From: a virus
IMG/VR virus record: IMGVR_UViG_3300045256_000282
Coordinates: 62,001 to 126,000 of that record
Length of the DNA stretch: 64,000 bases
Reading direction: 5' to 3' (one strand)
Shown here: in pieces, positions 1-64,000 of the stretch
How the letters are laid out: every line of letters begins with the position of its first letter
Numbering within the stretch: the first letter of the stretch is position 1
Program-made: the position numbers and the translations under genes
Notes under the pieces: model-generated
Told to the model about the DNA's origin: nothing
The model's database searches: none
The model's input: only the letters and a program-made list of their open reading frames with translations

Positions 1-92
1 ACCCGATCTCGCATCAGGTAGAGCACCTCTCCGCTGATCTCGCCAAAAACTGGGGTGACTGCCATTTCCTTGCAAGCTTGTCTTAAATCCAT
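1..92 (-). CDS. Hypothetical protein, 3' end cut by window edge
   Basis: Reading the minus strand from the ATG at 92, an open frame runs to the window edge without a stop (begins MDLRQACKEMAV). It starts two bases after the TAA of the upstream gene ending at 95, the tight spacing typical of this operon. Only about 30 residues are visible, so no function can be assigned. Confidence 0.6.
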   Translation of the reverse strand, partial: MDLRQACKEMAVTPVFGEISGEVLYLMRDR

Positions 93-94
93 AA

Positions 95-496
95 TTAATC
101 CCACCGCTTCTCGAACATGTACCAGTGATCAGTCCCTGCGGCAGATGCGATGGCTTCCTTAGCCATGATGTCAAACATGTACTCGGTCGTAGGGAGTAAG
201 AACATAAGCTCAAGAGCCTTGGCTTCGCCATCGGACATCATGCCCGGACCACGCTCTTGGCGAAGCCTATCGTCAAGCTTCATGATGAAGGCTTGATAAA
301 CGTGCTCAGAATCTTTCCAGCGATGACCATACTCGATCACCTGATCAACACCATAGTCTGTACCGGCATCGCGCTTTAAGTAAGCAGCAAACTCTGACTG
401 AGGCATAGCCTTGAAAAGGGAAATCTGATTCTCGATCGCAGCGATCGCCTTGGCCTTGAACTCTTTACCAAACTTCTTTGAATGACTGGTATACAT
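95..496 (-). CDS. Hypothetical phage protein, 133 aa
   Basis: Unrecognised soluble, mostly helical-looking protein of 133 residues with no signal peptide or clear motif. The ATG at 496 has a strong GAGGAG ribosome site about 6 nt upstream and a good sigma70-type promoter at 515-543, so it looks like the first gene of a short operon that continues into the partial gene at the window edge. Confidence 0.75.
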   Translation of the reverse strand: MYTSHSKKFGKEFKAKAIAAIENQISLFKAMPQSEFAAYLKRDAGTDYGVDQVIEYGHRWKDSEHVYQAFIMKLDDRLRQERGPGMMSDGEAKALELMFLLPTTEYMFDIMAKEAIASAAGTDHWYMFEKRWD

Positions 497-514
497 GTCG
501 ATCTCCTCGGATAC

Positions 515-543
515 AGTATCTCAAAGCCTATCAAACAAGTCAA
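515..543 (-). promoter_or_regulatory. Sigma70-type promoter with TTTGAGAT box
   Basis: On the minus strand, TTGACT and GATACT are separated by exactly 17 nt, just upstream of the gene starting at 496. The spacer end and -10 together read TTTGAGATACT, the same string as at 2424-2452 and nearly the same at 1703-1731. Confidence 0.7.
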
Positions 544-552
544 CAATTAATT

Positions 553-629
553 TGGTCCGCCACCAGGGGATTGCACCCTGCTCTAAACCGTTTATAAGAC
601 GGTTCCAGACCACTAGCCCGCCGTGGCGA
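553..629 (-). tRNA. Probable tRNA-Ile (anticodon UAU), degenerate D arm
   Basis: On the minus strand a 7-bp acceptor stem (623-629 with 557-563, first pair U-G) is followed at the 3' end by an encoded A-CCA. The anticodon stem ACCGT/ACGGT encloses the loop CTTATAA, giving anticodon TAT, which would read the rare AUA isoleucine codon. The T stem CAGGG/CCCTG has loop TGCAATC, with G where T55 is normal. The D arm only forms with two G-U pairs (CGGG/TCTG). The cloverleaf is recognisable but weak, so it could be a decayed tRNA. Confidence 0.55.
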
Positions 630-645
630 GTTCAAACGTGAATTG

Positions 646-888
646 TTAAGCCTTAGGTGAATCGTTTCGACGAGATGGCCCCTCGATGGGGATGATGTTC
701 AGGCGAACACCAACGATACGAAAAGCCTGGTCCTTATTGTAAGACCTCGCGTGATACTGCTTGGCGTCTTCATGATTAGAGAACAGTGGGCCTTGTCGGC
801 CAAACTTACCACGGCTTCCATCCTGAGTTCTCTCCTGAACGAGCAGGTGATATCCAATTTTTTCATGTGTCTTGCGTAGGCGTTTCAT
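646..888 (-). CDS. Hypothetical small basic protein, 80 aa
   Basis: Basic 80-residue protein starting MKRLRKTHEKIG, overlapping the stop of the upstream gene by four bases (ATGA at 885-888), which implies coupled translation. No family recognised. It is the last gene before the tRNA at 553-629. Confidence 0.65.
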   Translation of the reverse strand: MKRLRKTHEKIGYHLLVQERTQDGSRGKFGRQGPLFSNHEDAKQYHARSYNKDQAFRIVGVRLNIIPIEGPSRRNDSPKA

Positions 889-1145
889 TTGTTCTTCCTC
901 TTTCTTTCGATTCTCTTGATCGTTTTGATCATACCAATTGACATTAGCACAAAGTGAGACCGAAGCATAGCTCTGTTTGCTAGGATCTTTCGGATCTTGT
1001 TAAACCGTGGATACAGGATAAGGCGCTTCCACAAGGGAAAAGACTCAAGCCTAGCAAGGCCACTAAGCCTGCGCTTCTCGATCCTTTGACCCATCGCCAT
1101 CGTATCTCTCGCCATCTTTCTTGGTCCGTCCATATCTTCGTTCAT
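885..1145 (-). CDS. Hypothetical very basic protein, 86 aa
   Basis: Very Arg/Lys-rich protein with a central hydrophobic stretch near residues 55-75 (SHFVLMSIGMI), perhaps membrane-associated. It begins 1 nt after the stop of the gene at 1147-1434 and overlaps the next gene by 4 nt. No recognised family. Confidence 0.6.
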   Translation of the reverse strand: MNEDMDGPRKMARDTMAMGQRIEKRRLSGLARLESFPLWKRLILYPRFNKIRKILANRAMLRSHFVLMSIGMIKTIKRIERKRKNK

Positions 1146-1146
1146 T

Positions 1147-1434
1147 TTACGTATTAACCTCCTCTGAAAAATCAGTAAGTTTTGACAGAAAAACTCTCAT
1201 CTCATAACCGTGATCTTTATCAAGGCCCTCAGTGATACCAACATCTCCGAACCTCGAGGCCATGGTCACCCTGACTCTCAGGTTGTTCCAGGTAGCATAG
1301 AGCTTCGGAACTCCCCATCTCCATCGCCTAATCTGCCAGTAAGCAGGGATGCGCTTATACAAGAGGAACTTGCGAAGCGCCTTTGCTTGGCTCTTGTCCC
1401 TGATGTAGTCGTCGCAATGCTTAGGCTCGGTCAT
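1147..1434 (-). CDS. Hypothetical protein, 95 aa
   Basis: Unrecognised 95-residue protein, first gene of a three-gene run (1434 down to 646). A TTGACC-17 nt-GATGAT promoter lies directly upstream at 1441-1469, very close to the ATG at 1434, so the leader would be very short. Confidence 0.65.
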   Translation of the reverse strand: MTEPKHCDDYIRDKSQAKALRKFLLYKRIPAYWQIRRWRWGVPKLYATWNNLRVRVTMASRFGDVGITEGLDKDHGYEMRVFLSKLTDFSEEVNT

Positions 1435-1440
1435 ATCGCA

Positions 1441-1469
1441 ATCATCCCAGAATAATGTTATCAGGTCAA
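1441..1469 (-). promoter_or_regulatory. Sigma70-type promoter
   Basis: Minus-strand TTGACC and GATGAT with a 17-nt spacer. The -10 ends only about 7 nt before the ATG at 1434, so either the transcript is nearly leaderless or the true start is further in. Confidence 0.55.
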
Positions 1470-1480
1470 CTCGCAGGTGT

Positions 1481-1681
1481 TTATGCTGCTTCCACCAAGG
1501 TCACTTCAACCTTTCCAAGGAAAGGACGATCAAACGTAGCGCCAATTGCACCCTCTTGAGAAAGCTTGATTACGTGAGCGGTGATCTCAGCAACCATAGG
1601 ATCGGCGAGAGCTTCTTGAGTCGTCATCTCTACCGTGGTGAAGTTACCTGAGAATGTTTTAAACTTAAATTGAACTTTCAT
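1481..1681 (-). CDS. Hypothetical protein, 66 aa
   Basis: Small protein with alternating hydrophobic and polar residues (MKVQFKFKTFSGNF at the start), suggesting a beta-rich fold. It has its own promoter at 1703-1731 and a GGAGAT ribosome site, so it looks monocistronic. Family not recognised. Confidence 0.65.
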   Translation of the reverse strand: MKVQFKFKTFSGNFTTVEMTTQEALADPMVAEITAHVIKLSQEGAIGATFDRPFLGKVEVTLVEAA

Positions 1682-1702
1682 ATGCCGATCTCCTATGATT
1701 AG

Positions 1703-1731
1703 AGCATCTCAAATTCGATTAAATCTGTCAA
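1703..1731 (-). promoter_or_regulatory. Sigma70-type promoter with TTTGAGAT box
   Basis: Minus-strand TTGACA, 17-nt spacer, GATGCT. The spacer end plus -10 reads TTTGAGATGCT, matching the box seen at 515-543 and 2424-2452. Drives the gene starting at 1681. Confidence 0.7.
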
Positions 1732-2163
1732 CTATTTTCTTGATCGCAAATCCGCTATGTATTCACCATGGTGTGTCCCGTAACACGCACCCAGCGTATA
1801 CTCGTTCATTATGCTCTTAGGGCATCCGTCAGGGAGAGATGAGTTATCATGTCCCAACCCCATGGCGCAATGTCCAAGCTCGTGGTATATAAGCTCCTCA
1901 CGCGCTAGATCGTCAGACTGATCCCAGAACTCCTTATCGATCTCGATGTCACGTCTTCCGTCGCTGTAGGTTGTACACTGGCCAACTATCGGAGCCTTAG
2001 TATCTCCGAACACTGCGTTGATTCCAGCAGTATAAACTCCGATATCATTCTCGAATCTCTTCAGGTACGGACTGAGCACCTCATCTACGACCGCGACTGG
2101 TTTTGAGTCTCTCTTGCCGCAACCTGTCAGGATCATCATCGCTATCAGGATGATAACTCTCAT
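1732..2163 (-). CDS. Predicted lipoprotein zinc metalloprotease (zincin), copy A
   Basis: 143 residues from the ATG at 2163, which follows the upstream TAA by 1 nt; a longer in-frame start at 2211 would bury the signal peptide. A lipoprotein signal ends at the lipobox LTGC (Cys15). The core is HELGH at 94-98 with a third His at 105 (HExxH, six residues, His), followed by CPKSIM at 114-119, where Met119 may be the Met-turn of metzincin-like enzymes. Classical metzincins have one residue fewer before the third His. Likely a periplasmic or outer-membrane-anchored protease. A paralogue lies at 30529-31116. Substrate unknown. Confidence 0.7.
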   Translation of the reverse strand: MRVIILIAMMILTGCGKRDSKPVAVVDEVLSPYLKRFENDIGVYTAGINAVFGDTKAPIVGQCTTYSDGRRDIEIDKEFWDQSDDLAREELIYHELGHCAMGLGHDNSSLPDGCPKSIMNEYTLGACYGTHHGEYIADLRSRK

Positions 2164-2164
2164 A

Positions 2165-2404
2165 TTATGACCCAACCACGTCGTAGATCGACACGAGGAG
2201 GTCACGAGCAACTTGAGCCTTACCTTGGGCTAACACGTCGCCGTTAAGCATAGCGTAGGCTGTGTAAACACCATTCTCGTACTGGATCTCGATGTTGCCA
2301 AGCTTTGTCTGGGTAACTGCTACTGCGCCAGTCTTACGAGCAAGGGCTAAGTCTTGGTTTGCGAACTTGATGAGTTGAGCTTTGATGACTTGTAAGTTGT
2401 TCAT
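2165..2404 (-). CDS. Hypothetical protein, 79 aa
   Basis: Start taken at ATG 2404 because AAGAGG lies 7 nt upstream; an upstream extension to 2452 would run through the promoter. The product (MNNLQVIKAQ start) has no recognised domain. It is the first gene of a pair with the lipoprotein zincin, so it may act with it. Confidence 0.65.
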   Translation of the reverse strand: MNNLQVIKAQLIKFANQDLALARKTGAVAVTQTKLGNIEIQYENGVYTAYAMLNGDVLAQGKAQVARDLLVSIYDVVGS

Positions 2405-2423
2405 ATCGTTACCTCTTGAATAC

Positions 2424-2452
2424 AGTATCTCAAAGGCGACTAAATATGTCAA
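2424..2452 (-). promoter_or_regulatory. Sigma70-type promoter with TTTGAGAT box
   Basis: Minus-strand TTGACA, 17-nt spacer, GATACT, with TTTGAGATACTGTAT across the -10, almost identical to 515-543. Heads the 79-aa gene and the lipoprotein zincin. Confidence 0.75.
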
Positions 2453-2651
2453 ATATTATCTTACGTAACATAAAATTGTGTTACGTCTTGTGTTACACAT
2501 GTGTCTTTTGTGACACATGTCGTCGGTATGTCGTCGCCCATCTGTTGAGAGCTATCTCAAATGTTTAAAGCTTCGTGGCCTAAATGTTGAGAGCTTAAAA
2601 TTTGGCCGCATTATCGTAGCGGCTCCCCTCACGCGACTAGGGGTCGATTAA
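2453..2651. other. Repeat-rich intergenic region
   Basis: No gene seen. It holds a hairpin with 9-bp arms (2497-2505 with 2512-2520, loop TTTTGT), two copies of TTGTGTTAC, two copies of ATGTCGTCG, an inverted repeat TTGAGA-4 nt-TCTCAA (2545-2560), and a second TGTTGAGAGCT around 2585. Near 2605-2640 lie two short GC hairpins (GGCCGC..GCGGC and CCCCT..AGGGG) just past the gene ending at 2652, possibly a terminator, though no T run follows. Confidence 0.5.
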
Positions 2652-3077
2652 TTAGAACTCGATGCCAAGGGAGACCATACCAGTCTTGTTGGTAAGCCCT
2701 TGCACGCCTAACAGAAGGTCAGAGTCTTCGCCTAGGCGTCGGCTGTAGCCAAGACCACCCACGGCTCCGTACTTTTGTTCTGCTTCGATAGCTGTTCCGT
2801 TACGCTGAGCGTCGATGCCGTTAGGACCGACACCACCCATGATCTGAACCAGGTTCATCTTGCGCTTGACCACGGTACGAACGACCGCGATCTTCTTCTC
2901 GACGACCTTCTCCACGACCTTAACAACTGGCTTCTCTACTACCACGGTCTTAACTACCGTGCGAACCTGACAAGATGCTGGCTTCTTCTTAGCAACCGGC
3001 TTCTTGTGGCAAGGGCATTGGTCTGCCATTGCGTTTACCGACATCAAACCTACTACTAAAGCGATGATCATTTTCAT
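2652..3077 (-). CDS. Exported protein with Val/Lys-rich repeat
   Basis: 141 residues from ATG 3077, with GGAGAA 8 nt upstream. An N-terminal signal peptide probably cleaves after AMA (about residue 18). A CPCHKKP segment and a Val/Lys/Glu repeat (VVEKPVVKVVEKVVEKK) follow at about 45-75, then a C-terminal part with alternating residues ending in LGIEF, a pattern seen at the ends of outer-membrane strands. Role unknown; one of several envelope-targeted products in this block. Confidence 0.65.
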   Translation of the reverse strand: MKMIIALVVGLMSVNAMADQCPCHKKPVAKKKPASCQVRTVVKTVVVEKPVVKVVEKVVEKKIAVVRTVVKRKMNLVQIMGGVGPNGIDAQRNGTAIEAEQKYGAVGGLGYSRRLGEDSDLLLGVQGLTNKTGMVSLGIEF

Positions 3078-3096
3078 ATGCGTTCTCCTTATGTCC

Positions 3097-3125
3097 AAGT
3101 TAACAAAATGGATTAATTTAGTCAA
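3097..3125 (-). promoter_or_regulatory. Sigma70-type promoter
   Basis: Minus-strand TTGACT, 17-nt spacer, TAACTT, about 20 nt upstream of the exported-protein start at 3077. Confidence 0.6.
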
Positions 3126-3170
3126 GATAATAAAAAAGGGGGCGGTCGAAGGAAACCGCCCCCAGCACTC

Positions 3171-4451
3171 TTAGTGTGTCAAGAGTGACTTACCAACGAC
3201 CGTTCTAGCGATCGTTGAGGATGACCATTCAAGGAGTAACGCGATCTGTGTGCGAGGACCTTGGAAGTAATCGATCTGGAAGGCATGACTACCTTGCGAC
3301 AAGAAGCCAGTGGCGGTCTTGGTCGAAGGAGCATGCAAACCGTCATGATTAAGCGCCACAGCTCCGTCAAGCTTAAGGATCGCACCATCGTCAGCCGTGA
3401 GGTAGAACGTGTAGGTGTCTGCCTTAGCAACCGCAAGCTTACCTACGCAGCGAAGTCCGTACCACTCTAGGTACTTGGTTCGAACAGAGCTGTCGTTGAT
3501 CTTAGGGAAGCCGCCAGCGTAGTTCGTGTCGCCAACGTCGAGTTGGTCCATGACGAAGGTATACACCGGAGTCATCGTGCTGAAATCAGGTACGTTAGAA
3601 GGCTTAGTAGCGATCAGGTCGTACATCTTGCAAGACAATCCAGCCTGAACCGTGGGAGCCTTAGGCTTCTTCACGCAATAGGCGTTGTCGTACTTGTCTT
3701 TCTTGAGCTGCTCGGTAGCCTTACATTTAGGCGTACCGCGGCTGCTGATTGGGGCATCGTACACACGGCCAGCAAGAAGCGCTGCACCAAGTTCAAGCTC
3801 GTTCTCAACGTCCACGTCAACCGACTGACTTACGTTGGTCGTCTGAGTGTTCGTCTGCGTATTAGTCTGAGACTGGTTGTTTGACTGGTCCTGGCTGTTG
3901 CTGTTCGTCGAGCTGTTGTTCGTCGAGTTGTTAGCAGAGTTAGACGCAGTCCCGCTGTTGCTCACCGTGCCGCTGTTGTTGGCGTTGGAGCTTGACGTGC
4001 TGTTACCAGCCGAAGATGTCGAGCTACCGCCAGCTCCGCCAGTTGCCGATGCGTTACCGCTCGAGATCTGGTTGCTGTTAGAAGCCGAACCACCCTGAGC
4101 ACTACCGCCCTGAGAAGTTGACGTGTTGCTGTTGCTGTTCGTAGCGCTTCCACCCTGTGAGGTTGAAGTTCCACCAGTAGCAGTGCTTGAACCACCTTGC
4201 GAGGTTGAGTTCGAGCTACCGCCAGAGGCAGAGTTGTCGTTGGTGCTGTTGCCGCTGTTGCTGATGCTTCCACCAGAACCCCCTGCACCTCCTGCTCCAC
4301 CAGCACCGCCAGCAGAACTATTGTTGATGTCGATGTTGATCGTTGGCGCAGGTAAACCTGATCCACCGCTGCCAGTTTCGTATACTACCTTTTCCTTACC
4401 ACAACCCGTAAGAGCCAAAGCCCCTGCGAGGATAAAAATACTCGTTTTCAT
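3171..4451 (-). CDS. PA14-domain lipoprotein with Ser/Asn/Gly linker
   Basis: 426 residues. A lipoprotein signal ends at LTGC (Cys17). Residues about 45-215 are low-complexity Ser/Asn/Gly/Thr, with repeats such as SQGGS and GGAGGAGG. The C-terminal 160 residues contain Cys pairs and a PA14-like region (YTFYLTADDGAILKLDG, then a QIDYFQG-type strand). PA14 domains usually bind glycans. The layout suggests a surface-anchored binding domain on a long flexible stalk, made inside the host and displayed on its envelope. It has its own promoter (4493-4521) and AAGGAGAA ribosome site, and is followed by a stop-proximal gap only. A role in superinfection exclusion or adhesion is inference. Confidence 0.75.
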   Translation of the reverse strand: MKTSIFILAGALALTGCGKEKVVYETGSGGSGLPAPTINIDINNSSAGGAGGAGGAGGSGGSISNSGNSTNDNSASGGSSNSTSQGGSSTATGGTSTSQGGSATNSNSNTSTSQGGSAQGGSASNSNQISSGNASATGGAGGSSTSSAGNSTSSSNANNSGTVSNSGTASNSANNSTNNSSTNSNSQDQSNNQSQTNTQTNTQTTNVSQSVDVDVENELELGAALLAGRVYDAPISSRGTPKCKATEQLKKDKYDNAYCVKKPKAPTVQAGLSCKMYDLIATKPSNVPDFSTMTPVYTFVMDQLDVGDTNYAGGFPKINDSSVRTKYLEWYGLRCVGKLAVAKADTYTFYLTADDGAILKLDGAVALNHDGLHAPSTKTATGFLSQGSHAFQIDYFQGPRTQIALLLEWSSSTIARTVVGKSLLTH

Positions 4452-4492
4452 GCGTTCTCCTTCGTTTTACGTAGGGATATACCTACACGTTG

Positions 4493-4521
4493 AATATATC
4501 CTGATCCATCGACTTGGTCAA
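4493..4521 (-). promoter_or_regulatory. Sigma70-type promoter
   Basis: Minus-strand TTGACC, 17-nt spacer, TATATT, the best -10 in the set. It drives the PA14 lipoprotein gene starting at 4451. Confidence 0.75.
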
Positions 4522-4527
4522 GTATGT

Positions 4528-5661
4528 TTAAGCTTCTCGTAAACCATCGAAATCTTTAGCGTTACACTCTTCTTTAAATCGATCGTATTGCTTGTTCGCA
4601 TAATCCTTAAGACTCAAGGGCTTACCCACGTACGCTTCCATCGTCAGAGGAAACAGTCTACCCATCGAACCCTGACTCTTGATCGCGTAATCCTTGCGCG
4701 TCTCGTGCTTGTTCTCGGCGTGAAACTTCTCAACCTCTTTTAAGGCCCAAGAAAGCTCCTTCGTGACCACGGACTCGACCCTGCTCAGCAGCTCGAGTGC
4801 TGTTGGGTCGTCGCTAAGCGCAGCCCGCATGTCGTCTGCCTTCTCCTCAAGAACGGCCTCAAGGCAGTAACGGAAATTCAAAGCGCCATCTTTTACCTTG
4901 TGCTTCTGCACGTACCAGTCGGTCTTCACCTTGACCATCTGACCGCTCTTCAGCACCCAGATGAACCCCTCGATGTTCTCCATTTCCCGTACTATGTGCT
5001 GTTTAGTATAAAATGCCGTATCTAAATCAAACTTTTTCGTGCAGAATCCTTCGACGAAGTTCTCCCAAACCTTAGGGAACGTCTTGATCTGACTTATCGG
5101 CATGTACTTACCAGTGTACTTGTGCCTTACGTTCAGCACTACCAACTTCTCTTCCTGGTATTTCACAACGATTCGGTTGTTAGGAGCAACGTACTCCATG
5201 TTTACCGTGTACTCCATCCTGTCAAGCTCCAAAAGCTCGGACACGAACTTGTAACCCATGGAATATGCTAAGTTTCTAGCCCAAAGAGCCTGGTCTGACG
5301 ACAGAGTTCCCTTCGTCTTTGTGAACAAAACATTATCTACGACGTATGTTGATATCAAGCTACCGTCCAGCTTGGTCATAACCCTCTCCACATCGCTAGG
5401 CTCGATGCACTGGGTCATAGGATTCTCGTTTAGGTTGAAGAACTTCTCCATAGGACGAGATGCGATCCTGACCGGCTCTCCGCCGTCCATCTCAAACATG
5501 ATCCCGCGAGCCTCAAGAGCCCCGTCCTTCAGCCAATCCGCGTATGAGCAGTACCTGTAGTTGAATATTCGAAACGTTCGACCAAGCATGAACTCGTCCT
5601 TGTAGTAGAAAGAGTTCGAATCTTTGACCAACTTCATCAAGTTACTGTAAAGAAGCATCAT
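4528..5661 (-). CDS. rnlA: T4-type RNA ligase 1
   Basis: 377 residues from ATG 5661 (AGAGGT upstream; the next codon is also ATG). ATP-dependent RNA ligase that seals 5'-phosphate to 3'-hydroxyl RNA ends; in T4 it repairs tRNAs cut by host anticodon nucleases. The sequence follows T4 Rnl1 closely: GRTFRIFNY near 27, ARGIMFEMDG at 51-60, RIASRPMEKFFNLNEN at 65-80, and the nucleotidyl-transfer lysine in KLDGSL (Lys97). Length matches T4 Rnl1 (about 374). No polynucleotide kinase partner is visible in the window. Divergent from the phosphoesterase at 5705. Confidence 0.95.
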   Translation of the reverse strand: MMLLYSNLMKLVKDSNSFYYKDEFMLGRTFRIFNYRYCSYADWLKDGALEARGIMFEMDGGEPVRIASRPMEKFFNLNENPMTQCIEPSDVERVMTKLDGSLISTYVVDNVLFTKTKGTLSSDQALWARNLAYSMGYKFVSELLELDRMEYTVNMEYVAPNNRIVVKYQEEKLVVLNVRHKYTGKYMPISQIKTFPKVWENFVEGFCTKKFDLDTAFYTKQHIVREMENIEGFIWVLKSGQMVKVKTDWYVQKHKVKDGALNFRYCLEAVLEEKADDMRAALSDDPTALELLSRVESVVTKELSWALKEVEKFHAENKHETRKDYAIKSQGSMGRLFPLTMEAYVGKPLSLKDYANKQYDRFKEECNAKDFDGLREA

Positions 5662-5704
5662 AGGCACCTCTACCACATGATAATATGTTTGCAAGGATTT
5701 TACA

Positions 5705-6346
5705 ATGAAAATTTTGCTACTTTCAGACACCCATGGCCAAAAAGTTAAGAATCTACCTAAGGCCGACCTACTGATCCACTCAGGGGACTGGTCAGGTGCT
5801 GGTACGTACAAGGAGACTCGAGACCTCATCGAGTGGCTCCAGACGATCAAGCACAAGTTCGGCAAGATTGTCGTAGTTCCCGGCAACCACGACAGATGGG
5901 TAGAGGCCAATCAAGCACAAGCCAAACGAGAGTTTGCAGATAACGACATGGAGCTTCTGATCCATGAGTCAACCTTCCATATGGGTGCTATCATATACGG
6001 TCACCCGATGACGCCGATCTTCGGTAACTGGGCTTTTATGGGAAATGATCGCCAGAGGAAGCTCGCGGCTGATGCTATACCTCTTGATACCTCGATCCTG
6101 GTCAGTCATGGTCCACCGCTGGGCTACCTGGACAAGCTAGCAGAGAACGGCTCGGCTCCAGGCATGTCCGTAGGGTGTAAGCACCTAGCAGAGGCGGTTC
6201 TACGGGTTCAACCTGAGATGCACGTATTTGGTCACATACACGAGGGAAGTGGAGTCATGACGCTGGGCAAGACATTACTGGTCAACGCGTCACACATGGA
6301 CGAGTACTACACGCCAACGAACGCGTTCAAGGTTGTTTACCTATAA
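5705..6346 (+). CDS. Calcineurin-like metallophosphoesterase
   Basis: 213 residues. Metal-binding motifs of the family are in order: SDTH at 7-10, HSGDW at 25-29, PGNHD at about 59-63, SHG near 135, and FGHIHEG near 175. It hydrolyses phosphoesters; the substrate is not evident. It is the only plus-strand gene in the first 22 kb and shares a 43-bp AT-rich divergent promoter gap with RNA ligase 1, so a joint role in RNA end processing is possible but only inferred. Confidence 0.85.
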   Translation: MKILLLSDTHGQKVKNLPKADLLIHSGDWSGAGTYKETRDLIEWLQTIKHKFGKIVVVPGNHDRWVEANQAQAKREFADNDMELLIHESTFHMGAIIYGHPMTPIFGNWAFMGNDRQRKLAADAIPLDTSILVSHGPPLGYLDKLAENGSAPGMSVGCKHLAEAVLRVQPEMHVFGHIHEGSGVMTLGKTLLVNASHMDEYYTPTNAFKVVYL

Positions 6347-6361
6347 GCGGACATTTTATGG

Positions 6362-6376
6362 GGGTTAAATTAACCC
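6362..6376. terminator. Possible bidirectional terminator hairpin
   Basis: A GGGTTA-AAT-TAACCC hairpin lies between the convergent ends of the phosphoesterase (6346) and the zinc-finger miniprotein (6365), partly overlapping the latter's last codons. No strong T run follows on either strand, so this is weak. Confidence 0.3.
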
Positions 6377-6535
6377 TATTGACGACCTTTTTTGGGGGGT
6401 ATCCTTGGCGTAGCATTCCTTCGAACAGAAATGCATGATGCGACCCTTCTTCGTGGTGCGGGCGATACAAACCCTCTCACCATTGCCTAGTAAGATGCGA
6501 CAGATATCACAGATGATTCCGCCGATCTTGATCAC
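6365..6535 (-). CDS. TRASH/MYM-like zinc-binding miniprotein, 56 aa
   Basis: A GTG start at 6535 overlaps the upstream stop (GTGA). The 56-residue product has CDIC at 9-12 and FCSNECY with cysteines at 37 and 41, the C-x2-C...C-x3-C spacing of treble-clef TRASH/MYM fingers. Function unknown; it may bind a protein or nucleic acid. It ends a long coupled run that begins further upstream. Confidence 0.65.
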   Translation of the reverse strand: MIKIGGIICDICRILLGNGERVCIARTTKKGRIMHFCSKECYAKDTPQKRSSIGLI

Positions 6536-6750
6536 GCGGGGTCCTCTTCAAGCTCAGACCAGTTTGGATACTGATCTTTCGTGATTAAAACTTTCTCAGC
6601 CTCACCTTGGAAGTTGCTGTAATTTCGGTTCCAGTATAAAACAGTTGCCTCGGTACCCTCGTCAGTTTCTTTCACAGAACCGATGATAGCGATGTCGATG
6701 TCTAAGCAGTTCTTGTGACGGTAGTACTTCCAGGACTTAAACGGTGTCAT
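6532..6750 (-). CDS. Hypothetical protein, 72 aa
   Basis: The start is taken at ATG 6750 because it overlaps the upstream stop (ATGA) and has GAGAGG upstream; the frame stays open to 6789, but that would overlap the upstream gene. Beta-rich 72-residue product (MTPFKSWKYYRH start). Family not recognised. Confidence 0.65.
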   Translation of the reverse strand: MTPFKSWKYYRHKNCLDIDIAIIGSVKETDEGTEATVLYWNRNYSNFQGEAEKVLITKDQYPNWSELEEDPA

Positions 6751-6989
6751 CTGAGCACCTCTCCGCGTCCCTGTTCTCCTGGCATCCATCCTTCGGATAC
6801 GAGATCATAAGGACTCTTTTCCATGGCCTTTTCGCACTCTAGGTGCATACGGCCAGTGTTGAAGTCGCCTTCCCAATGGTAGGCTCTGTATAGGTGTTTC
6901 TCACCCTTCTCGATCTTGGTAGCGCATCATTCACAAGAGTAATCCTTCCGACCTTTTACGTAGCTAGATCGAATTTCAGTATAGCTCAT
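6747..6989 (-). pseudogene. CxWC zinc-binding protein gene with in-frame TGA
   Basis: From ATG 6989 (overlapping the upstream TGA) the frame reads 20 residues to YSCE, then TGA, then CATKIEKGEKHLYRAY and onward to a stop at 6747 that overlaps the next ATG. The TGA replaces the residue between the two cysteines of a CxxC knuckle, where related phage proteins I recall carry Trp (CEWC). The later HLEC supplies another ligand. Both ends keep perfect ATGA coupling, so the full frame was recently a gene. Either a TGG to TGA nonsense mutation or readthrough inserting Trp. Confidence 0.65.
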
Positions 6990-7339
6990 TCTGGCCTCCG
7001 CTTGTAAAGCTCAATCTTGTAGATGCTATTGTAGGTCCTAAGAAGCCAGGTATCTGAATCTTCACCAGGTTCTGCGCTGATCGCAGCGCTAGTCCACATG
7101 CGATCACTCTTAAATCCGCGTCCGAAGCTCATGCACTTCTCGCCCGTCCAAGGATGAGCAGCAAATATAGCATCACCCACGTACACGTCACCAACTGGAA
7201 TCCAGGAGGATTGACCTTCTCGGTGTCTCGCAATCTTTGTAGCCCTGAAGATGGCATCACCCTTCTCGTCAAGCCAAGCCTGAAGTTTTGCCAAAGCCTT
7301 TTCGTCTACGGTATATGGTAAATCGTTATCGTTGCTCAT
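6986..7339 (-). CDS. Hypothetical protein, 117 aa
   Basis: 117-residue protein of unknown family. It contains a GDVYVGDAIFAAHPWTGE stretch and several Trp residues, suggesting a compact beta-rich fold. Its stop overlaps the start of the TGA-interrupted zinc gene. Confidence 0.65.
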   Translation of the reverse strand: MSNDNDLPYTVDEKALAKLQAWLDEKGDAIFRATKIARHREGQSSWIPVGDVYVGDAIFAAHPWTGEKCMSFGRGFKSDRMWTSAAISAEPGEDSDTWLLRTYNSIYKIELYKRRPE

Positions 7340-7357
7340 TTCTTCTTTCCTTCTCTT

Positions 7358-7609
7358 TTAAACTACACGTTCGTAAGTTTTATCAAAGATATCAGGCTTG
7401 CAAGGATAAAACTCACCGTTAACACCTTGGATTATGTAGTCACCCGGACTGGCGGTGATGATCCCTTCAAGGGTTGGAATCTCAATCTTACCCTCTGACG
7501 TCATGCTAGACATCAGGTTACCTATCCACTTGCTGATCTTTAGGAATGACTCAACACTTCCGTCGTAAAGCTCAGCCTCGATAATTACAGGTTTCTTACG
7601 GTAACGCAT
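7358..7609 (-). CDS. Conserved phage protein (PGDYIIQGVNGEFYPCKPDIF type)
   Basis: 83 residues. The C-terminal signature GDYIIQGVNGEFYPCKPDIF, with MRYRKKPVIIEA at the start, is one I recognise from many phages and prophages, where it is annotated only as a conserved phage protein. The start overlaps the preceding stop (TAATG at 7607-7611). Function unknown. Confidence 0.8.
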   Translation of the reverse strand: MRYRKKPVIIEAELYDGSVESFLKISKWIGNLMSSMTSEGKIEIPTLEGIITASPGDYIIQGVNGEFYPCKPDIFDKTYERVV

Positions 7610-7836
7610 TATTCACCTTTCGATCTCCAAAGTACTTTCTTGTTAAAATGATGCCTTATCCTGGCCTCTCCGTCAATAAACATCATAAGCTCTCCCTTGA
7701 GCTTACCTGGCCATCTCCAATGATTCTTGTGAAATCTTCCGACGATGCTCTCAAGCTCGTCAATGGCAAGTCCCGTATAGCTTAACGCTTCTTCTAATCT
7801 TTCTTCGTCTGATAGGTAAAAAGCAGAGTAGATCAT
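7609..7836 (-). CDS. Hypothetical protein, 75 aa
   Basis: Small helical protein (MIYSAFYLSDEER start) with ATGA overlap to the upstream gene and TAATG overlap to the downstream one. Family not recognised. Confidence 0.65.
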   Translation of the reverse strand: MIYSAFYLSDEERLEEALSYTGLAIDELESIVGRFHKNHWRWPGKLKGELMMFIDGEARIRHHFNKKVLWRSKGE

Positions 7837-8084
7837 AGCTCGTCCTCTCTTGCCTCTCTGAAGTCGCTAGGGTGAACCATGGCCACTATCTTACCATTGT
7901 ACCGAGCAACTATGCAATGACCAGGAACGTTAGGGATGTTGGATAGGAAGTAAACAACCTCACCTCTTTGGATGGGTCCAGAAATCAGGTCTGCGTCATC
8001 AATGAAAGCAGGATCAAATACAATAGCTTCGCCCTGTTGCCAGTTCGTGCGTCTTACAGGTTTGCTATTGCGCTGCTTCTTCAT
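7833..8084 (-). CDS. Hypothetical protein, 83 aa
   Basis: 83-residue basic-start protein (MKKQRNSKPVRRTNW) with a beta-rich body. Coupled by ATGA to the next gene. Possibly nucleic-acid-associated from its basic N-terminus, but this is a guess. Confidence 0.6.
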   Translation of the reverse strand: MKKQRNSKPVRRTNWQQGEAIVFDPAFIDDADLISGPIQRGEVVYFLSNIPNVPGHCIVARYNGKIVAMVHPSDFREAREDEL

Positions 8085-8093
8085 CGTTTCCTT

Positions 8094-8303
8094 TTACTTC
8101 TCCGCTCCACAGATAACAGAGTAGTCTCGCTCTCCCCATTTTCTGAACAACTTAACACAAGGAGAATCGTCGTAAAGCTCACCGCACCGCTTCTTGGTCT
8201 GAGCAAGAACCTTTCGGTCCTCTTCATTCCACGGGAAGCCGGACACGTTCTGCATCTTAGTCTCTGGACAGGATAGGGCGGCCAACGCTAGGAGAGTGAT
8301 CAC
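8094..8303 (-). CDS. Small predicted lipoprotein with Cys pairs, 69 aa
   Basis: A GTG start at 8303 overlaps the upstream stop (GTGA). A short hydrophobic N-terminus ends in ALSC (Cys12), a possible lipobox, although no basic residues precede it. The body has CGELYDDSPC, FRKWGERDY and a final CG, a pattern I recall from other phage small lipoproteins (SPCLKxF type). Likely exported; role unknown. Confidence 0.6.
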   Translation of the reverse strand: MITLLALAALSCPETKMQNVSGFPWNEEDRKVLAQTKKRCGELYDDSPCVKLFRKWGERDYSVICGAEK

Positions 8304-8467
8304 TCTTCACTCCTATTGTCAGCAAGCTCTAGCTGATATTCTACGGACGTGTTGGAGACAGCCTCGATAACCTCATCCATATGATCTTCTGGCACCTCTC
8401 GGTAGTTTCTCCAGAAGTCCTTAGGTTTCATATTTTCTTTAGCAATCTCGACACACATCAGGCACAT
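8300..8467 (-). CDS. Conserved small phage protein (MCLMCVEIAK), 55 aa
   Basis: ATG 8467 is preceded by GAGAGG. The product starts MCLMCVEIAKENMKP and is otherwise acidic and helical. The MCLMC start is familiar from other phage small proteins, where the CxxC may bind metal. It ends in a GTGA overlap with the small lipoprotein gene. Confidence 0.7.
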   Translation of the reverse strand: MCLMCVEIAKENMKPKDFWRNYREVPEDHMDEVIEAVSNTSVEYQLELADNRSEE

Positions 8468-8468
8468 A

Positions 8469-8669
8469 TTAACCTCTCAAGAGTACCTTCAAGATCAACG
8501 CACCAACAACCAGGACGGTGCCGATTACGGCAAGTCCCAAAAGGGTTGCGACGAACTGCGCCGCGTAAAAACCCAGGGTTGCTTTAAAGATCGTTTTAAA
8601 AGGGTGCTCTGCCAGTTGTTCTTTTGCTGCTTTGAGTAACTCGTTTGCTGAATCTTTGTTATTGTTCAT
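8469..8669 (-). CDS. Single-pass or hairpin membrane protein, 66 aa
   Basis: An N-terminal polar helix (about 30 residues) precedes a long hydrophobic region at about 33-62 (FVATLLGLAVIGTVLVVGAL). Predicted inner-membrane protein. It stops 1 nt before the MCLMC gene start. Could be a holin-like or regulatory membrane peptide, but there is no lysis context here. Confidence 0.6.
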   Translation of the reverse strand: MNNNKDSANELLKAAKEQLAEHPFKTIFKATLGFYAAQFVATLLGLAVIGTVLVVGALILKVLLRG

Positions 8670-8700
8670 TTTTTGCTTCCTTATTCGTTTGATTTACGTA

Positions 8701-8952
8701 TCAGTACGGAGAATCATTTCCCCTAGGCTCATGGTTGCTTCCTGCGATGTAATTACATACCGTGCAAGTCAACCTCTCGGTAGTGGGATGGTACGTCCAC
8801 TTGTGAGGTGGGCAGTTCTTTTCCTTACCGTGAACCTCATCCTGAAGCTCTTCTAGGATCTTCTGTCTTTTCTTCCTAGCATCAGCCTCCATCTTGTTTC
8901 CAAGCATAGCGAAACCTACTATAAAGATCAAGATAAAAGCAAATGTTAGCAT
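8701..8952 (-). CDS. Membrane-anchored zinc-ribbon protein, 83 aa
   Basis: An N-terminal transmembrane helix (FAFILIFIVGFAML) is followed by a charged helix and a C-terminal zinc site: CPPHKW then TCTVCNYIAG. Coupled to the upstream gene by TGATG. This membrane-plus-ribbon arrangement is common among phage small proteins; function unknown. Confidence 0.65.
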   Translation of the reverse strand: MLTFAFILIFIVGFAMLGNKMEADARKKRQKILEELQDEVHGKEKNCPPHKWTYHPTTERLTCTVCNYIAGSNHEPRGNDSPY

Positions 8953-9404
8953 CAGTGAAAGGTCCTTCCGCTATTGCTGCCGTCGTTTCCGCTGCCCTTT
9001 TTAGGTTTAGAGGTCGACTTATCCTGATCGTTTCGCAGCTCCTTGATCTTCTCAACAATTTCAGTCGTGAGTTTTTCGATAGTGTAGTGACCACCGCTGC
9101 TCAAGACCGTGTCCATACCAATGCAAAGACTTTTAAGCGCATTGGAGTGGATCGTACTGATAGCTCCTGCCAGTTCTTCCTTCGTGATCTTCTCTCCAGG
9201 CTTAACCATATCTTTATCTGACTCGAGATGGCCCGCCTCCATCTGACCAGCTCTTTGAAGCAGGAGGTGACTCATGCTGTCAAAAAGGGCACAGAAGTCC
9301 AACTCCTCGTCGAGGCCTTGGGTTGCAGTCTCGTCGATAAGAAGGCCAATCTTCTTATTAAAATCCTCTAACAATTTCTTTAATTTTGGGTCGATGTCAC
9401 TCAT
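8952..9404 (-). CDS. Hypothetical acidic helical protein, 150 aa
   Basis: 150 residues, helical for most of its length with charged heptad-like stretches, then a Ser/Lys/Gly-rich tail. No recognised motif. Translationally coupled to the membrane zinc-ribbon gene. Confidence 0.6.
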   Translation of the reverse strand: MSDIDPKLKKLLEDFNKKIGLLIDETATQGLDEELDFCALFDSMSHLLLQRAGQMEAGHLESDKDMVKPGEKITKEELAGAISTIHSNALKSLCIGMDTVLSSGGHYTIEKLTTEIVEKIKELRNDQDKSTSKPKKGSGNDGSNSGRTFH

Positions 9405-9585
9405 CTTTAGCTCCTAGCTCTCCGTTATTAAAAACTCCCTGCATCCGCATGACGTCCACCAAACCGTTTGCAGCCATTCGGATCTGTTCCTGAATAGATC
9501 TGATATTGTCCATTTCTTCAGACATCTTACTCGTTGTCTTATAAATCTTTCCATCAACCTCAATAGTTACCTTAATTTCCCTCAT
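9397..9585 (-). CDS. Hypothetical protein, 62 aa
   Basis: Start chosen at ATG 9585, which has GGGAGGG 7 nt upstream; the frame extends to 9648 without ribosome site support. MREIKVTIEVDGKIYK start followed by an amphipathic helix. Overlaps both neighbours slightly. Confidence 0.6.
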   Translation of the reverse strand: MREIKVTIEVDGKIYKTTSKMSEEMDNIRSIQEQIRMAANGLVDVMRMQGVFNNGELGAKDE

Positions 9586-9877
9586 CTTCGTACCCTCCCG
9601 GATAAACGTCGCCGTTCTCGTGAATCTTATCGTCCTCGTAGGGGGCAACAGCCCTACGATAAAACTCTAACTTGCATCCCTCTAAAGCTCCAACTATGTC
9701 GTTGTAGTTCTGGTAACGGGCTGAGTATCCGCCGTCAATGTTCTGACTTGTTATGAATGAAAGGCAAAGCTCTGTCAAAAGATAGTTAAGCTCTCCAGCG
9801 GTCTTGATGTCAGTGCCCTTGATCGTCGCTGTCAAGTTGCTTAGGTTTGAGCGATCCTTTTCTTTAATGTATGGCAT
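9572..9877 (-). CDS. Hypothetical protein, 101 aa
   Basis: 101 residues, mixed helix, no recognised motif. Overlaps the next gene by 14 nt and the previous gene by 14 nt. It sits in a group with the similarly sized genes at 8952-10172, several of which look helical and may belong together. Confidence 0.6.
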   Translation of the reverse strand: MPYIKEKDRSNLSNLTATIKGTDIKTAGELNYLLTELCLSFITSQNIDGGYSARYQNYNDIVGALEGCKLEFYRRAVAPYEDDKIHENGDVYPGGYEDEGN

Positions 9878-10172
9878 CTTTACCTCCAGGTAGTATCTTA
9901 AAAGAAACTCTTAGCATCTTAACAGCTTCCTCACAAAGTCTTTCGGACTCGCACAGTAAGGAAACACCATAGGCGGACGCGATAGCCCCACCGAGAGATT
10001 CTGGCGAGTTTTTTGATGCTGTTTGAAACAACTGCATCGAAGTCTTAACTGCTTCTATGCCAATCCTGATCTTCCCGATGTTCTTAAATCGCATAGTATC
10101 AGTCAAGTATTTATTAGCCTTGATCAGCCTAGCTACTGATTCGGAAAGTTCGGAGTTAATTGGATTCGACAT
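9864..10172 (-). CDS. Hypothetical helical protein, 102 aa
   Basis: 102-residue all-helical-looking protein (MSNPINSELSES start) in the tightly overlapping run from 10662 to 8701. Unknown function. Confidence 0.6.
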   Translation of the reverse strand: MSNPINSELSESVARLIKANKYLTDTMRFKNIGKIRIGIEAVKTSMQLFQTASKNSPESLGGAIASAYGVSLLCESERLCEEAVKMLRVSFKILPGGKDAIH

Positions 10173-10662
10173 CGTCCCTCGAGATCTTCGTAAGCTCTAT
10201 ATCCCCCAAGAGGATCATCACCCGACCGGAGTTCTTCTCTCCGATCCAGCGAAGCATCGTCTCCCTAAGATCGTTTAGGGTCTTAGCGGTCAGGTTAAGT
10301 TCTTCGTGATTTTTTATGACAACAGCAAGCCTATCTTGTGGACGCAGCCTAAGAGTTTTAACCTCTCTGATAAGCTTCGCAGCCTTGAGATCGTCTTCCG
10401 TTGGAGGATCAATCTTGTCAACTTCTTCGATGAGTTCCAGCACGTTTTGGATGATAAGGTCACTGTCAAGGGTTGAGGTGAAGCTTCTTTTTCCGCTTGA
10501 GGCAGTGACCGTCTTATCAGAATGGTCATAGGTAACTCGAACAGCTTCCAAACCCTGCTCGTCTGAGTAGGCATAGATGGTCTTAGACCCAGTGTATTCT
10601 GGAACACCTACTAGGGTGAAGTTCAGCTTAAAAAGTTGTGACTCAAGATCGTTGAAAAGCAT
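10156..10662 (-). CDS. Hypothetical protein, 168 aa
   Basis: 168 residues; N-terminal beta-rich part (FTLVGVPEYTGSKTIYAYSD) and helical C-terminal half. Overlaps the upstream phosphoesterase by 20 nt. No family recognised. Confidence 0.6.
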   Translation of the reverse strand: MLFNDLESQLFKLNFTLVGVPEYTGSKTIYAYSDEQGLEAVRVTYDHSDKTVTASSGKRSFTSTLDSDLIIQNVLELIEEVDKIDPPTEDDLKAAKLIREVKTLRLRPQDRLAVVIKNHEELNLTAKTLNDLRETMLRWIGEKNSGRVMILLGDIELTKISRDDVESN

Positions 10663-11371
10663 CGTAAACCTCTATTATCTCTTGTAGGGTAGCCGGTCTG
10701 TACTGGTTTGTCCAGGGCATCCCAGGGGAGTCAACGCCTACGTTGATCATGATCGAACCGTTTGGAGTCTTCCTAACTCCCCACTTCTCATGTACGTGGC
10801 CGCACAGTAGTGGCAGACCATCTTCGACCGCTGCGTACTTGTTGACCTTGTACTGTCTATCTTCCTCGTCAGCTATCGTGTACGCGCTCGAGTATGGGAT
10901 GTGATGCAGGTTAAACGTACCGATACCTGGTACCTCTAGTTGCCCTTTGACCATGATCTCGGACCATCCCCATGATTTATACTTTTCTTCCCATACCGCC
11001 CTGTTCTCAGGCTTCTTACCCTTCTTGTGCGAAGGATGGGGAAAGTCATGATTGCCAAGGACTAGGATCTTCTTTCCGTTCAAAAGCGGGGTGTAATACT
11101 CTACAGCTCGAGCTGCAAACGCAAAGTCACCCAGGTGATAAACAATATCTTCTGGAGAAACCACCGCATTCCAGTTACGAACCATGGCGTCGTTCATCTC
11201 TACGACGTCTTTCTGAATAGCCGCAGCCTTCTTCTCGGCGTCCTCGTAACCAACACTTGCCGAATCCTTAATGAAGTTATCGAGATTCGTGGTAAAGGGT
11301 CGACCACAATACCGAATTACGTTAGTGTGAAAAAAATGACTATCGCTCGTTAGAAAGATCTTCGCCGACAT
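10643..11371 (-). CDS. Second calcineurin-like metallophosphoesterase
   Basis: Start chosen at ATG 11371 (GGGAGAAGG upstream) because the metal motif begins immediately: TSDSHFFH at 8-15, HLGDF near 82, LGNHD near 105, and CGHVHEKW near 192. This is the phage-type phosphoesterase of about 240 residues, distinct from the one at 5705-6346. Hydrolyses phosphoesters of unknown identity. It overlaps the upstream small gene by 32 nt. Confidence 0.85.
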   Translation of the reverse strand: MSAKIFLTSDSHFFHTNVIRYCGRPFTTNLDNFIKDSASVGYEDAEKKAAAIQKDVVEMNDAMVRNWNAVVSPEDIVYHLGDFAFAARAVEYYTPLLNGKKILVLGNHDFPHPSHKKGKKPENRAVWEEKYKSWGWSEIMVKGQLEVPGIGTFNLHHIPYSSAYTIADEEDRQYKVNKYAAVEDGLPLLCGHVHEKWGVRKTPNGSIMINVGVDSPGMPWTNQYRPATLQEIIEVYDAFQRS

Positions 11372-11552
11372 CTGCTGCCTTCTCCCATTCGTAGTAGAAC
11401 TTGTTTCCTTCTTCGTCCTTGAAGACAGCATTCTTACCAACTGCTTTCATGAACATCAAAGCCCCCTTGCCGTTTTCTTTAGCAAGTTCTTTTACACGGC
11501 TTACAAAATCTTTGTAATCCGAGGCTTTTATCTTCACGTAGTAATGGTACAT
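11340..11552 (-). CDS. Hypothetical protein, 70 aa
   Basis: 70-residue protein (MYHYYVKIKASDYKDF) with strand-helix-strand character. Start overlaps the preceding stop (TAATG). Unknown function. Confidence 0.65.
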   Translation of the reverse strand: MYHYYVKIKASDYKDFVSRVKELAKENGKGALMFMKAVGKNAVFKDEEGNKFYYEWEKAADVGEDLSNER

Positions 11553-11698
11553 TAGGCCGCTTTCTTCTTGCTCTTCTTCGAGTTATCGAGTACCACCTTG
11601 TTGATCAGCACCTTAGCCTTAAAATCAACGTAGTAAACGATGGTCTCAGGTTGCTTCTTAGCTTCCGTCTTCTTAGGTTCTAGCTTGATAATGTTCAT
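11552..11698 (-). CDS. Small basic protein, 48 aa
   Basis: ATG 11698 with AGGAGA 8 nt upstream and a promoter at 11718-11746. Product MNIIKLEPKKTEAKKQ... ends in SKKSKKKAA-type Lys-rich tail. First gene of the run that includes the second phosphoesterase. Unknown function. Confidence 0.65.
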   Translation of the reverse strand: MNIIKLEPKKTEAKKQPETIVYYVDFKAKVLINKVVLDNSKKSKKKAA

Positions 11699-11717
11699 GG
11701 TCTTATCTCCTGAGAAC

Positions 11718-11746
11718 AGGATACCTAGTTGTACTCTTTAGGTCAA
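11718..11746 (-). promoter_or_regulatory. Sigma70-type promoter
   Basis: Minus-strand TTGACC, 17-nt spacer, TATCCT. Heads the operon from 11698 leftward, and its -35 lies directly after the end of the frameshifted gene at 11750. Confidence 0.7.
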
Positions 11747-11749
11747 GCT

Positions 11750-12078
11750 TTATCTTTGAAATTTCTTACACCAGTGACTGTGTCCAGGATGACCCAGCTT
11801 ATCTGCACCACACTCGCATATGGGCCTATTCCATCCGCCGTCCGCGTACAGCTTATGAACGTTTATACCGGGGGGGCTGGCGGTCCAGAGACTTGGCCAT
11901 AATTGGCAATGTAATCAAATCCACCATAACCTGTGTCGTAGCTAACCCACTCGTAATAGGACCCATCATAGTCGACGTAATACAGATCAATCTTAGCTTG
12001 CTCAAAGCTTCCCCAATACGTGATCTCTTTGGCGACCTTTCCGCCGTACCTGTTGTTCAGATGGGCCAAGATTCTCAT
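11750..12078 (-). CDS. Zinc-tail protein split by a C7 tract (-1 frameshift)
   Basis: From ATG 12078 the zero frame encodes 71 residues (to 11863) and stops just after a run of seven C (11870-11876 on the plus strand as G). A -1 shift in the run continues the protein for 37 more codons to a TAA at 11750, adding PICECGADKLGHPGHSHWCK. The same tail pattern, CxCGAxKxxxPxxxHxHWCK, ends the intact gene at 22013-22336, so the shifted frame is very likely real coding. The zero-frame context C CCC CCG fits a -1 slippery heptamer. Alternatives are phase variation, a decayed gene or a homopolymer sequencing error. Confidence 0.6.
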
Positions 12079-12081
12079 AGC

Positions 12082-12180
12082 TCACTTCATGTTGGGTTTA
12101 TTGATCCACCAGTATGTGCCTAGGGCTGTTGCAGCAAGTACGGATAAGACCTTGATGATAATGGAAAGTACGGTAAGCAT
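12082..12180 (-). CDS. Small membrane peptide, 32 aa
   Basis: ATG 12180 overlaps the upstream stop (TGATG). Product is nearly all one transmembrane helix (TVLSIIIKVLSVLAATALG) with a short basic tail. Its stop lies 3 nt before the next ATG. Role unknown. Confidence 0.55.
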   Translation of the reverse strand: MLTVLSIIIKVLSVLAATALGTYWWINKPNMK

Positions 12181-12986
12181 CAAGAACTCTTCTTTACGTA
12201 TCCTGTGTTCTTCTTCTCCCATTGCTGGTCGTCATCAAACGACTTTGGGCCAAGGTCAAACATGTGCATGGAGACGGACTGCTCGACCTTCACCGGATGG
12301 AGACCTGGAAACTTCTTCTTGCAAAACTTAGTAACCATACCTTCAAGTTCTTCATAGTAAGACTTGGTCAGGTACATGTTGTATAAAAGCTCTTGAGTAG
12401 CATCTTTTCCGATACGATCAATGAACGTGTCCCAAAAAGCTACGAGAGGGGATTGTCCTCGCTTAACCTTCAAGGATTTTAAATCAGGCAAAGAGACCTC
12501 TTCGTAGTCTTCTTGGTTCAAGATCTCAGGCTGACGAGGAGGGCGGCTAGCAATGATCTCTTCGTCGGTCTTTACCTTCGGGATTCCATCAGCTACGAAC
12601 GTGTATTCAGAATCGCGCAGTAGAACTCTACCGTCTTTATGAACCTCAACCACCGCCTTTGATAGGTTTGGACTATCTTCTGCGCCAAATCTTCCTTCTG
12701 ACTCGTACAAGACAAATACGCTGGTGCCGAGATCCTTAGCCAGATCCTTGATCGACTGAATCTCCTTAGTCACGTCAAGGTCACCATACCAGATCTTGCC
12801 GTGCTCTTTCGTAAACACGTTAGCGTTAAAAACTACGAGGTTGCTAGGATTGTCGTAACGATAAATCGACTTAGACCCTCCGACCATCTTACCCATGTCG
12901 CCCAAGTTAAACTGGGCGATCTTCTCAGGAGTCGAACCCTTCTGTTTAAAATCTGACGGAAATGGTACGGTTTTACTTGTTTTCAT
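12180..12986 (-). CDS. Hypothetical protein, 268 aa
   Basis: Start chosen at ATG 12986 (AAGGGAGAA upstream); the longer frame to 13064 overlaps ThyX too far. 268 residues with no recognised catalytic motif; the middle has Lys/Asp-rich segments and a Pro-rich turn (SRPPRQPEI). It directly follows and overlaps thyX, so it is co-expressed with it. Confidence 0.65.
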   Translation of the reverse strand: MKTSKTVPFPSDFKQKGSTPEKIAQFNLGDMGKMVGGSKSIYRYDNPSNLVVFNANVFTKEHGKIWYGDLDVTKEIQSIKDLAKDLGTSVFVLYESEGRFGAEDSPNLSKAVVEVHKDGRVLLRDSEYTFVADGIPKVKTDEEIIASRPPRQPEILNQEDYEEVSLPDLKSLKVKRGQSPLVAFWDTFIDRIGKDATQELLYNMYLTKSYYEELEGMVTKFCKKKFPGLHPVKVEQSVSMHMFDLGPKSFDDDQQWEKKNTGYVKKSS

Positions 12987-13641
12987 TTGTTTCTCCCTTC
13001 CATCCAAGCGCCTCCGCAATAGATGGGAATTCTTTTTTAAAGATCTCACGAGCCTCCAAGGCAATCTCCTTGTGTTCTAGCTGTGTTCCGTTTGCTGAAC
13101 GTAGATCTATGTAGTGAACCCAGCTTCTTACCGGGCCTGTCATGTAGAGCTTGGTCTTAGTTCCTAAAGGAAGAAGAAACCTAGCACATTCTTTTGCGAT
13201 ACCTCGTCGCAAAGCTTCTTGATAAAGGGCTTCAGCAGTCGTGTTAACGCCTATCGCCGCATTTAAGAACCAGTCGACATCCTTTGCTGGGAGATCATCG
13301 ACACTGTTCTGCCTGTTCTTAACATCTTGACGTCTCGGCTCGTGAAGCATGAACTCCGTGACCTCGGCGTAACGTTGACTGAATTCTTGAAAAGTAAAAC
13401 TTCTGTGCCTGAGGATCTGAGCTGCGATAGCTCTACTAGTTTCGATCTCAAGGGTCATGAAGGCGTGCTCAAAAGGGCTCCAGTGATTATTCTTGATCAG
13501 GTAGCTGATAAGCTTTGGTGCCGTCTCAAAGTTGTTCTGGTTTGATGGATTACTGACCCTAGCAACAAAAGAGATAAGCTCTTCTGCAGCTTTTCCGTCA
13601 AGATCTCCGACTCCCTTTGTTACTGCAACAAGCTTAACCAT
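12973..13641 (-). CDS. thyX: Flavin-dependent thymidylate synthase
   Basis: 222 residues. Makes dTMP from dUMP using FAD, NADPH and methylene-tetrahydrofolate. The ThyX signature RHRx7S is present as RHRSFTFQEFSQRY (about 78-91), with HWSPFEH before it and a C-terminal RSWVHYIDLR, the region that binds dUMP. Size is normal for the family. With the dUTPase at 17704-18162 it forms a dUTP to dUMP to dTMP route. Ends overlapping the 268-aa gene. Confidence 0.95.
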   Translation of the reverse strand: MVKLVAVTKGVGDLDGKAAEELISFVARVSNPSNQNNFETAPKLISYLIKNNHWSPFEHAFMTLEIETSRAIAAQILRHRSFTFQEFSQRYAEVTEFMLHEPRRQDVKNRQNSVDDLPAKDVDWFLNAAIGVNTTAEALYQEALRRGIAKECARFLLPLGTKTKLYMTGPVRSWVHYIDLRSANGTQLEHKEIALEAREIFKKEFPSIAEALGWKGETNENK

Positions 13642-13838
13642 GACTGCCTTGCTCCTTTAGCCGCACATTGACGAATACGCTCACGAGTTACGTGAGCAAC
13701 CTCTGCCATTCTCTCTAAGGATACTCCAGCAGCCACGCCACGTAAAGACCTTCCCACCCTAGAAGTGTGCTTAAATTGACTGTGCTTTAATAGGTACTTA
13801 GCTTCGCTCTTGGTCGGAAGGATCGTTTCCTGAGCCAT
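13620..13838 (-). CDS. Small helix-turn-helix DNA-binding protein, 72 aa
   Basis: The in-frame ATG at 13838 gives 72 residues; the open frame goes back to 13976 but that part is out-of-frame overlap with the upstream gene. The C-terminal half, SLERMAEVAHVTRERIRQ, resembles a sigma-factor region 4 helix-turn-helix. Likely a small transcription regulator. Start uncertain. Confidence 0.6.
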   Translation of the reverse strand: MAQETILPTKSEAKYLLKHSQFKHTSRVGRSLRGVAAGVSLERMAEVAHVTRERIRQCAAKGARQSWLSLLQ

Positions 13839-14193
13839 CAGCTTCCGCTGAATCTGAAACCAGATCTTCATTAACCTGTGTTGTATTTTCTTGATCATCT
13901 TCTTCTCCCATAAGAGATACGATAGCCGCATGCTTACTTTCAGAAAGGATTGAGCCGATCTCACCGACCAGCGCACCAGAGTCTTCCACTAAGGCTGCGT
14001 GCTCGATCGATTCGTGGGCGTACTCATTACCCATCTCAAGCCAATGAAGACTCTCAGAAGGCTCTTCGGACTTCTCGGAGATCAAGTATGCTGCGATAGC
14101 TCTGCTCCCCCACTTGATAGCGGTCTCTTTTTGGATATCCTGATAAGACTTCTTGTCAAGCTCCTGTAGCGCTGCGTCGACGTCAAATTGCAT
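13798..14193 (-). CDS. Hypothetical acidic protein, 131 aa
   Basis: 131 residues: a helical N-terminal two-thirds and a very acidic disordered tail (EEDDQENTT onward). Unknown family. Overlaps the HTH gene by about 40 nt. Confidence 0.65.
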   Translation of the reverse strand: MQFDVDAALQELDKKSYQDIQKETAIKWGSRAIAAYLISEKSEEPSESLHWLEMGNEYAHESIEHAALVEDSGALVGEIGSILSESKHAAIVSLMGEEDDQENTTQVNEDLVSDSAEADGSGNDPSDQERS

Positions 14194-14194
14194 A

Positions 14195-14530
14195 TCAGCT
14201 ATCCTCTAACTTTCGAGGCGCAAAAGGACGTGGAGGACGGCGATCGCGTGAAGCCTTAAGCTTAGCCAAACCAGCGCCTGGGCGAAGGATGTCTTGCGAG
14301 ATAAGTTTTTCTCGAAGAGCCTTAGTTTGTTCTTTTGACATGAAACCGTCGTAGGGCTCACCGACCTTGATCTGTCCTGAAGAGAGGAGCTTTTGACGAA
14401 ACTTTGAGGCGTCTTGGTCTGTCATCTCTCGAGGTAGGCCATACCCAGGAACACGAAGCTCCTGAGCACTAGGGATCTCGCGCTTACTTGGACGAACAGT
14501 GATCTTATCTTTTTGTGATGGCTTGTACAT
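14195..14530 (-). CDS. Hypothetical protein, 111 aa
   Basis: Start at ATG 14530 rather than 14554 because AAGGAGAAGG lies just upstream. Two similar segments are visible: REMTDQDASKFRQKLLSSGQ and SKEQTKALREKLISQDIL, suggesting a duplicated helical motif. Basic Pro/Arg-rich tail. A TATATT -10-like hexamer lies near 14566-14571. Confidence 0.65.
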   Translation of the reverse strand: MYKPSQKDKITVRPSKREIPSAQELRVPGYGLPREMTDQDASKFRQKLLSSGQIKVGEPYDGFMSKEQTKALREKLISQDILRPGAGLAKLKASRDRRPPRPFAPRKLEDS

Positions 14531-14600
14531 ACCTTCTCCTTTTTTGAAGTCCATGACATGAATATATCATGAGGGAGAAGGGTTAAAAAGGGGAAAGTTG

Positions 14601-14660
14601 TGTAGGCCCCCGTAGGGTCGTCGGGCTTTGTGAGTAGATGACCAATAAACTCGGCCTACA
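14601..14660 (-). ncRNA. Compact three-way-junction-like element beside tRNA
   Basis: An 8-bp perfect closing stem (14601-14608 with 14653-14660) directly abuts two inner helices: GGG/CCC around a 3-nt GTA loop (14609-14617) and GAGT/ACTC (14632-14635 with 14649-14652). An unpaired stretch of about 14 nt lies between them. No reading frame or tRNA T loop. It begins 5 nt past the CCA end of the tRNA at 14665. Could be a processed small RNA, a terminator-like structure or a regulatory leader of the gene at 14530. Strand inferred from neighbours. Confidence 0.4.
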
Positions 14661-14664
14661 AAAT

Positions 14665-14738
14665 TGGTTGCGGGACCCAGAATCGCACTGGGGTCTCGAG
14701 GTTATGAGCCTCGCGTGGTACTTCTCCACTATCCCGCT
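14665..14738 (-). tRNA. tRNA-Met (CAU), initiator-like
   Basis: 74 nt on the minus strand with encoded CCA. The acceptor pairs GCGGGA with TCCCGC, and position 1 (A) is opposite A72, a 1-72 mismatch as in bacterial initiators. Anticodon arm CGAGG-CTCATAA-CCTCG gives CAU. The end CCCGCAACCA matches the E. coli initiator. T loop TGCGATT carries G at 55, as in the other tRNA of this window. Against initiator status: A29 rather than three G-C pairs, and U11-A24 as in elongators. Lysidine-type tRNA-Ile2 is a further alternative. Confidence 0.85.
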
Positions 14739-14750
14739 ATATTTAAAGTA

Positions 14751-14877
14751 TTAGGTGCGTGGGGGAAAGCCGCGTCGGAGCCACCCGACAGCACTATCGT
14801 TACATGTTGGCTAACAAGTCCTAGTCGCCTGCTCATCCCTATAGGTTCAACGATATGAATCGTGTCCACGCACCTAA
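14751..14877 (-). ncRNA. Structured element closed by 12-bp inverted repeat
   Basis: Perfect 12-bp arms TTAGGTGCGTGG (14751-14762) and its complement (14866-14877) enclose about 103 nt containing further hairpins: GTCGG/CCGAC (14774-14778 with 14785-14789), TGTT/AACA (14805-14816), and ACGAT/ATCGT (14850-14863). ATCGTT near 14797 could alternatively pair with AACGAT near 14849. No coding frame fits. It lies 13 nt from the tRNA, between it and the gene starting at 15083. No ribozyme or known RNA class could be matched by eye. Confidence 0.5.
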
Positions 14878-14879
14878 AG

Positions 14880-15083
14880 TTATTCTTTTTCTCTCTGATA
14901 CTCACTGTAAAGCATCAAAAACCAACTAACAACAGCCAAAACACATCCGACCGTTATGCTCTTAATCCTATCACCAGCTATCTGATGGAGCATGGCTCCT
15001 GCGCCAGCTCCCATGAAAACCCCTATGAACTTGGCGAGTGATCCCCATACAGCTTTCTTTAAGGCTTTCTTTTCTAGACTCAT
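14880..15083 (-). CDS. Two-helix membrane protein, 67 aa
   Basis: Basic N-terminus then two predicted transmembrane helices (about 15-32 and 42-60). Overlaps the upstream gene by ATGA. Unknown role. Confidence 0.65.
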   Translation of the reverse strand: MSLEKKALKKAVWGSLAKFIGVFMGAGAGAMLHQIAGDRIKSITVGCVLAVVSWFLMLYSEYQREKE

Positions 15084-15934
15084 GGCGAAAAAGGCAGAGA
15101 GTATTGTCTGATGGGGTGGTTTGGATCGTTGTAATATCTCGAGTAAACATCAATCATTCCGCGAGGATATTGCTTCATCAGGATGTAACACCACAATTTG
15201 TAAGATAGTTTCCACAAAATGTTACGGTTCTTTAAAAATTGCCAATCGCAATAAGGTAATTTCCTTGCATCAGTATCGCCAACATCCTTGAAACATCCCA
15301 AAAATTGACCTACGAGTATGCTTAAGAAGGCGATAGGGCCGATCCATCTGCCAGCCGTCATACGAAGATAGGCTATATGACCAGGAGATCTTCCATGCCA
15401 TCCAGCTAGGCAAAACTGGTCTGGGTGATTGTTGTTCCAAAACATCTTAGGCTTAAAACCAGAACGGATAAACCGCCATAGGCTTATCGGGGTCAAACAC
15501 CAAAGGATTGACGCCCATCTTGCGATCCCGTAATACTTAACGTTATTCTCAGAAGCCTGACCCATATCTGGGCCAGTGGCATGAACAGTATTTCCGTGCT
15601 CGTAGGATCTCCTAGAGTAAGCCCCACCATCAAACAGCCCCGAGAAGGTGGCGATCGCTCCGGTGTTGTCCATCGAGTCAAACTCATCCCCACCAGGAAC
15701 CCTAGAGCTTACTCCAGGAAATGTTTCTAGGGATTCGTAGACCTTCCTTAGTCTTTCGATCTCTTCCTTCTTAACGCTATCCGGGGTTTCTGAATCATTG
15801 ACTAAACAAATCAAGTACTCTAAGGTAAAGAGCGCTCCGTTTTGGGTAGGCTCGCCTTTTCCATCCCTAGTGTAAAGACCGTTTAAACCAAACTTGTCGC
15901 GATACTTAAGGAAATCTTGATATAAGTTACTCAT
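15080..15934 (-). CDS. Conserved phage protein of unknown function, 284 aa
   Basis: 284 residues. The N-terminal YQDFLKYRDKFGLNGLYTRDG and FTLEYL elements look familiar from other phage proteins without assigned function. The middle has a SMDNTGAIATFSGLFDGG segment and a hydrophobic stretch near 205-220 (GPIAFLSILVGQFLG). Aromatic-rich C-terminus. Possibly enzyme-like or membrane-associated; not assignable. Confidence 0.6.
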   Translation of the reverse strand: MSNLYQDFLKYRDKFGLNGLYTRDGKGEPTQNGALFTLEYLICLVNDSETPDSVKKEEIERLRKVYESLETFPGVSSRVPGGDEFDSMDNTGAIATFSGLFDGGAYSRRSYEHGNTVHATGPDMGQASENNVKYYGIARWASILWCLTPISLWRFIRSGFKPKMFWNNNHPDQFCLAGWHGRSPGHIAYLRMTAGRWIGPIAFLSILVGQFLGCFKDVGDTDARKLPYCDWQFLKNRNILWKLSYKLWCYILMKQYPRGMIDVYSRYYNDPNHPIRQYSLPFSP

Positions 15935-15953
15935 ATGATCAAGATTCGTTCTT

Positions 15954-16415
15954 CTAGTAGGACGACGCGATTCTTCCGTTTCTTCTGTAAAAACCGTAAG
16001 AGGTATCCTCAGAATCTACCGGCTCGTTGTGCTTATCACACCAGTAGTAGCTTGTTTCTAAGGTAAGTTTCTTACAATTCTTGTGCCTACATTTGCGCTT
16101 AGTTGAAGCGGGTCTCGAGCTGGGAGCATCAAAAGAGGCGATCCTTACTGCTGTGATCAGCGATATTCCTAAGATCTTTCGGGAGTTCAGTATCCTCATT
16201 CGGATCTCGTTTATCTCGCTATCGATACGCTGAAGATCAATACCATCTCCCCTGTTCTCGTGCTCTAAGTGAAGTCTGCGTCTAAAGTTACGGAGAAAAT
16301 TCTCCATAGCGTCAAACCCTCTCATCGCCACCGCAAACGTCGTACCATCTTCTTTAGCCAAGTTTCTTACCAGGGCCTTCTGTTCAGTTGTCGGGATCTC
16401 AAAATCTTTTTCCAT
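15954..16415 (-). CDS. Hypothetical protein with C-terminal Cys/His cluster, 153 aa
   Basis: Start chosen at ATG 16415 (AAAGG upstream). Helical N-terminal 100 residues, then a putative metal site: CRHKNCKK and YYWCDKHN. Unknown function. Confidence 0.65.
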   Translation of the reverse strand: MEKDFEIPTTEQKALVRNLAKEDGTTFAVAMRGFDAMENFLRNFRRRLHLEHENRGDGIDLQRIDSEINEIRMRILNSRKILGISLITAVRIASFDAPSSRPASTKRKCRHKNCKKLTLETSYYWCDKHNEPVDSEDTSYGFYRRNGRIASSY

Positions 16416-16478
16416 AAAATACCTTTCTTTAAGAAAGGGGCCAGGGATAACCACAAACCCTGGCCCCAGGAGATAGGA

Positions 16479-17441
16479 TCAAGCGGCTGTTGCCAACATG
16501 ACCCCTATATCGAGCGCTCGCTTGTTAAGCGTTGCGCTCTGCCCAAACCACATCTGATCAAGACGAACCTGATTATCTTCACCCCTCTCGTACTGGAGGT
16601 ACTCGCTTACAGCGTTGTAAGCTGCCCACATAGTACCCTTAACACCAGGGAGATCGTTGCCTCGTCCTTTTTCAAACAGAGGCTGAACAGCGTTGATGAT
16701 GCGCTTGTTGTTGATGTTAGCTACGTTACCTTCAGCTTCCAAGATCTTCTTGTTGGAGTTGAAGACGAGCTTCACGTACTTCTCAAGATCTGCCTGATTG
16801 ATCTCTTTTGAGGCAAGTAGGCGATATTGATCAGCGGTAGACTCAAACTCTGCGTTAGCAAGGTTCATGACGTTACGAATCTCTTCGAGGTTCGACACAA
16901 CGTTCTTGGTATGACGAACTCGGATAAGCTTGCTTGCCTTCGAATCGTGAGCAAGAGCCATCGTGTTTGCGCAGACCACTCTAATTGGGGTGAAGCCCAC
17001 TCGAACCGCAAGGGTTCCGTCGTGACTGTTAGACAAGAGGACGTACTTTTGAACCGCGTCACCCTTTACTACTTCCATCGGATCAAGCTTAAGCTTAGCG
17101 AGTACGAACACGCGCTGACCTTGGCGAAGGCTTCCAGCCGTCTCGATAGCAGCTTCGCCACTTTCGATGAAGGGGCGGAAGAACTCAAAAGCTTCCGTAT
17201 TCTGCAAAGGGTTATATGAAGGACCAACAACGCCCAAGATGCGAGAATCGCTTGAGCGACGGGTAGCAAGAGCGGGGAGGATCTCTCCGCCTTGGCTAAG
17301 GACTGGTTCGGTCGTAACCTTCCAGTCAAGTCCAGCGGCAACGATAGCGTCTTCAAGGCTAGGGGCCTCTACGAATCGTTTACCTAGCTTGTGCCAGGGG
17401 GTTTCTCCTACGTACAGCATTTGTTCAATTTCGTGGGCCAT
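16479..17441 (-). CDS. DUF932 phage/plasmid-like protein
   Basis: 320 residues matching the DUF932 layout: an early PWHKLG, then VVGPSYNPLQNTEAFEFF, GSLRQGQRVFVLAKL, and later VRVVCANTMALA-type segment before a helical C-terminal half. The family is widespread in phages and plasmids; its biochemical role is not established. Own promoter (17483-17510) and AAGGAGAAA ribosome site, so it is probably a highly expressed single gene. Confidence 0.85.
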   Translation of the reverse strand: MAHEIEQMLYVGETPWHKLGKRFVEAPSLEDAIVAAGLDWKVTTEPVLSQGGEILPALATRRSSDSRILGVVGPSYNPLQNTEAFEFFRPFIESGEAAIETAGSLRQGQRVFVLAKLKLDPMEVVKGDAVQKYVLLSNSHDGTLAVRVGFTPIRVVCANTMALAHDSKASKLIRVRHTKNVVSNLEEIRNVMNLANAEFESTADQYRLLASKEINQADLEKYVKLVFNSNKKILEAEGNVANINNKRIINAVQPLFEKGRGNDLPGVKGTMWAAYNAVSEYLQYERGEDNQVRLDQMWFGQSATLNKRALDIGVMLATAA

Positions 17442-17482
17442 TTGATTTCTCCTTCGTAAAAGCTTTATTGCCTTACAAGATC

Positions 17483-17510
17483 AGAATACCATACCCAAAC
17501 AGTAAGTCAA
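17483..17510 (-). promoter_or_regulatory. Sigma70-type promoter
   Basis: Minus-strand TTGACT, 16-nt spacer, TATTCT, about 40 nt upstream of the DUF932 gene. Confidence 0.65.
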
Positions 17511-17526
17511 AGAAAAAGTAATCACT

Positions 17527-17544
17527 ATCTCAAATATATGAGAT
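17527..17544. promoter_or_regulatory. Operator-like palindrome ATCTCA-6-TGAGAT
   Basis: A perfect 6-bp inverted repeat just upstream of the -35 of the DUF932 promoter. The half-site TGAGAT matches the TTTGAGAT box in three other promoters and the palindrome at 2545-2560. Confidence 0.45.
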
Positions 17545-17584
17545 TTGAACAAAAAAATATACGTCAACTAAAAGAAAAAGGGGC

Positions 17585-17707
17585 TCATCTATAAGCTTTC
17601 TTAATCTTATTGTACAGTATCTTAAGCCCCACGTAGGTTAGTGCTAAGGGTATTCCGCCAGGGATCAGGACAATAGCCGCAAGTACGGCCTTCTTTGTTT
17701 TTGTCAT
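17585..17707 (-). CDS. Small membrane protein, 40 aa
   Basis: ATG 17707 overlaps the dUTPase stop (ATGA). MTKTKKAVLAAIVLIPGG start, one transmembrane helix, basic tail. Unknown role. Confidence 0.6.
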   Translation of the reverse strand: MTKTKKAVLAAIVLIPGGIPLALTYVGLKILYNKIKKAYR

Positions 17708-18162
17708 TTTCCACTTGAACCAAAACCACCCTCTCCGCGTTCTGAGGTAGACAATTCCTCACTTAGAACAGGAATAACGGTAGGATAAGGGATGATGATA
17801 AGTTGGCCGATCTTGTCCCCAACATTGTATCTTGCCATCTTATCTGCAAGTTCATCAAAAGCTTTTCCGTCGATCTTAAAACGAAGCTTGATCTCTCCAC
17901 GATAGCCACTATCGATCACGCCCACAGAGTTCGCAAGGATAAGACCCGTTTTGCTGATAGACGATCTTGGGAAGAGTAGTCCTACGTATCCTTCAGGGAT
18001 ATCTACAGACAACCCTGTGCCGTATTCTAGGAAATAAAAACCATTATCCGCATCTGCGGTAGAAGACGCTGATGTTGCGGTCAGATCTAGACCGGCGTCA
18101 CCTAACTTTGCGTAGCTGGGTAGGACAGCATTGTTGTCTAATTTCTTAAATTTAATTTCCAT
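17704..18162 (-). CDS. dut: dUTPase (dUTP diphosphatase)
   Basis: 152 residues from ATG 18162, the start with a well-spaced AAGGGA; another ATG 9 nt upstream has no ribosome site room. Converts dUTP to dUMP and PPi. All five trimeric dUTPase motifs are present: DAGLDL, PRSSISKTG, GVIDSGYRGE, KIGQLIIIP and the C-terminal RGEGGFGSSG. Supplies dUMP to ThyX. Confidence 0.95.
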   Translation of the reverse strand: MEIKFKKLDNNAVLPSYAKLGDAGLDLTATSASSTADADNGFYFLEYGTGLSVDIPEGYVGLLFPRSSISKTGLILANSVGVIDSGYRGEIKLRFKIDGKAFDELADKMARYNVGDKIGQLIIIPYPTVIPVLSEELSTSERGEGGFGSSGK

Positions 18163-19039
18163 ATTTTCCATCCCTTTTTTCTGCGTTAAAATGAACCATA
18201 GAGGCCATTACTGTTCTCCAGGTTCTGCTTTTTGCCCCCTTAGCATCAATATCTATGACTGGAACCTGAAGATCAAGGTATGAATGAGCCCAGTCCTCCA
18301 GGATTTGCGCTATCTTCTTGTTTGAGAAACCGTCCTTCATATCGTACGGAACTTCTGCCGTGTCTACGTAGATGATGCTAGGATCTTCTCTCAAAACGTA
18401 AAGACCGGGAGAGCTGATCGGATCGCATATCTTAAGTACGTGCTCCTTAACTTGATCATCTTTAAGCTCTGAATAGATCTTCTTCTCTAAGTCAATAAGC
18501 TTATGAAGCCAAGCATCGTATTCCGGGTCTCTGTCGTTTATATTCTTTAACCATTTGTCCATATCCCTGTCGGGTCTGGCAGAATCAAGCTGGTCGTGAG
18601 CGATATCACGAGCGAGGTCGCTTTTTGCTACAGCAAAAGACTGCACTGTTGATCCCCAGTACGTTTTTGTTAAACCCAAGGTGCTGATCGTACGAAAAAC
18701 GAAGCTGAAAAACAGATCTAAGTTAAACCATCTCTTTTTAATGTTGACCGTGTCTTTCCAGATGCCGTTAACATCTTCTAGCCAAGACTTAAAATCTAAA
18801 ATCCAGTGTTTTCGATCCTTCTTATCAAGCAAGTCGAGACCGACTTGGAAGTTGACATCTGTCCACGCATGACCTTCTACGTCGTATGACCCGTCTTCTT
18901 TTGGGCCATCGGTATCTATCTGCTTATTGTCCTCACCCCATTTTGGGTGGTTCCACTTCTCCATCCCGGTGATGGAGATCGCAAGATAGCCACGTTTTTT
19001 TGATGTTTTTACTACGTCTTCAAGTAAGTTCTTTGCCAT
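18152..19039 (-). CDS. Hypothetical protein, 295 aa
   Basis: 295 residues, overlapping dut. It contains WNHPKWG, EGHAWTDVNF, a hydrophobic FFSFVFRTIS stretch, and PSIIYVDTAEVPYDM. No family recognised; operon position with dut hints at nucleotide or DNA metabolism, but nothing in the sequence shows it. Confidence 0.6.
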   Translation of the reverse strand: MAKNLLEDVVKTSKKRGYLAISITGMEKWNHPKWGEDNKQIDTDGPKEDGSYDVEGHAWTDVNFQVGLDLLDKKDRKHWILDFKSWLEDVNGIWKDTVNIKKRWFNLDLFFSFVFRTISTLGLTKTYWGSTVQSFAVAKSDLARDIAHDQLDSARPDRDMDKWLKNINDRDPEYDAWLHKLIDLEKKIYSELKDDQVKEHVLKICDPISSPGLYVLREDPSIIYVDTAEVPYDMKDGFSNKKIAQILEDWAHSYLDLQVPVIDIDAKGAKSRTWRTVMASMVHFNAEKRDGKYGN

Positions 19040-19046
19040 ACGTTCC

Positions 19047-19406
19047 TTAATTATAGAGTGGATCTATCTTAAAACTAACCTTCCACCTTCGGTTAAAATC
19101 CTCTGGATTCATCACAAACCTAAGCAGACCTCTTCCTGGGTTTAACACTACTACGATCTCCTCCCTAACCTGCCGTCGCTCTATTACTCTTTTCTCGTAA
19201 GTGCGAAGCCTGTTGGATTCGATCTGGATCTCAGAAAGTATTGGTCCAGGAAACTCAATACCGAGCCAGCACTTTAACTTCATAAAAAAACCCACGGGCT
19301 TGAATATAACAGTCAGTCTTACCGTGCGTTTTTCGTGAGAAGCTATGGATCTTTCTATAAGTAAAGCGCCGCTAGTTTGATCCTTGGTGATCTTACAATC
19401 ACTCAC
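19047..19406 (-). CDS. Hypothetical protein, 119 aa
   Basis: GTG start at 19406 overlapping the stop of the Rrf2-like gene (GTGA). Beta-strand-rich with many Arg residues in the second half. Unknown. Confidence 0.6.
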   Translation of the reverse strand: MSDCKITKDQTSGALLIERSIASHEKRTVRLTVIFKPVGFFMKLKCWLGIEFPGPILSEIQIESNRLRTYEKRVIERRQVREEIVVVLNPGRGLLRFVMNPEDFNRRWKVSFKIDPLYN

Positions 19407-19738
19407 AGGTCGATCTTAGTACTTTCAAAAGCACGATTAAGTTGCTGAGACAAGTCTCCAGTAACTCCGATTAGTGTCGTGTTGGTGTTGTACCCAAACA
19501 ACTGAGCGACAGCCAGTGCTGTTACAGACTGACCTCGGTTTGCCACATAGCCGCCTCCAGGACCACGAATAGATTTCGTCATCCCTGCAACTCGAAGCTT
19601 GCGCACAACTTGCTCCACATAGTTGGTTGTTGAGCCGATCTTCTCAGCGATTACCTGACTTTTTACTGGAACCGTCTCGTTTTTGAGAACTTCCAGGGTT
19701 TTCAAAGCAATCTCTACGTTCTTGTTTACTTTTAACAT
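19403..19738 (-). CDS. Rrf2-family winged-helix regulator
   Basis: 111 residues. The winged-helix signature YVEQVVRKLRVAGMTKSIRG with the following PGGGY is the Rrf2/IscR pattern. It lacks the cysteines that bind an iron-sulfur cluster in IscR, so it would act as a cluster-free repressor, perhaps sensing something else or nothing. Candidate factor for the TGAGAT boxes in this window, by inference only. Confidence 0.8.
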   Translation of the reverse strand: MLKVNKNVEIALKTLEVLKNETVPVKSQVIAEKIGSTTNYVEQVVRKLRVAGMTKSIRGPGGGYVANRGQSVTALAVAQLFGYNTNTTLIGVTGDLSQQLNRAFESTKIDL

Positions 19739-19747
19739 GTTATCTCC

Positions 19748-19966
19748 TTAGATTCGAACTTTTGTTCCGCTTACTCGCATCATGATTACAGGATCTTCGT
19801 GCTGGATATAGTCTCCCTCAAGATGGCCACGAATAGCTCCTAAGCTCATCAGAGCCTGCTCAACTAGGGCTTGAGCTTCACGATTTCTCGTTGATTCAAG
19901 CAGACCTCTCCCTATAGAGATCATCTTTTCCAGCGCTTCTTTTTGACTTACAAATTTATCGTGCAT
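19748..19966 (-). CDS. Hypothetical helical protein, 72 aa
   Basis: ATG 19966 with TAGGAGA 6 nt upstream is preferred to the longer frame. All-helical 72-residue protein (MHDKFVSQKEALEK). Unknown. Confidence 0.6.
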   Translation of the reverse strand: MHDKFVSQKEALEKMISIGRGLLESTRNREAQALVEQALMSLGAIRGHLEGDYIQHEDPVIMMRVSGTKVRI

Positions 19967-19974
19967 ATATTCTC

Positions 19975-20298
19975 CTAAAAATTCCATCTTAGCATTAATG
20001 ATTGACTATCTCTTGATTTGCCCAACTCTAGTCTATCACAAAAGTCAGGTACTTTAAAGCCCACTTTCGCTTCTTCTCCGCGAGAAAGCTTGTATGCGGC
20101 AACTCCGTATCCGGCGGTTTTTTCGACCGCATCAGGCGTATACTTGTGGGCAGTGTTCTTGGCGTAGTTCTCAACCATCTCCATGTTCTGGTACAAACCC
20201 ACTTGTTTCGACGTAGCCTCGGAAGTGGTAGAACACATGTTAGATGGCATCCAACTCATACTTGCGCAAAAACTAGCTATTAAAAAACTGTTAAACAT
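19975..20298 (-). CDS. Exported protein, 107 aa
   Basis: ATG 20298 with GAGGAG upstream. A hydrophobic N-terminus (FNSFLIASFCASM) reads as a signal peptide. The end SLMLRWNF has the alternating pattern with a terminal Phe seen in outer-membrane proteins. Function unknown; part of the envelope-directed set. Confidence 0.55.
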   Translation of the reverse strand: MFNSFLIASFCASMSWMPSNMCSTTSEATSKQVGLYQNMEMVENYAKNTAHKYTPDAVEKTAGYGVAAYKLSRGEEAKVGFKVPDFCDRLELGKSRDSQSLMLRWNF

Positions 20299-20299
20299 A

Positions 20300-20512
20300 C
20301 TAATCTCCTCCACTACTCCAAGGATACCCCGGATCTTCTTCTTTTGCAAACGGAGGGGGGCCAGCATAGTAATCGATCTTAGTTTTAGAATTGTCCTTAA
20401 TTTTCAAGTTCTTATCGCTACACTTGGAGCAAGAGGGCGGGTTATTGACATTTAGCCAATTCTCCTCCCACTGGTAGCCACAATAATTGCACTCCAAGCT
20501 ATAGCGTTTCAT
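20300..20512 (-). CDS. Zinc-ribbon miniprotein, 70 aa
   Basis: CNYCGYQW near 8-15 and CSKC near 28-31 form a zinc ribbon, followed by a Pro/Gly-rich tail. Start overlaps the upstream stop (ATGA). Ends 1 nt before the exported-protein start. Confidence 0.7.
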   Translation of the reverse strand: MKRYSLECNYCGYQWEENWLNVNNPPSCSKCSDKNLKIKDNSKTKIDYYAGPPPFAKEEDPGYPWSSGGD

Positions 20513-20682
20513 TCGTCGCCCACAACGCCAAAGCTACTATTGCCCATAGACGAGGTTGCGTTTAGCTTGGAGGCTTCTTTTCGAGCCTCCTCCTCGTCCT
20601 TAAACTCAGCAACAATTCGAAAAGATCCCTTTCCTAGTTGCTCATATACCAACCAAACTCTAACTTCTCTTTGATAGCTCAT
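20509..20682 (-). CDS. Hypothetical protein, 57 aa
   Basis: Coupled at both ends by ATGA overlaps. Strand-helix protein starting MSYQREVRVWLVYEQ. Unknown. Confidence 0.65.
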   Translation of the reverse strand: MSYQREVRVWLVYEQLGKGSFRIVAEFKDEEEARKEASKLNATSSMGNSSFGVVGDE

Positions 20683-20915
20683 CGACGACCTCCAAAGGTT
20701 CTTTCGTGATCTCTAACAGCTCGGTCGTGACTCTCCAGTTCATCGCAGAACTTTTGAATGGCTTTTGAGTTGTTCGAGATCGTGTTTAAGTCAACATCTC
20801 TGTAATCTAGCGCTGCTCTAGACTGTTCGTTCAATCCAGCCTGACATCCTCGGTTATACTCGCTTAATGACGCACAGCCAGAGAACAGAACCATGATAAG
20901 TGGTAAGTATTTCAT
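20679..20915 (-). CDS. Small predicted lipoprotein, 78 aa
   Basis: Signal with lipobox FSGC (Cys14), then a charged helical body. Likely a phage-encoded envelope lipoprotein; it sits between a membrane protein gene and zinc-ribbon genes. Rz1-type spanin is a possibility given size and lipobox, but it lacks the usual proline-rich body and no Rz gene is visible. Confidence 0.65.
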   Translation of the reverse strand: MKYLPLIMVLFSGCASLSEYNRGCQAGLNEQSRAALDYRDVDLNTISNNSKAIQKFCDELESHDRAVRDHERTFGGRR

Positions 20916-20916
20916 A

Positions 20917-21231
20917 CTACTCTCCTTTGACCTTAAGCAATTTAAACGTAAGCGCTACGCCAAGAAGGGCTACTACGATCTGAACAAAAAGACCGAAAAC
21001 CATTCCGACCACTCCACTCGAGTAGATCAGCACCATACCTGCAGCAGAACCTGCGCCTTGAGTTACAAGACGATGAGGTGCTCCCAAAAGACCCCCGATC
21101 AGCAGGAGTACCGAGGCCATAGTCATGTGGTTATCAAACAAGGCTAACACGCCAGTCATGCTGACCAAGAACCAAGCGATAACCAAAACCTTACCGTACT
21201 TTTCATTCAAACTTCTAATCTTATCTAACAT
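20917..21231 (-). CDS. Multi-pass membrane protein, 104 aa
   Basis: Three predicted transmembrane segments (about 15-33, 38-50 and 68-98). Next to a lipoprotein and an outer-membrane enzyme gene, so part of the envelope-related cluster. Function unknown. Confidence 0.6.
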   Translation of the reverse strand: MLDKIRSLNEKYGKVLVIAWFLVSMTGVLALFDNHMTMASVLLLIGGLLGAPHRLVTQGAGSAAGMVLIYSSGVVGMVFGLFVQIVVALLGVALTFKLLKVKGE

Positions 21232-21243
21232 ACCTTCTCCTTA

Positions 21244-21741
21244 TCACCAGGGAATCATTATTTGAAGTCCCAAGGTATCTCTTCCCTGGTTGGGTTTAAA
21301 GATACCGGCACTCGAGATGTGCTTGTATTGAAATCCGATAGATACTTTTGTTTTTTGATCCCTGATCCCAAAACCAAAGTCCTCAAAGAATTGCGCAGGT
21401 CCACCTAGAACCGTATCTGGGGAGCTGATGAGGCCAACACCCTGAAAGAAGTTGACGTACAGAGCGCCAGCCGTTGGCTCGACACCAATCGAGTAAGATC
21501 CAAAAGCACTGCTTTTAGCGCCATCTCGTCCAGAATGGTCAGACCAGAATCCGATCTCCCACTTCTTCTCAAGAAACGCAAGCTCGTCTTGGTAACCTAG
21601 AGATAAGCCCTTTTGAGCAGCCACGTCTTCGGTGTGAGCGTTCACAGAATACTTTAAAAACGTACCTTCCGCGCCAAGAGACCTGGCTGGCGAAAAGGCC
21701 ACTAGAGAAAACAAGCTAATAATAAGTAAAAACTTTTTCAC
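21244..21741 (-). CDS. PagL-like lipid A 3-O-deacylase (outer-membrane barrel)
   Basis: 165 residues with a signal peptide (cleavage near 23). PagL removes the 3-O acyl chain from lipid A in the outer membrane. The active-site region is recognisable: KHISSAGIFKPNQG, with His141 and Ser143 in the H-x-S arrangement, and an acidic residue (Asp155) 14 residues after the His, where Pseudomonas PagL has Glu. Alternating beta-barrel strands run throughout and it ends in a C-terminal Trp. Length matches PagL. The Asp for Glu change leaves activity open. Confidence 0.65.
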   Translation of the reverse strand: MKKFLLIISLFSLVAFSPARSLGAEGTFLKYSVNAHTEDVAAQKGLSLGYQDELAFLEKKWEIGFWSDHSGRDGAKSSAFGSYSIGVEPTAGALYVNFFQGVGLISSPDTVLGGPAQFFEDFGFGIRDQKTKVSIGFQYKHISSAGIFKPNQGRDTLGLQIMIPW

Positions 21742-22016
21742 GATACCTCCGTTTGGAATCTATAAGCTTTTTCTATAAAGTTCTCAATGTCCAGCATAGC
21801 AGCGCTTGCATCTAAGATCAACTTGTCAAAATCTTGTTTTGTGGCGAACTGTACGTTATCCACCGTACGATGAACCTCATACGGCTTACATCCAAAATCG
21901 TGAATCTCAAACACAACCGTGTCGTGAAACACGAAGCTAACCTTTCCTGGGTACGTCTTAGTGCCGTCCCAGTTAACTCCCACTACCCATCTACCAATGT
22001 CTTTTTCCGTAATCAA
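21738..22016 (-). CDS. Hypothetical protein, 92 aa
   Basis: A TTG start at 22016 fits best: it overlaps the upstream stop (TTGA) and has GGAGG four bases upstream. Beta-rich N-terminal half (VFHDTVVFEIHDFG) then a helix. Ends in ATGA with the PagL-like gene. Unknown. Confidence 0.55.
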   Translation of the reverse strand: MITEKDIGRWVVGVNWDGTKTYPGKVSFVFHDTVVFEIHDFGCKPYEVHRTVDNVQFATKQDFDKLILDASAAMLDIENFIEKAYRFQTEVS

Positions 22017-22336
22017 ATTGCCTCCGATATCTTGCACCAATGAGCATGGCGGTTGGGGTTTGACGTCTTATGCGCCCCGCAGTCACATTCTGGCACACTT
22101 TTTGCGCTTGTAATCTCTACAGGGGGCATGTCGTCTAGGTCGTACATCTTGCCAGGCATTCCAGGAGGGGTGAAATCGATGATGTTACCCCCATACCCCG
22201 TTACCCAAACTTCTAGATGTCCATCCCATTGGTACGTGTCCGTGTAGGATGTGAATACATATCCGTCGTTCGGAGCTTCTTTCCAGGAACCATCCGGCCA
22301 ATAGGTAAAAGTTTTATACATAACTAGGTTTTTCAT
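22013..22336 (-). CDS. Protein with CxCG...HWC zinc tail, 107 aa
   Basis: ATG 22336 overlaps the upstream stop. The body has Trp/Tyr-rich strands; the C-terminal CDCGAHKTSNPNRHAHWCK forms a likely zinc site and matches the tail recovered by frameshift in the gene at 11750-12078. The two are distant paralogues or share a domain. Function unknown. Confidence 0.7.
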   Translation of the reverse strand: MKNLVMYKTFTYWPDGSWKEAPNDGYVFTSYTDTYQWDGHLEVWVTGYGGNIIDFTPPGMPGKMYDLDDMPPVEITSAKSVPECDCGAHKTSNPNRHAHWCKISEAI

Positions 22337-22518
22337 TTTTTGACCTCGTACAAGTAGGTTAGGCAAAAGCCCGCCAATATCGCCGTAATAATCGCCTGAA
22401 CACCGAGGAACATGGCGATCTCGTTCGTAAACAGTATAGAAGTTCCGAAGTAAAAGACTGAATAAGCAATCCCTAAGCTTTTAGCGGCGCTTAGTATGTT
22501 TCTTAGAAGCTTTTTCAT
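22333..22518 (-). CDS. Two-helix membrane protein, 61 aa
   Basis: Basic start, then two hydrophobic segments (about 14-32 and 38-56). Unknown role. Confidence 0.6.
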   Translation of the reverse strand: MKKLLRNILSAAKSLGIAYSVFYFGTSILFTNEIAMFLGVQAIITAILAGFCLTYLYEVKK

Positions 22519-22741
22519 TCTTCTTTCCTTTCAATGACTTAGACGCTTTTTCTGACTTTTTAAGCTTAGAAAGTTCTGCCTCAAGCTTAGAGATCTCGTC
22601 CTCGATGCGCTCCGCCTGAACCACGAAGATCATCATCAGAGACTCGTGATTTTTGGAACCTTCAGCGGCACGATCCGTAGCAGCCAGAAGGCGCTTGTGA
22701 TGTTCTATATCTTGACGTAATTGCTCAAGTTTTGTACTCAT
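22481..22741 (-). CDS. Coiled-coil protein with Lys-rich tail, 86 aa
   Basis: Start chosen at ATG 22741 (CAGGAG upstream). Heptad-like coiled coil (about 1-65), then a Lys/Ser-rich tail. First gene of the operon that runs leftward through the PagL-like, lipoprotein and dUTPase genes, driven by the promoter at 22759-22787. Confidence 0.65.
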   Translation of the reverse strand: MSTKLEQLRQDIEHHKRLLAATDRAAEGSKNHESLMMIFVVQAERIEDEISKLEAELSKLKKSEKASKSLKGKKNEKASKKHTKRR

Positions 22742-22758
22742 CTTTTTCTCCTGAAACC

Positions 22759-22787
22759 AGAATATCAATCCGAACGGTATTGGTCAA
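22759..22787 (-). promoter_or_regulatory. Sigma70-type promoter of the 22.7 kb leftward operon
   Basis: Minus-strand TTGACC, 17-nt spacer, TATTCT, located in the divergent gap opposite the start of the structural operon. Confidence 0.7.
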
Positions 22788-22816
22788 GTGATATTATGTT
22801 ATATGCAGTTGCCCTG

Positions 22817-22847
22817 AATCTTTAAAGGGATAGGGATAGGGGTAGGG
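22817..22847 (+). promoter_or_regulatory. AATCTTTAAA element plus G-quadruplex motif
   Basis: AATCTTTAAA (22817-22826) is directly followed by GGGATAGGGATAGGGGTAGGG (22827-22847): four G tracts with 2-3 nt loops, a textbook quadruplex on the sense strand 52 nt before the tape-measure ATG. The AATCTTTA part recurs ahead of four other structural genes. Confidence 0.6.
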
Positions 22848-22898
22848 ACAGTCTTGGTTGTTACACCGCAACTTAGACTTAAGTAGTTGATTTTAATT

Positions 22899-25331
22899 AT
22901 GAAAAAAGAAATTCGATTTTCTGCCAAATTAGACACACAAGAGTTCGACCGTACAGTAGATCAACTACAGCGGAAGTTGAAGGATATCTATAAGGGTTCT
23001 GAGCAAACCCGCACGTCCTATCAAAACCAAGACCGAATGAGCCGGTTGGGCCTTGGTCAGGCACCAAGCGCCTCTGATAGGAACAAGCTAGATCAGGCCG
23101 ACGCAAAAGCTAGGCGAGATACCGACCAGTTTATAAAGCAACAGGTCAGAGATCAGGAAAAACTCGCTAAGACCATTAACTCTCAGGTCGAGGAGATGAA
23201 GAAGCTCCAAAAGATTCAAAAAGAACTTGCGAAAGATTCTGAAGAATACTTTAAAACGCAACAAAAACTTTCTCAGCTAGAAAAGCAGACCTCCATGAAC
23301 CGCGCCCAAATGCAGGCAAAAGATTCAGCGATATCAAACGCGCTGGATCAGCGGGAAGGAATGGGGATTGGTGGATTGGGCCGTTTAAGACAGGCGTACC
23401 AAAACGGAGGTATTGGCGGAGCAATGACCGCTGGCGGACGGATGGGCTCGCAATACCTGCGAGGCCTAGGACCCGGAGCACTTGCCGGGACTGTCTTGGG
23501 GGCGGCTGGATCTGCTCTTGCAATTCATTCTCAAATAGGCCTAGATATTGGAATGGCTCCTTCTGTTGCTTCTCAAAATAGGGGTCAGGCAGCTTCTACC
23601 TACAACGAAAACCTTCAAAACATTTTTTCTGGAAATGGTTATGAGGACGTATTCTATGCAAAAGAAAACAAAAAAGCCAGGGAAGATGCAAAAAAGGCAG
23701 TCGATGCTAAGCGAAAAAGCGATAAGGAAGGCATCTTTTCCCAATTTTTACAGGGCGCTGGAGGAGGCGCGGTTGCGGGCGGTGCGGCAGGATCTTTTTT
23801 TGGTGGCATTGGGGCTGGACCGGGGGCGATAATTGGAGGAATAATTGGAGGAATAGCCTCTCTTTTCAAAAATAGGGAAACCATCCTTGGAAATATGGGT
23901 GTAGGCCCCTACAAAGATACCCTAGAGTCTAAGTATGACGTTTTTGAATCTGATACGTTTAAAAGAAACAAAGAAGCAAATAAACAATTAGATCCCATCA
24001 AGAAGCTTGCTTTTGAAGATTTTCAAAAAAACATGATGCAAAATCTTAACTTCCAAAGAAGCACCGGGATAAACGATCAGCAGATGTTTGATTTTAATGA
24101 CCAGATAACTAGGTCTGGCTTTACTCGAAGCATGGGTAGGGAGGCCTCGCAAGGAATTCTTGCCGCTGGTGGATCTACCAGAGGAGCGCTAGGAAACGCG
24201 AGCCTATCTCTTCAGATGCAAAGGGATTACAACCTCACAAACGCAAATCAGGTACTCGGACGATTAAGCGGCACGATGGGCTCTGCCGCAGCTTCTGAAA
24301 AATCTTTGATATCCGTATTAGCCGCTGGTATGAAGGAAGGGTTAGACAAGTCTGAGTTTGCTGAAGAAAATAGGAAATTTACACAGGCCATAAGCGAGAC
24401 CATATATAGGACAGGCGCAAACGATCCGGCCACCGCTGCCATGATAGCAAACAGGGAGGCCAGCTTCTTAGCAAGCAAGACGACTAGGGGTATTGAGGCT
24501 GCTCAGTCGGCGTCTCAATTTGTTTCTGGCATCGAAAAACAAGGATCTGGCATAGGATCAGTTCTTGAAATGGGTGGCATGCTTAGCAATAAGAACCTAA
24601 GCAAGCTAAATCCAGTGTCTATGTCGGCTATTCAAAATATGGACATGAACCAGATCATGTCTCTAAGCCCAGCAGAGAAAAGTTCTCTCACTAGACAGGC
24701 TGGTTTTAATAGCTTTGACGAGTTTATTCAGGCCGTAGCACCTAACAAAGAGATGAAGCTTGCCGGACAGCTACCTCAGCTTTACGAGTCTGTTCAAAAA
24801 TCTAAGAAATTTAACGAAGCAAACAAGATGGGTCCTTTGACTAAGGAGCAGCAAGCTGAAGGCGAAGACGCAGAGGCTGGAGTGAAACTTGCACTTAAGG
24901 CCGGTTTTGGTTTAGATAATGCCTCCGCAGATTCGGTTTACAAAGAGATGATGGATACTGGAAAGTTTGACATAGCATCCATCAAGAAGATGAGTGAAAA
25001 GGTTCAAAGTTCTGCAGGAGCACCCACCGGAAGAGCCGCAGATACGGTGATCGGATCTGCTGCCTCAAACGAAGCTGCCGTTAACACGCTTCAAAAAAAC
25101 TTCATACCACAAATCGATAGCGCGGCCAGCTCCGTAGGTAAGTTTGCTGATGAGATCAACAAGTCACTAGAAACTATCCGAAAATTAGGAGAAGCTGGTA
25201 AGCAGGGGGATATGGTGGAAGAACTTAAGAAGCTCAACTCGAACATATCGTCTCGTTTTGCAGATCAACTCGGTAAGGATTCGAACGGGAAGCCCTTGGT
25301 TCAAGACCAGGGTTCTCCTCGAAGGGAATAG
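22899..25331 (+). CDS. Tail tape-measure-like protein
   Basis: 811 residues from ATG 22899 (an in-frame TTG lies 12 nt upstream; no clear ribosome site marks either). N-terminal 150 residues are Gln/Lys-rich coiled coil. A hydrophobic glycine-rich stretch at about 285-325 (GGIGAGPGAIIGGIIGGIA) resembles the membrane-active segments of tape measures, and the rest is helical. Tape measures set tail length and thread through the tube. The position just before hub and spike genes fits. It is modest in length for a tape measure, so another internal tail protein is possible. Confidence 0.7.
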   Translation: MKKEIRFSAKLDTQEFDRTVDQLQRKLKDIYKGSEQTRTSYQNQDRMSRLGLGQAPSASDRNKLDQADAKARRDTDQFIKQQVRDQEKLAKTINSQVEEMKKLQKIQKELAKDSEEYFKTQQKLSQLEKQTSMNRAQMQAKDSAISNALDQREGMGIGGLGRLRQAYQNGGIGGAMTAGGRMGSQYLRGLGPGALAGTVLGAAGSALAIHSQIGLDIGMAPSVASQNRGQAASTYNENLQNIFSGNGYEDVFYAKENKKAREDAKKAVDAKRKSDKEGIFSQFLQGAGGGAVAGGAAGSFFGGIGAGPGAIIGGIIGGIASLFKNRETILGNMGVGPYKDTLESKYDVFESDTFKRNKEANKQLDPIKKLAFEDFQKNMMQNLNFQRSTGINDQQMFDFNDQITRSGFTRSMGREASQGILAAGGSTRGALGNASLSLQMQRDYNLTNANQVLGRLSGTMGSAAASEKSLISVLAAGMKEGLDKSEFAEENRKFTQAISETIYRTGANDPATAAMIANREASFLASKTTRGIEAAQSASQFVSGIEKQGSGIGSVLEMGGMLSNKNLSKLNPVSMSAIQNMDMNQIMSLSPAEKSSLTRQAGFNSFDEFIQAVAPNKEMKLAGQLPQLYESVQKSKKFNEANKMGPLTKEQQAEGEDAEAGVKLALKAGFGLDNASADSVYKEMMDTGKFDIASIKKMSEKVQSSAGAPTGRAADTVIGSAASNEAAVNTLQKNFIPQIDSAASSVGKFADEINKSLETIRKLGEAGKQGDMVEELKKLNSNISSRFADQLGKDSNGKPLVQDQGSPRRE

Positions 25332-25334
25332 TAA

Positions 25335-27215
25335 ATGAGTCAAGCTTTCGTTTATGACGTAGCAAAAAACTCAGAAGATTCTCACCAGACAAGCCCCGCC
25401 TGGATGCTGACCTTTGTGCGTTGGGCAAACCGAGATCCTAATAACCACACAAACCCACAGGCCGCTGGTGGAGACCTTGCTGTAACAGACCCGCTTGTTG
25501 TTATCAACGACTGCGTATCCGTATCCGTCAACGTTTCAAAATCTTCTCACACACCCTCGATGTCGGCCATCTTAAGGGCTGGGGATATCAACTACCTAAC
25601 ATCCATAGCTCCCGGCGATTTCGTGTTCGTTAACATGGCGGACTGGGAAAAAGACATAGACGATGTTTACGAGAGAGCAAAGGCTTCTAAACCTATTAAC
25701 CAGTTTAAAGACGGTTTTAAAGGCTATTTTAAGGTTCAATCTGTCAGACGAATACTTACAGTTAATCCAGCTTCTGGATCTAAAGAGGTCATGTTTCAAG
25801 TAGAGGGCTTTGGCTTTACTGAATTTAATAACATGATTTACTTTAATCCTCACCTTATTCCACCCGGATCTGACAACAATCAGGCTCTTTTCTTGACCAA
25901 CTTAAGCAGGTATTGGCATAGTTTGTTTTCAACTAACGGACTCCCTACGGTGCAAGAGGTCATCAGGTTTTTCATTAAATCTTTTTTGGGAGAAGGTCAA
26001 CTAGCAGCAGGGATTAATAGGACGGTAAGGCAGTCTGGGGCAAACGCGGACTTCACTTCAAACACTCAATTTTATGTTCCCCAAGGCGTCGGCTCTTTGT
26101 TAGGTCAAGATAAGGCTAAGGCGGCAAAAGATCTCTATATCTACCTTATGGGGATACAACAGTATTCTTCGGGTAATACCAATACACCAGAACTTAGCCT
26201 ACTTCCTTCAAACCTAAACCCTGTACCTAAAGATGGAAGGTTTTTTTACACCAAACAGACATGTCAAGGAAGAGCTTTCGTAAAACCTGACTACTGGAAT
26301 CAAGTCCCTGTTTGGAGCGTAATGGAACAGTACTTAAATTCACCGATAAATGAGATGTACGTTTCTTATCGACCAGCCCCTAATGGTCTTGTGATGCCCA
26401 CCTTTACCATGAGACAGATGCCGTTTTCTAGCGAGAAGTATAAGGGTGTAGGAACAAAGTTTCTTAACCTACCACGCTGGAGGATTGATCCAGGCCTTAT
26501 CTATGACGTGAACATTGGAAGGGATGAGGCCGCAAGGATAAACTTTGTGCAAGTTTTTGGTATGATGACAGGTTCTGCTAGACCGGACCTTAGCATCGCG
26601 TACCCGATAGCAAAAGGCAATTACGTTTCTGACAATAAAGATATTAAAAGAAGTGGACTAAGACCGTACGTCATTACTTCCAACTTTGATCTCCCAGCAC
26701 TTCAATCGCAAACTAGCAATAAACAATATACCCGAGCCCTAGAATGGAAAAATCTTCTTGGGGATGCTCTTATTGGTGGCCATCTTAAGTTAAACGGCAC
26801 GATAACCACGGTAGGCATCGTTGACCCCATATCTCCAGGTGATAACCTAGAGTTGGGGGATACCGTGTATCACATCGAATCAGTTTCTCACTCAGCCACC
26901 TTAGCTCCAGGTGGTCAAAAGACTTTCCGCACTACCCTAGAACTTTCTCATGGCATCAGTAAGTTTTCTAATACTGAGAAAAAAGTTTATTCTCAGATGG
27001 TAAATAGTAAGATGGAGATTGAGTCGCGAGAAGATTACAATAACGGCGACGGTATGCTACCGGGAATTGTAGACTCTGAGACCGTATACCCAGATCCTTT
27101 CTTTGATATGGACGCTGCTTCAAAAAACAAAAGTTTTGATCTGCCACCCAAGTCTTTTGGTAAGCCGAAGAAACAGGGTAAGCTTAAGAAAAGATCTAAG
27201 AAGGTTGCAAAATGA
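25335..27215 (+). CDS. Baseplate hub-like protein
   Basis: 626 residues. The N-terminal part has the mixed beta pattern of gp27/gpD-type hub proteins (INDCVSVSVNVSKSSHTPSM, DFVFVNMADW), and the C-terminal third has LEWKNLLGDALIGGHLKLNG and a PGDNLELGDTVYHIESVSHS segment typical of hub and late-control D domains. It lies between the tape measure and spike and overlaps the spike start (ATGA). The hub joins tube and spike at the tail tip. Assignment rests on layout plus pattern. Confidence 0.6.
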   Translation: MSQAFVYDVAKNSEDSHQTSPAWMLTFVRWANRDPNNHTNPQAAGGDLAVTDPLVVINDCVSVSVNVSKSSHTPSMSAILRAGDINYLTSIAPGDFVFVNMADWEKDIDDVYERAKASKPINQFKDGFKGYFKVQSVRRILTVNPASGSKEVMFQVEGFGFTEFNNMIYFNPHLIPPGSDNNQALFLTNLSRYWHSLFSTNGLPTVQEVIRFFIKSFLGEGQLAAGINRTVRQSGANADFTSNTQFYVPQGVGSLLGQDKAKAAKDLYIYLMGIQQYSSGNTNTPELSLLPSNLNPVPKDGRFFYTKQTCQGRAFVKPDYWNQVPVWSVMEQYLNSPINEMYVSYRPAPNGLVMPTFTMRQMPFSSEKYKGVGTKFLNLPRWRIDPGLIYDVNIGRDEAARINFVQVFGMMTGSARPDLSIAYPIAKGNYVSDNKDIKRSGLRPYVITSNFDLPALQSQTSNKQYTRALEWKNLLGDALIGGHLKLNGTITTVGIVDPISPGDNLELGDTVYHIESVSHSATLAPGGQKTFRTTLELSHGISKFSNTEKKVYSQMVNSKMEIESREDYNNGDGMLPGIVDSETVYPDPFFDMDAASKNKSFDLPPKSFGKPKKQGKLKKRSKKVAK

Positions 27216-28267
27216 AGCTAAGGAACGGCACAGTATTGCCATCAGGCTTACTAGGAACAACCTCCTCAAGTCGAGTTACGGCTTTCAATAAGACGTATCA
27301 AAACCACGCGATCAGGGCTGGCATCGTGGTTAAGCGGTACGAGATAGAAGACAAGTCAAACGTATCAAAGCTTGCAATCGAATACGACGTGATGGTTATC
27401 GAGCAGGATGCTAACATGGGTTCCACACCCATCTTGTACAAGAATTGTCTTTCAGCAGACGGCTTGGGTGCCATCGCAGACTTCTTTGAAAAGAAGTTTA
27501 GGAAGCAGAAAAAAGCCGACAAGAAGACCAGAGGAATGGATTTCGTAGGCCAAGATGGCGCTATCGTGCTTTTGATGTGCCTAGACGGAGCCGGAGAAAA
27601 GGCGTTGATAGTTGGTGGACTAAAGCATCCAGAGAGAAAGACTAAGTTAGTAGGCAAGGAAGAGATTCTTGCTGGTGAGTACAACGGTGTAGCAATTACG
27701 GTTGGAGAAGATGGCTCTTGCAACCTTACCTTTAAGGGCGCAACCAATAATGACGGAACACCAAAGGATTCGTCTCAAGGCAACACTACGGTAGACATTG
27801 AGAAAGACGGAAGTTTTCAGGTTAAGAATAAGGGCGTTACCCAGCGCATGGAGAAGGCTGGAAAATATTCTCTTACCACGGAAGATTCTACAACCGTAAC
27901 CGCCAAAAAAGAGATCTCTTTAAACACCGAAGATAAGTTTTCCTTAAAAGCAAAGTCTGACGCAAGCATCGAATGTGTTAAGATGGCTCTAAAAGCATCG
28001 GGTTCTGCAAACCTAGAGATGCAAAGCCTTGACCTAATGTCGCAGGGTGAGGCAAACCTAAAGGCTCAGATGTTCAGCATCGAGGCTCAGAGCTTAGCAA
28101 AAGTTAAGGCTAGCACGATCGTACTTGACGGTTTTGTTAGCCTTGGGTCTGCTGGGGGTACTCCAGCACTAACCCTAAACACGCAGTTCCTAGGTGTCGG
28201 AAATCTCGGCATACCAGTAATCAGCACCGCGATAGGTCCGTTTTCAACGAAAGTGACTATAATATGA
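27212..28267 (+). CDS. Tail spike / membrane-puncturing protein (gp5/gpV-like)
   Basis: 351 residues. An OB-fold-like N-terminal half (VVKRYEIEDKSNVSKL, GEKALIVGGLKHP), then a long repetitive beta segment from about 190 (DIEKDGSFQVKNKG, STTVTAKKEISL, LKAKSDASIE, MQSLDLMSQGEANLKAQ) as in triple beta-helix spikes. Such trimers pierce the outer membrane. No lysozyme domain is visible. Overlaps hub and CPBP genes by ATGA. Confidence 0.7.
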   Translation: MKLRNGTVLPSGLLGTTSSSRVTAFNKTYQNHAIRAGIVVKRYEIEDKSNVSKLAIEYDVMVIEQDANMGSTPILYKNCLSADGLGAIADFFEKKFRKQKKADKKTRGMDFVGQDGAIVLLMCLDGAGEKALIVGGLKHPERKTKLVGKEEILAGEYNGVAITVGEDGSCNLTFKGATNNDGTPKDSSQGNTTVDIEKDGSFQVKNKGVTQRMEKAGKYSLTTEDSTTVTAKKEISLNTEDKFSLKAKSDASIECVKMALKASGSANLEMQSLDLMSQGEANLKAQMFSIEAQSLAKVKASTIVLDGFVSLGSAGGTPALTLNTQFLGVGNLGIPVISTAIGPFSTKVTII

Positions 28268-28767
28268 TGTTCCCGATCTTGTGGGCCTTGGCCGCAGTTT
28301 TTATCTTAGTTTCATCTCTCGAGTTTCCTGGGATCTGTAAGATTACCAAGAGCAAGGTCTTTGAGTTTGTAAGGTTCATGGCCTGGGTGACTCTTATTAG
28401 GGTAGGAGTCGCCTACCTTTCTGGAGCACATTATAAAGATCCAGACCCAAACTCCCCCATGAATACGATCAACCTCTTGTTCACCTTAGGGGTTTTTTGG
28501 GAGGATGTCTTTTTTACTCTACCCATACTTATAGCGGAGAAGATGGGCGCATCAAAAGTTACTAAGGGCATGATGATAGCGCTAAGCTCAATGGCGTTCG
28601 CTTCTGGCCACATAGCGTACGGTTTTCCGTGGTCCTTGATTACATTGGCCTATGTACCATTTGTCTCATACAAGTACGGAAGAAAACACGGTTTAGGAAC
28701 AGTGATGATTTGTCACATCCTTTATGACGTCATCACCTTGGCAAGCGTAAGATATCTGATGCCATGA
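28264..28767 (+). CDS. CPBP-type intramembrane protease-like protein
   Basis: 167 residues with four to five hydrophobic helices. The three CPBP (Abi/CAAX protease) motifs appear in order: WED at 79-81 (Glu80, with Asp in place of the second Glu and no downstream Arg), FASGH at 112-116, and HILYD at 151-155. These normally hold the catalytic Glu/His set of glutamic intramembrane proteases. It is coupled by ATGA to the spike gene and the next gene, so it is expressed with the baseplate. It may process a membrane or tail protein, or be a non-enzymatic relative. Confidence 0.65.
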   Translation: MMFPILWALAAVFILVSSLEFPGICKITKSKVFEFVRFMAWVTLIRVGVAYLSGAHYKDPDPNSPMNTINLLFTLGVFWEDVFFTLPILIAEKMGASKVTKGMMIALSSMAFASGHIAYGFPWSLITLAYVPFVSYKYGRKHGLGTVMICHILYDVITLASVRYLMP

Positions 28768-29036
28768 CAAAGAGAAGAGGACTTCGCATTTCTAACAAGG
28801 CTGAGATGGACGCTTTGATGGCCATGGAATCTTCCTTGTTTTATGTTACTTTTTTAGGAGACGCGGTGGTTTTAAAAAATCAGATTACCTTTAACAAGTC
28901 TCAAGCGGAAAAGTGTTACGTGATGGCGCTTAACCAGGCTGTTGCGATGATGAACTCAGCCAAGAGCTTAAGGCAAAAGATAGAAGCCTCCACTGCTTTT
29001 ATGAGTGTACAAATACTTCAGCTTAGGATACATTGA
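28764..29036 (+). CDS. Hypothetical protein, 90 aa
   Basis: 90-residue helical protein with a basic start (MTKRRGLRISNKAEM). ATGA overlap with the CPBP-like gene. Possibly a small baseplate or chaperone-like protein from its position; no family recognised. Confidence 0.6.
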   Translation: MTKRRGLRISNKAEMDALMAMESSLFYVTFLGDAVVLKNQITFNKSQAEKCYVMALNQAVAMMNSAKSLRQKIEASTAFMSVQILQLRIH

Positions 29037-29043
29037 GGATAGT

Positions 29044-30429
29044 ATGCCGTTAAATCAAGATGACAGGATAGCATTTTCAAAGAAGATAGTTGAAGCGCCC
29101 TTCTTAATCGCCGCTATCAACAAGTCTAAGGAGACTATCCTTACCGAAAAAGAGAAGGCTCAGAAGCTTGACGACGGCCATAAGAACCTGGTCGACTCCA
29201 AGACAGTTCTGGTAAACGCATACCAGGGTGAGCTTATAAAGCTTGACGGTATTACAAGATCAACTCTTACGGAACAAGATCAGCAGGACGCCGCAAACTT
29301 CGTTCTTGGAAACAACCTTTATCCTAATAATCCACAAAATCCTCCGCCAAGCACCGCGCCATCGGTATGGACAAAAACTAAGCCTTACGCAAGAAACTTA
29401 GCGGTTGGCAAATTTTACAACGAAGCTTACGGTGCAACTGTTACGAAAGAAAGTGATGTCATCGCACTTGCCACAGCGGACGTTACAACTATACAGTCCA
29501 CATATGCTTTGATCGAGCAGGTTACCGGGCAAACCTGTACAACTCCAGGTGGAACATGCTCTATTCCAATGTACGTTACTCAACCTACGTGCGTGATGAA
29601 CGGAGGAGTTTGGACTCCTGGAGTCGACACCATCGCAACATATCCGGCTGTTCAAACAGCGCTTACCAATCTTATATCCAAGGTAAATGACATCAGAGCT
29701 TTCTTGGTATCGGAGGCGGCTACGATCTACACATCAGACTCTGACAATACCAGAAAGACCGAGAGCTTGGCGGCCCTAAACAATATAAACAACGTCACGA
29801 TACCCGCCATCGACGCATGGCTCGCACTTCCAAACTTTAACACAGCCCATGGACAGACAACCTGCTCAGGCTTTTTTGGATACAATCCTACCCTCTTAGC
29901 TCCTACCAAGTTAAGTACGGCCAACATAAACGCACTGCTAACCGCTCTTTCGAACAGGGGTACGTTTGCTACCACAAGATCAGGGCAGCTATCTGGATAT
30001 CTTGGTTCCATAACCCAAAACCTTTCTTCTGGGGACGTAACTGGTTCCGGTCTATATTTTGAGAGGTTCTCTTTTATCCAGCTTAGGCTGAACCTGTTGG
30101 GCGGATCTCTTATAACCTTAAAGGGTTATGAGCGTGCGAACAATGCTCAGGATGATCAAATTTCAAACATCAACGCCGCAAAAGCAACCTACGAACTTAT
30201 CCTAAGATGCTCTGCGTTCTCAGCACCCGCGACAGGAACCAAGTTTCTTAGCGTGAAAAGCACGACCGGACTATCTGCTGGGGACAACGTTTACGTTATA
30301 GCTGACGGTCAACCTGAGCTTACTAGGACCATCGAATCTGTTTCTGGGAATAGGATAGTCTTTGGCCAACCCATACCAGCAAACTACAAAGACAGCTCGT
30401 TTGGGCGAGTTTATAAGGATCTCACATGA
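29044..30429 (+). CDS. Virion structural protein, 461 aa
   Basis: Start at ATG 29044 with GAGGA upstream. N-terminal helical part, a Cys-rich insert near 160-190 (TCTTPGGTCSIPMYV and CVMNGGVWTPG), then helical again, ending in a beta domain (FLSVKSTTGLSAGDNVYVIAD). The Cys-insert pattern CxxPxYxxQxxCxxxGGxW occurs in other phage structural proteins I recall. Likely baseplate or tail-associated by context. Confidence 0.6.
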   Translation: MPLNQDDRIAFSKKIVEAPFLIAAINKSKETILTEKEKAQKLDDGHKNLVDSKTVLVNAYQGELIKLDGITRSTLTEQDQQDAANFVLGNNLYPNNPQNPPPSTAPSVWTKTKPYARNLAVGKFYNEAYGATVTKESDVIALATADVTTIQSTYALIEQVTGQTCTTPGGTCSIPMYVTQPTCVMNGGVWTPGVDTIATYPAVQTALTNLISKVNDIRAFLVSEAATIYTSDSDNTRKTESLAALNNINNVTIPAIDAWLALPNFNTAHGQTTCSGFFGYNPTLLAPTKLSTANINALLTALSNRGTFATTRSGQLSGYLGSITQNLSSGDVTGSGLYFERFSFIQLRLNLLGGSLITLKGYERANNAQDDQISNINAAKATYELILRCSAFSAPATGTKFLSVKSTTGLSAGDNVYVIADGQPELTRTIESVSGNRIVFGQPIPANYKDSSFGRVYKDLT

Positions 30430-30542
30430 ATTTAGTTGACCTTTTTGTTCAATCTATGAAGATAGTTCTTGCTATGACCGTAGTTTCGGCGTTAGCTGGA
30501 ATCGTATTAGGTTTTGTTTTGATACACTTCACTCAAGACTAA
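30426..30542 (+). CDS. Small membrane peptide, 38 aa
   Basis: ATG 30426 overlaps the stop of the structural gene (ATGA). One transmembrane helix (VLAMTVVSALAGIVLGFVLI). Ends overlapping the convergent zincin gene. Role unknown. Confidence 0.6.
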   Translation: MNLVDLFVQSMKIVLAMTVVSALAGIVLGFVLIHFTQD

Positions 30543-31116
30543 GTTCGCAGCCGTCTAGCATCTCTTGCAGGTAATGGTCCAGATACTTCTTGATGCAGTA
30601 CTCGCTTGGCATCCTTGAGTGCATGATAGATCTTGGGCATTTGTCTTCAAAGTAGCCGTTTTCTAAAAGATCCTTAGCACCCCATTTTGAATTGGGCATC
30701 TCTAGGCCTTCTTTGGATTCTGGGTAGGTGCCCTTGTCGTAAGTATGGTCCCTGTTACATATGCAGTGACCTGCTTCGTGAAAAACCAGAATTTCTCTGA
30801 CCAAGTCGCTAGAGTGTTCCCAATATAGGGTGTCTACCTCTATCTCAGTACCGCTATCCTCTAGTTTTGAGCACAAACCCACGATGCTGCCTTCTTTGCC
30901 AATCTCCGATTTCCCGGCGGTCAACCCCTCAAATAGGTTTGGGTACTTTTTGTCAAAATGTTCTTCGACCCTTTTCTTGTAATCTAACAGATAAAAATGG
31001 ATATCCTTATCTATGTTATTGAATTTCTTAGATGTTTTGTTAAAATTTGAAGTAACACAGGAAGATACTGCCGATACAAAAAGGATAAAACTCAATAAGA
31101 TCTTATACTTAGTCAT
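30529..31116 (-). CDS. Predicted lipoprotein zinc metalloprotease (zincin), copy B
   Basis: 195 residues, minus strand inside the plus-strand tail operon. Lipoprotein signal with lipobox VSSC (Cys20). Catalytic-type motif HEAGH at 113-117 with a third His at 124, then CPRSIM at 160-165. The stretch from about 79 to 125 aligns with copy A at 1732-2163: VG.C, then IE.D...W..S.DL.RE.L..HE.GHC. A larger insert separates the third His from the Met element. Probably anchored in the host envelope and acting on periplasmic or surface proteins. Confidence 0.7.
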   Translation of the reverse strand: MTKYKILLSFILFVSAVSSCVTSNFNKTSKKFNNIDKDIHFYLLDYKKRVEEHFDKKYPNLFEGLTAGKSEIGKEGSIVGLCSKLEDSGTEIEVDTLYWEHSSDLVREILVFHEAGHCICNRDHTYDKGTYPESKEGLEMPNSKWGAKDLLENGYFEDKCPRSIMHSRMPSEYCIKKYLDHYLQEMLDGCELSLE

Positions 31117-31147
31117 TTTCTTACCAGTTTCAGGTTATGTCTACCCT

Positions 31148-31258
31148 TTAGGTTTCCCTTAAAGGCTTTTTCCTAAATCCTAGGATATGACCCACAAGGA
31201 GGCCAGCTAGGAAAGAAAACACTGATATTATGATCATTAGTTGGCTTGCTTCTTTCAT
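31148..31258 (-). CDS. Small membrane peptide, 36 aa
   Basis: Start ATG 31258; one transmembrane helix (LMIIISVFSFLAGLLVGHI) and basic tail (RKKPLRE). It lies directly upstream of zincin copy B on the same strand, so the two form a small cassette opposed to the late operon. Confidence 0.55.
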   Translation of the reverse strand: MKEASQLMIIISVFSFLAGLLVGHILGFRKKPLRET

Positions 31259-31272
31259 TTTGACACCAGCAC

Positions 31273-31282
31273 AATCTTGAAG
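31273..31282 (+). promoter_or_regulatory. AATCTT late-type element
   Basis: AATCTTGAAG, followed by GTAGGATAT, 30 nt before the ATG at 31303. TTGACA lies at 31259-31264, giving a possible TTGACA-18-TAGGAT sigma70 match as an alternative reading. Confidence 0.45.
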
Positions 31283-31302
31283 GTAGGATATCACGGAGTT
31301 AT

Positions 31303-33924
31303 ATGGCATTTAATTCATCGGACCCCTTCGGGCTAGGCAAACAGATTGAAGACGTAGGCAGGTCCATATCCGATGGCCTTAAGCAGCTTACCCAAGAAAT
31401 TCAGGCCGGTAGCGGCTCGGCTTCCCCTGGACCATGGACAGAGTTTAAGGCCTCAAAAGAGGGTATGTTCCCATCCGTCCAGATCGACGGCGATCGTTGG
31501 AACCAACTTTACCCTTACCGGCTCGTTGTGTGGGACGCCGAACTAAAAAAGATCGTAGGCGCTGGTTTTGGTCAGTCTTTAAAAGAAAAGTATCAAAAGA
31601 TAAGCCCAGACTCTTACAGGATAAGCTTTGAGCCTATGGCTAGCGCCTGGGAGTTTAGGCTTCCAATAACACCTCAGCAATATTCCGTCTCTACTCCATT
31701 CACAGCCGTTACAACTGCTACTCAGCGCGGAATAGTTGAAGAGCACGGCGGTATCAAGTTTAAGATGATCAACTGCTCTGGGAGCCTTGGTGTTTGGGCT
31801 AACAGAAAAAGCCTAAACGGTAAACCCGAAAATCCCTCGATCCTCACGACCCTTTTTTCTGGAACCATCGAAGCGTTTCAGGGGGTAACTAATCAGATCG
31901 ATAGGACCATCAGATCCATCACATCGAATCACCCAGCTCCCAAGCCAACAGAAAAAAACCCAGAAGGATCAGACCTCGAGTCAACAGGGTATTACCAGAT
32001 GCTTCTTCTGGATCAGTTTTTGGAGCAATACTCTGAGTTTAAGAAACAACCTTTTGCAAAAGATTGGAGACTTGTTCTTGATATCCCAAAAGAGAACCAG
32101 TCTTTCATTGTCACTCCTGTTCAGTTTACGTACAGCAAGTCTGCCGACTCTCCAAACGAAACCAAGTTTAACTTTCAGCTAAAAGCTTGGCGACGGATTG
32201 ACTTAGCTGAAAAGGTTGCTCCTGCTACCTTTGACGACCTCACGCTTACCCCAGACCTTCTTAGAAAAGTAATAACTGCTGTTGAAGAAGCTCGAAGAAC
32301 TATCGGCGCTTCCTATAACCTGATCAAGGCTGTTAGGTCAGATTTTCAAACTCCTTTCAACATCCTTAGAGAGATCTCATTATTTGCAAAAGATGCTGCA
32401 GGACTACCGGCAGCAGTTATTGATCTGCCAAGACAGATAATTCAAGATGCAAAATCGTCTTTAAAAGATTCGATGAACAATCTTGATGATGCCTCTATTC
32501 AGCTTAATACGGGAACTTCAAAATCCTTAAAAAGCAGCCTTGCTACGGTAAAATCAACCTTTTCTTCAAGAGAAGGTATCTCCGACGCAGCGGTAACCTC
32601 CGGCCAAGTGGGCCTTTCTGCTAAGACAGCTCTCGATACTGATCCGTCTATCGATATCTTTAATAACCCAGAACAAAACTTTGACCTGTTTAATCTTTTA
32701 AGCGTTACAGACGTAAACTTCAACTTTGCTCAACAAGAAAGAATAGACAGTGATCTTGAGACGATACGAAACACTACGGTGGACGATCTTATAACTAAGC
32801 GAACTCAACTTTTAGAGCTTGCTCTTCAAATATCCAACGCTTTTGGTGCAGGAAGTCAGGATTACTCTGACATCTACGATACTCCGACTCCGTACAAAAG
32901 AATTCAACAGATGACGATTGATGAGTTTAGTATTCTAAAAAGCATCTACGATTCTATACAAGCGCTAGATTCTATAACGTCAACCAACGAGCTTGATCAG
33001 GGTAAGAACGACAGCGCTTTTGAGTATGTAGGAAGCTTGGCTTCAGATTCTAACATACCCTTTGAAAACAGCTTATCTAAGATACGAGTTCCAGTTCCGT
33101 TTGGGTTAAACATGGAACAAATGGCCGCAAGGTTTCTTGGCAATCCTGAGAGATGGATCGAGATAGCAACTCTTAACGCCATGAGAAGCCCGTACATTGA
33201 CGAAGATGGTTTCTTTTACAACTTACTTTCAAATGCAGACGGAAGACAGTTTAACGTAGAAACTAATCAAAACCTTTATGTTGGACAAAAGATCGTTCTA
33301 TCAAGTCTAACCCAACCTCAGACTACTCGAAGAATCATCAACATTGAGCAGATCAGTCCGACCAACTTTCTTATCACCGCCGATGGCCTTGACAACCTCG
33401 ATGTCTTCACGACCAATGATAAGGCCAAGATGAGGGCTTACTTGCCAGGTACGGTTAACAGTCAGGATCAGATCTACATCCCTTCTGAACAAGATGTGAC
33501 CGAGACGTTTTTAAGCAGACCCGTCCCCGCAACCAAGGGTGACCCCCTTGTAGGGTTATCAAAGATTGACTGGCTTTTGACCGAATCCGGCGACATTGCT
33601 ACGGACGCTTACGGGGATTTTAGGTTAGCCTTTGGTATCTCAAATCTTATCCAGGCACTTAAGATGAAGTTTTCAACCCCACCAAACAGGTTGCTAACCC
33701 ACCCTGGATATGGTGCCGGGTTAACCCCAGGCATATCCACTGCCGATCTTAGAGATTCTGATGTGATTCGTCAGATAATCAAGTCTATTCAAAATGATCC
33801 AAGGTACGGTGATATCATAAGCTTAAATATCGATAGGGTTGGACCTAAGTACTCCATATCCTTATCGGTTACGTTGGCTGATGGAAGCGGCGTCTTTCCG
33901 ATCAACTTCGTACTAAACGGATAG
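31303..33924 (+). CDS. Baseplate wedge protein: LysM/gp53-like plus gp25-like fusion
   Basis: 873 residues. A beta-rich N-terminal region of about 300 residues is followed by a helical middle. Near 600-640 a LysM-like piece appears (FGLNMEQMAARFLGNPERW, then IATLNAM), as in gp53-type baseplate proteins. The last 110 residues have the gp25/W layout (RLLTHPGYGAGLTPG, LRDSDVIRQIIKSIQNDPR, then two strands). In T4 gp53 and gp25 are separate wedge proteins; here both appear on one chain. Confidence 0.7.
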   Translation: MAFNSSDPFGLGKQIEDVGRSISDGLKQLTQEIQAGSGSASPGPWTEFKASKEGMFPSVQIDGDRWNQLYPYRLVVWDAELKKIVGAGFGQSLKEKYQKISPDSYRISFEPMASAWEFRLPITPQQYSVSTPFTAVTTATQRGIVEEHGGIKFKMINCSGSLGVWANRKSLNGKPENPSILTTLFSGTIEAFQGVTNQIDRTIRSITSNHPAPKPTEKNPEGSDLESTGYYQMLLLDQFLEQYSEFKKQPFAKDWRLVLDIPKENQSFIVTPVQFTYSKSADSPNETKFNFQLKAWRRIDLAEKVAPATFDDLTLTPDLLRKVITAVEEARRTIGASYNLIKAVRSDFQTPFNILREISLFAKDAAGLPAAVIDLPRQIIQDAKSSLKDSMNNLDDASIQLNTGTSKSLKSSLATVKSTFSSREGISDAAVTSGQVGLSAKTALDTDPSIDIFNNPEQNFDLFNLLSVTDVNFNFAQQERIDSDLETIRNTTVDDLITKRTQLLELALQISNAFGAGSQDYSDIYDTPTPYKRIQQMTIDEFSILKSIYDSIQALDSITSTNELDQGKNDSAFEYVGSLASDSNIPFENSLSKIRVPVPFGLNMEQMAARFLGNPERWIEIATLNAMRSPYIDEDGFFYNLLSNADGRQFNVETNQNLYVGQKIVLSSLTQPQTTRRIINIEQISPTNFLITADGLDNLDVFTTNDKAKMRAYLPGTVNSQDQIYIPSEQDVTETFLSRPVPATKGDPLVGLSKIDWLLTESGDIATDAYGDFRLAFGISNLIQALKMKFSTPPNRLLTHPGYGAGLTPGISTADLRDSDVIRQIIKSIQNDPRYGDIISLNIDRVGPKYSISLSVTLADGSGVFPINFVLNG

Positions 33925-33971
33925 GTAAAGACTGATGTTTTTAGTAGGATATGGCAAAGTAGGCAGAACCG

Positions 33972-33981
33972 AATCTTTAAA
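33972..33981 (+). promoter_or_regulatory. AATCTTTAAA late-type element
   Basis: CCGAATCTTTAAAG lies 27 nt before the ATG of the giant baseplate gene; CCGAATCTTTA is shared with the copy at 43040. Confidence 0.5.
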
Positions 33982-33998
33982 GAAGAGCAGGTAAAAAG

Positions 33999-36900
33999 AT
34001 GGCAACTCCGCAACCAAAGTCATACGAACAGTTTCTTGGCGACATGCTGAGAGCCTATATCGCAAAAACGGGCATTAACGACCTGAACACCGGGTCGGCT
34101 GTTACCGCATTCTATGAGGCCGTAGCCCTTGAGATCGCACGTACAAGCGGGGATGTGTTCCAGCTACTTAGGGACCTTTCGGTTGATCGAGCTAAGGGTG
34201 ATGCTCTTAGAAAGATCGCTAAGGACGAAGGTTTACAAGAACTCCCAGCTCGGGTTGCCTCTGGACAGGTTACGGTTACCGACACGTCCTTTTCAAAGAT
34301 CTCAACTAAGATCTACGCCGGAGCAAATCCCCCTAACATCGGATCAAACACCATCCTGGTGTCTGATGCGACAGATTTTCCTGCAGTTGGCAGTGTTTAT
34401 ATCGGCAGAGGAAGCCCTAACGTTGAAGGACCTATAGCTTACTCAGCCAAGACCCCTATCGGCGGTTATTGGGCCATCGTCCTTACCAGCCCTACTACAA
34501 AGTTTCATAACATAAACGAATCCGTTATCTTGGCTCAAGGTGGTGTTCGAAACATCCAGGCAGGAACCGTAGTACGCGCCCCCGCGTCCGGCTCTAGTCC
34601 AGATATCAACTTCTCTGTCACTAAGCCAGCGGTTATTCTTGACGGGGAAACGACGGTTGATGGCGTCCAAGTATCGGCTCAAGAGCCAGGTACGGGTGGG
34701 AACGTCCCTATCGGTGCTATCCGAGAATTTAGCGCAGACCCTTTTTCTGGCGCTTCCGTAACAAACGCACTCCCCTTTAAGACTGGGCGCGACGTTGAAA
34801 CAGATGAAGAACTTCAGATTCGAATCAAAAGAGCAAGACTATCAAAAGGACTTGGTACGGTTCTTGCGGTTAAAAACTCCGTTATCGGAGCAACTCCTTC
34901 TGATGAAAATGCCACAATCGTAAGTTCAGAGATCTTAACTAGTTCTGATGGGCTGACAACCCTGTTCGTGGATGACGGAACCGGGTACGAGTCAAAAACT
35001 AATGGCGTTGGGATCGAAGTTTTAGTCGATGCAGCCATCGGCGGTGAAGATCATTTCCAACTTAAAACGGGTGGAAGACAGACAAGCATCGCAAAAGCTT
35101 TTATCGTTAGTAACCTGAAGGCCCCGTTTGACGTTGCCGGTACCGACAAGCTTTCTATCTCTATCGGCGGCACCGTAACCGAGCACACCTTTTCTGATTC
35201 AGACTTCGTAAGCCCAGGTGGCGCTACCGGGTATGAGATCGTTGCATCTATCAATGCAAATACCGCACTAGGTTTTAGCGCTGCTACGGTAAACGGTGGA
35301 ACTCAGATTATCCTCTTTGGTAAGGTAGAATCAAACGAAGCAATTCAGGCGCAAGAAGTCACCTCTGGAAGAAACGTTGCTACCTTGATCGGTCTTCCTT
35401 CAAACAAGGTCGAAACTGCTCGTCTGTTTAAGAATAAGGTACCTCTAAGTAAGGATGGAGCAAAAGCAACTATAAGCTCCGCAAAGCAAGTTGATTGGTC
35501 AGCATCGATCGCTTCTGGAGACACCCTCATTCTTTCTGTTGATGGAACGGCCTCAATTACTTATTCTATCTTAGACGCAGATTTTATCGCTCAAGGAACT
35601 TACACTACGGTTTCTGCTGGAAACAGTCTTGAAAGCTGGGTTGCAGTACTCAACAATAAGCTGACAGGAGTTACGGCAGCAATCGTTGGCGAGAGAATCA
35701 CGATCACCTCGAATCTTGGCCAATCTAATCGCGCTAAGGTGTCAATTGATGCATCCTCCACTTTAGTTACCAAGGGTATGTTCAGCACAGCCGAAGGCTT
35801 GACGTCTTCTGGTAAGGCTGCAGACTATCAACTTTCTAGAAATACGGCGCAAGTCAGACTAAACACGCCGCTATCTGCCGGAGACAGCCTTACTGCAGGT
35901 ACTCAAGATACTGAAGCTAGGATTCAATCCTCTCGGATCTTAGGAGGAACGGTCACCCTCTCCTCAGACGCCTATTTTTGGCTAATGGTCGACGACGAGT
36001 TGGCTTCTTTGGTATCGACTGCGGTCGTAGCTAATACCATCATCAACGTCACAAAACCTTCTGCAAATATCGTAAGATACAGCTCAACTTCTCCTAGCGC
36101 CTTCTCCAACGTACAAGTTGGCGACTACGTTATCGTGTGGAGTCAAGAGCTTAGTGCAGCCAACCGACTTGAAGGCAGAGTACATGCAGTATCGGCCCTT
36201 AACTTGGATATAAAAGTAGCCTCCGCCGAATATGCCGCCGCTGTTGTCGAAGGTCCTATTGTTTTTCAAGACGGTTTTGTAGTTTTAAGAAGCAAAAAAG
36301 TTCCTCAAAAATTTAAAGTTGGAGCTGGCACTAAGAGCTTAAGTGAGATAGCTGATGAGCTAAATCTTCAATCAACCAACTGTAAGTTCTCAGTTTTTGA
36401 TGACGAGATTCTTGTACTTAATACACTTACAAAAACCGATAGCGGAGCTATCCTGGTTGTTACCGCAGACACGAACGCTAAGCCGATATCTTTGCCTGTC
36501 GGAACCTCTAATACCAGCAACGAATCACTATATGCTTTTTACGAGAGCGGTTTTATTGAGGGTGGATTTCCTCTTTTTGTTCATTCTGACTTTGCTAGTG
36601 ACTCAAGCGGAGTTCCTCCAGATTCTTACATCTCGTCAATCGGGACTGGAATTAACTTGTCTGCCGCTGGACTTGATCCCAACTTCATAGTTGGTTACTT
36701 GCAGCCGTACGGGAATATTTTGGACGCGCTTTCGCCATCAGAAAATACTCCCCTCGATAGCTATTCTGGATCTAACATCTCTATCGAGCAAGATAAGTTT
36801 GTTAAACGTCTCCGAGTAGGAGATCGCTGGTACGCAGCAAACCCTCTTGATTTTGGACAAGAAGAAGAGATGATCGTCGTTCTTGATGGGGATGCGTCAA

Positions 36901-39900
36901 ACAAAACGTTTACGGTTCCTTTTTATCGTAGAACGAAGACCAACTCCACCCTTGCAGTAAATCCTAACTCGTTTAACGCGTACGATCTTGACGCAGGACT
37001 TACCGCGCCTTTTACCACCTATTTCAGCTCTTCTTACAAGTTTGATAATTACAAGGTCTTAATGAGAGCAAGAAACGTACTGGACCCATCTGGGATTCAG
37101 AACGCCTTGCTCTACAGGTCCACCCAATGGGGTAGGTCTGGTGAGAAGGTTAATATTGGGTACATCTACCCAACGTCGGCCAATTCTCCGATCAGCAGCG
37201 TAGTTACGGTTGATAAGAACGTAAACATCTCCATCTCGCTAAAATCTGGCGCAACGATTCCGACCACTATTGACGGAAGCACCGAGTGGGATGTTACGAT
37301 TACCCCAAACACCCCTTCTGCAGGGATAGATCAGGTGACCTATTCTTGGACTGGTACGGGAAGCGCTCCTGGGCTTACCGGATTAGCTGGAGGAGAGTAT
37401 GTAAACATACTTTCCGGTTCTCAACTTGATCCAGCAAACACGGGCACGTTCAGGATCAGCACCGAGGCAGGCTTTGCACCAACCTCAACCAGCTTTACGG
37501 TAGCAAGACAGAATGGTTCCGCTGTTGCAGAATCAAACAAGGCAACTCTGGTGGCTAACGTGTTTAGCTTCTATGCCTCCTCTGCAACTACGGGGTCCGA
37601 AATACAGTCTTATGTTGCGTCTAGTCTTTCAAACTTCTTAGAAGCCACTATCGTTAACGACACCGGACTTAGCGGCGGTGGAACTATAGTATTGAGTACC
37701 TTTGAAGATAGCGGTTTTACCTATAGCAGCATCTTCTTGAAGGACGGCTTAAACTGGATCGCAAGCACTAACTTGGCGGGATCGCCTCAGTTTACATTCA
37801 AAAAATCCTTAGATCTTCCAACAGCTCAAGGGTACGCTTTTACTGACGGGGAAGAGATCAGACTTGTACCAACCAATCTGGAGCAACTAGTTTCATTCTT
37901 AAACGTACTGGCCGTGACCGGATACACGACTCTTGGTAGGATCAATACTACCCGAAGAGACGGAAGACTAGAATTGTCTACTAAAACGCTCGGTGGAGAT
38001 GGGTCTGTTCAGGTGGTAGGCGGTCAAGCAAATGCCTCCGAAACTCCAGTGCTAGGCACTTCTCTTGTTTCGGAAAACAAGTACGTATTAACAAACGTGA
38101 ACAAGTCTGGATTAGACGGACTTCATAGCGATCAGTGGGTTAGACTTGAATCTGCGAACAAGCAAAAGAAGGAAACTCTTTTCAAGTCTTCCATGAGTGT
38201 CCGTATCGAATCAAACGTCCCTACCTCCAACCAATCTACGATAACTTTAGGGAACAGGACACTAGCCGATCGACACTTTGGGAAGCCAAGACACCACGTC
38301 CGTACTCGTTCGCGCAACTTTAAGGTTGAGCGTCAGGGTAACCTCACATGCTTTAGCTGGGACGGAACTGGAACCCAGCCCTTTTTTGAAAAGCTAGTAA
38401 ACTTAGACGACGCCTCTGGCGGAACTCTTAACGTTCAAAGGGTAACCGGAACAAGCGAAACACAGTACATCATCTTGACCGGCAACACCAACTTTACTGA
38501 GGTTTCTATCGGCGATCTGATCTCCGTACAGAACATGCTAAAATCAGCAAACAACGGCACGTTTCTGGTTACCGGCGTAAGTTCTGATGGTAAGATCTTA
38601 AGAGTGCTTAATGCTAACGGACAAGATCAGTTCTCAACCGGAACTTTTACGATCACGGACAACACAGATATCTCAGGAGACTCCTTCATAGTTAACGGAA
38701 ACGTTCTTATCGCAGGAGTTGACTTTGTCGTTGGCGGATCTGCGTCTGTTTCTGCTCAAAACCTAGCGTCAACGATCTCAGCACTTCCTGGAGTTAGCGC
38801 TACCTCATTCGGTAACGTTGTGACCATCCTTGCTGACAACGCTTCGGCAAATATCACGATCTCCTACGTCAATACCGTAGGTTCTCCGGGTGCCGTAGCA
38901 TCTGGACCCTCTCTTGCCGGGGACACCTTTTCTTCTGGAGACTTCTCTTGCACTACAGAGGTTGCAGAAAACGATACCATCATCATTGGATCGCCTTTCA
39001 ACATCCTGAACCAAGGAAAGTACAGGATTGTTAGACGTTACAATAACTCCTTCTATGTTGAAAATCTAAACTCGGTAGAAGAACTAGTTTCCATACCTTA
39101 CAACCCAGTATCTTTGGGTTTTGACGGAACAACCGGGTTTGACATCGTAGCTTCTGATAATAAGATCGTCCTGTCTTGGGACGGATCTGGAACAGAGCCA
39201 CAACTAGGAAACGCTAAGGTTGGCGATGAGATTACCTTCGGATCAGACTTCGCAGCTTCTAACCAAGGCACTTGGATGGTTAGTAAGTCTCAAGGTAAGT
39301 TAAAAGAAGTTACAAAGATCACAACGCCGCAAGGAAGCTTGATCGGTGCTGGTCAGTATTTCTATCTAAACGCAGCAGAAGATTCCACCCTTTACTATGT
39401 TTGGTATAAGGTGAACGGTATTGGTGTAGACCCTGCCGTCGTGGGCAGAACCGGAATCCTAGTAAATATCGCTTCTACAGACACTTCTTCTCAGGTGGCT
39501 TCTTTAACTGCGGCAGCCATCGATGTGTTGGCAGACTTTGTTGCCACTTCGTCGGGAAGTTCTGTTAGGGTCACTAACGCAGCCTTTGGACCTTCTACGG
39601 ATGCAGCAAATATCAACGTGGGTGGCGGCATAGTTATCCAGGTTGTTCAACAAGGACAAAGAACCTCTCTTGAAGCGATTAACGCTGCGGCAGTAAGCGA
39701 ATCTGGAATTGTCGTAACTGACGTTCTTGAGATTCACAGACCTCCTTTCTTAACTTACGAGTATGAGGCCACGGTTGCAGACGATACGTTCATGATAACA
39801 AGTGACTTCTTAGGATCTTCAAATCAGGGTAACTGGAAAGTTCTTTCTGTTCTTGATCAAGACCGCATCGTGGTTAGCGGCGCTATGTCGGATCTTGACC

Positions 39901-40550
39901 CGACCGGAGTACTTGGAAATCAAGGAAATCTTATCTTAGAAGAGCGCACTCCTTTTACTGGATACAAGCATATCCGCATGATAACCGTAGACCCAGCAAA
40001 TACTCTTCAACGAGGTATCGTTGTTTTTGATACACGATACCAGTCAAACAGAATCAACGAGGCGTCTGGAACTCAAATTTCTGCGGTAGGCAAGATGGAG
40101 TTTAGTGAAGTTCTAAGAAAAGGTCTTGATAGTTACAGGTACGACATCGGTCTTATCGGAGAAGCAAACAGGATCGTTTATGGAGAACCTAGAGACAACA
40201 CCACCTACCCAGGTGTTGCTGCTGCGGGCGCGGAGATCTTCATCAGACCTCCTCTTATCAGGAGAGTTAAGGTTGGAGTGGCTGTAAGACTTGAAACAGG
40301 TATTCCGTTTTCTCAGATCGTTGAGCAAGTTCGTACCAACGTCTCGGCTTTGATCAACGGTAATCCGATCGGAGTGCCGATCGCTATCTCCGACATCGTT
40401 GCGGCGGTCAATGCGATCCCCGGCGTTCGCGCTATGGTCATAACCTCTCCGCTGTACAACATATCAAACGATACGATCAACATCGGTCCTAGCGAAAAGG
40501 CTAAGGTCATTGACCCAGTCAATGATATCTCTACTACGCAGATCAACTGA
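33999..40550 (+). CDS. Giant baseplate J-like protein, 2183 aa
   Basis: N-terminal 90 residues match baseplate J/gp6 wedge proteins (SYEQFLGDMLRAYI, TGSAVTAFYEAVALEIARTS). The C-terminal 100 residues also match (IRPPLIRRVKVGVAVRL, IGVPIAISDIVAAVNAIPGV). Baseplate J proteins are usually a few hundred residues, so most of this chain is insertion: repeated beta modules of at least two kinds. One starts SWxGxGxxP (near 37345, 38357 and 39173); another (39350-39660) recurs in the protein at 43067. The insert may decorate the baseplate and hold fibres. Own ribosome site (AGCAGG). Confidence 0.8.
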   Translation: MATPQPKSYEQFLGDMLRAYIAKTGINDLNTGSAVTAFYEAVALEIARTSGDVFQLLRDLSVDRAKGDALRKIAKDEGLQELPARVASGQVTVTDTSFSKISTKIYAGANPPNIGSNTILVSDATDFPAVGSVYIGRGSPNVEGPIAYSAKTPIGGYWAIVLTSPTTKFHNINESVILAQGGVRNIQAGTVVRAPASGSSPDINFSVTKPAVILDGETTVDGVQVSAQEPGTGGNVPIGAIREFSADPFSGASVTNALPFKTGRDVETDEELQIRIKRARLSKGLGTVLAVKNSVIGATPSDENATIVSSEILTSSDGLTTLFVDDGTGYESKTNGVGIEVLVDAAIGGEDHFQLKTGGRQTSIAKAFIVSNLKAPFDVAGTDKLSISIGGTVTEHTFSDSDFVSPGGATGYEIVASINANTALGFSAATVNGGTQIILFGKVESNEAIQAQEVTSGRNVATLIGLPSNKVETARLFKNKVPLSKDGAKATISSAKQVDWSASIASGDTLILSVDGTASITYSILDADFIAQGTYTTVSAGNSLESWVAVLNNKLTGVTAAIVGERITITSNLGQSNRAKVSIDASSTLVTKGMFSTAEGLTSSGKAADYQLSRNTAQVRLNTPLSAGDSLTAGTQDTEARIQSSRILGGTVTLSSDAYFWLMVDDELASLVSTAVVANTIINVTKPSANIVRYSSTSPSAFSNVQVGDYVIVWSQELSAANRLEGRVHAVSALNLDIKVASAEYAAAVVEGPIVFQDGFVVLRSKKVPQKFKVGAGTKSLSEIADELNLQSTNCKFSVFDDEILVLNTLTKTDSGAILVVTADTNAKPISLPVGTSNTSNESLYAFYESGFIEGGFPLFVHSDFASDSSGVPPDSYISSIGTGINLSAAGLDPNFIVGYLQPYGNILDALSPSENTPLDSYSGSNISIEQDKFVKRLRVGDRWYAANPLDFGQEEEMIVVLDGDASNKTFTVPFYRRTKTNSTLAVNPNSFNAYDLDAGLTAPFTTYFSSSYKFDNYKVLMRARNVLDPSGIQNALLYRSTQWGRSGEKVNIGYIYPTSANSPISSVVTVDKNVNISISLKSGATIPTTIDGSTEWDVTITPNTPSAGIDQVTYSWTGTGSAPGLTGLAGGEYVNILSGSQLDPANTGTFRISTEAGFAPTSTSFTVARQNGSAVAESNKATLVANVFSFYASSATTGSEIQSYVASSLSNFLEATIVNDTGLSGGGTIVLSTFEDSGFTYSSIFLKDGLNWIASTNLAGSPQFTFKKSLDLPTAQGYAFTDGEEIRLVPTNLEQLVSFLNVLAVTGYTTLGRINTTRRDGRLELSTKTLGGDGSVQVVGGQANASETPVLGTSLVSENKYVLTNVNKSGLDGLHSDQWVRLESANKQKKETLFKSSMSVRIESNVPTSNQSTITLGNRTLADRHFGKPRHHVRTRSRNFKVERQGNLTCFSWDGTGTQPFFEKLVNLDDASGGTLNVQRVTGTSETQYIILTGNTNFTEVSIGDLISVQNMLKSANNGTFLVTGVSSDGKILRVLNANGQDQFSTGTFTITDNTDISGDSFIVNGNVLIAGVDFVVGGSASVSAQNLASTISALPGVSATSFGNVVTILADNASANITISYVNTVGSPGAVASGPSLAGDTFSSGDFSCTTEVAENDTIIIGSPFNILNQGKYRIVRRYNNSFYVENLNSVEELVSIPYNPVSLGFDGTTGFDIVASDNKIVLSWDGSGTEPQLGNAKVGDEITFGSDFAASNQGTWMVSKSQGKLKEVTKITTPQGSLIGAGQYFYLNAAEDSTLYYVWYKVNGIGVDPAVVGRTGILVNIASTDTSSQVASLTAAAIDVLADFVATSSGSSVRVTNAAFGPSTDAANINVGGGIVIQVVQQGQRTSLEAINAAAVSESGIVVTDVLEIHRPPFLTYEYEATVADDTFMITSDFLGSSNQGNWKVLSVLDQDRIVVSGAMSDLDPTGVLGNQGNLILEERTPFTGYKHIRMITVDPANTLQRGIVVFDTRYQSNRINEASGTQISAVGKMEFSEVLRKGLDSYRYDIGLIGEANRIVYGEPRDNTTYPGVAAAGAEIFIRPPLIRRVKVGVAVRLETGIPFSQIVEQVRTNVSALINGNPIGVPIAISDIVAAVNAIPGVRAMVITSPLYNISNDTINIGPSEKAKVIDPVNDISTTQIN

Positions 40551-40557
40551 GGTTTGA

Positions 40558-42162
40558 ATGGCCGATAACGAAGAAAAAGAGTATAAGCGGTTAAGGGAGT
40601 TCTTAAATCCAGCAATTAAGGGTAAGAACACCGAGGCCGTCTTGCGCTCATTGGCAAAAGGTGCTGGATACCTAGTAGATCAGGTTGAAGCTGTAAATGA
40701 GCAACTTTACATAGCAACCGCCTCTGAACGATACTTGGATCAACGTCTTGCCGACTATAACCTTGTTCGCCCACCAAACGTTGGTCTGTCTGACGACGTG
40801 TTCAGAGAGATCGGTATTGCTGTAATTAACAGGAAGCAAGTTAGGGACCTAATCGAGCAGCTACTTTTGGCGATGTTCGGCGACGAATCTACTAACGCAA
40901 CTTCAAGAAGTTCAGTATTAGAACCCTACAACCTAGACGACGGCGACACGATTCAAATCTCTTTTGATGGTCAGGATACCGTTACCGTTCCTTTTACAAC
41001 AGACCAGTTTGCCAGCATAAGCAGCGCAAGTGCAGAGGAAGTTGCGGACGCCATAACGAGAGGTTTGAGAAAACAGGGTAAGACCGGAAGAGCTTTCGCA
41101 AAAGACGATGGCGCTGGTGGCTATGTGGTATTGATCTCAGATACTGTAGGTCCTTCGTCTTCTGTCACTGTTCAAGGCGGTAGAGCGCAGAACGTACTCA
41201 AGTTTGATAAGATCAGACCAACGATCGCAGGCCCCTCAACAACCTGGACTGTTAGTCAGATCTCTGGCGGATCTCTTCGTTTTACTTGGACCTCTGGGGC
41301 GAATCCGGGGATCGGAAAAGTAAGAGAAGGTGATTATGTTAACATTTATGGTACTGCTTTTAATCTCGAAAATCGTGGCACGTATACGATCACGTCGGTC
41401 AAAGGTGGAACTGTAGGAAATGCCTACTTTGAGATCGACAATCCAAACGGCACTCCTCAGGTCACTAATCAAGGGACCGTAGACGCCATACTTTTCTTTA
41501 ACCCTTTCGTCAACAACATCAGCACCAAGAGACGGTTTGCTGCAGCGTATCAGGTTGAGTCAAGGCTTCTTGAAGTTTTTATTCCTGCCACCACTAAGGT
41601 TGTTCGTCGCGAACGAATCGGATCGGCACATCTGCACGATGACGGTCTGCCGAGCCAACCTGGAGTTGAAGGTCCTTACATTTATGATCTCGAACAACCG
41701 TTCGTTATCTCTAACGTTGGGACGACATCAAACACGCAGTATGATCCAGACACTGGTCGGGTTATCTTCGTAAATGATGCGTCGACTTTTCCTGACGAGC
41801 AAGGATTTCTTATCTTAGGGTATGGCACCTCTCACCAGGAAGGTCCCATTCCTTATCTTGCTAGACCAAGCAATGGCTCGCTGCTATTAAATCCTTCTTA
41901 CAGGATAAAAAATATCCATCCTGCAGGAACTGACGTAGCTCTTGTTGCACAAACTGGACCTGTTGTCATCTCAAAAGATGGAACAGATTTTCCTTTTTAC
42001 ATCACCGATGTTGTGGCGGGGCGCTTGTACGCTCAAGACCTCATCAATACGGTGGCCGCTACTGGTATAAACGTTTTGATCACGATCGTTTACCCTGGAG
42101 ATGAGGGATTGTCTAAGTGGGGAACTGACAACAGCGAAAAAGTATCGGTATGGGGTGAATAA
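40558..42162 (+). CDS. Baseplate-associated structural protein, 534 aa
   Basis: N-terminal helical part (YKRLREFLNPAIKG, YLDQRLADYNLVRPP) resembles the first domain of baseplate J-like proteins. A copy of the FTWTSGANPGIG module, shared with the preceding giant protein, lies near residues 240-300. The rest is beta-rich. Likely a wedge or fibre-attachment protein. It starts 7 nt after the giant gene and overlaps the next start (TAATG). Confidence 0.6.
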   Translation: MADNEEKEYKRLREFLNPAIKGKNTEAVLRSLAKGAGYLVDQVEAVNEQLYIATASERYLDQRLADYNLVRPPNVGLSDDVFREIGIAVINRKQVRDLIEQLLLAMFGDESTNATSRSSVLEPYNLDDGDTIQISFDGQDTVTVPFTTDQFASISSASAEEVADAITRGLRKQGKTGRAFAKDDGAGGYVVLISDTVGPSSSVTVQGGRAQNVLKFDKIRPTIAGPSTTWTVSQISGGSLRFTWTSGANPGIGKVREGDYVNIYGTAFNLENRGTYTITSVKGGTVGNAYFEIDNPNGTPQVTNQGTVDAILFFNPFVNNISTKRRFAAAYQVESRLLEVFIPATTKVVRRERIGSAHLHDDGLPSQPGVEGPYIYDLEQPFVISNVGTTSNTQYDPDTGRVIFVNDASTFPDEQGFLILGYGTSHQEGPIPYLARPSNGSLLLNPSYRIKNIHPAGTDVALVAQTGPVVISKDGTDFPFYITDVVAGRLYAQDLINTVAATGINVLITIVYPGDEGLSKWGTDNSEKVSVWGE

Positions 42163-42584
42163 TGAAGAGTTTAATCTTAACAGGCCCATGCGTAAAGCTT
42201 TTTATAAACAATAAGCTTTATAAAGAAGTTCAGCAAGTTTCCTACTCGATCGACTACGGCGAGTACGAGATCTTTGGCATCGATTCGTCTTTTCCTCAAG
42301 AGATAGCGCCAGGAAGGTCTATGGTCAGAGGATCTATAACCGGCATCAGGATCAAGTACTCCGGGGGTATTCAGGCCTACGATGCAAGGCCCCTTATAAG
42401 AAACCTTATCGCAGCTCCGTACATAAGCATACGCTTAAACGACAGGGCTAGTGGGGAAGATGTGTTGTTTGTTCAGAATGCGAAGATAACGAATCAAAAG
42501 GTCAGCATTGGTGCAAAAGGCACCGTAAAGCTGAGCTTTGATTTTTCAGGGCTGATAGCTTACGAACCCCTGGATAGGGCCTAA
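42162..42584 (+). CDS. Small tail/baseplate protein, possible tube-like fold, 140 aa
   Basis: 140 residues of regular beta character with one central helix (YDARPLIRNLIAAPY) and an ending KGTVKLSFDFSGLIAYEP. This arrangement resembles tail-tube-type folds and tube-initiation proteins. The TAATG overlap with the upstream gene and position in the baseplate operon support a virion role; the exact part is unclear. Confidence 0.55.
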   Translation: MKSLILTGPCVKLFINNKLYKEVQQVSYSIDYGEYEIFGIDSSFPQEIAPGRSMVRGSITGIRIKYSGGIQAYDARPLIRNLIAAPYISIRLNDRASGEDVLFVQNAKITNQKVSIGAKGTVKLSFDFSGLIAYEPLDRA

Positions 42585-42952
42585 TCTTGTACGTCTGGAG
42601 TAAACTTCTTACCGCGAGTTCTATGGGGGCAAGAGTCACATTTCCTGTAATACCAGGTTTCTGCGATCTTGTAGTACTTAACCATGCGTAACTTACCTTC
42701 TTTACACTTAAAGCAAGTCCGATCTTTCCCGACTGGTTTGGTCAAGCATGGCTCTGGAAGGGTCATCTTTTCGTCTTTTGAATCGTACCGATCCAAACAA
42801 CCTGGACACCAACCAGACTCAAGTCTGTTTAAGTTCTTGCGAATTCGTGATATTTCGGTCTTCAGCTTCTTGTTCTCGTGCGCTAACTTCTGGATTTTAC
42901 TGAATTCTTTATCACCGCGACTGCCTTTTCCACCGTTCCAGCTCTTTGACAT
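42581..42952 (-). CDS. Coiled-coil zinc-finger protein, 123 aa
   Basis: Minus strand within the plus-strand tail operon. A Lys/Glu-rich coiled coil (about 15-45) is followed by WCPGC, then CFKCKEG, then CDSCPHR: three Cys pairs plus a lone Cys, suggesting two zinc sites. Phage proteins of this kind are frequent but uncharacterised. GAGG lies 12 nt before the ATG. Probably acquired as a separate cassette. Confidence 0.65.
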   Translation of the reverse strand: MSKSWNGGKGSRGDKEFSKIQKLAHENKKLKTEISRIRKNLNRLESGWCPGCLDRYDSKDEKMTLPEPCLTKPVGKDRTCFKCKEGKLRMVKYYKIAETWYYRKCDSCPHRTRGKKFTPDVQD

Positions 42953-43039
42953 ATCTTTTTGTACCTCAAGTACCCTAAGTTCAAGATTGCGCTGTCGTGA
43001 TAATGATATCGTAATAATGGGTCGTTTTCAACAGGACCG

Positions 43040-43049
43040 AATCTTTATA
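43040..43049 (+). promoter_or_regulatory. AATCTTTATA late-type element
   Basis: GGACCGAATCTTTATAGG, 27 nt before the ATG at 43067, restarting the plus-strand operon after the minus-strand zinc-finger gene. Confidence 0.5.
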
Positions 43050-43066
43050 GGTAGAAGGACTCTATC

Positions 43067-45820
43067 ATGGCAGTAAGGCGTAGACAGAATTGGGTATCCC
43101 AGCAACGAGTTGACGTTCCGCATATTCGGTCGTTAGAGTCTGCCGCGTCCAATGACTTTGACGAACTTTTAAAGGGTTTCGTCACCGGCTCTAGCGGTCT
43201 GATCCTCAGAGGGTTTGAGATCAACATGACGGGCGCTATCGGGGGCGCAGCCGCTGGATTACAGCTCATCGTAGCCGATGGATGCATTTTTCATACCACA
43301 TCAAACGAATCCGGTACGTTTTACGTAGTCCCATCCTCAACCTCACCTGAGGTGATGAACTCGACTATCAACACCAGGGTTTCGGGGGCCTTTACTCCAA
43401 ACGCTGTCAACTATGTGGGTATCGAGTATGAGCGCATAATCGACGACACGACTTCTGACCAGATCTATATCTGGGACCCAACCAATAAGAACGAGGTGAC
43501 CAAGACCGTACCTCTAGCAAAGATCCTTCGCTATAAGATCGTAATCACGACAAGCGTTTGGGCTGCAAACGTTCTTCCTATCGCAAAAGTTACAACCGAT
43601 GTCGCTGGCAACGTCGTCGACGTTACTGACCAAAGAGCTATGCTCTTCAGGCTCGGAAGCGCCGGATACTCGAACCCAAACCCAGCATACGTTTATCCTT
43701 GGACAAATCAATCTGAGGGCCGATCTGAGAATCCACCAACCTCCACCTCTAATTCTTTAAATCCTTTCCACGGTGGGGATAAGATGATCTTCAACTTGAA
43801 GGAGTGGATGGACGCCATCATGTCCTCCTTCAAAGAGATCAAGGGAACCACCTACTGGTACTCCGAAAACTCTGGTGGGTCGCTAGTAGGATTAAGAGCA
43901 GACCTCGGGAACCTGGTATTTACTGGTAAGGGTAACATCTCTCACGATGCTACGACGGCTGGTAAGATTAACTGGTCTCAGGACATCTACCTTAAATTTA
44001 TCGGAAGCAGACTTTCCTACAAGATCGCTGCTAACACTTCTAGCTCAGACATCGTACTAGCTGATGATCAGGTTGCTTACTTCAAGCTTATTCGCGAGCA
44101 AACTATCATACCAAACCTCATCTGGACCAACGCTTCGGCTATCGTAGCCTCTGTTGGCGCTGTTGCTTGGACAGGGCCACTCGTTGCCGGTGACTGGTTA
44201 AAGCTTGCAACAGACGACACTACCCAATATTACCAGATTCAATCAGTTGATTCTTTGAGCCAAATCACACTAACAGTTCCGTTTGGCGGATCTTCAACAG
44301 GACCATCTGGCGCTAAGTCTCAATATGCTTTTGGTGTTTATCAAACCGATCCAGCACCTTCTACCGATCGCCACATCAAGATCGCAGCTAGAAAAGATGT
44401 TCCTTTTGATCAGAATAATTTCTGGATCATGGTTCGTGCAGATAACGGCGGAAGCACAGCTCGAGTTTACGCACGGTTCATGGCTGCTGAGCTTGAACAA
44501 GGTGAGCGCCGCCAGATCAGCGACAACCAAACCGATAACATCTTAGACTACATAGGTTCTCCAGACGAAGTGTCGTATGAGCCGCTGTATTCAACTCTTT
44601 TAGGACCCCTAGTTTCCGAGTCTACCGATATCGTGGTACCGAACGCCGTTTCTATCACAAGCGGCCAGTATTTTACTATCAATTCTGCAAACGACGCGAC
44701 CAGTTATTACGTTTGGTTTAACCGTGATGGAGCTGGTGGCGACCCCCTTGTTGTCGGAAAAACCCCTATTTCTGTAGCTATTTCTACTGGAGATTCGGCA
44801 AGTACGGTTGCTTCCGCTCTTGCGTCTTCACTTAACGCTCTTTCTGATTTTAGTGCATCTGCAGTAGGAAGCACCGTAACAGTTACCAATACGACCGTTG
44901 GACCATGTACTGATGCAGCTAACTTTAACGTTGGCGGAGCTTTCTCTATCACAGTAACCACCCAAGGTACTGGTCAGGCAAATCATTACATTATAGATAC
45001 GGAAAACCTGACTCTTTCCATCAAGAGACTTGATCGAGCAATTTTTGCAAATGCTGCAGATACAGATCCTAAAGCTTACGAAGAAGCCTACGATGTAATT
45101 GCCCCTATAACTGCAGGGACCAACATCACTATCCCCGTAGACTCTCGTTCAGGCGGATCAGTTAAGACCTATACGGTTGGCAAGGGACAACTTGCTGTTT
45201 TCTTAAACGGCCAATACCTTAGGTTGAACGACGACTTCTCTGAAGTTGGTTCTTCTGGCACCCAAAGCAACACGATACAAACATTAATAAATCTTGTTGC
45301 TGGAGATGTGCTTGAATTTAGGCTGATCAAGAACGGTTCTGGTGGAAGCGGCGGTGGAGGTGGTAGCGGAGAATCCAACACTGCTTCTAACCTTGGTAGC
45401 GGGGCAAGTGTATTTAAACAAAAAGTCGGTGTAGATCTTCAGTTCAGACGCATCAACGCCGGAGCTGGCGTTGTGGTTACTCAGAACGCAAACGATATCA
45501 CGATCACTTCAACTCCGGTTGCGGCTAGCGATAACGTTGTTGTTGTAAGTGGAACCAACTATACAGCTACCGTTGCGAACGACGCAATCTTGATCTCTGC
45601 TTCTGGAAGTAACAGAAACGTTGTGCTCCCAAGCGCTATTGGGAACTCTGGTAAGAGGATCAAGATCAAGATGCTTGATTCTGGTTTCCAGATTCTTATT
45701 AAGACCGTACTGAACCAGACGATTGACGGAGTTGACTGTACCGTATCGTCACTGAACATCGCTACTCAGTACGAGGTTGTTGAAGTGATCAGCGATGGCG
45801 CAAATTGGTGGATCGTATAA
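43067..45820 (+). CDS. Large tail/baseplate fibre-related protein, 917 aa
   Basis: The N-terminal 250 residues look like a baseplate attachment domain ([32 protein letters not shown]). A beta module at about 533-638 (nt 44663-44979) matches the module at nt 39350-39660 in the giant baseplate protein: YYVWF..DG....VVGKT and [13 protein letters not shown]. Next comes a [12 protein letters not shown] module shared with the small gene at 48213, a glycine-rich linker ([13 protein letters not shown]), and a C-terminal [16 protein letters not shown] domain. Probably links baseplate and fibres. Confidence 0.65.
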
Positions 45821-45821
45821 T

Positions 45822-46271
45822 ATGAGCTATAGACCATACGCAGCAATCATCGCAGAAGCATCTTCCTCAGCGTCGGGAATCAAGTTTGATCTTAAGAACG
45901 ACAGCGGCTCGGCCATCTCTGCCCTTCAACCAGTATCAACCGACGTTTTTGGTAAGGCAAAGGCCGTAGACGTTTCCGTAGAGTCAGATGCTTTGAAGGT
46001 CGTAGGCATAGCTGGTTCCAGCATCCCCAACGGTAGTTATGGCAGCATCTATAGCCATGGCAAGGTAGAGAACATCACCACTTCCTATGATTTTGGGGAT
46101 TATATATACGTGTCAAAAACAGGCGGACTGACCAACATCCTACCTTCCGAAGGCGTAGACGGGTTTGTGTCTGGTGATTTTATAATCAGGGTAGGGATAA
46201 TCGTTAGAAATCGAGTTACCCCTAGCCAAAAAGATTTAGTGATCAACATAGGCATAATCGGACAGGTGTAA
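45822..46271 (+). CDS. Structural protein, DUF2190-like, 149 aa
   Basis: ATG 45822 follows the upstream TAA by 1 nt. Beta-rich protein with SYGSIYSHGKVENITTSYDF and YVSKTGGLTNILPSEGVDGF, a pattern I recall from phage virion proteins next to fibre genes and loosely like DUF2190. Likely virion-associated. Confidence 0.55.
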   Translation: MSYRPYAAIIAEASSSASGIKFDLKNDSGSAISALQPVSTDVFGKAKAVDVSVESDALKVVGIAGSSIPNGSYGSIYSHGKVENITTSYDFGDYIYVSKTGGLTNILPSEGVDGFVSGDFIIRVGIIVRNRVTPSQKDLVINIGIIGQV

Positions 46272-46274
46272 GTT

Positions 46275-46472
46275 ATGGAAAGAATTAGGAAAGTTGACGT
46301 AGAAAAGCTTTCAGATCAAGACCTCAAGAACGTTGAGGACATGATTTCTAAGAAGATGAAAGAGATCACAGAGAAAGCGATTGTTGAAGCAAATCGCTAT
46401 CTTAACGTGTACGGCTATGAGGCGATCATGGCAATTCAGTTCAAACCCAAAGAAGAGGAATCTTTAGAGTAA
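46275..46472 (+). CDS. Small coiled-coil protein, 65 aa
   Basis: Charged helical protein (RIRKVDVEKLSDQDLKNVED) between structural genes. Possibly a fibre-assembly helper by position. Unknown family. Confidence 0.6.
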   Translation: MERIRKVDVEKLSDQDLKNVEDMISKKMKEITEKAIVEANRYLNVYGYEAIMAIQFKPKEEESLE

Positions 46473-46497
46473 GGTCCAAAGGACATAGGAGATAAAA

Positions 46498-48213
46498 ATG
46501 GCCGACATTAGCAAACTATCAAGATTATTTAACGGGGTCGCAAGGCAGGTTGACCTGTCCCTTAACACCCTGGTTGTGGACAACCTCAAGGTAAAGCTGG
46601 GCGGTTCAAGCCAGTTTACCTTCTCGGGATCGCTTACGGCTGGCCGTACGATCACGATGCCTGACGCCGACGTTAATCTAGGCTATATTGCAGCTCTAGT
46701 CACCCTGTCCGGGGTTTCTGGCGGGGCAACGGATCTTGGTACCTTTACCGGAACTACGATCTCTGACAACCGTACGATCAAGCAAGCTCTTCAAGACCTT
46801 GAAACCTATGTCGAAACCGTAAGTGCTAATAACGAGTTTCTTGATAGCCTTTTCAGGATCAAGGACAACTCTGACCCATCTAAGAAGATCGCCTTCGAAG
46901 CTTCCGGCATCTCCACCGGAACTGTTCGTACAATCACGATGCCTGATGCTGACGTTAACTTGGCAGATGCTAATAATGCCATCTTAAAGAACGGCACTCG
47001 CTCGTTTACTGCCGACCAGTCGATGGGCGGAAACAAGCTGACCAACTTGGCAGATCCTATCTCCTCTCAAGATGCTGTCACCTTGGCCTACATGAATGCT
47101 CGCTTGAACGGCCTCACTCCTAAGGCACCTGTTCGAGCTGCAACTACCGCAAACATCACGCTAAGCGGCGCTCAAACGATCGACACCGTGTCTATTGTTG
47201 CTGGTAACCGCGTTCTCGTTAAGAACCAGACGTTGCCAGAACAAAACGGTATCTACGTGGCTGCAGCCGGAGCATGGTCTCGCGCTGCCGATATGGACTC
47301 CCTTACCCCGTTTGATGAGTTCAACGGAGCGTGGACGGCTGTTCAAGAAGGTAGCCAGGCTGGCCAAGTTTATGTTCAGTACGGAACCGTTGCTACGGTT
47401 GGAACAGACCCCGTAACCTGGGCGTTCTACAATCCGATCGCAGGCCTTATCGGCGGTGATATGATCACCTTCGCAGGATCGACCTTCTCGGTTGACCTTG
47501 CTACTGTTTCAGGTCTCGAGTCTAGCAACCCAGGAAACGTTGCGGGTCAGCTCCGAGTTAAGCTCGAAGCCTCTAACCCAAGCTTGCGCATCACCGGCTC
47601 TAACGAGCTTGCTGCGAAGCTTGACGCGGCTGGTGCTATCACTAGCGGATCTGGTGGATTGATCGTCGGAACCGATGGCTCTACTACCGAGATCGCTTCT
47701 AACCAAGTCCGAGTAAAAGACGCGGGTATTACGGCTGCTAAGCTCAACACGAACGTTGCTGACCAATCAACCATCACTGGCGGCGCTGGATCTGCTCTTG
47801 CAGTTCAAAATGCTCCGTTGGTTCGCAAGAGCATGGTTGCTGGCGAAGCTTTTGCTGCCAACACCTCGTTCCTCGTTCGTATGGCGGTCAGCGGTGAAAC
47901 TGCTGGACGCGTTTACAAGGCTGATAAGGACGCCTCTGTTACTGATAAGTTTTACGTTGTCGGAGTTGCCCTTTCAACCTCAGCAGTATCGGCTGGACAA
48001 AGCATCACTGTTGTCAGCTTGGGTACCAGCGTGCTAGGATCTAGTGACACCCCGTTCGTGTCAGGAGATGTTGGCAAGGCAGTATTCTTGACTAGTTCGG
48101 GCGCTTTTTCGACGACCGCTCCTTCGGCAGCCAACGAAGCTGTTGCGCGAGTTGGTATCGTTGAAAACACGGATCGTATCTGGGTACAACCTGGGGTGGT
48201 CGGAGTTAATTAA
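46498..48213 (+). CDS. Tail fibre protein, 571 aa
   Basis: Strong AGGAGA ribosome site. Repeats of a TITMPDADVNL motif at about 56-64 and 143-151 are the collar-like repeats found in tail fibres and knob proteins. The middle has RVLVKNQTLPEQNGIYVAAA, a common phage fibre element, and the C-terminus is a beta domain with GRVYKADKDA. Overlaps the next start (TAATG). Confidence 0.7.
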   Translation: MADISKLSRLFNGVARQVDLSLNTLVVDNLKVKLGGSSQFTFSGSLTAGRTITMPDADVNLGYIAALVTLSGVSGGATDLGTFTGTTISDNRTIKQALQDLETYVETVSANNEFLDSLFRIKDNSDPSKKIAFEASGISTGTVRTITMPDADVNLADANNAILKNGTRSFTADQSMGGNKLTNLADPISSQDAVTLAYMNARLNGLTPKAPVRAATTANITLSGAQTIDTVSIVAGNRVLVKNQTLPEQNGIYVAAAGAWSRAADMDSLTPFDEFNGAWTAVQEGSQAGQVYVQYGTVATVGTDPVTWAFYNPIAGLIGGDMITFAGSTFSVDLATVSGLESSNPGNVAGQLRVKLEASNPSLRITGSNELAAKLDAAGAITSGSGGLIVGTDGSTTEIASNQVRVKDAGITAAKLNTNVADQSTITGGAGSALAVQNAPLVRKSMVAGEAFAANTSFLVRMAVSGETAGRVYKADKDASVTDKFYVVGVALSTSAVSAGQSITVVSLGTSVLGSSDTPFVSGDVGKAVFLTSSGAFSTTAPSAANEAVARVGIVENTDRIWVQPGVVGVN

Positions 48214-48539
48214 TGGCTAAGTTCACGAGGATCGTTAATGGAGTTTTGAGGTCTTTTGACGAGTCGGGTACCCCGACCGTCTACCTCCAACCTATTGACA
48301 TCGTATCGTCAGGGGCTGGTGCAAACCAGCTCAACGGTCCCGTGACGGCTGGTACTAACGTTACCTTGCCATCAAGCGGAACGTATAGCGGAGACGAGTT
48401 GATCGTAACGCTCAACGGCTCGTACTTAGACCCTGTTTTTGACTACAACTACGTGGGATCGGGAACCAGAACGCAAGTTTCTTTCACCTTTGACTTGGTA
48501 GTTGGTGATAGAATAGACTTCAAGAAGTATAGGAACTAA
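48213..48539 (+). CDS. Small fibre-module protein, 108 aa
   Basis: 108 residues. The TAGTNVTLPSSGTYSGDELIV segment and a LNGSYLDP element match the corresponding domain inside the 917-aa protein at 43067, so this is a free-standing copy of a fibre domain. Possibly a fibre joint or adaptor. Confidence 0.65.
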   Translation: MAKFTRIVNGVLRSFDESGTPTVYLQPIDIVSSGAGANQLNGPVTAGTNVTLPSSGTYSGDELIVTLNGSYLDPVFDYNYVGSGTRTQVSFTFDLVVGDRIDFKKYRN

Positions 48540-48541
48540 TC

Positions 48542-51500
48542 ATGCCGAATATCTTTGACTTACGTCAGACACAGCAACGCTCAAGCCTCCCCTTCATCAC
48601 TGGAGCTGCAAACAGCCTCGGTAATGCGATCGTTTCGGCAATTGACGCTGAGTTGGCGAAACTTTTTGAAGATCGTAACGTTCTTTTGACCCAAGGTGGT
48701 TTGATCACCTACACGGGTACCCAGATCCAGTTTGGTGAAGCGCTTAAGCTTGAGATCAATTCTAAGGTGGCTGGCGGCTCTCCCGTAATCATCGACCTTG
48801 GATCGACCACTCGTACGGTCTCTGCTTCTGGCCGAATGGTTTATGCTGTTATTAATCGTACCGCTGGAACCGCTACGGTTACGGACGATGCAACAACCCT
48901 CCCTGCAGTAACTAACGCTAACCAAGAGGTGTTCTTGATCGCTAAGCGACAAGATGCTGCCGATGGTACTAAGCGCGTTTATTTCCGAACCGGAGCTGCT
49001 TTCAACGAAGGCCAAACCGCTCGATTGGGCTCGGCTGGTAGCGGCTCGGGAACTGGTGGTGCTGGTGACGACATTAACACTCTCCGCTTCAAAGCTTCTT
49101 TCTCAGACGATTTCTCTGACAGCCCAACCTCTTCGACCAGCGCAGTCAACAACACCCTTACTACGGGTGTTTATAGCGCTGCAGGTGCCGCTTACCGCTT
49201 AAGCTACGATGCTTCTAAGACCGTAACTGGTACCGGAACTAGCATGACCTTGTCTGCCACTCCAACCTACACGGTAGCCCCAGGGGATATCCTTGTGGTT
49301 GGTACGGAAGCTCGCCGAATTACTGTGGTAGCAACACAAACTTCTTACACGATTGAAGCCGCTTTTAGCGCTAACCCTTCGGCTGCTGCGGCTTGCGTTT
49401 CTCAGGCTGTTCACACTAACGACATCAGAGCGCATACCGAGAACAGTACTGGCCTTGCGATGAACGCACTCATCTCAGACGCAGTAAGCACCTTCATGCT
49501 ACGCTACAGAGATAGCGCCGCTAACAACGACTTTGTTTGGGATTATCCAGGCGCAGCCCTTATCGCCGCAAGCTCTTCCGCTGATAACGCTAACTGGAGC
49601 GCTCCCTACACTCGCACCACTACTCTTGGAACTACTGAGCCAATTCGTTCAGTACCAGTTTCTGGTTCACAGTTCCGTACGCGATTCTTCGCAAACGCTA
49701 CGAGCGGAAGTGGCGCTGTAAACATCCTCGATTATAAGGCCTATCTTCACGAAGATTCTGGCACGACTTCAGGCACCACGATGGATCAGGCTTACGGCCT
49801 CACCTCTGGAGCCGGAACTCCGATCAACTGCTCGATCAGCTCCTCGACTGGAAAAACTCGTATCACGACCACATGGGCGTACGCTACAGGCGTAAACCCA
49901 GGAACTCAGCAAGGTCAACTTGACGTTTACCTAGACGGAAAACTCCTCCCAAGATTTATCAACGCAACCCAAACCCCAGATGCTTACTATACGGAGATCT
50001 CAGCTCAAGTTATCGAGCTTGATCAGGACTATAGTGGCGCAGGTATTGAAATTGATATCAAGAAACGCGTAAGCGCGGTAGATACGACCTCACAGAACAG
50101 CACGAACCTTGGCTACCTGCAAGACATGTCTAAGGTTGGTTTTCAAGGCTTCGTTGATGAAAGCTCTTTGCTTTCTCCGATCACTGGTGCTCCTTCCTCA
50201 TCTCAGTTCAGAACATTTGGTATCGTAAACAGAGCCTCTATCCCCAATCTTTCAAATGACCTCCGTGCCCGTATGGGTATCGATCGTATTCAAGTTCAGC
50301 AAGCGGTTGAGCTTCAAAACGAAGTTGGCCCCAACGGCGAGAAAATCTTTGGAGCTTTGAACGACGATAGAAACTTGATTCGTTTTGTCGGAAATTGGAA
50401 AAACTTAACAAATACTTTTGGTAGCGTCGTAAACCCTTCTGCTGTAGGTGATTACATCGAAGTAGTTTTCTATGGCACAGGCTTGAACATGCTTGTGGGT
50501 TTTGTAAATGAAACACAAGATATCAGAGTCATAGTAGATGGCGGATCTGAAGGATCAAACATCTGGCCAAATGGGTCTACTCTTTTAAACGGTAGAAATT
50601 ATAGCCAGAATGCTGTTCTTTCGATTGCTTCAGGATTGTCTCAAGGATTGCATACCGTGAGGATCAGGCAGGCAAACTTAGGAAGTTCCGGCGTTTACCT
50701 GACTGGTTTTGAGATTCTAAACGAATCTTCAACCATCAACGTCCGCCCTGGTACGTCTTATCAAAACGGCAAAAAGCTTGTTCTCTCTTCTGCTCAAAGT
50801 CTTGCATACAACTCAAGTTTTGAATCAATCCTTAGAGACGGCTCTTTGGTTGGATCACTTTCGACCAGGGGTGCTCACGTTGTTGTTTATCAGAAATCGG
50901 ACGGTACGGTAGCTAAAGCAGCTATCGAAACCAACAGTTCTGCTGCGTATATAACCTCTGCTGATCATACAAACGAAGAAGTTGCTAGAACCTATTATCC
51001 TAGAGAATTTGGCGCAGGAAGATCTGATGACTTTAGCACCCTTTTAAGCTCAGGGAGCACCAGAGCGTTTACTCTGGACGATGGTACTACAGCTCTTGCT
51101 TGCCAAAACTACGCCTTAAACAACGTTGGCGGTTTGGGAGACGGATTGATTGTGGGCTCTGGTGCGGGTGACTTTGTTACCTTCACGTTTGTTGGAACTG
51201 GTTTAGACATCACTAACGTGAGAAACGCTACCTCAAACTCTTCTTATACGATTACAGTTGATGGAACAAACGTACTGACAGCCTCCGTTTTTGGTGGTTC
51301 TGGTTTTAATAACGTCCTAAAGATAGCTTCGGGACTTCCTTACGGCACACACACTGTCAAGATCAACATGACCACCAACGGCGGTGTTGCTCTTGCTATT
51401 GGTAAGTTCATTGTTTATCAACCCAAGAAACCTTCCATTCCTGCAGGTGCAGTTGAACTAGCAGATTACAACGTCATGGCTGATTTTATAGCTAACACTA

Positions 51501-52456
51501 CGGTCGGCGTTGACACGATCTCTACGGGAATATTAAGAAAAAACTGTACGAGAGAGGGTGTTTATTTTGGAACTGGATGGACCCTCGGACTTGGACCAAT
51601 CAACAACTCCGGCGGTTTTTCTTCTGGCGGAACTACTGTAACATCTGGCGCATACATCGAGTACACCTTCTTCGGAACTGGTTTTGATTTCAGAGGTTTC
51701 GGTGGCGTTGGATATACTACAAATACTCAAGTTACGCTTAACGGTTTGAATGCGACAACCACCAACTTCCCAAGCTTGGTCTCTAGCGCGATCTCTCCGT
51801 TTACTTTCACAGCATCTACGGGTGTTTTAACACAAAACGGAGCCAACACGGCTGGAGCTGGTTTCAGGATCTCTGGGCTGCCTTTGGCAAAATACACTGT
51901 TAGATTTACGAACAACGCTAACGCAACGTACCTGGATATGTCAAACATTGACGTTATTACTCCTATCCACTCGGTTAAGTCTAACTTCCAAGCTGACCTT
52001 CAGAACACTCTTCCTGTCGGAAGCTGTGCTTTGAGCGATAACCGTAGGTTGAGCGCTGTGAAGAGCGAAGATCCTGCAAAAGCGACCATACAGGCAATCG
52101 GTATCAGCTCTGTCTCAACAACTTCAACGGTCCCGGTACCTATTCCAGACGCAACCTGCGTAGTCAGGACTACAAAACCACTCTCGTACATAGAAGTGTG
52201 GTTTACTGGATCTGCTACGAACACTTCGAACGGGAACTTTGTTCAAGGCGTAATATACGTGGACAATTTACCAGTAGCTGTTCCAAGTACAGCCTATCCA
52301 TTGAGCGGAAACGGGGATGCGATAGTTTGTCACGCTATTGTACCTGTTGGTGCGGGAACACACACCATAACGACCTATTGGAAAGTTAGTGCGGGAACCG
52401 GAAGTTTTCAATCAAATTCTGGTGAAAACCGCATCTTAACGGTACGAGAGCTATAA
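48542..52456 (+). CDS. Tail fibre A, 1304 aa (longest of three paralogues)
   Basis: The N-terminal 520 residues are unique to this copy and probably anchor it. From about 545 the shared fibre block begins: SSQFRTFGIVNRASIPN, then LNDDRNLIRFVGNW. It then holds three related beta domains marked by FYGTGLN, FVGTGLD and FFGTGFD, each ending in a G-HTV-I type strand, with QPKKPSIPAGAVELADYN between the second and third. The C-terminal tip (about 120 residues after LPVGSC) is specific. These domains look like glycan-binding jelly rolls, so the fibre tip likely binds a host surface sugar. Confidence 0.75.
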   Translation: MPNIFDLRQTQQRSSLPFITGAANSLGNAIVSAIDAELAKLFEDRNVLLTQGGLITYTGTQIQFGEALKLEINSKVAGGSPVIIDLGSTTRTVSASGRMVYAVINRTAGTATVTDDATTLPAVTNANQEVFLIAKRQDAADGTKRVYFRTGAAFNEGQTARLGSAGSGSGTGGAGDDINTLRFKASFSDDFSDSPTSSTSAVNNTLTTGVYSAAGAAYRLSYDASKTVTGTGTSMTLSATPTYTVAPGDILVVGTEARRITVVATQTSYTIEAAFSANPSAAAACVSQAVHTNDIRAHTENSTGLAMNALISDAVSTFMLRYRDSAANNDFVWDYPGAALIAASSSADNANWSAPYTRTTTLGTTEPIRSVPVSGSQFRTRFFANATSGSGAVNILDYKAYLHEDSGTTSGTTMDQAYGLTSGAGTPINCSISSSTGKTRITTTWAYATGVNPGTQQGQLDVYLDGKLLPRFINATQTPDAYYTEISAQVIELDQDYSGAGIEIDIKKRVSAVDTTSQNSTNLGYLQDMSKVGFQGFVDESSLLSPITGAPSSSQFRTFGIVNRASIPNLSNDLRARMGIDRIQVQQAVELQNEVGPNGEKIFGALNDDRNLIRFVGNWKNLTNTFGSVVNPSAVGDYIEVVFYGTGLNMLVGFVNETQDIRVIVDGGSEGSNIWPNGSTLLNGRNYSQNAVLSIASGLSQGLHTVRIRQANLGSSGVYLTGFEILNESSTINVRPGTSYQNGKKLVLSSAQSLAYNSSFESILRDGSLVGSLSTRGAHVVVYQKSDGTVAKAAIETNSSAAYITSADHTNEEVARTYYPREFGAGRSDDFSTLLSSGSTRAFTLDDGTTALACQNYALNNVGGLGDGLIVGSGAGDFVTFTFVGTGLDITNVRNATSNSSYTITVDGTNVLTASVFGGSGFNNVLKIASGLPYGTHTVKINMTTNGGVALAIGKFIVYQPKKPSIPAGAVELADYNVMADFIANTTVGVDTISTGILRKNCTREGVYFGTGWTLGLGPINNSGGFSSGGTTVTSGAYIEYTFFGTGFDFRGFGGVGYTTNTQVTLNGLNATTTNFPSLVSSAISPFTFTASTGVLTQNGANTAGAGFRISGLPLAKYTVRFTNNANATYLDMSNIDVITPIHSVKSNFQADLQNTLPVGSCALSDNRRLSAVKSEDPAKATIQAIGISSVSTTSTVPVPIPDATCVVRTTKPLSYIEVWFTGSATNTSNGNFVQGVIYVDNLPVAVPSTAYPLSGNGDAIVCHAIVPVGAGTHTITTYWKVSAGTGSFQSNSGENRILTVREL

Positions 52457-52524
52457 TTGATGATAAGTTCTGTTGTAAGATGTTTATAAGTTCCCATAAA
52501 AGGGATTAACAAGGAGAAACGAAG

Positions 52525-52860
52525 ATGGTAAAGTACACAAAAGAATTAGAATGGAAACAGCATATGGTCGATCTCGAAGCTTTTGAAGCTTGGGCTAAGG
52601 CTAACTGCGGCGCAGACTACTGCGGCAACTCTGCCGACGCCAAGCTGCGTTTGCACTTTCTTGAGCAACCTAGTCAAGCAATTGAGGACGCTATCGACTC
52701 TAAGTGGGAAGACTTAGACGACGAAGAACATCCTATGTGCGTATCTTATAAGTCTGAAGAAGAACGTAAGGTAGAGGCTCAAGCTAAAAAAGCCAGTGCT
52801 ATTAGCAAGTTGGCCGCTTTAGGTCTATCGCAAGACGAACTTAAGGCTATTTTAGGGTAA
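52525..52860 (+). CDS. Small fibre-associated protein, 111 aa
   Basis: AAGGAG ribosome site 8 nt upstream. Helical, acidic product ending in KLAALGLSQDELKAILG, a tail seen in some phage fibre-assembly or tail accessory proteins. Lies between the first and second fibre genes. Function inferred from position only. Confidence 0.6.
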   Translation: MVKYTKELEWKQHMVDLEAFEAWAKANCGADYCGNSADAKLRLHFLEQPSQAIEDAIDSKWEDLDDEEHPMCVSYKSEEERKVEAQAKKASAISKLAALGLSQDELKAILG

Positions 52861-52864
52861 GCAC

Positions 52865-52874
52865 AATCTTTAGA
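52865..52874 (+). promoter_or_regulatory. AATCTTTAGA late-type element
   Basis: AGCACAATCTTTAGATGATAGGATAG, 30 nt before the second fibre gene; AGCACAATCTT is shared with the copy at 31273. Confidence 0.5.
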
Positions 52875-52894
52875 TGATAGGATAGAGATACACG

Positions 52895-55165
52895 ATGCCA
52901 AAACTATTACCATTTTCTCAGCTTGGACACCCAGACATCTCGTTTGTTAACTCAAGCTTGATCTCTGTCCCTAACACTCAGGTCGTTAACAGGGCTTCTG
53001 TCCGCAACCTTGCTGCGGACATGGGCGCTCGCATGGGCATCGAACGAGTCATTATCCAGCAATTGTTTGAGATACAAACAGAATCTGGTCCTAATGGCGA
53101 GAGGGTTCAAAAACCTTTAAACGATGATAAGGATCTTGTTCGTTTCGTAGGCAACTGGGCTAACTCGGTCGGATCTTCTGGGGTGTTTCCTTTCACATCT
53201 GTGAGCGGAGATTTTGCAGAGTTCACCTTCTTTGGTACTGGTTTGAACTTGCTTGTTCTTCTGGATGGAACTTCCAGGAGCTTTTCCTACACCGTTGATG
53301 GTGGATCTTTAACGGCATATTCCTATCCAGCTTCAGGAAGCAATACCCTTACTACCAGAAACTATTCGCCAAACCAGGTGGCTCCGATCGTATCCGGTCT
53401 ATCCGCTGGGATTCACACCGTTCGAATCCAGTCTACAAGTTCAAATACTTTCGTCATCTACGGTTTTGAAGTTTTAAACGAAACATCTACGGTTAGAGTA
53501 AACTCAGGTACTATCGTTAAGGATCAGCGCCAGTTTTCTCTTGAGGCCGTACAAGCTTTGTCTGCTAAACCCTCAACATTGACAGGATCTCGCGGCGGAC
53601 GCGTTATCGTTTACAATCAGGGCGGAGTTATCGGTACGGCTGTCCAAGCGGTCAATGCTTCTCAGCAAAACGTAAACTCAGCAGATCACTCTAACGAAGA
53701 GATTGTTCGTGTTTATCAACCAAGAGAGTTTGGTGCAAACAGATCGGATGATTTCTCAACGATCACAACCTCTGGTTCTGATAGGGCTTTTGTGTTAGAT
53801 GACGGAACTACCGCCCTTGCCGGATCAAGCGTTTTATTAAGTACAGTCTCAGGACTTCCAGAGGGGATAGCGCTGTCAGCGGTGAGCAATAGCATTCAGT
53901 TCACCTTCGTCGGAACTGGTTTGGACGTAGAGTATAGGGGTCTTAACGGAGCTGCTGCTACTAACCATGTTTGGTCTATCGATGGCACAGATATTGGTTT
54001 TCCTCAAACAGATGTTTTGTCCAATACGAAAGTTATTCGAAGAAAAGTTGTATCAGGACTTCCTTACGGAACTCACGTTTTTAGATACACAGTAACTGGC
54101 GCTACCCCAGAAGGTCAAGTGTTCAGCAAGTTCATCGTTTATCAACCTAAGAAACCTGCGGTTCCTTCTGGAGCTATCGAGCTAGCCGATTATAACGTCA
54201 TGGCAGATTTTTCTCCAGTAACCACAACCGGCGTATACACGGTGGGTACTGGTGTTCTTAAGAAATATATTCAAAACAGAGAGGGCACCCTTGTTGGGAC
54301 CTGGAACGTAAGTAGCCCCATCGCTCCCGGAAACTACACCTCTGGCCAATGGGCTCAAGGAACAACTAATGGTGGCTACATCGAGTACACCTTCTTCGGA
54401 ACTGGTTTTGAGTGGCGTTTCTATACAGACCCCTCTTACACAAGCTCTGCAACACTTTCTATTGACGGGTTAACTGCAACAAGTACAAACTTTCCTGCAG
54501 CAACGTTCTCTGTGACCTCACCAGCTACCTACAACACAAGTACTGGGGTTTTAGCTGAAAACGTTACCAACGGATCAGGAAGAGCGCTTAGGGTTTCTGG
54601 CTTGACGTTAGCTAAACACACGGTACGTCTTACCAATAATACCACCTCGTCTTTAGATATCGCGTCTTTTGACGTTATAACGCCTATCCACGCCCCAAGA
54701 TCAAACTTTCAGGCGGACTTACAAAACACGCTTCCTGTTGGAAGCTGTTCTTTGTCAGACTCAAGACAGTATTTGCCAGCAAACTTAAGCCCTCAAAAAG
54801 CTTGGGCACAGGCGGTTGGTGTTACTAGTAACCCTACGACCACCTCTACTACCCTTGTTGCTATGCCTGATATGTCCTTGACTATTAAAACTCAAGGAGG
54901 AAAATGCTTAATACATTATAGCTTGTCTTCCTCGTTAAGCGCTGGAAGTAATACTTATGGAGTGCAGCTTTTTGTGGACGGAGTTCCTGTGGGTACTCAA
55001 AAACAAATTATGCCATTTACAGCAGGGGCCGTTGTTAGTGTAAGCGACCAGTTTCTGGTAAATTTGAGTCCTGGTACTCATAAGGTCGACTTGTATTGGT
55101 ACGCTTCTGCAGGTACTTTTACTGCTATTACAACACTTCGTAATTTGTCTGTAGAGGAATTATAA
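52895..55165 (+). CDS. Tail fibre B, 756 aa
   Basis: Shortest paralogue: almost no N-terminal anchor, starting directly in the shared block (NRASVRNLAADMGARMGIER). The same three domains follow (FFGTGLN, FVGTGLD, FFGTGFE), with IELADYNVMADF between the second and third and LPVGSC before the tip. The tip differs from those of fibres A and C (QLFVDGVPVGTQKQI). Without its own anchor it may assemble onto fibre A or C, or onto another adaptor. Confidence 0.75.
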   Translation: MPKLLPFSQLGHPDISFVNSSLISVPNTQVVNRASVRNLAADMGARMGIERVIIQQLFEIQTESGPNGERVQKPLNDDKDLVRFVGNWANSVGSSGVFPFTSVSGDFAEFTFFGTGLNLLVLLDGTSRSFSYTVDGGSLTAYSYPASGSNTLTTRNYSPNQVAPIVSGLSAGIHTVRIQSTSSNTFVIYGFEVLNETSTVRVNSGTIVKDQRQFSLEAVQALSAKPSTLTGSRGGRVIVYNQGGVIGTAVQAVNASQQNVNSADHSNEEIVRVYQPREFGANRSDDFSTITTSGSDRAFVLDDGTTALAGSSVLLSTVSGLPEGIALSAVSNSIQFTFVGTGLDVEYRGLNGAAATNHVWSIDGTDIGFPQTDVLSNTKVIRRKVVSGLPYGTHVFRYTVTGATPEGQVFSKFIVYQPKKPAVPSGAIELADYNVMADFSPVTTTGVYTVGTGVLKKYIQNREGTLVGTWNVSSPIAPGNYTSGQWAQGTTNGGYIEYTFFGTGFEWRFYTDPSYTSSATLSIDGLTATSTNFPAATFSVTSPATYNTSTGVLAENVTNGSGRALRVSGLTLAKHTVRLTNNTTSSLDIASFDVITPIHAPRSNFQADLQNTLPVGSCSLSDSRQYLPANLSPQKAWAQAVGVTSNPTTTSTTLVAMPDMSLTIKTQGGKCLIHYSLSSSLSAGSNTYGVQLFVDGVPVGTQKQIMPFTAGAVVSVSDQFLVNLSPGTHKVDLYWYASAGTFTAITTLRNLSVEEL

Positions 55166-55166
55166 C

Positions 55167-57845
55167 ATGGGCGCAACTATCGATATTAATAAGAAGTCTA
55201 ACGTAAAGCAAAACACCGCAGGAGATCTGATCAACAGTCAGCTCAATCAGCCGGTCATTGCTAGGTACGAAGCCACATCTTCTTTAGGACAAACGACCAT
55301 CAACCTCCCGTTCTTGGTTGATCAGTCTAACACTGACGCTTTTGACCTTTTCGTAGACGGACGCCTTCTTCGTATCGGCGCTTCAAACGACTTTACCTTT
55401 TCTGCTATCGACGGAACCAACTCCTCTTCTACCATCTCTTTAGGTGCCCCTCTTTCGGCCAACCTCAACATCATCGCTATTAAAAGAGGCTTGAAGAAAG
55501 AGCTTGAGTTTCAAACGGACTCTCGCTTTCAGCAAGGGTATGATCTATACGCCTCCACTTTCCAAGGATTCGTAGATGAGTCTGCTAGGCTCACTGCTAT
55601 CAGCGGAGCGCCTTCTTCATCTCAGTTCAGAACATTTGGTATCGTGAACAGGGCCTCTATTCCCGATATCGCCAACGATCTTCGTGCTCGAATGGGTATC
55701 GATCGTATTCCTGTTCAACAGATTATTCAGCTTCAGACCGAGTTTGGACCTAACGGAGAACAAGTGTTTGGAGCCTTAAACGATGATAGGAACTTGATTC
55801 GTTTTGTAGGGAACTTCTCAAGCTCGGTTACTGGAAACGGTACCTTTATCCTCGGCGGAGCAAATACCACCGATTACGTAGAAGTTGTTTTCTATGGAAC
55901 TGGGCTAAATATCCTTCAAAACCTAGGTGGTTCCGGTTACGATCTTAGAGTCACAGTTGACGGCGGATCTGAGGGCGGAAACGTTACCGCTGGCACATAT
56001 TCTACCGTTCTTCAGGCTAGGAATTATAACACAAACCAACCCATCAACGTAGCCTCAAACCTTTCACTTGGTATTCATACTGTCCGAATCAGACAAGCTG
56101 CCTCAAGCTCTCTTTTCGTTTATGGTTTTGAGGTTTTAAACGAATCTGCTTCCGTTAATCTTCGTCCTGGAACAGCTTATCAGAACGGCAAGAAGCTTGT
56201 TCTAAGTAGTGCTTCTAACATTGCTCCAGCAAGCGGACCCTTTGATTCCGTACTTCAATCTGGCTCCACGACATCTTTCTCTTCAACGAGAGGGGCTCGA
56301 GTTGTAGAATACATTAAATCTGACGGTACCAGAGGTAAGTCCGCATATCTTACTAATAGTACTCAGGGAAACCTTGCTTCTGCTGATCATACTTATGAAG
56401 AAGTGGTTCGTCGCTATAGTTTTCGAGAGTTTGGAGCTGGTCGTTCAGATGATTTCAGCAGTCTACCTGCTTCTGGCAACAATACTGCCGCCTTCACATT
56501 AGAAGACGGAACCACAACTTTAGTGGGCAGCGTAATAAATTCCTCAAATGATGCTATTAACTTTAACGGCGTTAACGCTTTTTTTACCCTAACTTTCGTG
56601 GGCACTGGCCTAGACATCATTTCCTTTATATCTGGGGGAAGTGAGAGTTTCACAACCTCTATCGACGGCAGTGCATCAGTTGGAACTACCACGGTCACCA
56701 ATACCACGCCAATTACTAGAAAAATAGTATCCGGCTTGCCGTATGGTACGCACACCGTTAAAATAGCCGTTGTTGGTACGCCAGGAACCAACCTTAGGTT
56801 TACCAATTTCATTGTTTATCAACCTAAGAAACCATCGATCCCTGCAGGTGCAGTTGAACTAGCTGATTACAACGTCATGGCTGATTTTAGTGCCAATGCG
56901 GTTGCGACGTACTTAAACGTTTCTACGGGAGTGCTTAGAAAGCAGGCAATCAGAGAAGCTGCTTACATAGGGACTTTTTTACTTGGAGGGGTAGACCCAG
57001 CCGATTCTGCTGGTAATTATACCTACTCGTCAACTAACGGCGATAGCGTAAGGTACACATTTTTTGGTACCGGGTTTGATTATAGGTTTTATGCGGCTAC
57101 TGCCAATTATAACTTTACTATTGCGGTAGACGGATCTACAAACTTGTCTGGATTTACCACGGGCTCTACGTTAGCGTCAGGAATGTCTTTTACGGCATCT
57201 ACTGGAACGGTTTCTGGAACCCCAGCATCACCTACTTACGGAAACAGTGTCAGGGTTCAAGGATTGACCTTGGGCTTACACACAGTGGTTGTTACTCGTG
57301 GAACTCAAGCTGCGACGTTCTTTCAGCAGGGCGCTATAGACATTATAACTCCAATTCACTCGCCTAAGTCTAGCTTTCAAGCAGATCTTCAGAACACTCT
57401 TCCTGTAGGGTCTCAAGGTCTTAGTGACTCGCGTCGCTTAAGTGCAGTTAAGTCTGAAGACCCTAAGAAGTTTAGGGCGGTCGCTGTTGGCATTTCCAAC
57501 AGCACTAACACCTCAGGAACTTTTGTTCCTATGGCCGATATGTCCTTGACCGTAACGTCTCCTGGTGCATGGTTTTCCGTTGACTTCGATACCGGATTAT
57601 CAGGAAGTGGCGGCGGTACGGCTGGACAGATTGGTCTTTATGTTAACGGTCAACTTTACGGTGCTGCAAACCAACACCAGGTTGCTGTTGCAGGGTATCA
57701 AAGCGTTCTTTCTTTTAGTAGGAAGGTGTACCTAGCTAGAGGTACGCACAAATTAGACATATATTGGCAAGGAAGCGGCGGCACTTTAACCGTTTACGGT
57801 AACTCTGGCAATCTAGGAAGACAACTTAGCGTTGTGGAATTGTAA
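55167..57845 (+). CDS. Tail fibre C, 892 aa
   Basis: Begins one base after the fibre B stop. It has a distinct N-terminal 130 residues (FDLFVDGRLLRIGASNDF) and then the shared block (SSQFRTFGIVNRASIPD), FYGTGLN, FVGTGLD and FFGTGFD domains, AVELADYNVMADF and LPVGSQ. The tip carries LYVNGQLYGAANQHQ. Fibre C shares nearly identical DNA runs with fibre A around the AVELADYN region, a likely recombination point. Confidence 0.75.
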   Translation: MGATIDINKKSNVKQNTAGDLINSQLNQPVIARYEATSSLGQTTINLPFLVDQSNTDAFDLFVDGRLLRIGASNDFTFSAIDGTNSSSTISLGAPLSANLNIIAIKRGLKKELEFQTDSRFQQGYDLYASTFQGFVDESARLTAISGAPSSSQFRTFGIVNRASIPDIANDLRARMGIDRIPVQQIIQLQTEFGPNGEQVFGALNDDRNLIRFVGNFSSSVTGNGTFILGGANTTDYVEVVFYGTGLNILQNLGGSGYDLRVTVDGGSEGGNVTAGTYSTVLQARNYNTNQPINVASNLSLGIHTVRIRQAASSSLFVYGFEVLNESASVNLRPGTAYQNGKKLVLSSASNIAPASGPFDSVLQSGSTTSFSSTRGARVVEYIKSDGTRGKSAYLTNSTQGNLASADHTYEEVVRRYSFREFGAGRSDDFSSLPASGNNTAAFTLEDGTTTLVGSVINSSNDAINFNGVNAFFTLTFVGTGLDIISFISGGSESFTTSIDGSASVGTTTVTNTTPITRKIVSGLPYGTHTVKIAVVGTPGTNLRFTNFIVYQPKKPSIPAGAVELADYNVMADFSANAVATYLNVSTGVLRKQAIREAAYIGTFLLGGVDPADSAGNYTYSSTNGDSVRYTFFGTGFDYRFYAATANYNFTIAVDGSTNLSGFTTGSTLASGMSFTASTGTVSGTPASPTYGNSVRVQGLTLGLHTVVVTRGTQAATFFQQGAIDIITPIHSPKSSFQADLQNTLPVGSQGLSDSRRLSAVKSEDPKKFRAVAVGISNSTNTSGTFVPMADMSLTVTSPGAWFSVDFDTGLSGSGGGTAGQIGLYVNGQLYGAANQHQVAVAGYQSVLSFSRKVYLARGTHKLDIYWQGSGGTLTVYGNSGNLGRQLSVVEL

Positions 57846-57857
57846 TAAGGAAGTATT

Positions 57858-58847
57858 ATGCCAAGAACTCGTATAGATTCAAGCAAAAGAAACATGATCT
57901 ACAACCCTGAGGGCTTGCTCTTCCAAAGAACGGCTCCAGAAACTCCTACGAACATCGCTAACGACAACTTTGGTCCAGACCGCTGGAACGTCCTATGCTC
58001 AGCAAACAACGTAGCAATTTCTCGCTCCACCGATGCTCCTGCGGGTTCTAGACATTCCATGCAGCTAGCTAAGGCCACGGCAAGCGGATTTTTTGGCATT
58101 CATCAGATGTTTGAAGCCTCTGAAAGCATACCGCTTCAAAATCAATACGTAACCTTTTCTGTTTGGGTTAAAACGCAAAGCTCTCAGGTTTCTCAGGCCC
58201 GCATCTCTGTTTTAGGATGGACTGGTACCGCAGATTCGATCACCTCGTCGATAGTTTCTAGCTGGGCTTCAACTCCAACCTACATCGCAAACGTTACAGA
58301 ATACGCTGCTCAAACCGTAAGCTTGACCTCTTCTTGGCAGCAAGTTCAAGTAACCGCGTTAGTAAACGGAGCATGCAACAACCTCATGGTTCTTGTTCAC
58401 ACGACAAATTCCCAGCTTTCTGGCGACACCATGTTTGTTAGTCAGGCTCAACTGATAAACTCATCCGATTCCCAACCATACGTAAGGGTTGAAGACGAGG
58501 TTGAAGTATCTCGTTGTCAGCGCTACTACGAAAAAACCTATGACCTTGACACCGCTCCAGGTACAGCTACAACTACGGGGTCTTTTCATTCGTCCATCAG
58601 CATCACCGCATCTGGACAACCTGTTGTTCTATGGTTCAAGTACTCGGTACAAAAAAGAGCTACGGCCTCAGGGACCCTTTACAATTCAACAACAGGTGCA
58701 TCTGGAACATGGAACGACAACGGCGGAGCTACGATCGGTTTCGTCTTAGGTTTTGGAAGCCAATCCGGTGTCCGCATCTCAACTCCTAACGCTGTTACGA
58801 ACGGTCGCGTCTTTTCTGGACACGTAGTAGCTGACGCGGAGTTGTAA
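57858..58847 (+). CDS. Carbohydrate-binding-like tail fibre, 329 aa
   Basis: Unrelated to fibres A-C. The N-terminal region is a CBM-like jelly roll (NVLCSANNVAISRSTDAP, YVTFSVWVKTQSSQ), and the motif EVSRCQRYYEKTY near 216-228 is typical of the junction in many phage fibre proteins. The C-terminal part is a further beta domain. Likely a receptor-binding or accessory fibre protein. Confidence 0.7.
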   Translation: MPRTRIDSSKRNMIYNPEGLLFQRTAPETPTNIANDNFGPDRWNVLCSANNVAISRSTDAPAGSRHSMQLAKATASGFFGIHQMFEASESIPLQNQYVTFSVWVKTQSSQVSQARISVLGWTGTADSITSSIVSSWASTPTYIANVTEYAAQTVSLTSSWQQVQVTALVNGACNNLMVLVHTTNSQLSGDTMFVSQAQLINSSDSQPYVRVEDEVEVSRCQRYYEKTYDLDTAPGTATTTGSFHSSISITASGQPVVLWFKYSVQKRATASGTLYNSTTGASGTWNDNGGATIGFVLGFGSQSGVRISTPNAVTNGRVFSGHVVADAEL

Positions 58848-58848
58848 G

Positions 58849-59040
58849 ATGAAGATCTACGTTATAGACAAAGATACAGGACAAAAAGTTCACGAGTACG
58901 AAGCAGATGCCCCCGAACAGCACAAGTTTGGCGGACGTTGGGGTGACTCAGCTCATTGCGATCACGTACCTGCCTCTTCTGACGCGCCAAAGAAACCGGC
59001 TAAGAAGAAAGCTAAGAAGTCCGACTCTTCGTCCTCATGA
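58849..59040 (+). CDS. Small protein with Lys/Ser tail, 63 aa
   Basis: Begins one base after the fibre stop. An N-terminal MKIYVIDKDTGQKVHEY strand region and a basic tail (KKPAKKKAKKSDSSSS). Overlaps the following start (ATGA). Unknown. Confidence 0.6.
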   Translation: MKIYVIDKDTGQKVHEYEADAPEQHKFGGRWGDSAHCDHVPASSDAPKKPAKKKAKKSDSSSS

Positions 59041-59150
59041 AAAACGACCTTAAGATGTTAGCAGGGACTCTGCTTATTCTTACTTTTATGTATACTGTAG
59101 GGTACGGCATCATGGAGCTAGTCAGAGCCGTATCAGATCTTGCAAGATGA
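59037..59150 (+). CDS. Small membrane peptide, 37 aa
   Basis: ATG 59037 overlaps the upstream stop; its own stop overlaps the HNH start (ATGA at both ends). One transmembrane helix (LAGTLLILTFMYTVGYGI). Unknown. Confidence 0.6.
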   Translation: MKNDLKMLAGTLLILTFMYTVGYGIMELVRAVSDLAR

Positions 59151-59491
59151 GAATCATAAAACACATAAAAGATATAATTCAAAATAAGGCCCCAGCAGGA
59201 GCACTAAGATCTCCTAGGTGGCCCAAGGTTAGAGCTGAGCACTTATCAGCTAACCCTAAATGTGCAGTTTGCGAAAGTACGTCAGTTCTTGAAGTACATC
59301 ACATACGACCCTTTCACCAAGACCCTTCGTTAGAACTTGATCCTAAGAACCTCATAACGCTATGTGAGTCCAAGTCTAAGGGCGTAACTTGCCACCAATT
59401 CTTTGGTCACCTAGGCGATTATAAGAACGAGAATCCTAACGTGGTCAAAGACGCCAAATCTTGGAATAAGAAGCTTAAGAAAACTACTTGA
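59147..59491 (+). CDS. HNH endonuclease
   Basis: 114 residues. Zinc knuckle CAVC, then the HNH core LEVHHIRPFH, ELDPKNLITLC and CHQFFGH. Small phage HNH enzymes often nick DNA near packaging or act as homing nucleases. Last plus-strand gene of the block; it overlaps the convergent aminotransferase by 8 nt. Confidence 0.85.
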   Translation: MRIIKHIKDIIQNKAPAGALRSPRWPKVRAEHLSANPKCAVCESTSVLEVHHIRPFHQDPSLELDPKNLITLCESKSKGVTCHQFFGHLGDYKNENPNVVKDAKSWNKKLKKTT

Positions 59492-60479
59492 TCTTATCGT
59501 TTTTAAGGACGGTTTTCACCATAGCTCGAGTTGCAGCGTTGGTGTGAGCAAGGTTTATCCTGACGCTATCTCGATCATCTCCGCACACCTGTCCTGGCGT
59601 GGTTACGACCATGGAGCGATCAAGTAACTCCTTTAGCTTAGAATCAACCTCAAACAAGGCAAACATGCCCTTGTCAGGTATCGTCTGGTCTCCGAAGATC
59701 TTTGAAAGCTTCTCAACCTCAGTTCTGTTGCTATCTATGACCAGCTTTGACTTATCCCAGAAGGCTTCCATATCGACGCTGGTGAGGATCTCTTTAGCCA
59801 ACCACTGCGAAGGTAGGGAGATGCCGCAAGTGTCTAAGGTAGCCCATCTGGCAGCCCTGTCGTAGAGCCCCTGATCGTTAGTCGCAAGCCAACCGATCCT
59901 GATCCCGTTGATCCCGGTGAGTTTGCTCAAGCTTCCGGCCATAGCCTCATGCGGAGGGTATGGCGTGCAAAACTCCCTCGTACCTACGGTCCTAACTCCG
60001 TAAGTCGGAGAGTAGTATGCGGCATCCCAAACCCTTCTGCCGTCTGAAAAGCTAGAAGATACGACACCCTCAGGGTTACTAGGTGAATCTAGGATCTCAA
60101 GGTCATATGGAAAGTTCACCTTACTAGGGGTGTTAGAGGGAGAGTGAATTAGGCCGTGGTTCTGAGCGATACCGGGGTAAAAGGGAAAGTAAAGCTTTCT
60201 AGTGCTTACTCGGACAGTCTTTTCTTCTTTTTGAGCTGCTACGTACGCATTCAGCGCGTGAGTACACCCTTGAGTGATCAGGATGTGCTCGTAGTTCTTA
60301 CCAGTCAGTCTTCGTACGAGTGACCTAACTAAGATTACTAGTTCTTCTTCGCCTTCGTGCTTAGGATACCCGAAAGAGTCGATTGGCATCGGCTTAAGAA
60401 GGAGAGAAGGTGCTGTTTGAATAAGGGCTTCTCTGACTCCGTACGTGTCTCCCCATCCAAACTGGTGCTTTTTTTGCAT
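59484..60479 (-). CDS. PLP-dependent aminotransferase (fold type I)
   Basis: 331 residues from ATG 60479, which has a strong GAGGAGG site. The fold type I signature runs in order: GCTHAL at 71-76, SPSNPEG at 132-138 (Asn135), WDAAYY at 151-156 (Asp152, Tyr155), SLSKLTG with the cofactor lysine at 186, GIRIGW at 192-197, and Arg307 in DSVRINLAH. Full-length, so probably active; the substrate is not evident. The layout recalls the alliinase/TAA1-like branch. Such enzymes are uncommon in phages and may serve nucleotide or wall chemistry. The upstream gene overlaps it by 142 nt. Confidence 0.8.
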   Translation of the reverse strand: MQKKHQFGWGDTYGVREALIQTAPSLLLKPMPIDSFGYPKHEGEEELVILVRSLVRRLTGKNYEHILITQGCTHALNAYVAAQKEEKTVRVSTRKLYFPFYPGIAQNHGLIHSPSNTPSKVNFPYDLEILDSPSNPEGVVSSSFSDGRRVWDAAYYSPTYGVRTVGTREFCTPYPPHEAMAGSLSKLTGINGIRIGWLATNDQGLYDRAARWATLDTCGISLPSQWLAKEILTSVDMEAFWDKSKLVIDSNRTEVEKLSKIFGDQTIPDKGMFALFEVDSKLKELLDRSMVVTTPGQVCGDDRDSVRINLAHTNAATRAMVKTVLKNDKIK

Positions 60480-60847
60480 GCTTCCTCCTCTATCTTCTTT
60501 CTTTCTGCTCGTCTAACGTCTACGCTCTTAGCAAACCTTGCCGCGATCTGCTCAAGATCTTTTGCTTGGTTGGCTAAAATTATCTTATCATTATCGGAAG
60601 CGTCTGACTCCATGATCTTCTTGTACATACCAGTAATCCCGTGGGCAAGGTACGCGCAAAGAGCAAACATGTCTGTTCCGGGGTCTAGGTTGATCCTAGA
60701 TTCAAGGGTTACCTCGTTCCTGATCCTAGCAGAAACTGATGGAGTCTTTTGACCGTAAGCATTTCGATCTTGTCTGGATAGGCGATCTACCGCATCTGAG
60801 TAAGATTCTCCATCCAACAAGTTATAAAGCCTATGCTCGTTACTCAT
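60338..60847 (-). CDS. Hypothetical protein, 169 aa
   Basis: 169 residues, helical with Arg/Lys-rich middle (VRRAERKKIEEE). It overlaps the aminotransferase start by 142 nt; since that gene has its own strong ribosome site, the last 47 residues here may be incidental extension. Start overlaps the upstream stop (ATGA). Unknown. Confidence 0.55.
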   Translation of the reverse strand: MSNEHRLYNLLDGESYSDAVDRLSRQDRNAYGQKTPSVSARIRNEVTLESRINLDPGTDMFALCAYLAHGITGMYKKIMESDASDNDKIILANQAKDLEQIAARFAKSVDVRRAERKKIEEEACKKSTSLDGETRTESEKPLFKQHLLSFLSRCQSTLSGILSTKAKKN

Positions 60848-62064
60848 TTCTTGACCCTCTTATCCTTATCGTGCCTGTAAAGCTGCCTTTCCTTGATACT
60901 CTTCTGTAAATGCTCATCAAACCATAGCGGTCTAATGTTTTCTGCTCTTGCAGCTAGGGCCAACTCGTCGGGGTTCTTAAGATTAAAGGACGCAAGAGGT
61001 ATTACATGATCTAACTGCCACTTGCCCCTGCCGTTTCCCCAATTCTCCCATGTCATCTTTTGACCGGATATGGGGTCGTCGTAAAACTTAGACTCTATAT
61101 AGGTCTTAAAATCTTCGTAGGACATACCGATCAATTTTTTAGTGGTACTGTTTTTTTGAGCTTTCTTAGACTTTAAAGCCGAGCTTAGTCTGCTTCTGAG
61201 CAATAGGCTGATCTTGTAAACAAGATCTTCTTTATACCTTTCAGCCTGTCTTATGGATGCCTGCTTTTTAAGCTTATCTTTATTCTTTTTACGGTACTCT
61301 AACATGTAGGAGGCCCTAGCCTCCACTGTCTTTTCTCTCCAAAGCTTCTTTTCGGCCTTTCTCTTGCTTGATTTGTTTCTAATAGATGTACAATCTCTAC
61401 AAACATCCCCCGGCTTAACCTTACCGTTTTTTCTTTCGCAGAAGAATTTCAATGGCAATATTCTAGCGCAAGATCCGCAAAACGTCTCGCTATCAGGAAT
61501 AGGCGTCATCTTCCCGCTATAGATCTCGTACAGACTCTTGGTGACACGTTTATTTATGTGTAAGCCTAATCGAGATTCCCAAAGCCTGACGAGCTTTTTA
61601 GACAACTTGTAGTCTTGACCTTTTTCGGCCTCGATCTCAATGAACCGCTTGTTCTTAAAATTTTTACAGAATACGTCGTAGATTACAACAGAAACGGACC
61701 CCTCTTTGTCGGAAAGCCAAAAGATCTGGCAATCTTTATAAAGCCGAAAAGCTTTGTGATACCCCATCATGCGGATACCCTTAAGCACTCCCTTGATCGG
61801 AGTCCCTGTCAAATCCCAGTCGATCTCGTTTCTAAGGAACGCACTTCTGAGACCTAATCGTGTTTTGAACGTGATCTCTTCCTTGTCGGCGCTATGTCTC
61901 CACCTAAGTACGGATGGGACGGCTTTATGTTCATAATAAGTATCTGGACCCATGATCCGCAGCTTTTTCTTGGGTTTAAAAGAAGATACAAGTTCGCAAA
62001 AACGATCCCAGTCAACGTGGTCTGCCTTGTACTTTTGCTCAATTTCGAGGTAACGGGTGTCCAT
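60844..62064 (-). CDS. CYTH domain fused to HNH endonuclease
   Basis: 406 residues. Residues 1-175 look like a CYTH (triphosphate tunnel) domain: YLEIEQKYK with the ExExK signature at 7-11, VLRWRHS, EITFKTR, LRNEIDWDL, and a RFIEIEAEK strand. The rest is a phage HNH protein: CGSC and CRDC zinc pairs, a basic helical middle, then WQLDHVIPLASF and ENIRPLW. CYTH enzymes hydrolyse or bind triphosphorylated substrates; HNH enzymes cut DNA. The combination is unfamiliar to me. It could be a homing insertion into a CYTH gene or a true two-domain effector. Confidence 0.7.
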   Translation of the reverse strand: MDTRYLEIEQKYKADHVDWDRFCELVSSFKPKKKLRIMGPDTYYEHKAVPSVLRWRHSADKEEITFKTRLGLRSAFLRNEIDWDLTGTPIKGVLKGIRMMGYHKAFRLYKDCQIFWLSDKEGSVSVVIYDVFCKNFKNKRFIEIEAEKGQDYKLSKKLVRLWESRLGLHINKRVTKSLYEIYSGKMTPIPDSETFCGSCARILPLKFFCERKNGKVKPGDVCRDCTSIRNKSSKRKAEKKLWREKTVEARASYMLEYRKKNKDKLKKQASIRQAERYKEDLVYKISLLLRSRLSSALKSKKAQKNSTTKKLIGMSYEDFKTYIESKFYDDPISGQKMTWENWGNGRGKWQLDHVIPLASFNLKNPDELALAARAENIRPLWFDEHLQKSIKERQLYRHDKDKRVKK

Positions 62065-62109
62065 GGGTACTAGCCCTCCCTCGACAAAAATTCTGATATT
62101 TTTGCTTCT

Positions 62110-62241
62110 TCAGACATTCGAAACCTTCAGCTCTCTTTTGAGCCTCTTCCTGTCATAATCGCGCACGCTCTTGTGCCGACTTCTAGGAGGAGCTACGGGA
62201 ATGCGCGGTTTAATCTTCTTCAATTTCTTTTTCTTCGCCAT
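62110..62241 (-). CDS. Small basic conserved phage protein, 43 aa
   Basis: The ATG at 62241 lies inside the end of the ClpP-like gene in another frame. MAKKKKLKKIKPRIPVAPP start and a YDRKRLKRELK tail resemble the short basic proteins found beside nuclease genes in many phages. Very basic, so nucleic-acid binding is plausible. Confidence 0.6.
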   Translation of the reverse strand: MAKKKKLKKIKPRIPVAPPRSRHKSVRDYDRKRLKRELKVSNV

Positions 62242-62827
62242 ATATACCGTCTGCCAAACCCAAATCTACCGCCTCTTGAGCTAGAAGAAGAGTGTCAAAA
62301 TCCAAAAGCTTATCTAGCTTCTTCTGCGAAAATCCGGGATCTTTTTCCTGAATCTTTTGAAGATAGATCTTGTTTAAAATAGAATCGTACCGTTTTCCAA
62401 ACTCTACCCAGCTACGGATCTTCTTAACATGACCTTCTTGCGCATCTGATCCGTGATGAATCATGACTACGGAGTACGGAGAAAGTAACCTTTCATCCCC
62501 TGCTTGCAAGATCAAGGAAGCCATGCTCATGACATACCCCGTAGCCTTAACCGTGACCTCGGATCGGCAAGAACGGATAGCGTCATAGATAGCCATTCCA
62601 TGAAAAACGTCTCCTCCGGGGTTGTTCAAGATGATCGTAATAGGCTCTTGAGATGCTGCGTCTAAAAGGTACAAGTTTTTAATCGCTCTCTCGGCCATCA
62701 AAAAATCCACGCCATTCTCACCATTCTCGTCACTACCTTCAGAGCCAATGTAGATCGTACGAGTAGGAACATGGATGCCGTAATCGTGCAACCTGTCGAC
62801 TTCATCCCTGGTAAATCTTTTGCTCAT
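62210..62827 (-). CDS. ClpP-like serine protease
   Basis: 205 residues. Catalytic triad positions fit ClpP: Ser101 in GYVMSMAS, His124 in VMIHHG, Asp178 in FDTLLLAQEA. NNPGGDVFHGMAIYDAI is the ClpP core strand. Phage ClpP-like enzymes often act as head-maturation proteases, but no head genes are visible here. Coupled by ATGA to the primase-like gene. Confidence 0.85.
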   Translation of the reverse strand: MSKRFTRDEVDRLHDYGIHVPTRTIYIGSEGSDENGENGVDFLMAERAIKNLYLLDAASQEPITIILNNPGGDVFHGMAIYDAIRSCRSEVTVKATGYVMSMASLILQAGDERLLSPYSVVMIHHGSDAQEGHVKKIRSWVEFGKRYDSILNKIYLQKIQEKDPGFSQKKLDKLLDFDTLLLAQEAVDLGLADGIYGEEKEIEED

Positions 62828-63714
62828 TCAAGTCCTGCCTTTTTTCGTCCGTTCTTTATACCGCTCTTGATAGCAACTATCCATTCGCTTCTCTTAAAAT
62901 CATACTCGCTTACGAAGTAAGCATCTAAAAACTCGATAGCGTCTTCAGCATAGTATCCGACCTTGCCAAACTCTGACCCTATCTTGAACCATTCTAGGTT
63001 ACGACCCTTACTCTTGTCAACCCCGCCTACCACCTTCTCCATAACCCACCCAGGTAGCTGTTTTGGCATAAGATTTCGATCTGCAATAAGCGCCCTCTTC
63101 TCGGAAGAATCACCGAAGCCCGTGGGCTTAAGGCCCTCGTATTGGCTTAGCCAGGCCGTAAGCTCTGCTACAGTAATCCTTGGTCTTAGGCTTACTAATT
63201 TCTGCTCCTTGCCGTTTCTTATAGCTCCTGGAAACCTGATGGATCTGGTAGGGTTTTTAGTTTTTTGGTCGGCCTTCTGCATCACGTTGAGTATCCAGTT
63301 TGCATAATAGTAGTACGTGTTATAGGAAGGTAGGGAGTCTTCAAGGCAGATGGCAAAGTGCAGGGACTTGTTACCAGAAAAAACGCAGGCCGAGTAGGGG
63401 AGGTTCATGACGCCCACGTAGGTCAACTGATCCTGCAAAGGCATGTCATCAACCTCTACCAGGAAGTTTCTAAAAGACGTGACGTTCTCATCTCTTCGAA
63501 AACCCTTAGTAGGGTTCAACGCCACAAGCTTAATCTCGGATGTGGATATGATCTTGTTCTCAACCTTGTCACTTGGAGAAACAAGCTCGATCGTTTCGTA
63601 GTCAAGATGGGTTAGCGGTACGCTGTGGTAGCCAAACTCATCGTGACTTACGCAGATCTCCTCACCTTCCCTAAACAACAGGTCGAGAAGCTGCCTTCCC
63701 GACTGTGCTATCAT
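62824..63714 (-). CDS. AEP-type primase-like protein
   Basis: 296 residues. The archaeo-eukaryotic primase arrangement is visible: VEVDD (Glu87, Asp89) as the metal site, SGNKSLH (His119) as the second motif, and NPTRSIRFPGAIR with basic residues for nucleotide binding. Likely primes phage DNA synthesis. No helicase domain is attached. Start overlaps the upstream stop (ATGA). Confidence 0.75.
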   Translation of the reverse strand: MIAQSGRQLLDLLFREGEEICVSHDEFGYHSVPLTHLDYETIELVSPSDKVENKIISTSEIKLVALNPTKGFRRDENVTSFRNFLVEVDDMPLQDQLTYVGVMNLPYSACVFSGNKSLHFAICLEDSLPSYNTYYYYANWILNVMQKADQKTKNPTRSIRFPGAIRNGKEQKLVSLRPRITVAELTAWLSQYEGLKPTGFGDSSEKRALIADRNLMPKQLPGWVMEKVVGGVDKSKGRNLEWFKIGSEFGKVGYYAEDAIEFLDAYFVSEYDFKRSEWIVAIKSGIKNGRKKAGLE

Positions 63715-64000
63715 ACGCTACCCTGATGACTCCCGCTAGCTTCTTGAGCGGCTCGCATAACTTCTTGTTCTCGTCTACGAGCTTCGATCTGAGCCTCTCG
63801 TTGTTTCTTTGCGTTCCTGAGCTGCTCGAGTAGTACGATAGGGTTGACCCGCTTATTCTCCATAAGATATAGGGGCTTCTTCACATCGTCATTAAGCATG
63901 ACTGGCTTACCGTCTTCTCCGGTTACAGGATAAAGATGACCCTTATTGACAAGCTTCTGCCACTTAGAAGAGCTTCCAAGAAAAAGCTTGCTAAGCTCTT
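63711..64000 (-). CDS. C-terminal part of a longer protein, 5' end outside window
   Basis: The frame is open from the window edge to the stop at 63711; the ATG at 63899 is internal because coding continues upstream in the same frame (LYPVTGEDGKPVMLNDDVKK). The end is a Gln/Arg/Glu-rich coiled coil. Family not recognisable from the visible 95 residues. Overlaps the primase-like start by ATGA. Confidence 0.6.
   Translation of the reverse strand, partial: ELSKLFLGSSSKWQKLVNKGHLYPVTGEDGKPVMLNDDVKKPLYLMENKRVNPIVLLEQLRNAKKQREAQIEARRREQEVMRAAQEASGSHQGSV

Follow-up and report, generated by a model that had tools for sequence, protein, structure and literature searches.

Two short open reading frames in a phage genome encode predicted lipoproteins with a zinc-protease-like signature, in which HExxH is followed by six residues and a third histidine, and this locus raises the question of what kind of protein these are and where they would act. 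The window, the whole stretch of 64,000 nucleotides analysed here, covers positions 62001-126000 of a 149,068-base IMG/VR virus record. Copy A (1732..2163, ATG at 2163, stop codon included) encodes a lipoprotein zincin of 143 aa and copy B (30529..31116, ATG at 31116, stop codon included) one of 195 aa; both lie on the minus strand, a detail left unstated in the earlier note on this DNA. Our reading is that A and B, members of an unnamed and metzincin-like family, are probably small zinc endopeptidases anchored in the host envelope, a judgement that concerns identity and location, and not role.

Both proteins carry the bacterial-lipoprotein feature of an N-terminal signal and a lipobox cysteine, read from the sequence as LTGC in A (Cys15; 2119..2130, minus strand), in a column that is Cys in 97 of 102 family members, and as VSSC in B (Cys20; 31057..31068, minus). 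The zinc motif of copy A, HELGHCAMGLGH, spans residues 94-105 (1849..1884, minus) and divides as HELGHC-AMGLG-H, with H94, E95, H98 and H105 as the key positions, while that of copy B, HEAGHCICNRDH, spans residues 113-124 (30745..30780, minus) and divides as HEAGHC-ICNRD-H (H113, E114, H117 and H124). A putative Met-turn, SIM, is found at residues 117-119 of A (1807..1815, minus) and 163-165 of B (30622..30630, minus), and the stretch from the third His to SIM (30631..30744 in B, minus) is longer in B-type members. Upstream, Cys63 of A (1975..1977, minus) has its counterpart in Cys82 of B (30871..30873, minus; invariant in A3). The features first read from the letters, namely a lipobox in each copy, HE.GHC, a third His at +7 and CP[KR]SIM (CPKSIM in A, CPRSIM in B), are all present, as is the common upstream pattern VG.C...IE.D...W..S.DL.RE.L.

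The earlier note had staked its proposal on homology between the copies, and they are indeed true homologues, aligning by BLASTP over 113 columns with 29% identity (53.9 bits, E 2e-14). Its claim of two copies in one phage also held, as a search of the whole 149,068-base record returned A and B and no third copy. A recent duplication giving rise to A and B was ruled out, since they fall in different phage branches of a tree that is quick, with long branches, and in which the exact position of B is unsure. The phage represented by L047 and L054 also has two family members, one of them in the same genomic niche as B, which likewise argues that the A/B pair is no new duplication. Two family matches occur in nine of 50 viral records, the second being weak in two (G159 and G173). 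The view of A and B as distantly related paralogues is thus supported.

The extent of the family was larger than the six close viral relatives from the first searches would indicate, with later searches yielding 90 relatives in IMG/VR and 409 in GTDB contigs, the best 80 of each being retained. The family numbers in the hundreds, and is distributed over uncultured phages, Bacteroidota (mainly Saprospiraceae) and Bdellovibrionota; the chromosomal relatives among the best 80 of 409 are mostly from Saprospiraceae and other Bacteroidota, with some from Bdellovibrionota. When genomes were sampled evenly, with the queried genome itself counted, a member was present in 42 of 144 Bdellovibrionota and 4 of 148 Bacteroidota genomes. 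The designation of these proteins as phage zincins is therefore correct insofar as phages carry them, but with hundreds of chromosomal relatives they are not phage-specific. Among INPHARED phages, tblastn with A and B found no convincing relative, PHROGs and NCBIfam contained no family matching either copy, and the PDB searched with single sequences gave chance matches only. A description of HExxH-x6-H was not found in the open-access literature, where the one match was a single mention in a review of metzincins in the nervous system. The family has no name and, as far as the searched sources show, has apparently not been described.

In an alignment of 102 members, H94, E95, G97, H98, H105 and M119 are invariant. 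Because this alignment had been chosen with the third His in mind, a recount was made on segments selected by HExGH and the upstream pattern only, and here the third His stands at +7 (x6 spacing) in 159 of 160 segments, and one residue later in the lone exception, with the downstream Met present in all 160. This spacing is far above chance. Metzincins have a Gly at the position three before the third His; in the recount set, 112 of 159 segments carry G, N or D here, residues that suit a tight turn. The same conservation bears on whether A and B might be inactive or accessory zincin-like lipoproteins that bind instead of cutting. Room for such a protein exists in that the enzyme activity of A and B is deduced from sequence, but the catalytic and zinc residues, Glu included, are invariant across very diverged sequences, and we consider it scarcely credible that the fold has been retained without its chemistry. 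Zinc binding and proteolysis by both copies would be the expected consequence of these residues.

An automatic annotation would have suggested a different identity. Copy A scores 27.6 bits against Pfam PF18894 (PhageMetallopep), above the cut-off of 23.7, whereas copy B scores 15.6, below it, and 95 of the 102 family members match this profile weakly. Such matches, together with the presence of SPRTN and selecase among the structural matches of copy A, would be compatible with a gluzincin or a cytosolic zincin of the SprT/PF18894 type, where a downstream Glu or Asp serves as the third zinc ligand and the His at +7 would be a coincidence. However, the PF18894 match of A ends just after HExxH, and the strong members of PF18894 (84-103 bits, from Bacteroidota genomes) have HELxH, with neither a lipobox nor S-I-M nor a His at +7; nearly all of those seen continue after the motif as HELxH[IV]...KSKTQEWK, unlike A and B. 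Membership in PF18894 was rejected on these grounds, and because its strong members differ after HExxH, the automatic label for A would mislead. Given also that the His at +7 is kept in 159 of the 160 segments and that two members have the canonical HExxHxxGxxH, an incidental third His seems most unlikely.

With regard to fold, an AlphaFold2 model of copy A built from the 102-row alignment (pLDDT 94.9, pTM 0.85) has an active-site helix at residues 85-101 that stops just before the turn and H105. The model of copy B (pLDDT 84.4) has its elements in the same order as A, with a low-confidence insert between the third His and the Met (pLDDT below 50 at residues 134-141). Foldseek searches of the PDB with copy A returned the ECX metzincin protease (2.5e-4) and snapalysin (about 1.4e-3), followed by selecase and SPRTN, such that the best matches are metzincins (2.5e-4 to 2.7e-3), with TM-scores of 0.45-0.5; copy B alone gave no fold match in the PDB below 1e-3. 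Against viral models, the best matches were phage proteins without a name and a metalloprotease from an entomopoxvirus. Searched against the PDB, the family profile matches adamalysin/atrolysin, pairing HELGHC-vlgrdH with HELGH-NLGMEH across one gap and setting the family Met on the Met of the adamalysin Met-turn, but at E 0.06-0.3, which is not significant alone. Profile and fold scores are suggestive of metzincin kinship without being conclusive.

The strongest link to the metzincins comes from sequences within the family itself. The natural INTERMEDIATES, G198b (in L186) and L071, carry the canonical HExxHxxGxxH as HELGHTFGLKH and HELGHALGLDH, respectively, with one residue after HExxH missing, and score 76 and 56 bits against the family profile. 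Both lack the two cysteines, the upstream Cys included. The L071 ORF continues in frame into a thioredoxin-like domain with CPPC, as read by eye. Members of canonical length inside the family place the stretched motif one residue away from a metzincin-type site. The metzincin motif HExxHxxGxxH/D is not that of A or B, and the family is thus best described, from its sequences, as metzincin-like with a stretched motif, the x6 spacing departing from the metzincin definition. The Met downstream of the third His, Met119, would form the Met-turn. The proposal of a distinct zincin family was borne out, but not as a lineage separate from metzincins, as the fold matches, the adamalysin profile alignment and the two canonical members argue for a relationship.

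The cysteines provide information on where these proteins would function. Of the 102 aligned members, 100 have both Cys63 and Cys99 and one has neither, and a second pair flanking S-I-M is complete in 86 sequences, missing altogether in 58 and represented by a single Cys in five. Such pairwise gain and loss, in raw counts uncorrected for kinship, points to disulfides and an oxidising compartment for the family, matching the lipobox-like site found by pattern in 84 of 102 members. The host-envelope location suggested in the earlier note is therefore likely on the basis of lipoboxes and co-varying Cys pairs, and A and B would be lipidated and membrane-anchored.

The genomic settings of the two copies differ. 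Copy A belongs to a run of genes on the minus strand, along with an exported protein that has a C-terminal beta-rich domain (2652..3077, minus) and a lipoprotein with a PA14 domain (3171..4451, minus; PF07691, 48.7 bits). The former has no Pfam or PHROG match and has homologues near other family genes; this unnamed exported family (L002, L004, L005, L033, L040, L045 and L047), which is often found beside a lipoprotein, is characterised by a middle part that is charged or rich in proline and by a C-terminal beta domain with Phe as its last residue. Several other phages carry, close to family genes, either a collagen-like lipoprotein or a relative of the exported protein. In six B-type phage records, no match to the window sequence of this exported neighbour was found, though clustering had identified a distant relative in one of these six (L047/L181). 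Since the neighbours of A differ between phages, it has no single fixed partner.

In the case of copy B, the surroundings are those of a virion gene cluster. The gene lies antisense between BP461 (29044..30429, plus), which belongs to a tail/baseplate gene run and has no Pfam match, and the baseplate gene BP873 (31303..33924, plus; phrog_975 baseplate, E 2.5e-15), and the same niche is occupied by B-type genes in seven phage contigs (the window, L018, L026, L048, L049, the phage of L054, and L063). A and B are consequently not on opposite sides of the tail operon, as had been claimed, but B lies inside it. The antisense position suggests that B is expressed separately from the virion genes, and both copies may be expressed apart from those for virion structure. 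BP873 was not found in 144 Bdellovibrionota genomes, which settles nothing on the host. A tail-region protein (25335-27215) has Myxococcus phage Mx1 as its only INPHARED match, at 30.6%. Two tRNA genes are found in the window, tRNA-Ile (anticodon tat; 553-629, minus) and tRNA-Met (cat; 14665-14738, minus), and an ORF elsewhere in the same phage (L190:4689-6455, plus) has a start that is chaperonin-like by eye.

Copy B is also flanked by single-helix small ORFs, one encoding a 38-aa membrane peptide (30426..30542, plus) that shares 14 nt with the 3' end of B, and the other a 53-aa membrane protein upstream of B (31148..31309, minus). This arrangement could be taken to indicate an outer-membrane lipoprotein protease that acts at the lysis stage and opens the envelope together with the small membrane proteins, an interpretation with some parallel in Listeria, where a secreted metzincin of phage origin, paired with a lipoprotein, heightens sensitivity to phage lysis (PMC8235301). 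The small ORFs, however, are not kept across B-type loci, none of the few proteins scanned was assigned to a holin, endolysin or spanin family, and chromosomal relatives are common in bacteria, making a protease dedicated to lysis unlikely.

Other genes of the phage encode products that may act at the envelope. For instance, the window contains a PagL-type lipid A deacylase (21244-21741, minus; PF09411, 44.5 bits) and a CAAX/Rce1-like intramembrane protease (28264-28767, plus; PF02517, 26.8 bits), the latter two genes before BP461 and with homologues near B-type genes in L018 and L048, while the same phage encodes, outside the window, an exported subtilase (PF00082; L193:6551-7339, minus) and an exported Clp-type protease (PF00574; L194:5780-6766, minus). 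Together with the PA14 lipoprotein, this collection of genes makes envelope modification a theme of the phage.

The chromosomal relatives have a setting of their own. A FecR-type anti-sigma gene follows the zincin in 34 of 77 chromosomal loci, and an ECF sigma gene precedes it in 27 of those 34; these 77 are the best-scoring loci, and the proportion does not extend to the whole family. In L086, the one locus tested, a TonB-dependent receptor gene is next. The resulting Saprospiraceae operon of ECF sigma, zincin, FecR anti-sigma and TonB receptor genes spans L086:3363-8092, with others in L085-L164, and in L130 the sigma factor and zincin read as one open frame. Proteolysis is known to control anti-sigma factors of the FecR/Fec type (PMC8144685, PMC11637429), which would make the zincin a candidate partner of FecR. 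By extension, A and B could be envelope-signalling proteases that cut an anti-sigma factor or receptor and alter host gene expression. In the phage loci displayed, however, neither sigma nor FecR genes lie beside the zincin, and the bacterial zincin might itself be under regulation instead of exerting it, so that we regard signalling by the phage copies as decidedly unlikely. A more elaborate version is a long shot: the Saprospiraceae zincin would be a dedicated periplasmic protease of Fec signalling, two forms of which were taken by large phages for envelope control, and its stretched, disulfide-braced zinc site would switch upon disulfide reduction.

Taking A and B as envelope-anchored zinc endopeptidases, the likeliest role is cleavage of a host envelope protein during infection. 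The infected cell would express the proteins separately from virion structural genes and export them, and a lipid modification would attach them to the host envelope. The active-site helix would bear HExxH, followed before the turn by one residue more than in classical metzincins, this extra position usually beginning with a Cys bonded to a Cys of an upstream strand, and then by the third His ligand, with the invariant Met of S-I-M forming the floor of the zinc site. Cleavage may lead to a remodelled infected-cell surface, through receptor or envelope changes, phage exclusion, or weakening before lysis. As to which of these applies, surface remodelling or exclusion is a reasonable guess that falls somewhat short of even, lysis an outside guess, and action on envelope signalling a fainter one.

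The metzincin motif has been seen as a fixed ruler, yet a family spread over two bacterial phyla and phages keeps a form one residue longer, and its natural relatives of canonical length allow the tolerance of a zinc site for an insertion to be tested directly. In addition, a misleading database label is corrected. Phages whose hosts have been little studied gain a candidate protease of the envelope, and for Bacteroidota the family suggests a protease that might partner FecR-type signalling.

Among known systems, the metzincins (adamalysin, snapalysin, the ECX protease, matrixin and astacin) share with the family an HExxH helix and a third His after a turn, and the astacin Met-turn, SIMHY, resembles the S-I-M of the family (PMC9848320). 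The family differs in having x6 and not x5 between the second and third His, a mature domain of about 120 residues, a predicted lipid anchor, and Cys63/Cys99 at the active-site helix. The PF18894 proteins are linked to copy A by the segment up to HExxH through which it passes the gathering score. Archaemetzincin, with the motif HEXXHXXGXXHCX4CXMX17CXXC (PMC3427221), resembles the family in the cysteines around its zinc site and in its Met-turn, but has the canonical x5 spacing and cysteines at other positions, and its NCBIfam model scores 13.5 against a cut-off of 145. A further parallel is the Listeria phage-derived metzincin Mtz, which is paired with the lipoprotein Tim and alters the wall and aids lysis (PMC8235301). 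Like the predicted A and B, Mtz is an exported metzincin of phage origin at the bacterial envelope, but it has the canonical HEXXHXXGXXH/D, is secreted rather than a lipoprotein, and functions in a Gram-positive setting with a TIMP-like substrate partner. Mtz is a precedent for the kind of effect that A and B may have on their host, rather than evidence for it.

Follow-up and report, generated by a model that had tools for sequence, protein, structure and literature searches.

A stalked PA14 lipoprotein of an Mx1-like myophage: kinship to a bacterial lipoprotein family and a possible role at the infected-cell envelope

Why should a phage encode a lipoprotein that carries a PA14 domain at the end of a long low-complexity stalk? 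The question is raised by a gene in the window, the 64,000-nucleotide stretch analysed here, which comprises bases 62001-126000 of the 149,068-base viral record of a myophage (G000). The initial annotation had placed this gene at 3171-4451, and these are indeed the exact limits of a minus-strand open reading frame (start at 4451, end at 3171) that encodes 426 residues (Table 1). The reading we favour, at a probability of about 0.4, is a lectin lipoprotein on the envelope of the infected cell, most likely blocking the adsorption of further phages.

Table 1. Features of the PA14 lipoprotein gene and its neighbours (window coordinates)
Feature	Position	Strand	Details and basis
Sigma-70-type promoter-like site TTGACC-17-TATATT	4493..4521	minus	consensus match only, 10/12
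Ribosome-binding site AAGGAG	4457..4462	minus	11-mer AAGGAGAACGC common to the gene starting at 3077
PA14 lipoprotein gene	3171..4451	minus	426 aa ORF, ATG start
Signal peptide with lipobox LTGC	4401..4451	minus	predicted lipidated Cys17, Gly at +2; sequence
Low-complexity stalk, residues 28-205	3837..4370	minus	93 % S/N/G/T/A/Q
Segment preceding PA14, residues 206-302	3546..3836	minus	second half (CxxYDL...PDFSTMTP) alignable to bacterial relatives
PA14 domain, residues 303-420	3192..3545	minus	Pfam profile and fold of the AlphaFold model
Asp354-Asp355	3387..3392	minus	counterpart of the DcisD calcium/sugar motif (PMC8092209); alignment
Gln397-Gly398 of YFQGPR	3258..3263	minus	counterpart of MpPA14 loop 11 Gln156-Gly157; alignment
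Intrinsic terminator 3' of the PA14 gene	3138..3163	minus	10 pairs, 8 GC, T-tail
Small exported protein, 141 aa	2652..3077	minus	signal peptide, Lys/Val-rich linker, C-terminus SLGIEF (outer-membrane-like)
Small ORF	2165..2404	minus	end overlaps the region directly before the metallopeptidase start
Lipoprotein with HELGHC metallopeptidase motif	1732..2163	minus	PhageMetallopep, Pfam E 3.4e-6

The phage origin claimed for the gene holds, since terminase, portal, major capsid protein, tail sheath, DNA polymerase and ribonucleotide reductase are encoded on the same record, besides a baseplate and a GroEL-like gene. The nearest named phage is Mx1, a Myxococcus phage with a contractile tail (PMC10720576), whose capsid protein is 54 % identical over the full length and whose terminase is 35 % identical; about 36 IMG/VR contigs encode a capsid protein with 53-77 % identity. 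A BLAST search of the G000 phage for a homologue of the Mx1 endolysin found none. The GroEL-like chaperonin gene lies at 4671-6452 of the record (L116 4671-6452), and Mx1 has one too. A ClpP-like protein is kept across the clade, at C1 147780-148781 of G000 (L121 2781-3782, minus strand) and at L232 10830-11579; a signal peptide (MKVFLAIMLFCGVSFA) on the L232 copy suggests that a ClpP-type protease is exported. Adjoining the PA14 gene, at window 4528-5820 (minus strand), is a T4 Rnl1-type RNA ligase with 44 % identity to ligases of T4-like phages, which is absent or present only in distant forms in most of the Mx1-like relatives searched.

The protein begins with MKTSIFILAGALALTGC, in which a charged start, a hydrophobic core and a lipobox cysteine, the features of a signal peptidase II substrate, can be recognised; the lipobox noticed by the initial annotation is LTGC, with Cys17. 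The low-complexity stalk, put at about 170 residues, was found to measure 178 residues (28-205), 93 % of them Ser, Asn, Gly, Thr, Ala or Gln, with two runs of 56 and 33 residues composed purely of these; it is uncharged and flexible. By the rule known from E. coli, Asp at position +2 is an inner-membrane signal, and the phage protein, with Gly at +2, is without it. Export by Sec and lipidation at Cys17 would thus be expected to be followed by transfer to the outer membrane, where the stalk would hold the head off the membrane.

The inner leaflet is the default destination for many lipoproteins, and the head may alternatively face the periplasm and bind peptidoglycan or periplasmic glycans, with a role in envelope remodelling or in lysis together with the HELGHC metallopeptidase lipoprotein encoded close by. 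A stalk of 178 residues is, however, long for the periplasm, and the heads vary from relative to relative. The surroundings of the PA14 gene showed no lysis gene, in a search that did not locate the lysis genes of this phage at all, and a spanin pair with the downstream small protein was rejected because the latter has a cleavable-type signal peptide and not an inner-membrane anchor. We regard such a periplasmic role as rather unlikely and place it third, after exclusion and adhesion.

The C-terminus had been described as PA14-like, and both the profile search and the structure prediction bear this out. The Pfam PA14 profile (PF07691) matches residues 303-420 at an E-value of 8.8e-13, with 48.7 bits against a curated cut-off of 24 bits. 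AlphaFold2, given the C-terminal 221 residues and 27 relatives, returned a model with a pLDDT of 83.9 and a pTM of 0.73, the first 27 residues of the piece being of low confidence, and comparison with solved structures put only PA14 domains at the top (Z 13-19, over about 125-160 residues). These include 6qe7, from RsgI-type anti-sigma factors (Z 19.4), the RTX-adhesin PA14 6m8m (Z 18.9), sugar-bound MpPA14 (Z about 18.6) and the yeast Flo/Epa adhesins (Z 13-16; 15.3 for Flo5). By model and profile together, the lectin fold of the head is well supported.

In MpPA14, the domain from the ice-binding adhesin of Marinomonas primoryensis, the sugar is held via calcium on Asp110-cis-Asp111, aided by Gln156, Gly157 and Asp159 of loop 11 (PMC8092209). 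Alignment places both halves of this Ca1/sugar site in the phage protein, as Asp354-Asp355 and Gln397-Gly398, and all four residues are invariant among 17 aligned sequences; the profile alignment likewise sets the QG of YFQGPR on the QG of 6m8m. The fold, the Asp-Asp pair and the Gln-Gly of loop 11 are therefore held in common with MpPA14 and the RTX-adhesin PA14 lectins (6x8a, 6m8m), whereas MpPA14 sits in a 1.5-MDa adhesin and its loop 11 ligand Asp159 has no match in the aligned phage protein. A calcium-dependent lectin is supported by these residues, though not proved.

A scan of bacterial genomes detected many PA14 proteins, for the most part large enzymes. One locus (L005) led to the phylum holding the MAG 'Proteobacteria bacterium WB4_1_1462', in which 22 of 58 genomes encode relatives, with up to 10 per genome. 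A look for SSU rRNA in four genomes of the phylum found none, and an Oligoflexia- or Bdellovibrio-like affiliation would be no more than a guess. The best of them are 35-43 % identical in the PA14 region, and the alignment extends into the segment preceding the domain. As a lipobox, a low-complexity linker and a C-terminal PA14 domain are frequently combined there, the stalked layout is ordinary for this phylum; it is also present in three related phage contigs, and the opinion of the initial annotation that the architecture is unusual has to be given up. The chromosomal lipoproteins further resemble the phage protein in their FPG/EWFG and YFQGPRxxIAL signatures, and differ from it in their chromosomal location and in their stalks, which are for the most part shorter and rich in Thr/Gly, Pro or Asp. 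With its C-terminal PA14 domain, QGP signature, low-complexity linker and lipobox, the product of 3171-4451 is, on sequence grounds, a phage member of this bacterial family of stalked PA14 lipoproteins. The same phylum also has subtilisin-like proteases with a Pro/Thr-rich linker and PA14 at or near the C-terminus (L110, L111 and L088, the frame of L088 being interrupted).

Amongst 35 related viral records, G000 not counted, two have a PA14 domain above the cut-off. A lipobox and PA14 are accompanied by a collagen-like stalk in G072 (L161/L239; Pfam Collagen E 6.7e-14), by a short GDTGATGPQGPQGP stretch in G094 (L162) and by a collagen-like stretch in a further contig, G095 (L232), which has the ClpP-like and other genes in common with the clade and whose PA14 lipoprotein is 33 % identical to that of the window. 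The three proteins are alike in lipobox, extended stalk and PA14 head, but their stalks are collagen-like Gly-X-Y and they are only 29-37 % identical to the window protein. When the PA14 heads were placed in a tree, the four from phages were grouped in only 66 % of bootstraps, and hence a single origin is neither shown nor excluded. Exact-peptide scans of viral contigs with the window protein or a two-row alignment returned nothing, and the 17-row alignment was judged too loose for use as a scan query. The sole match in the annotated phage collection, MT836435 (MT836435.1, L002), turned out to be a bacterial-type beta-hexosaminidase on an unannotated contig and was dropped as a phage relative; this contig, labelled 'Bacteriophage sp.', also encodes a cation-efflux-type protein and an ABC transporter and is probably bacterial DNA.

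Such patchy presence, and a PA14 region this similar to that of chromosomal lipoproteins, would suit a captured bacterial gene that has no selected function in the phage. We consider such a passenger improbable, given that four separate phage records carry the gene, some with matching neighbours, and that the frame is intact, the site residues are conserved, the divergence is long and the gene has regulatory signals of its own. The gene is best explained as an accessory one in Mx1-like myophages, belonging to the family of the chromosomal stalked PA14 lipoproteins. Accessory status, with PA14 in two of 35 related records, fits any accessory role equally, a point that weighs against exclusion.

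The least expected result is that stalks and heads are swapped beside two constant kinds of exported neighbour. In the window, next in line after the PA14 gene are the small exported protein, one ORF and then the HELGHC lipoprotein, and in G072 a similar small protein (ending GLGFEF) comes 10 bases after the PA14 lipoprotein, downstream as in the window. In G073, the lipoprotein has a coiled-coil stalk and precedes a homologue of the 2652-3077 protein (34 % over 105 residues, E 1.8e-5); some 2 kb further come, in consecutive order, a metallopeptidase lipoprotein, a collagen-like lipoprotein and a second small protein (ending GIGVSF), while G063 has the order metallopeptidase, small protein (ending GLGYNF), collagen-like lipoprotein. 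The stalked lipoproteins of G063 and G073 carry heads other than PA14, beside both kinds of exported neighbour. Counterparts of the small protein adjoin stalked lipoproteins in G072, G073 (twice) and G063, the homology being clear only between G000 and G073 and the others being linked by their layout and by profile scores that are weak (E 0.002-0.008); relatives of the metallopeptidase lipoprotein occur in eight phage records of the clade, G000 included. As the placement is conserved while tip and stalk change (G063, G073), an exposed binding protein would suit this position. The coiled-coil lipoprotein of G073 (L203 18218-19162) has a long stalk and a small C-terminal head, with the small exported protein next to it. 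The window also encodes a second metallopeptidase lipoprotein, with a HEAGHC motif, at 30529-31116 (minus strand), 29 % identical to the 1732-2163 protein.

The C-terminal residue pattern of the 2652-3077 protein fits an outer-membrane barrel, with significant amphipathicity in only one of five counterparts, and this small partner could help to expose the PA14 head at the surface. Pfam gave neither a barrel nor any other match to it, and its AlphaFold model reached a pLDDT of only 37, so that a YadA-like or other barrel anchor is neither supported nor refuted. Kinship to toxin B subunits was discarded, the NCBIfam matches being weak, confined to the signal peptide and far under the cut-offs.

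The PA14 gene and the small ORFs around it form a block read leftwards, separate from the structural genes, which are read rightwards. The promoter-like site ends about 40 bases ahead of the start codon and the strong terminator starts 8 bases past the stop codon, so the gene is read as a one-gene unit. The initial annotation had spoken of the gene's own strong promoter; a promoter-like site is indeed there (10/12), but 'strong' is a statement about consensus only and several neighbouring genes have similar TTGAC sites. In positions 1-20000 there are 28 promoter-like sites, against 21.3 in shuffles (sd 4.2), mildly above chance, and because such sites barely exceed the shuffles, early expression of the PA14 gene is only a guess. 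A near-identical promoter-like sequence, TTGAC...TTTGAGATACTGTA, is found at about 543, 1731 and 2452 (minus strand), directly upstream of separate small genes, and these shared sites may represent a phage-specific early promoter.

Position and export also bear on whether the protein might be incorporated in the particle and decorate it for host binding. Virion-type proteins with a PA14 domain are found in other phages (L235, L237; BFVD matches), but here the signal peptide and lipobox route the protein out of the cytoplasm, the site of particle assembly, and the gene is outside the rightward structural block, which makes a virion component highly improbable.

Many phages express early exclusion proteins, the lipoprotein Llp of T5 among them (PMC9586334), and this parallel, drawn by the initial annotation, is apt insofar as Llp and Cor are phage lipoproteins made in the infected cell. 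It goes no further, as Llp is small, lies on the periplasmic side, acts on the protein receptor FhuA and has neither lectin nor stalk (PMC9586334). That the window lipoprotein may face the periplasm, as Llp does, counts against exclusion; the profile search gave no match to an exclusion or defence family, and amongst the Llp/Cor exclusion lipoproteins only the Cor profile matched, in the signal peptide region (E 0.24). According to the exclusion reading, the head would bind, via calcium, a glycan of the host. Acting in cis, the lectin would bind the cell's own surface polysaccharide and so cover or cross-link the glycan used for phage adsorption, and the masked glycan would mean less superinfection and fewer progeny lost to infected cells and debris.

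Acting in trans, the same lectin could glue cells together, sticking the infected cell to kin, prey or matrix much as flocculins act in yeast; progeny might thereby reach new hosts, or the behaviour of the host might be altered. The yeast flocculins and epithelial adhesins (Flo5, Epa1; Z 14-15) have a similar plan of PA14 head, low-complexity stalk and lipid anchor, and the fold matches extend to Flo1, Flo5 and Epa, although these are eukaryotic proteins with a GPI anchor, an N-terminal PA14 domain and extra subdomains. In Myxococcus, the genus infected by the nearest named phage, the PA14 surface receptor TraA acts with the co-operonic TraB, an envelope partner, to mediate contact (PMC3325183), and probably makes cells adhere in a like way. 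The resemblance of the M. xanthus pair lies in a PA14 surface receptor with a predicted calcium site and an envelope partner encoded next to it (PMC3325183). No homology to TraA or TraB beyond PA14 emerged, however: sequence inspection and Pfam scans found none of the TraAB hallmarks, namely the Cys-rich repeats and MYXO-CTERM of TraA and the OmpA domain of TraB, in the products of 3171-4451 and 2652-3077. Stalks and heads differ among the phages, and clumping benefits a lytic phage less than a lysogen. An adhesin in trans thus appears doubtful, and comes second to exclusion.

Since the design is common in one bacterial group and reappears, with stalks and heads exchanged, in related phages, the PA14 lipoprotein has probably been borrowed as a means of altering the envelope of the infected cell, and the recurring cassette sets it apart from a mere copy of the bacterial family. 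In a wider and more speculative reading, which we hold to be unlikely as yet, Mx1-like phages would carry a cassette in which an exchangeable tip (PA14 lectin or another domain) is set on a lipid-anchored stalk (Ser/Asn/Gly-rich, collagen-like or coiled-coil), with an adjoining small envelope partner and often an HExxH lipoprotein, and would use it to reprogramme what the infected cell binds in order to exclude rivals or alter cell contacts. Phage exclusion lipoproteins described so far are small, and T5 Llp, the one best studied, targets a protein receptor; a stalked phage lectin would be a glycan-directed version of such a protein. With its exchanged stalks and tips, the recurring neighbourhood is a defined, testable module in the little-studied Mx1-related phages, and it links these phages to a family of bacterial stalked PA14 lipoproteins that is both expanded and uncharacterised. 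If the cassette reading is true, the phage changes what the surface of the infected bacterium binds.

Follow-up and report, generated by a model that had tools for sequence, protein, structure and literature searches.

A contractile-tailed phage encodes a member of the PagL family, which is assigned by sequence profile and predicted fold and which is probably a PagL-type enzyme acting on the lipid A of the host. The window, that is the whole stretch of DNA analysed here (64,000 nucleotides), runs from base 62001 to base 126000 of a virus record of 149,068 bases (IMGVR_UViG_3300045256_000282). The origin of the window from this record, the profile match and the modeled fold support the proposal of the initial annotation that a PagL-like protein is carried by a phage. 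A viral version of this known enzyme family appears to be new: searches of open-access literature turned up no description of a PagL encoded by a phage. The phage protein would be exported via its putative signal peptide and take its place as an 8-stranded barrel in the outer membrane of the host, where His141, Ser143 and Asp155, which form the putative triad by homology, would remove the 3-O-linked acyl chain from host lipid A by hydrolysis in the course of infection. Deacylation would alter the shape of lipid A, favor outward curvature and vesiculation, and loosen the outer membrane. On the evidence of sequence and model the protein is likely to be a lipid A deacylase; its enzymatic activity, its substrate and the timing of its action are what we infer.

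The pagL gene and its surroundings

The pagL gene (Table 1) is a real gene within a real phage genome. Since a GGAGG element precedes it and its start codon and the stop codon of the upstream gene overlap in the sequence GTGA, it is apparently translationally coupled; the downstream gene begins 12 nt past pagL. The genes of the phage around pagL encode parts of the baseplate and tail as well as a T4-like RNA ligase, a dUTPase and ClpP. The nearest isolate is Myxococcus phage Mx1 (terminase 35% and GroEL 43% identity), in which the DUF932 and tail-region genes are ordered in a way comparable to this phage. A PagL ORF was looked for in Mx1 and none was found, indicating that pagL is an accessory gene. 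The GroEL-like chaperonin gene of the phage, which gives the 43% identity to that of Mx1, lies outside the window (L190, 4671-6452; G000).

Table 1. Features of the pagL locus, numbered by position in the window.
Feature	Position	Strand	Remarks
pagL-like gene, 165 aa, outer-membrane lipid A 3-O-deacylase homologue	21244..21741	-	GTG start; profile and fold match
Shine-Dalgarno GGAGG, 4 nt 5' of the pagL GTG	21746..21750	-	sequence
Signal-peptide-like N-terminus of the PagL ORF, residues 1-24, MKKFLLIISLFSLVAFSPARSLGA	21670..21741	-	read by eye
Putative catalytic segment H141-I-S143-S144-A-G-I-F-K-P-N151-Q-G-R-D155	21277..21321	-	ungapped 2erv alignment; conservation counts
Upstream gene, 100 aa, no confident family	21738..22040	-	stop overlaps pagL start
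117 aa 'YWPDG...WDG' protein	22013..22366	-	relatives adjoin or lie near pagL in L140, L124 (4-6 nt) and L096 (1.6 kb)
Downstream gene, 104 aa, several hydrophobic segments (by eye)	20917..21231	-	similar-looking gene near pagL in L141
78 aa lipoprotein-like gene, LFSGCAS lipobox (by eye)	20679..20915	-	only sub-threshold spanin-like matches
Divergent 814 aa tail-associated protein	22887..25331	+	homologues 0.5-2 kb from pagL in L140, L124 and L107

Parts of this neighborhood are found in five other viral contigs (L140, L124, L107, L141 and L096), the common parts being the divergent tail protein, the 117-aa gene, an Rrf2-like gene, a small secreted protein and the dUTPase. The gene resembling Rrf2-family regulators (19403-19738, minus strand; Pfam Rrf2, 4e-13) has relatives near pagL in L124, L141 and L096, and another in L189. 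The small secreted-looking protein (19975-20367, minus strand) ends on an aromatic residue, has relatives in L141, L096 and L111, and could be another envelope protein. Farther away, an aminotransferase/alliinase-like gene (59484-60479, minus strand; Pfam 7e-17) is possibly auxiliary.

Relationship to cellular PagL

The phage protein matches the Pfam PagL profile PF09411 with 44.5 bits (E 2.2e-11; gathering cut-off 23), and Pseudomonas aeruginosa PagL (2erv) is the only solved relative obtained by sequence alone (phmmer, E 0.02), with the active-site motif aligned ungapped, HYSNAGLKQPNDGIE. The H-x-S motif and the acidic residue at exactly +14 that the initial annotation had pointed out are located in the stretch KHISSAGIFKPNQGRD of the translated ORF, with H141 and S143 followed by D155. 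However, the use of Asp instead of Glu, which had been regarded as notable, is not, since cellular PagL often has Asp: among ten aligned sequences (nine cellular ones and that of the window) the residue at +14 is Asp in five, Glu in two, Asn in two and Thr in one, and Asp at +14 was rejected as a viral peculiarity. Instead, the distinctive residue of phage PagL is Ser144, directly after the catalytic Ser, which replaces the usual Asn (Asn in 9/9 aligned cellular copies); across 47 viral sequences this position is Ser in 39, Thr in three and Asn in five.

An AlphaFold2 model of the protein, built on a 47-sequence alignment (pLDDT 90.5), is an 8-stranded barrel whose first predicted strand starts at residue 27, in keeping with the barrel-like strands and the signal peptide proposed earlier. 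When the model was compared with solved structures, which was the suggested check against Pseudomonas PagL, the best Foldseek match was indeed 2erv (E 8e-7), the next protein being NspA (1e-4), while VIA-align superimposed 137 residues of the model on 2erv with Z 15.4 and rmsd 2.4, the next barrel being OprF (Z 13.5); the fold margin of PagL over other 8-stranded barrels is thus about 2 Z units for the window model. For a second viral clade, represented by L151, a separate model gave Z 18.3 and rmsd 1.6 with PagL, and 15.5 for the next match. Any structure other than an 8-stranded barrel with His and Ser facing each other had been named as a refutation; in strand count and fold the model passes this check, and the two residues of the motif share one strand, in the PagL pattern. 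A fold search of BFVD returned generic outer-membrane barrels, none of them named PagL.

The 8-stranded barrel, the signal peptide, the size and the aromatic C-terminal residue (Trp in the phage protein) are common to the phage protein and to the PagL of P. aeruginosa (2erv) and Salmonella, and the HxS....PNxG[DE] motif with the acidic residue at +14 is common to the phage protein and cellular PagL. By contrast, the phage protein is only 20-24% identical to the aligned cellular PagL, carries Ser for Asn after the catalytic Ser, is phage-borne, and is known here from its sequence and a model. LpxR, the lipid A 3'-O-deacylase, is like PagL an outer-membrane lipid A deacylase, but its barrel is larger and its active site is another one, consisting of N9, D10, S34 and H122 (PMC3486919), and LpxR (3fid) is a weak Foldseek match of the phage model (E 0.05).

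Relatives in other viruses

Five PagL sequences (that of the window, that of P. aeruginosa, that of the prophage type and those of two further viral types) were used as tblastn queries on 50,697 records of isolated phages, and none of them gave a match, while an RNA ligase control gave 1,692. Single-protein tblastn scans of viral contigs and genome contigs with the window protein were likewise negative, as was a scan with the neighboring tail protein. A degenerate DNA pattern of the motif, HxS[S/T/C/R/W]AG...PNxGx[D/E], was used on IMG/VR and returned 61 contigs, nearly all of them PagL-like by HMM. The full-length viral sequences form, together with that of the window, 42 clusters (85% identity), which carry SSAG at the place where cellular PagL carries SNAG. 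All 47 aligned viral homologues match Pfam PagL (E<=1), as do the 46 viral records tested against PF09411, 43 of them above the cut-off, while the PHROGs contain no confident match for the viral PagL clade. A second, motif-independent scan with another part of the protein yielded 13 PagL ORFs, all of them HxSSAG, of which 12 were already known and one was new. Applied to one genome per species of 84,980 prokaryote species, the degenerate motif pattern gave 24 stretches, of which six are PagL-like, at least three of these in prophage-like surroundings as judged by gene content.

The conservation of H, A, G, P, N, G and the acid is circular in part, as these residues are prescribed by the pattern, but Ser143 is Ser in 47/47 viral sequences although the pattern also allowed T, C, R and W. 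Asp rather than Glu is found in all 42 SSAG-type sequences. Closely related viral copies are under purifying selection, with dN/dS of 0.04-0.17 between close pairs, a measurement made outside the window copy, as the window protein and that of L141 are too distant for a synonymous estimate. The tree places the window protein in a group with 19 further viral rows (support 89), its nearest relative being that of L141 (56% identity). Pseudomonas prophages in IMG/VR (for example L014, L028 and L032) likewise carry a PagL family gene in a viral genome, but theirs is of the SNAG/Glu type and branches with cellular Pseudomonas PagL, and therefore probably represents a separate, more recent uptake.

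Two further observations concern the surroundings of the viral genes. One viral clade has directly 3' of pagL a conserved one-TM protein of about 75-90 aa with the motif NRINH[LF]RLVWFA (L128, L129, L132, L142, L154 and L097), and in L145 and L150 a Cys-rich ORF of repeated CNSC/CDSC units is located upstream of the viral pagL.

Possible roles during infection

Disruption of the outer membrane is a distinct step in the lysis of Gram-negative hosts by phages, for which spanins and disruptins are known solutions. In some other viral clades pagL adjoins genes for an amidase, a cell-wall hydrolase, an M15 peptidase, a three-TM holin or Rz-like proteins, and in Pseudomonas prophages its neighbor is a hol-like gene, at least some of these prophages having endolysin and Rz-like spanin genes close by. 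Seven lysis domain families (eight with the three-TM holin) were searched over whole records and their distances to pagL measured: a lysis domain is located within 3 kb of pagL in 13 of the 32 records with a detected domain, with 7.1 expected by random placement (P about 0.007), and in 9/28 contigs of at least 15 kb, with 4.7 expected (P about 0.03), whereby the P values are optimistic because related records are treated as independent, and short contigs weigh little. Counts of near versus far neighbors (PHROG, Pfam) cover the best 25 families and are illustrative, the distance test being fairer. For the phage of the window a lysis cassette at pagL was rejected, since the nearest detected lysis-domain gene, encoding an SLT domain, is 34 kb away on the opposite strand, and in large relatives the nearest lysis gene is likewise far from pagL (18-36 kb). 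The neighborhood therefore gives no support to a lysis role of the window copy, which would be carried over by analogy from sister clades only. The SLT-domain ORF itself (137 aa; L192, 9019-9429; G000, 49019-49429), which is outside the window, is the best endolysin candidate of the phage.

That the gene belongs to a host or to a metagenomic assembly chimera is a reading suggested by its source, an IMG/VR contig, and by the normally cellular occurrence of PagL, but it is largely refuted and highly improbable: pagL is embedded among tail, dUTPase and DUF932 genes, this neighborhood recurs in the five independent viral contigs, the window protein is placed among 20 viral rows of the tree, and the pattern search of about 85,000 cellular genomes produced so few PagL-like ORFs, half of them or more in prophage-like surroundings. 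Host contamination was rejected on these grounds, namely the cellular-genome scan, the tree position and the recurring neighborhood. It is also unlikely, though less so, that the protein has the PagL fold without lipid A deacylase activity, and serves as a structural surface protein or attacks another lipid ester. The change from Asn144 to Ser in the viral clade, the low identity to cellular PagL and the existence of other small outer-membrane barrels encoded by viruses are consistent with such a loss, whereas the retention of His, Ser, the acid, Asn151 and Gly153 across 42 viral SSAG clusters, the invariance of Ser143 where the search left the residue free, and the purifying selection on closely related copies argue against it.

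A more serious competitor, which we consider quite possible although not the favored reading, accepts the same enzyme but sees its main job in remodeling the surface, such that altered LPS packing would impair binding or injection by competing phages, or by the phage's own progeny when it readsorbs to debris (superinfection exclusion). In the window dUTPase, DUF932 and Rrf2-like genes surround pagL on the minus strand, at a distance from the structural genes of the plus strand, and this placement suggests early or middle expression; furthermore, pagL is found beside DNA polymerase genes in another viral clade, and PagL occurs in Pseudomonas prophages as well. However, the usual LPS receptors are the core and the O-antigen, both of which are left untouched by 3-O deacylation, and the lysis genes that adjoin pagL in several viral clades and in prophages fit late expression. 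The likeliest benefit of the phage enzyme would be that progeny escape more easily when the infection ends, and remodeling against superinfection is a close second.

An effect of PagL on the outer membrane is known from Salmonella, where active PagL raises vesiculation about 4-fold, while the H163A/S165A mutant does not, and where its expression produces vesicles without an envelope stress response, indicating that PagL perturbs the membrane but is not lytic alone (PMC4958258). A functional analogy is offered by LysB of mycobacteriophages such as Ms6, an esterase that acts on outer-membrane lipids in the third step of lysis and is encoded in lysis cassettes (PMC5707550). LysB is of another family, its substrate is mycolyl-arabinogalactan, and its role was shown by deletion, whereas that of viral PagL is proposed by analogy; unlike the genes for outer-membrane lysis proteins (spanins, disruptins and LysB-like proteins), pagL is outside a lysis cassette in this phage, but inside one in other clades. 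It is conceivable, although we hold this only tentatively, that a PagL clade of their own (SSAG/Asp) has been present for a long time in viruses that infect diderm bacteria, and that these viruses use lipid A deacylation as the outer-membrane step of their exit from the host, a Gram-negative counterpart of mycobacteriophage LysB, beside spanins or replacing them.

PagL relatives are found in dozens of uncultured viruses and form a diverse viral clade, so that the gene described here is not an isolated oddity. If truly a lipid A deacylase, the virus-encoded protein would provide an enzymatic route to weaken or remodel the outer membrane, and phages would be able to change the endotoxin structure of their hosts. 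Viruses may thus use PagL to remodel or weaken the outer membrane of the host.
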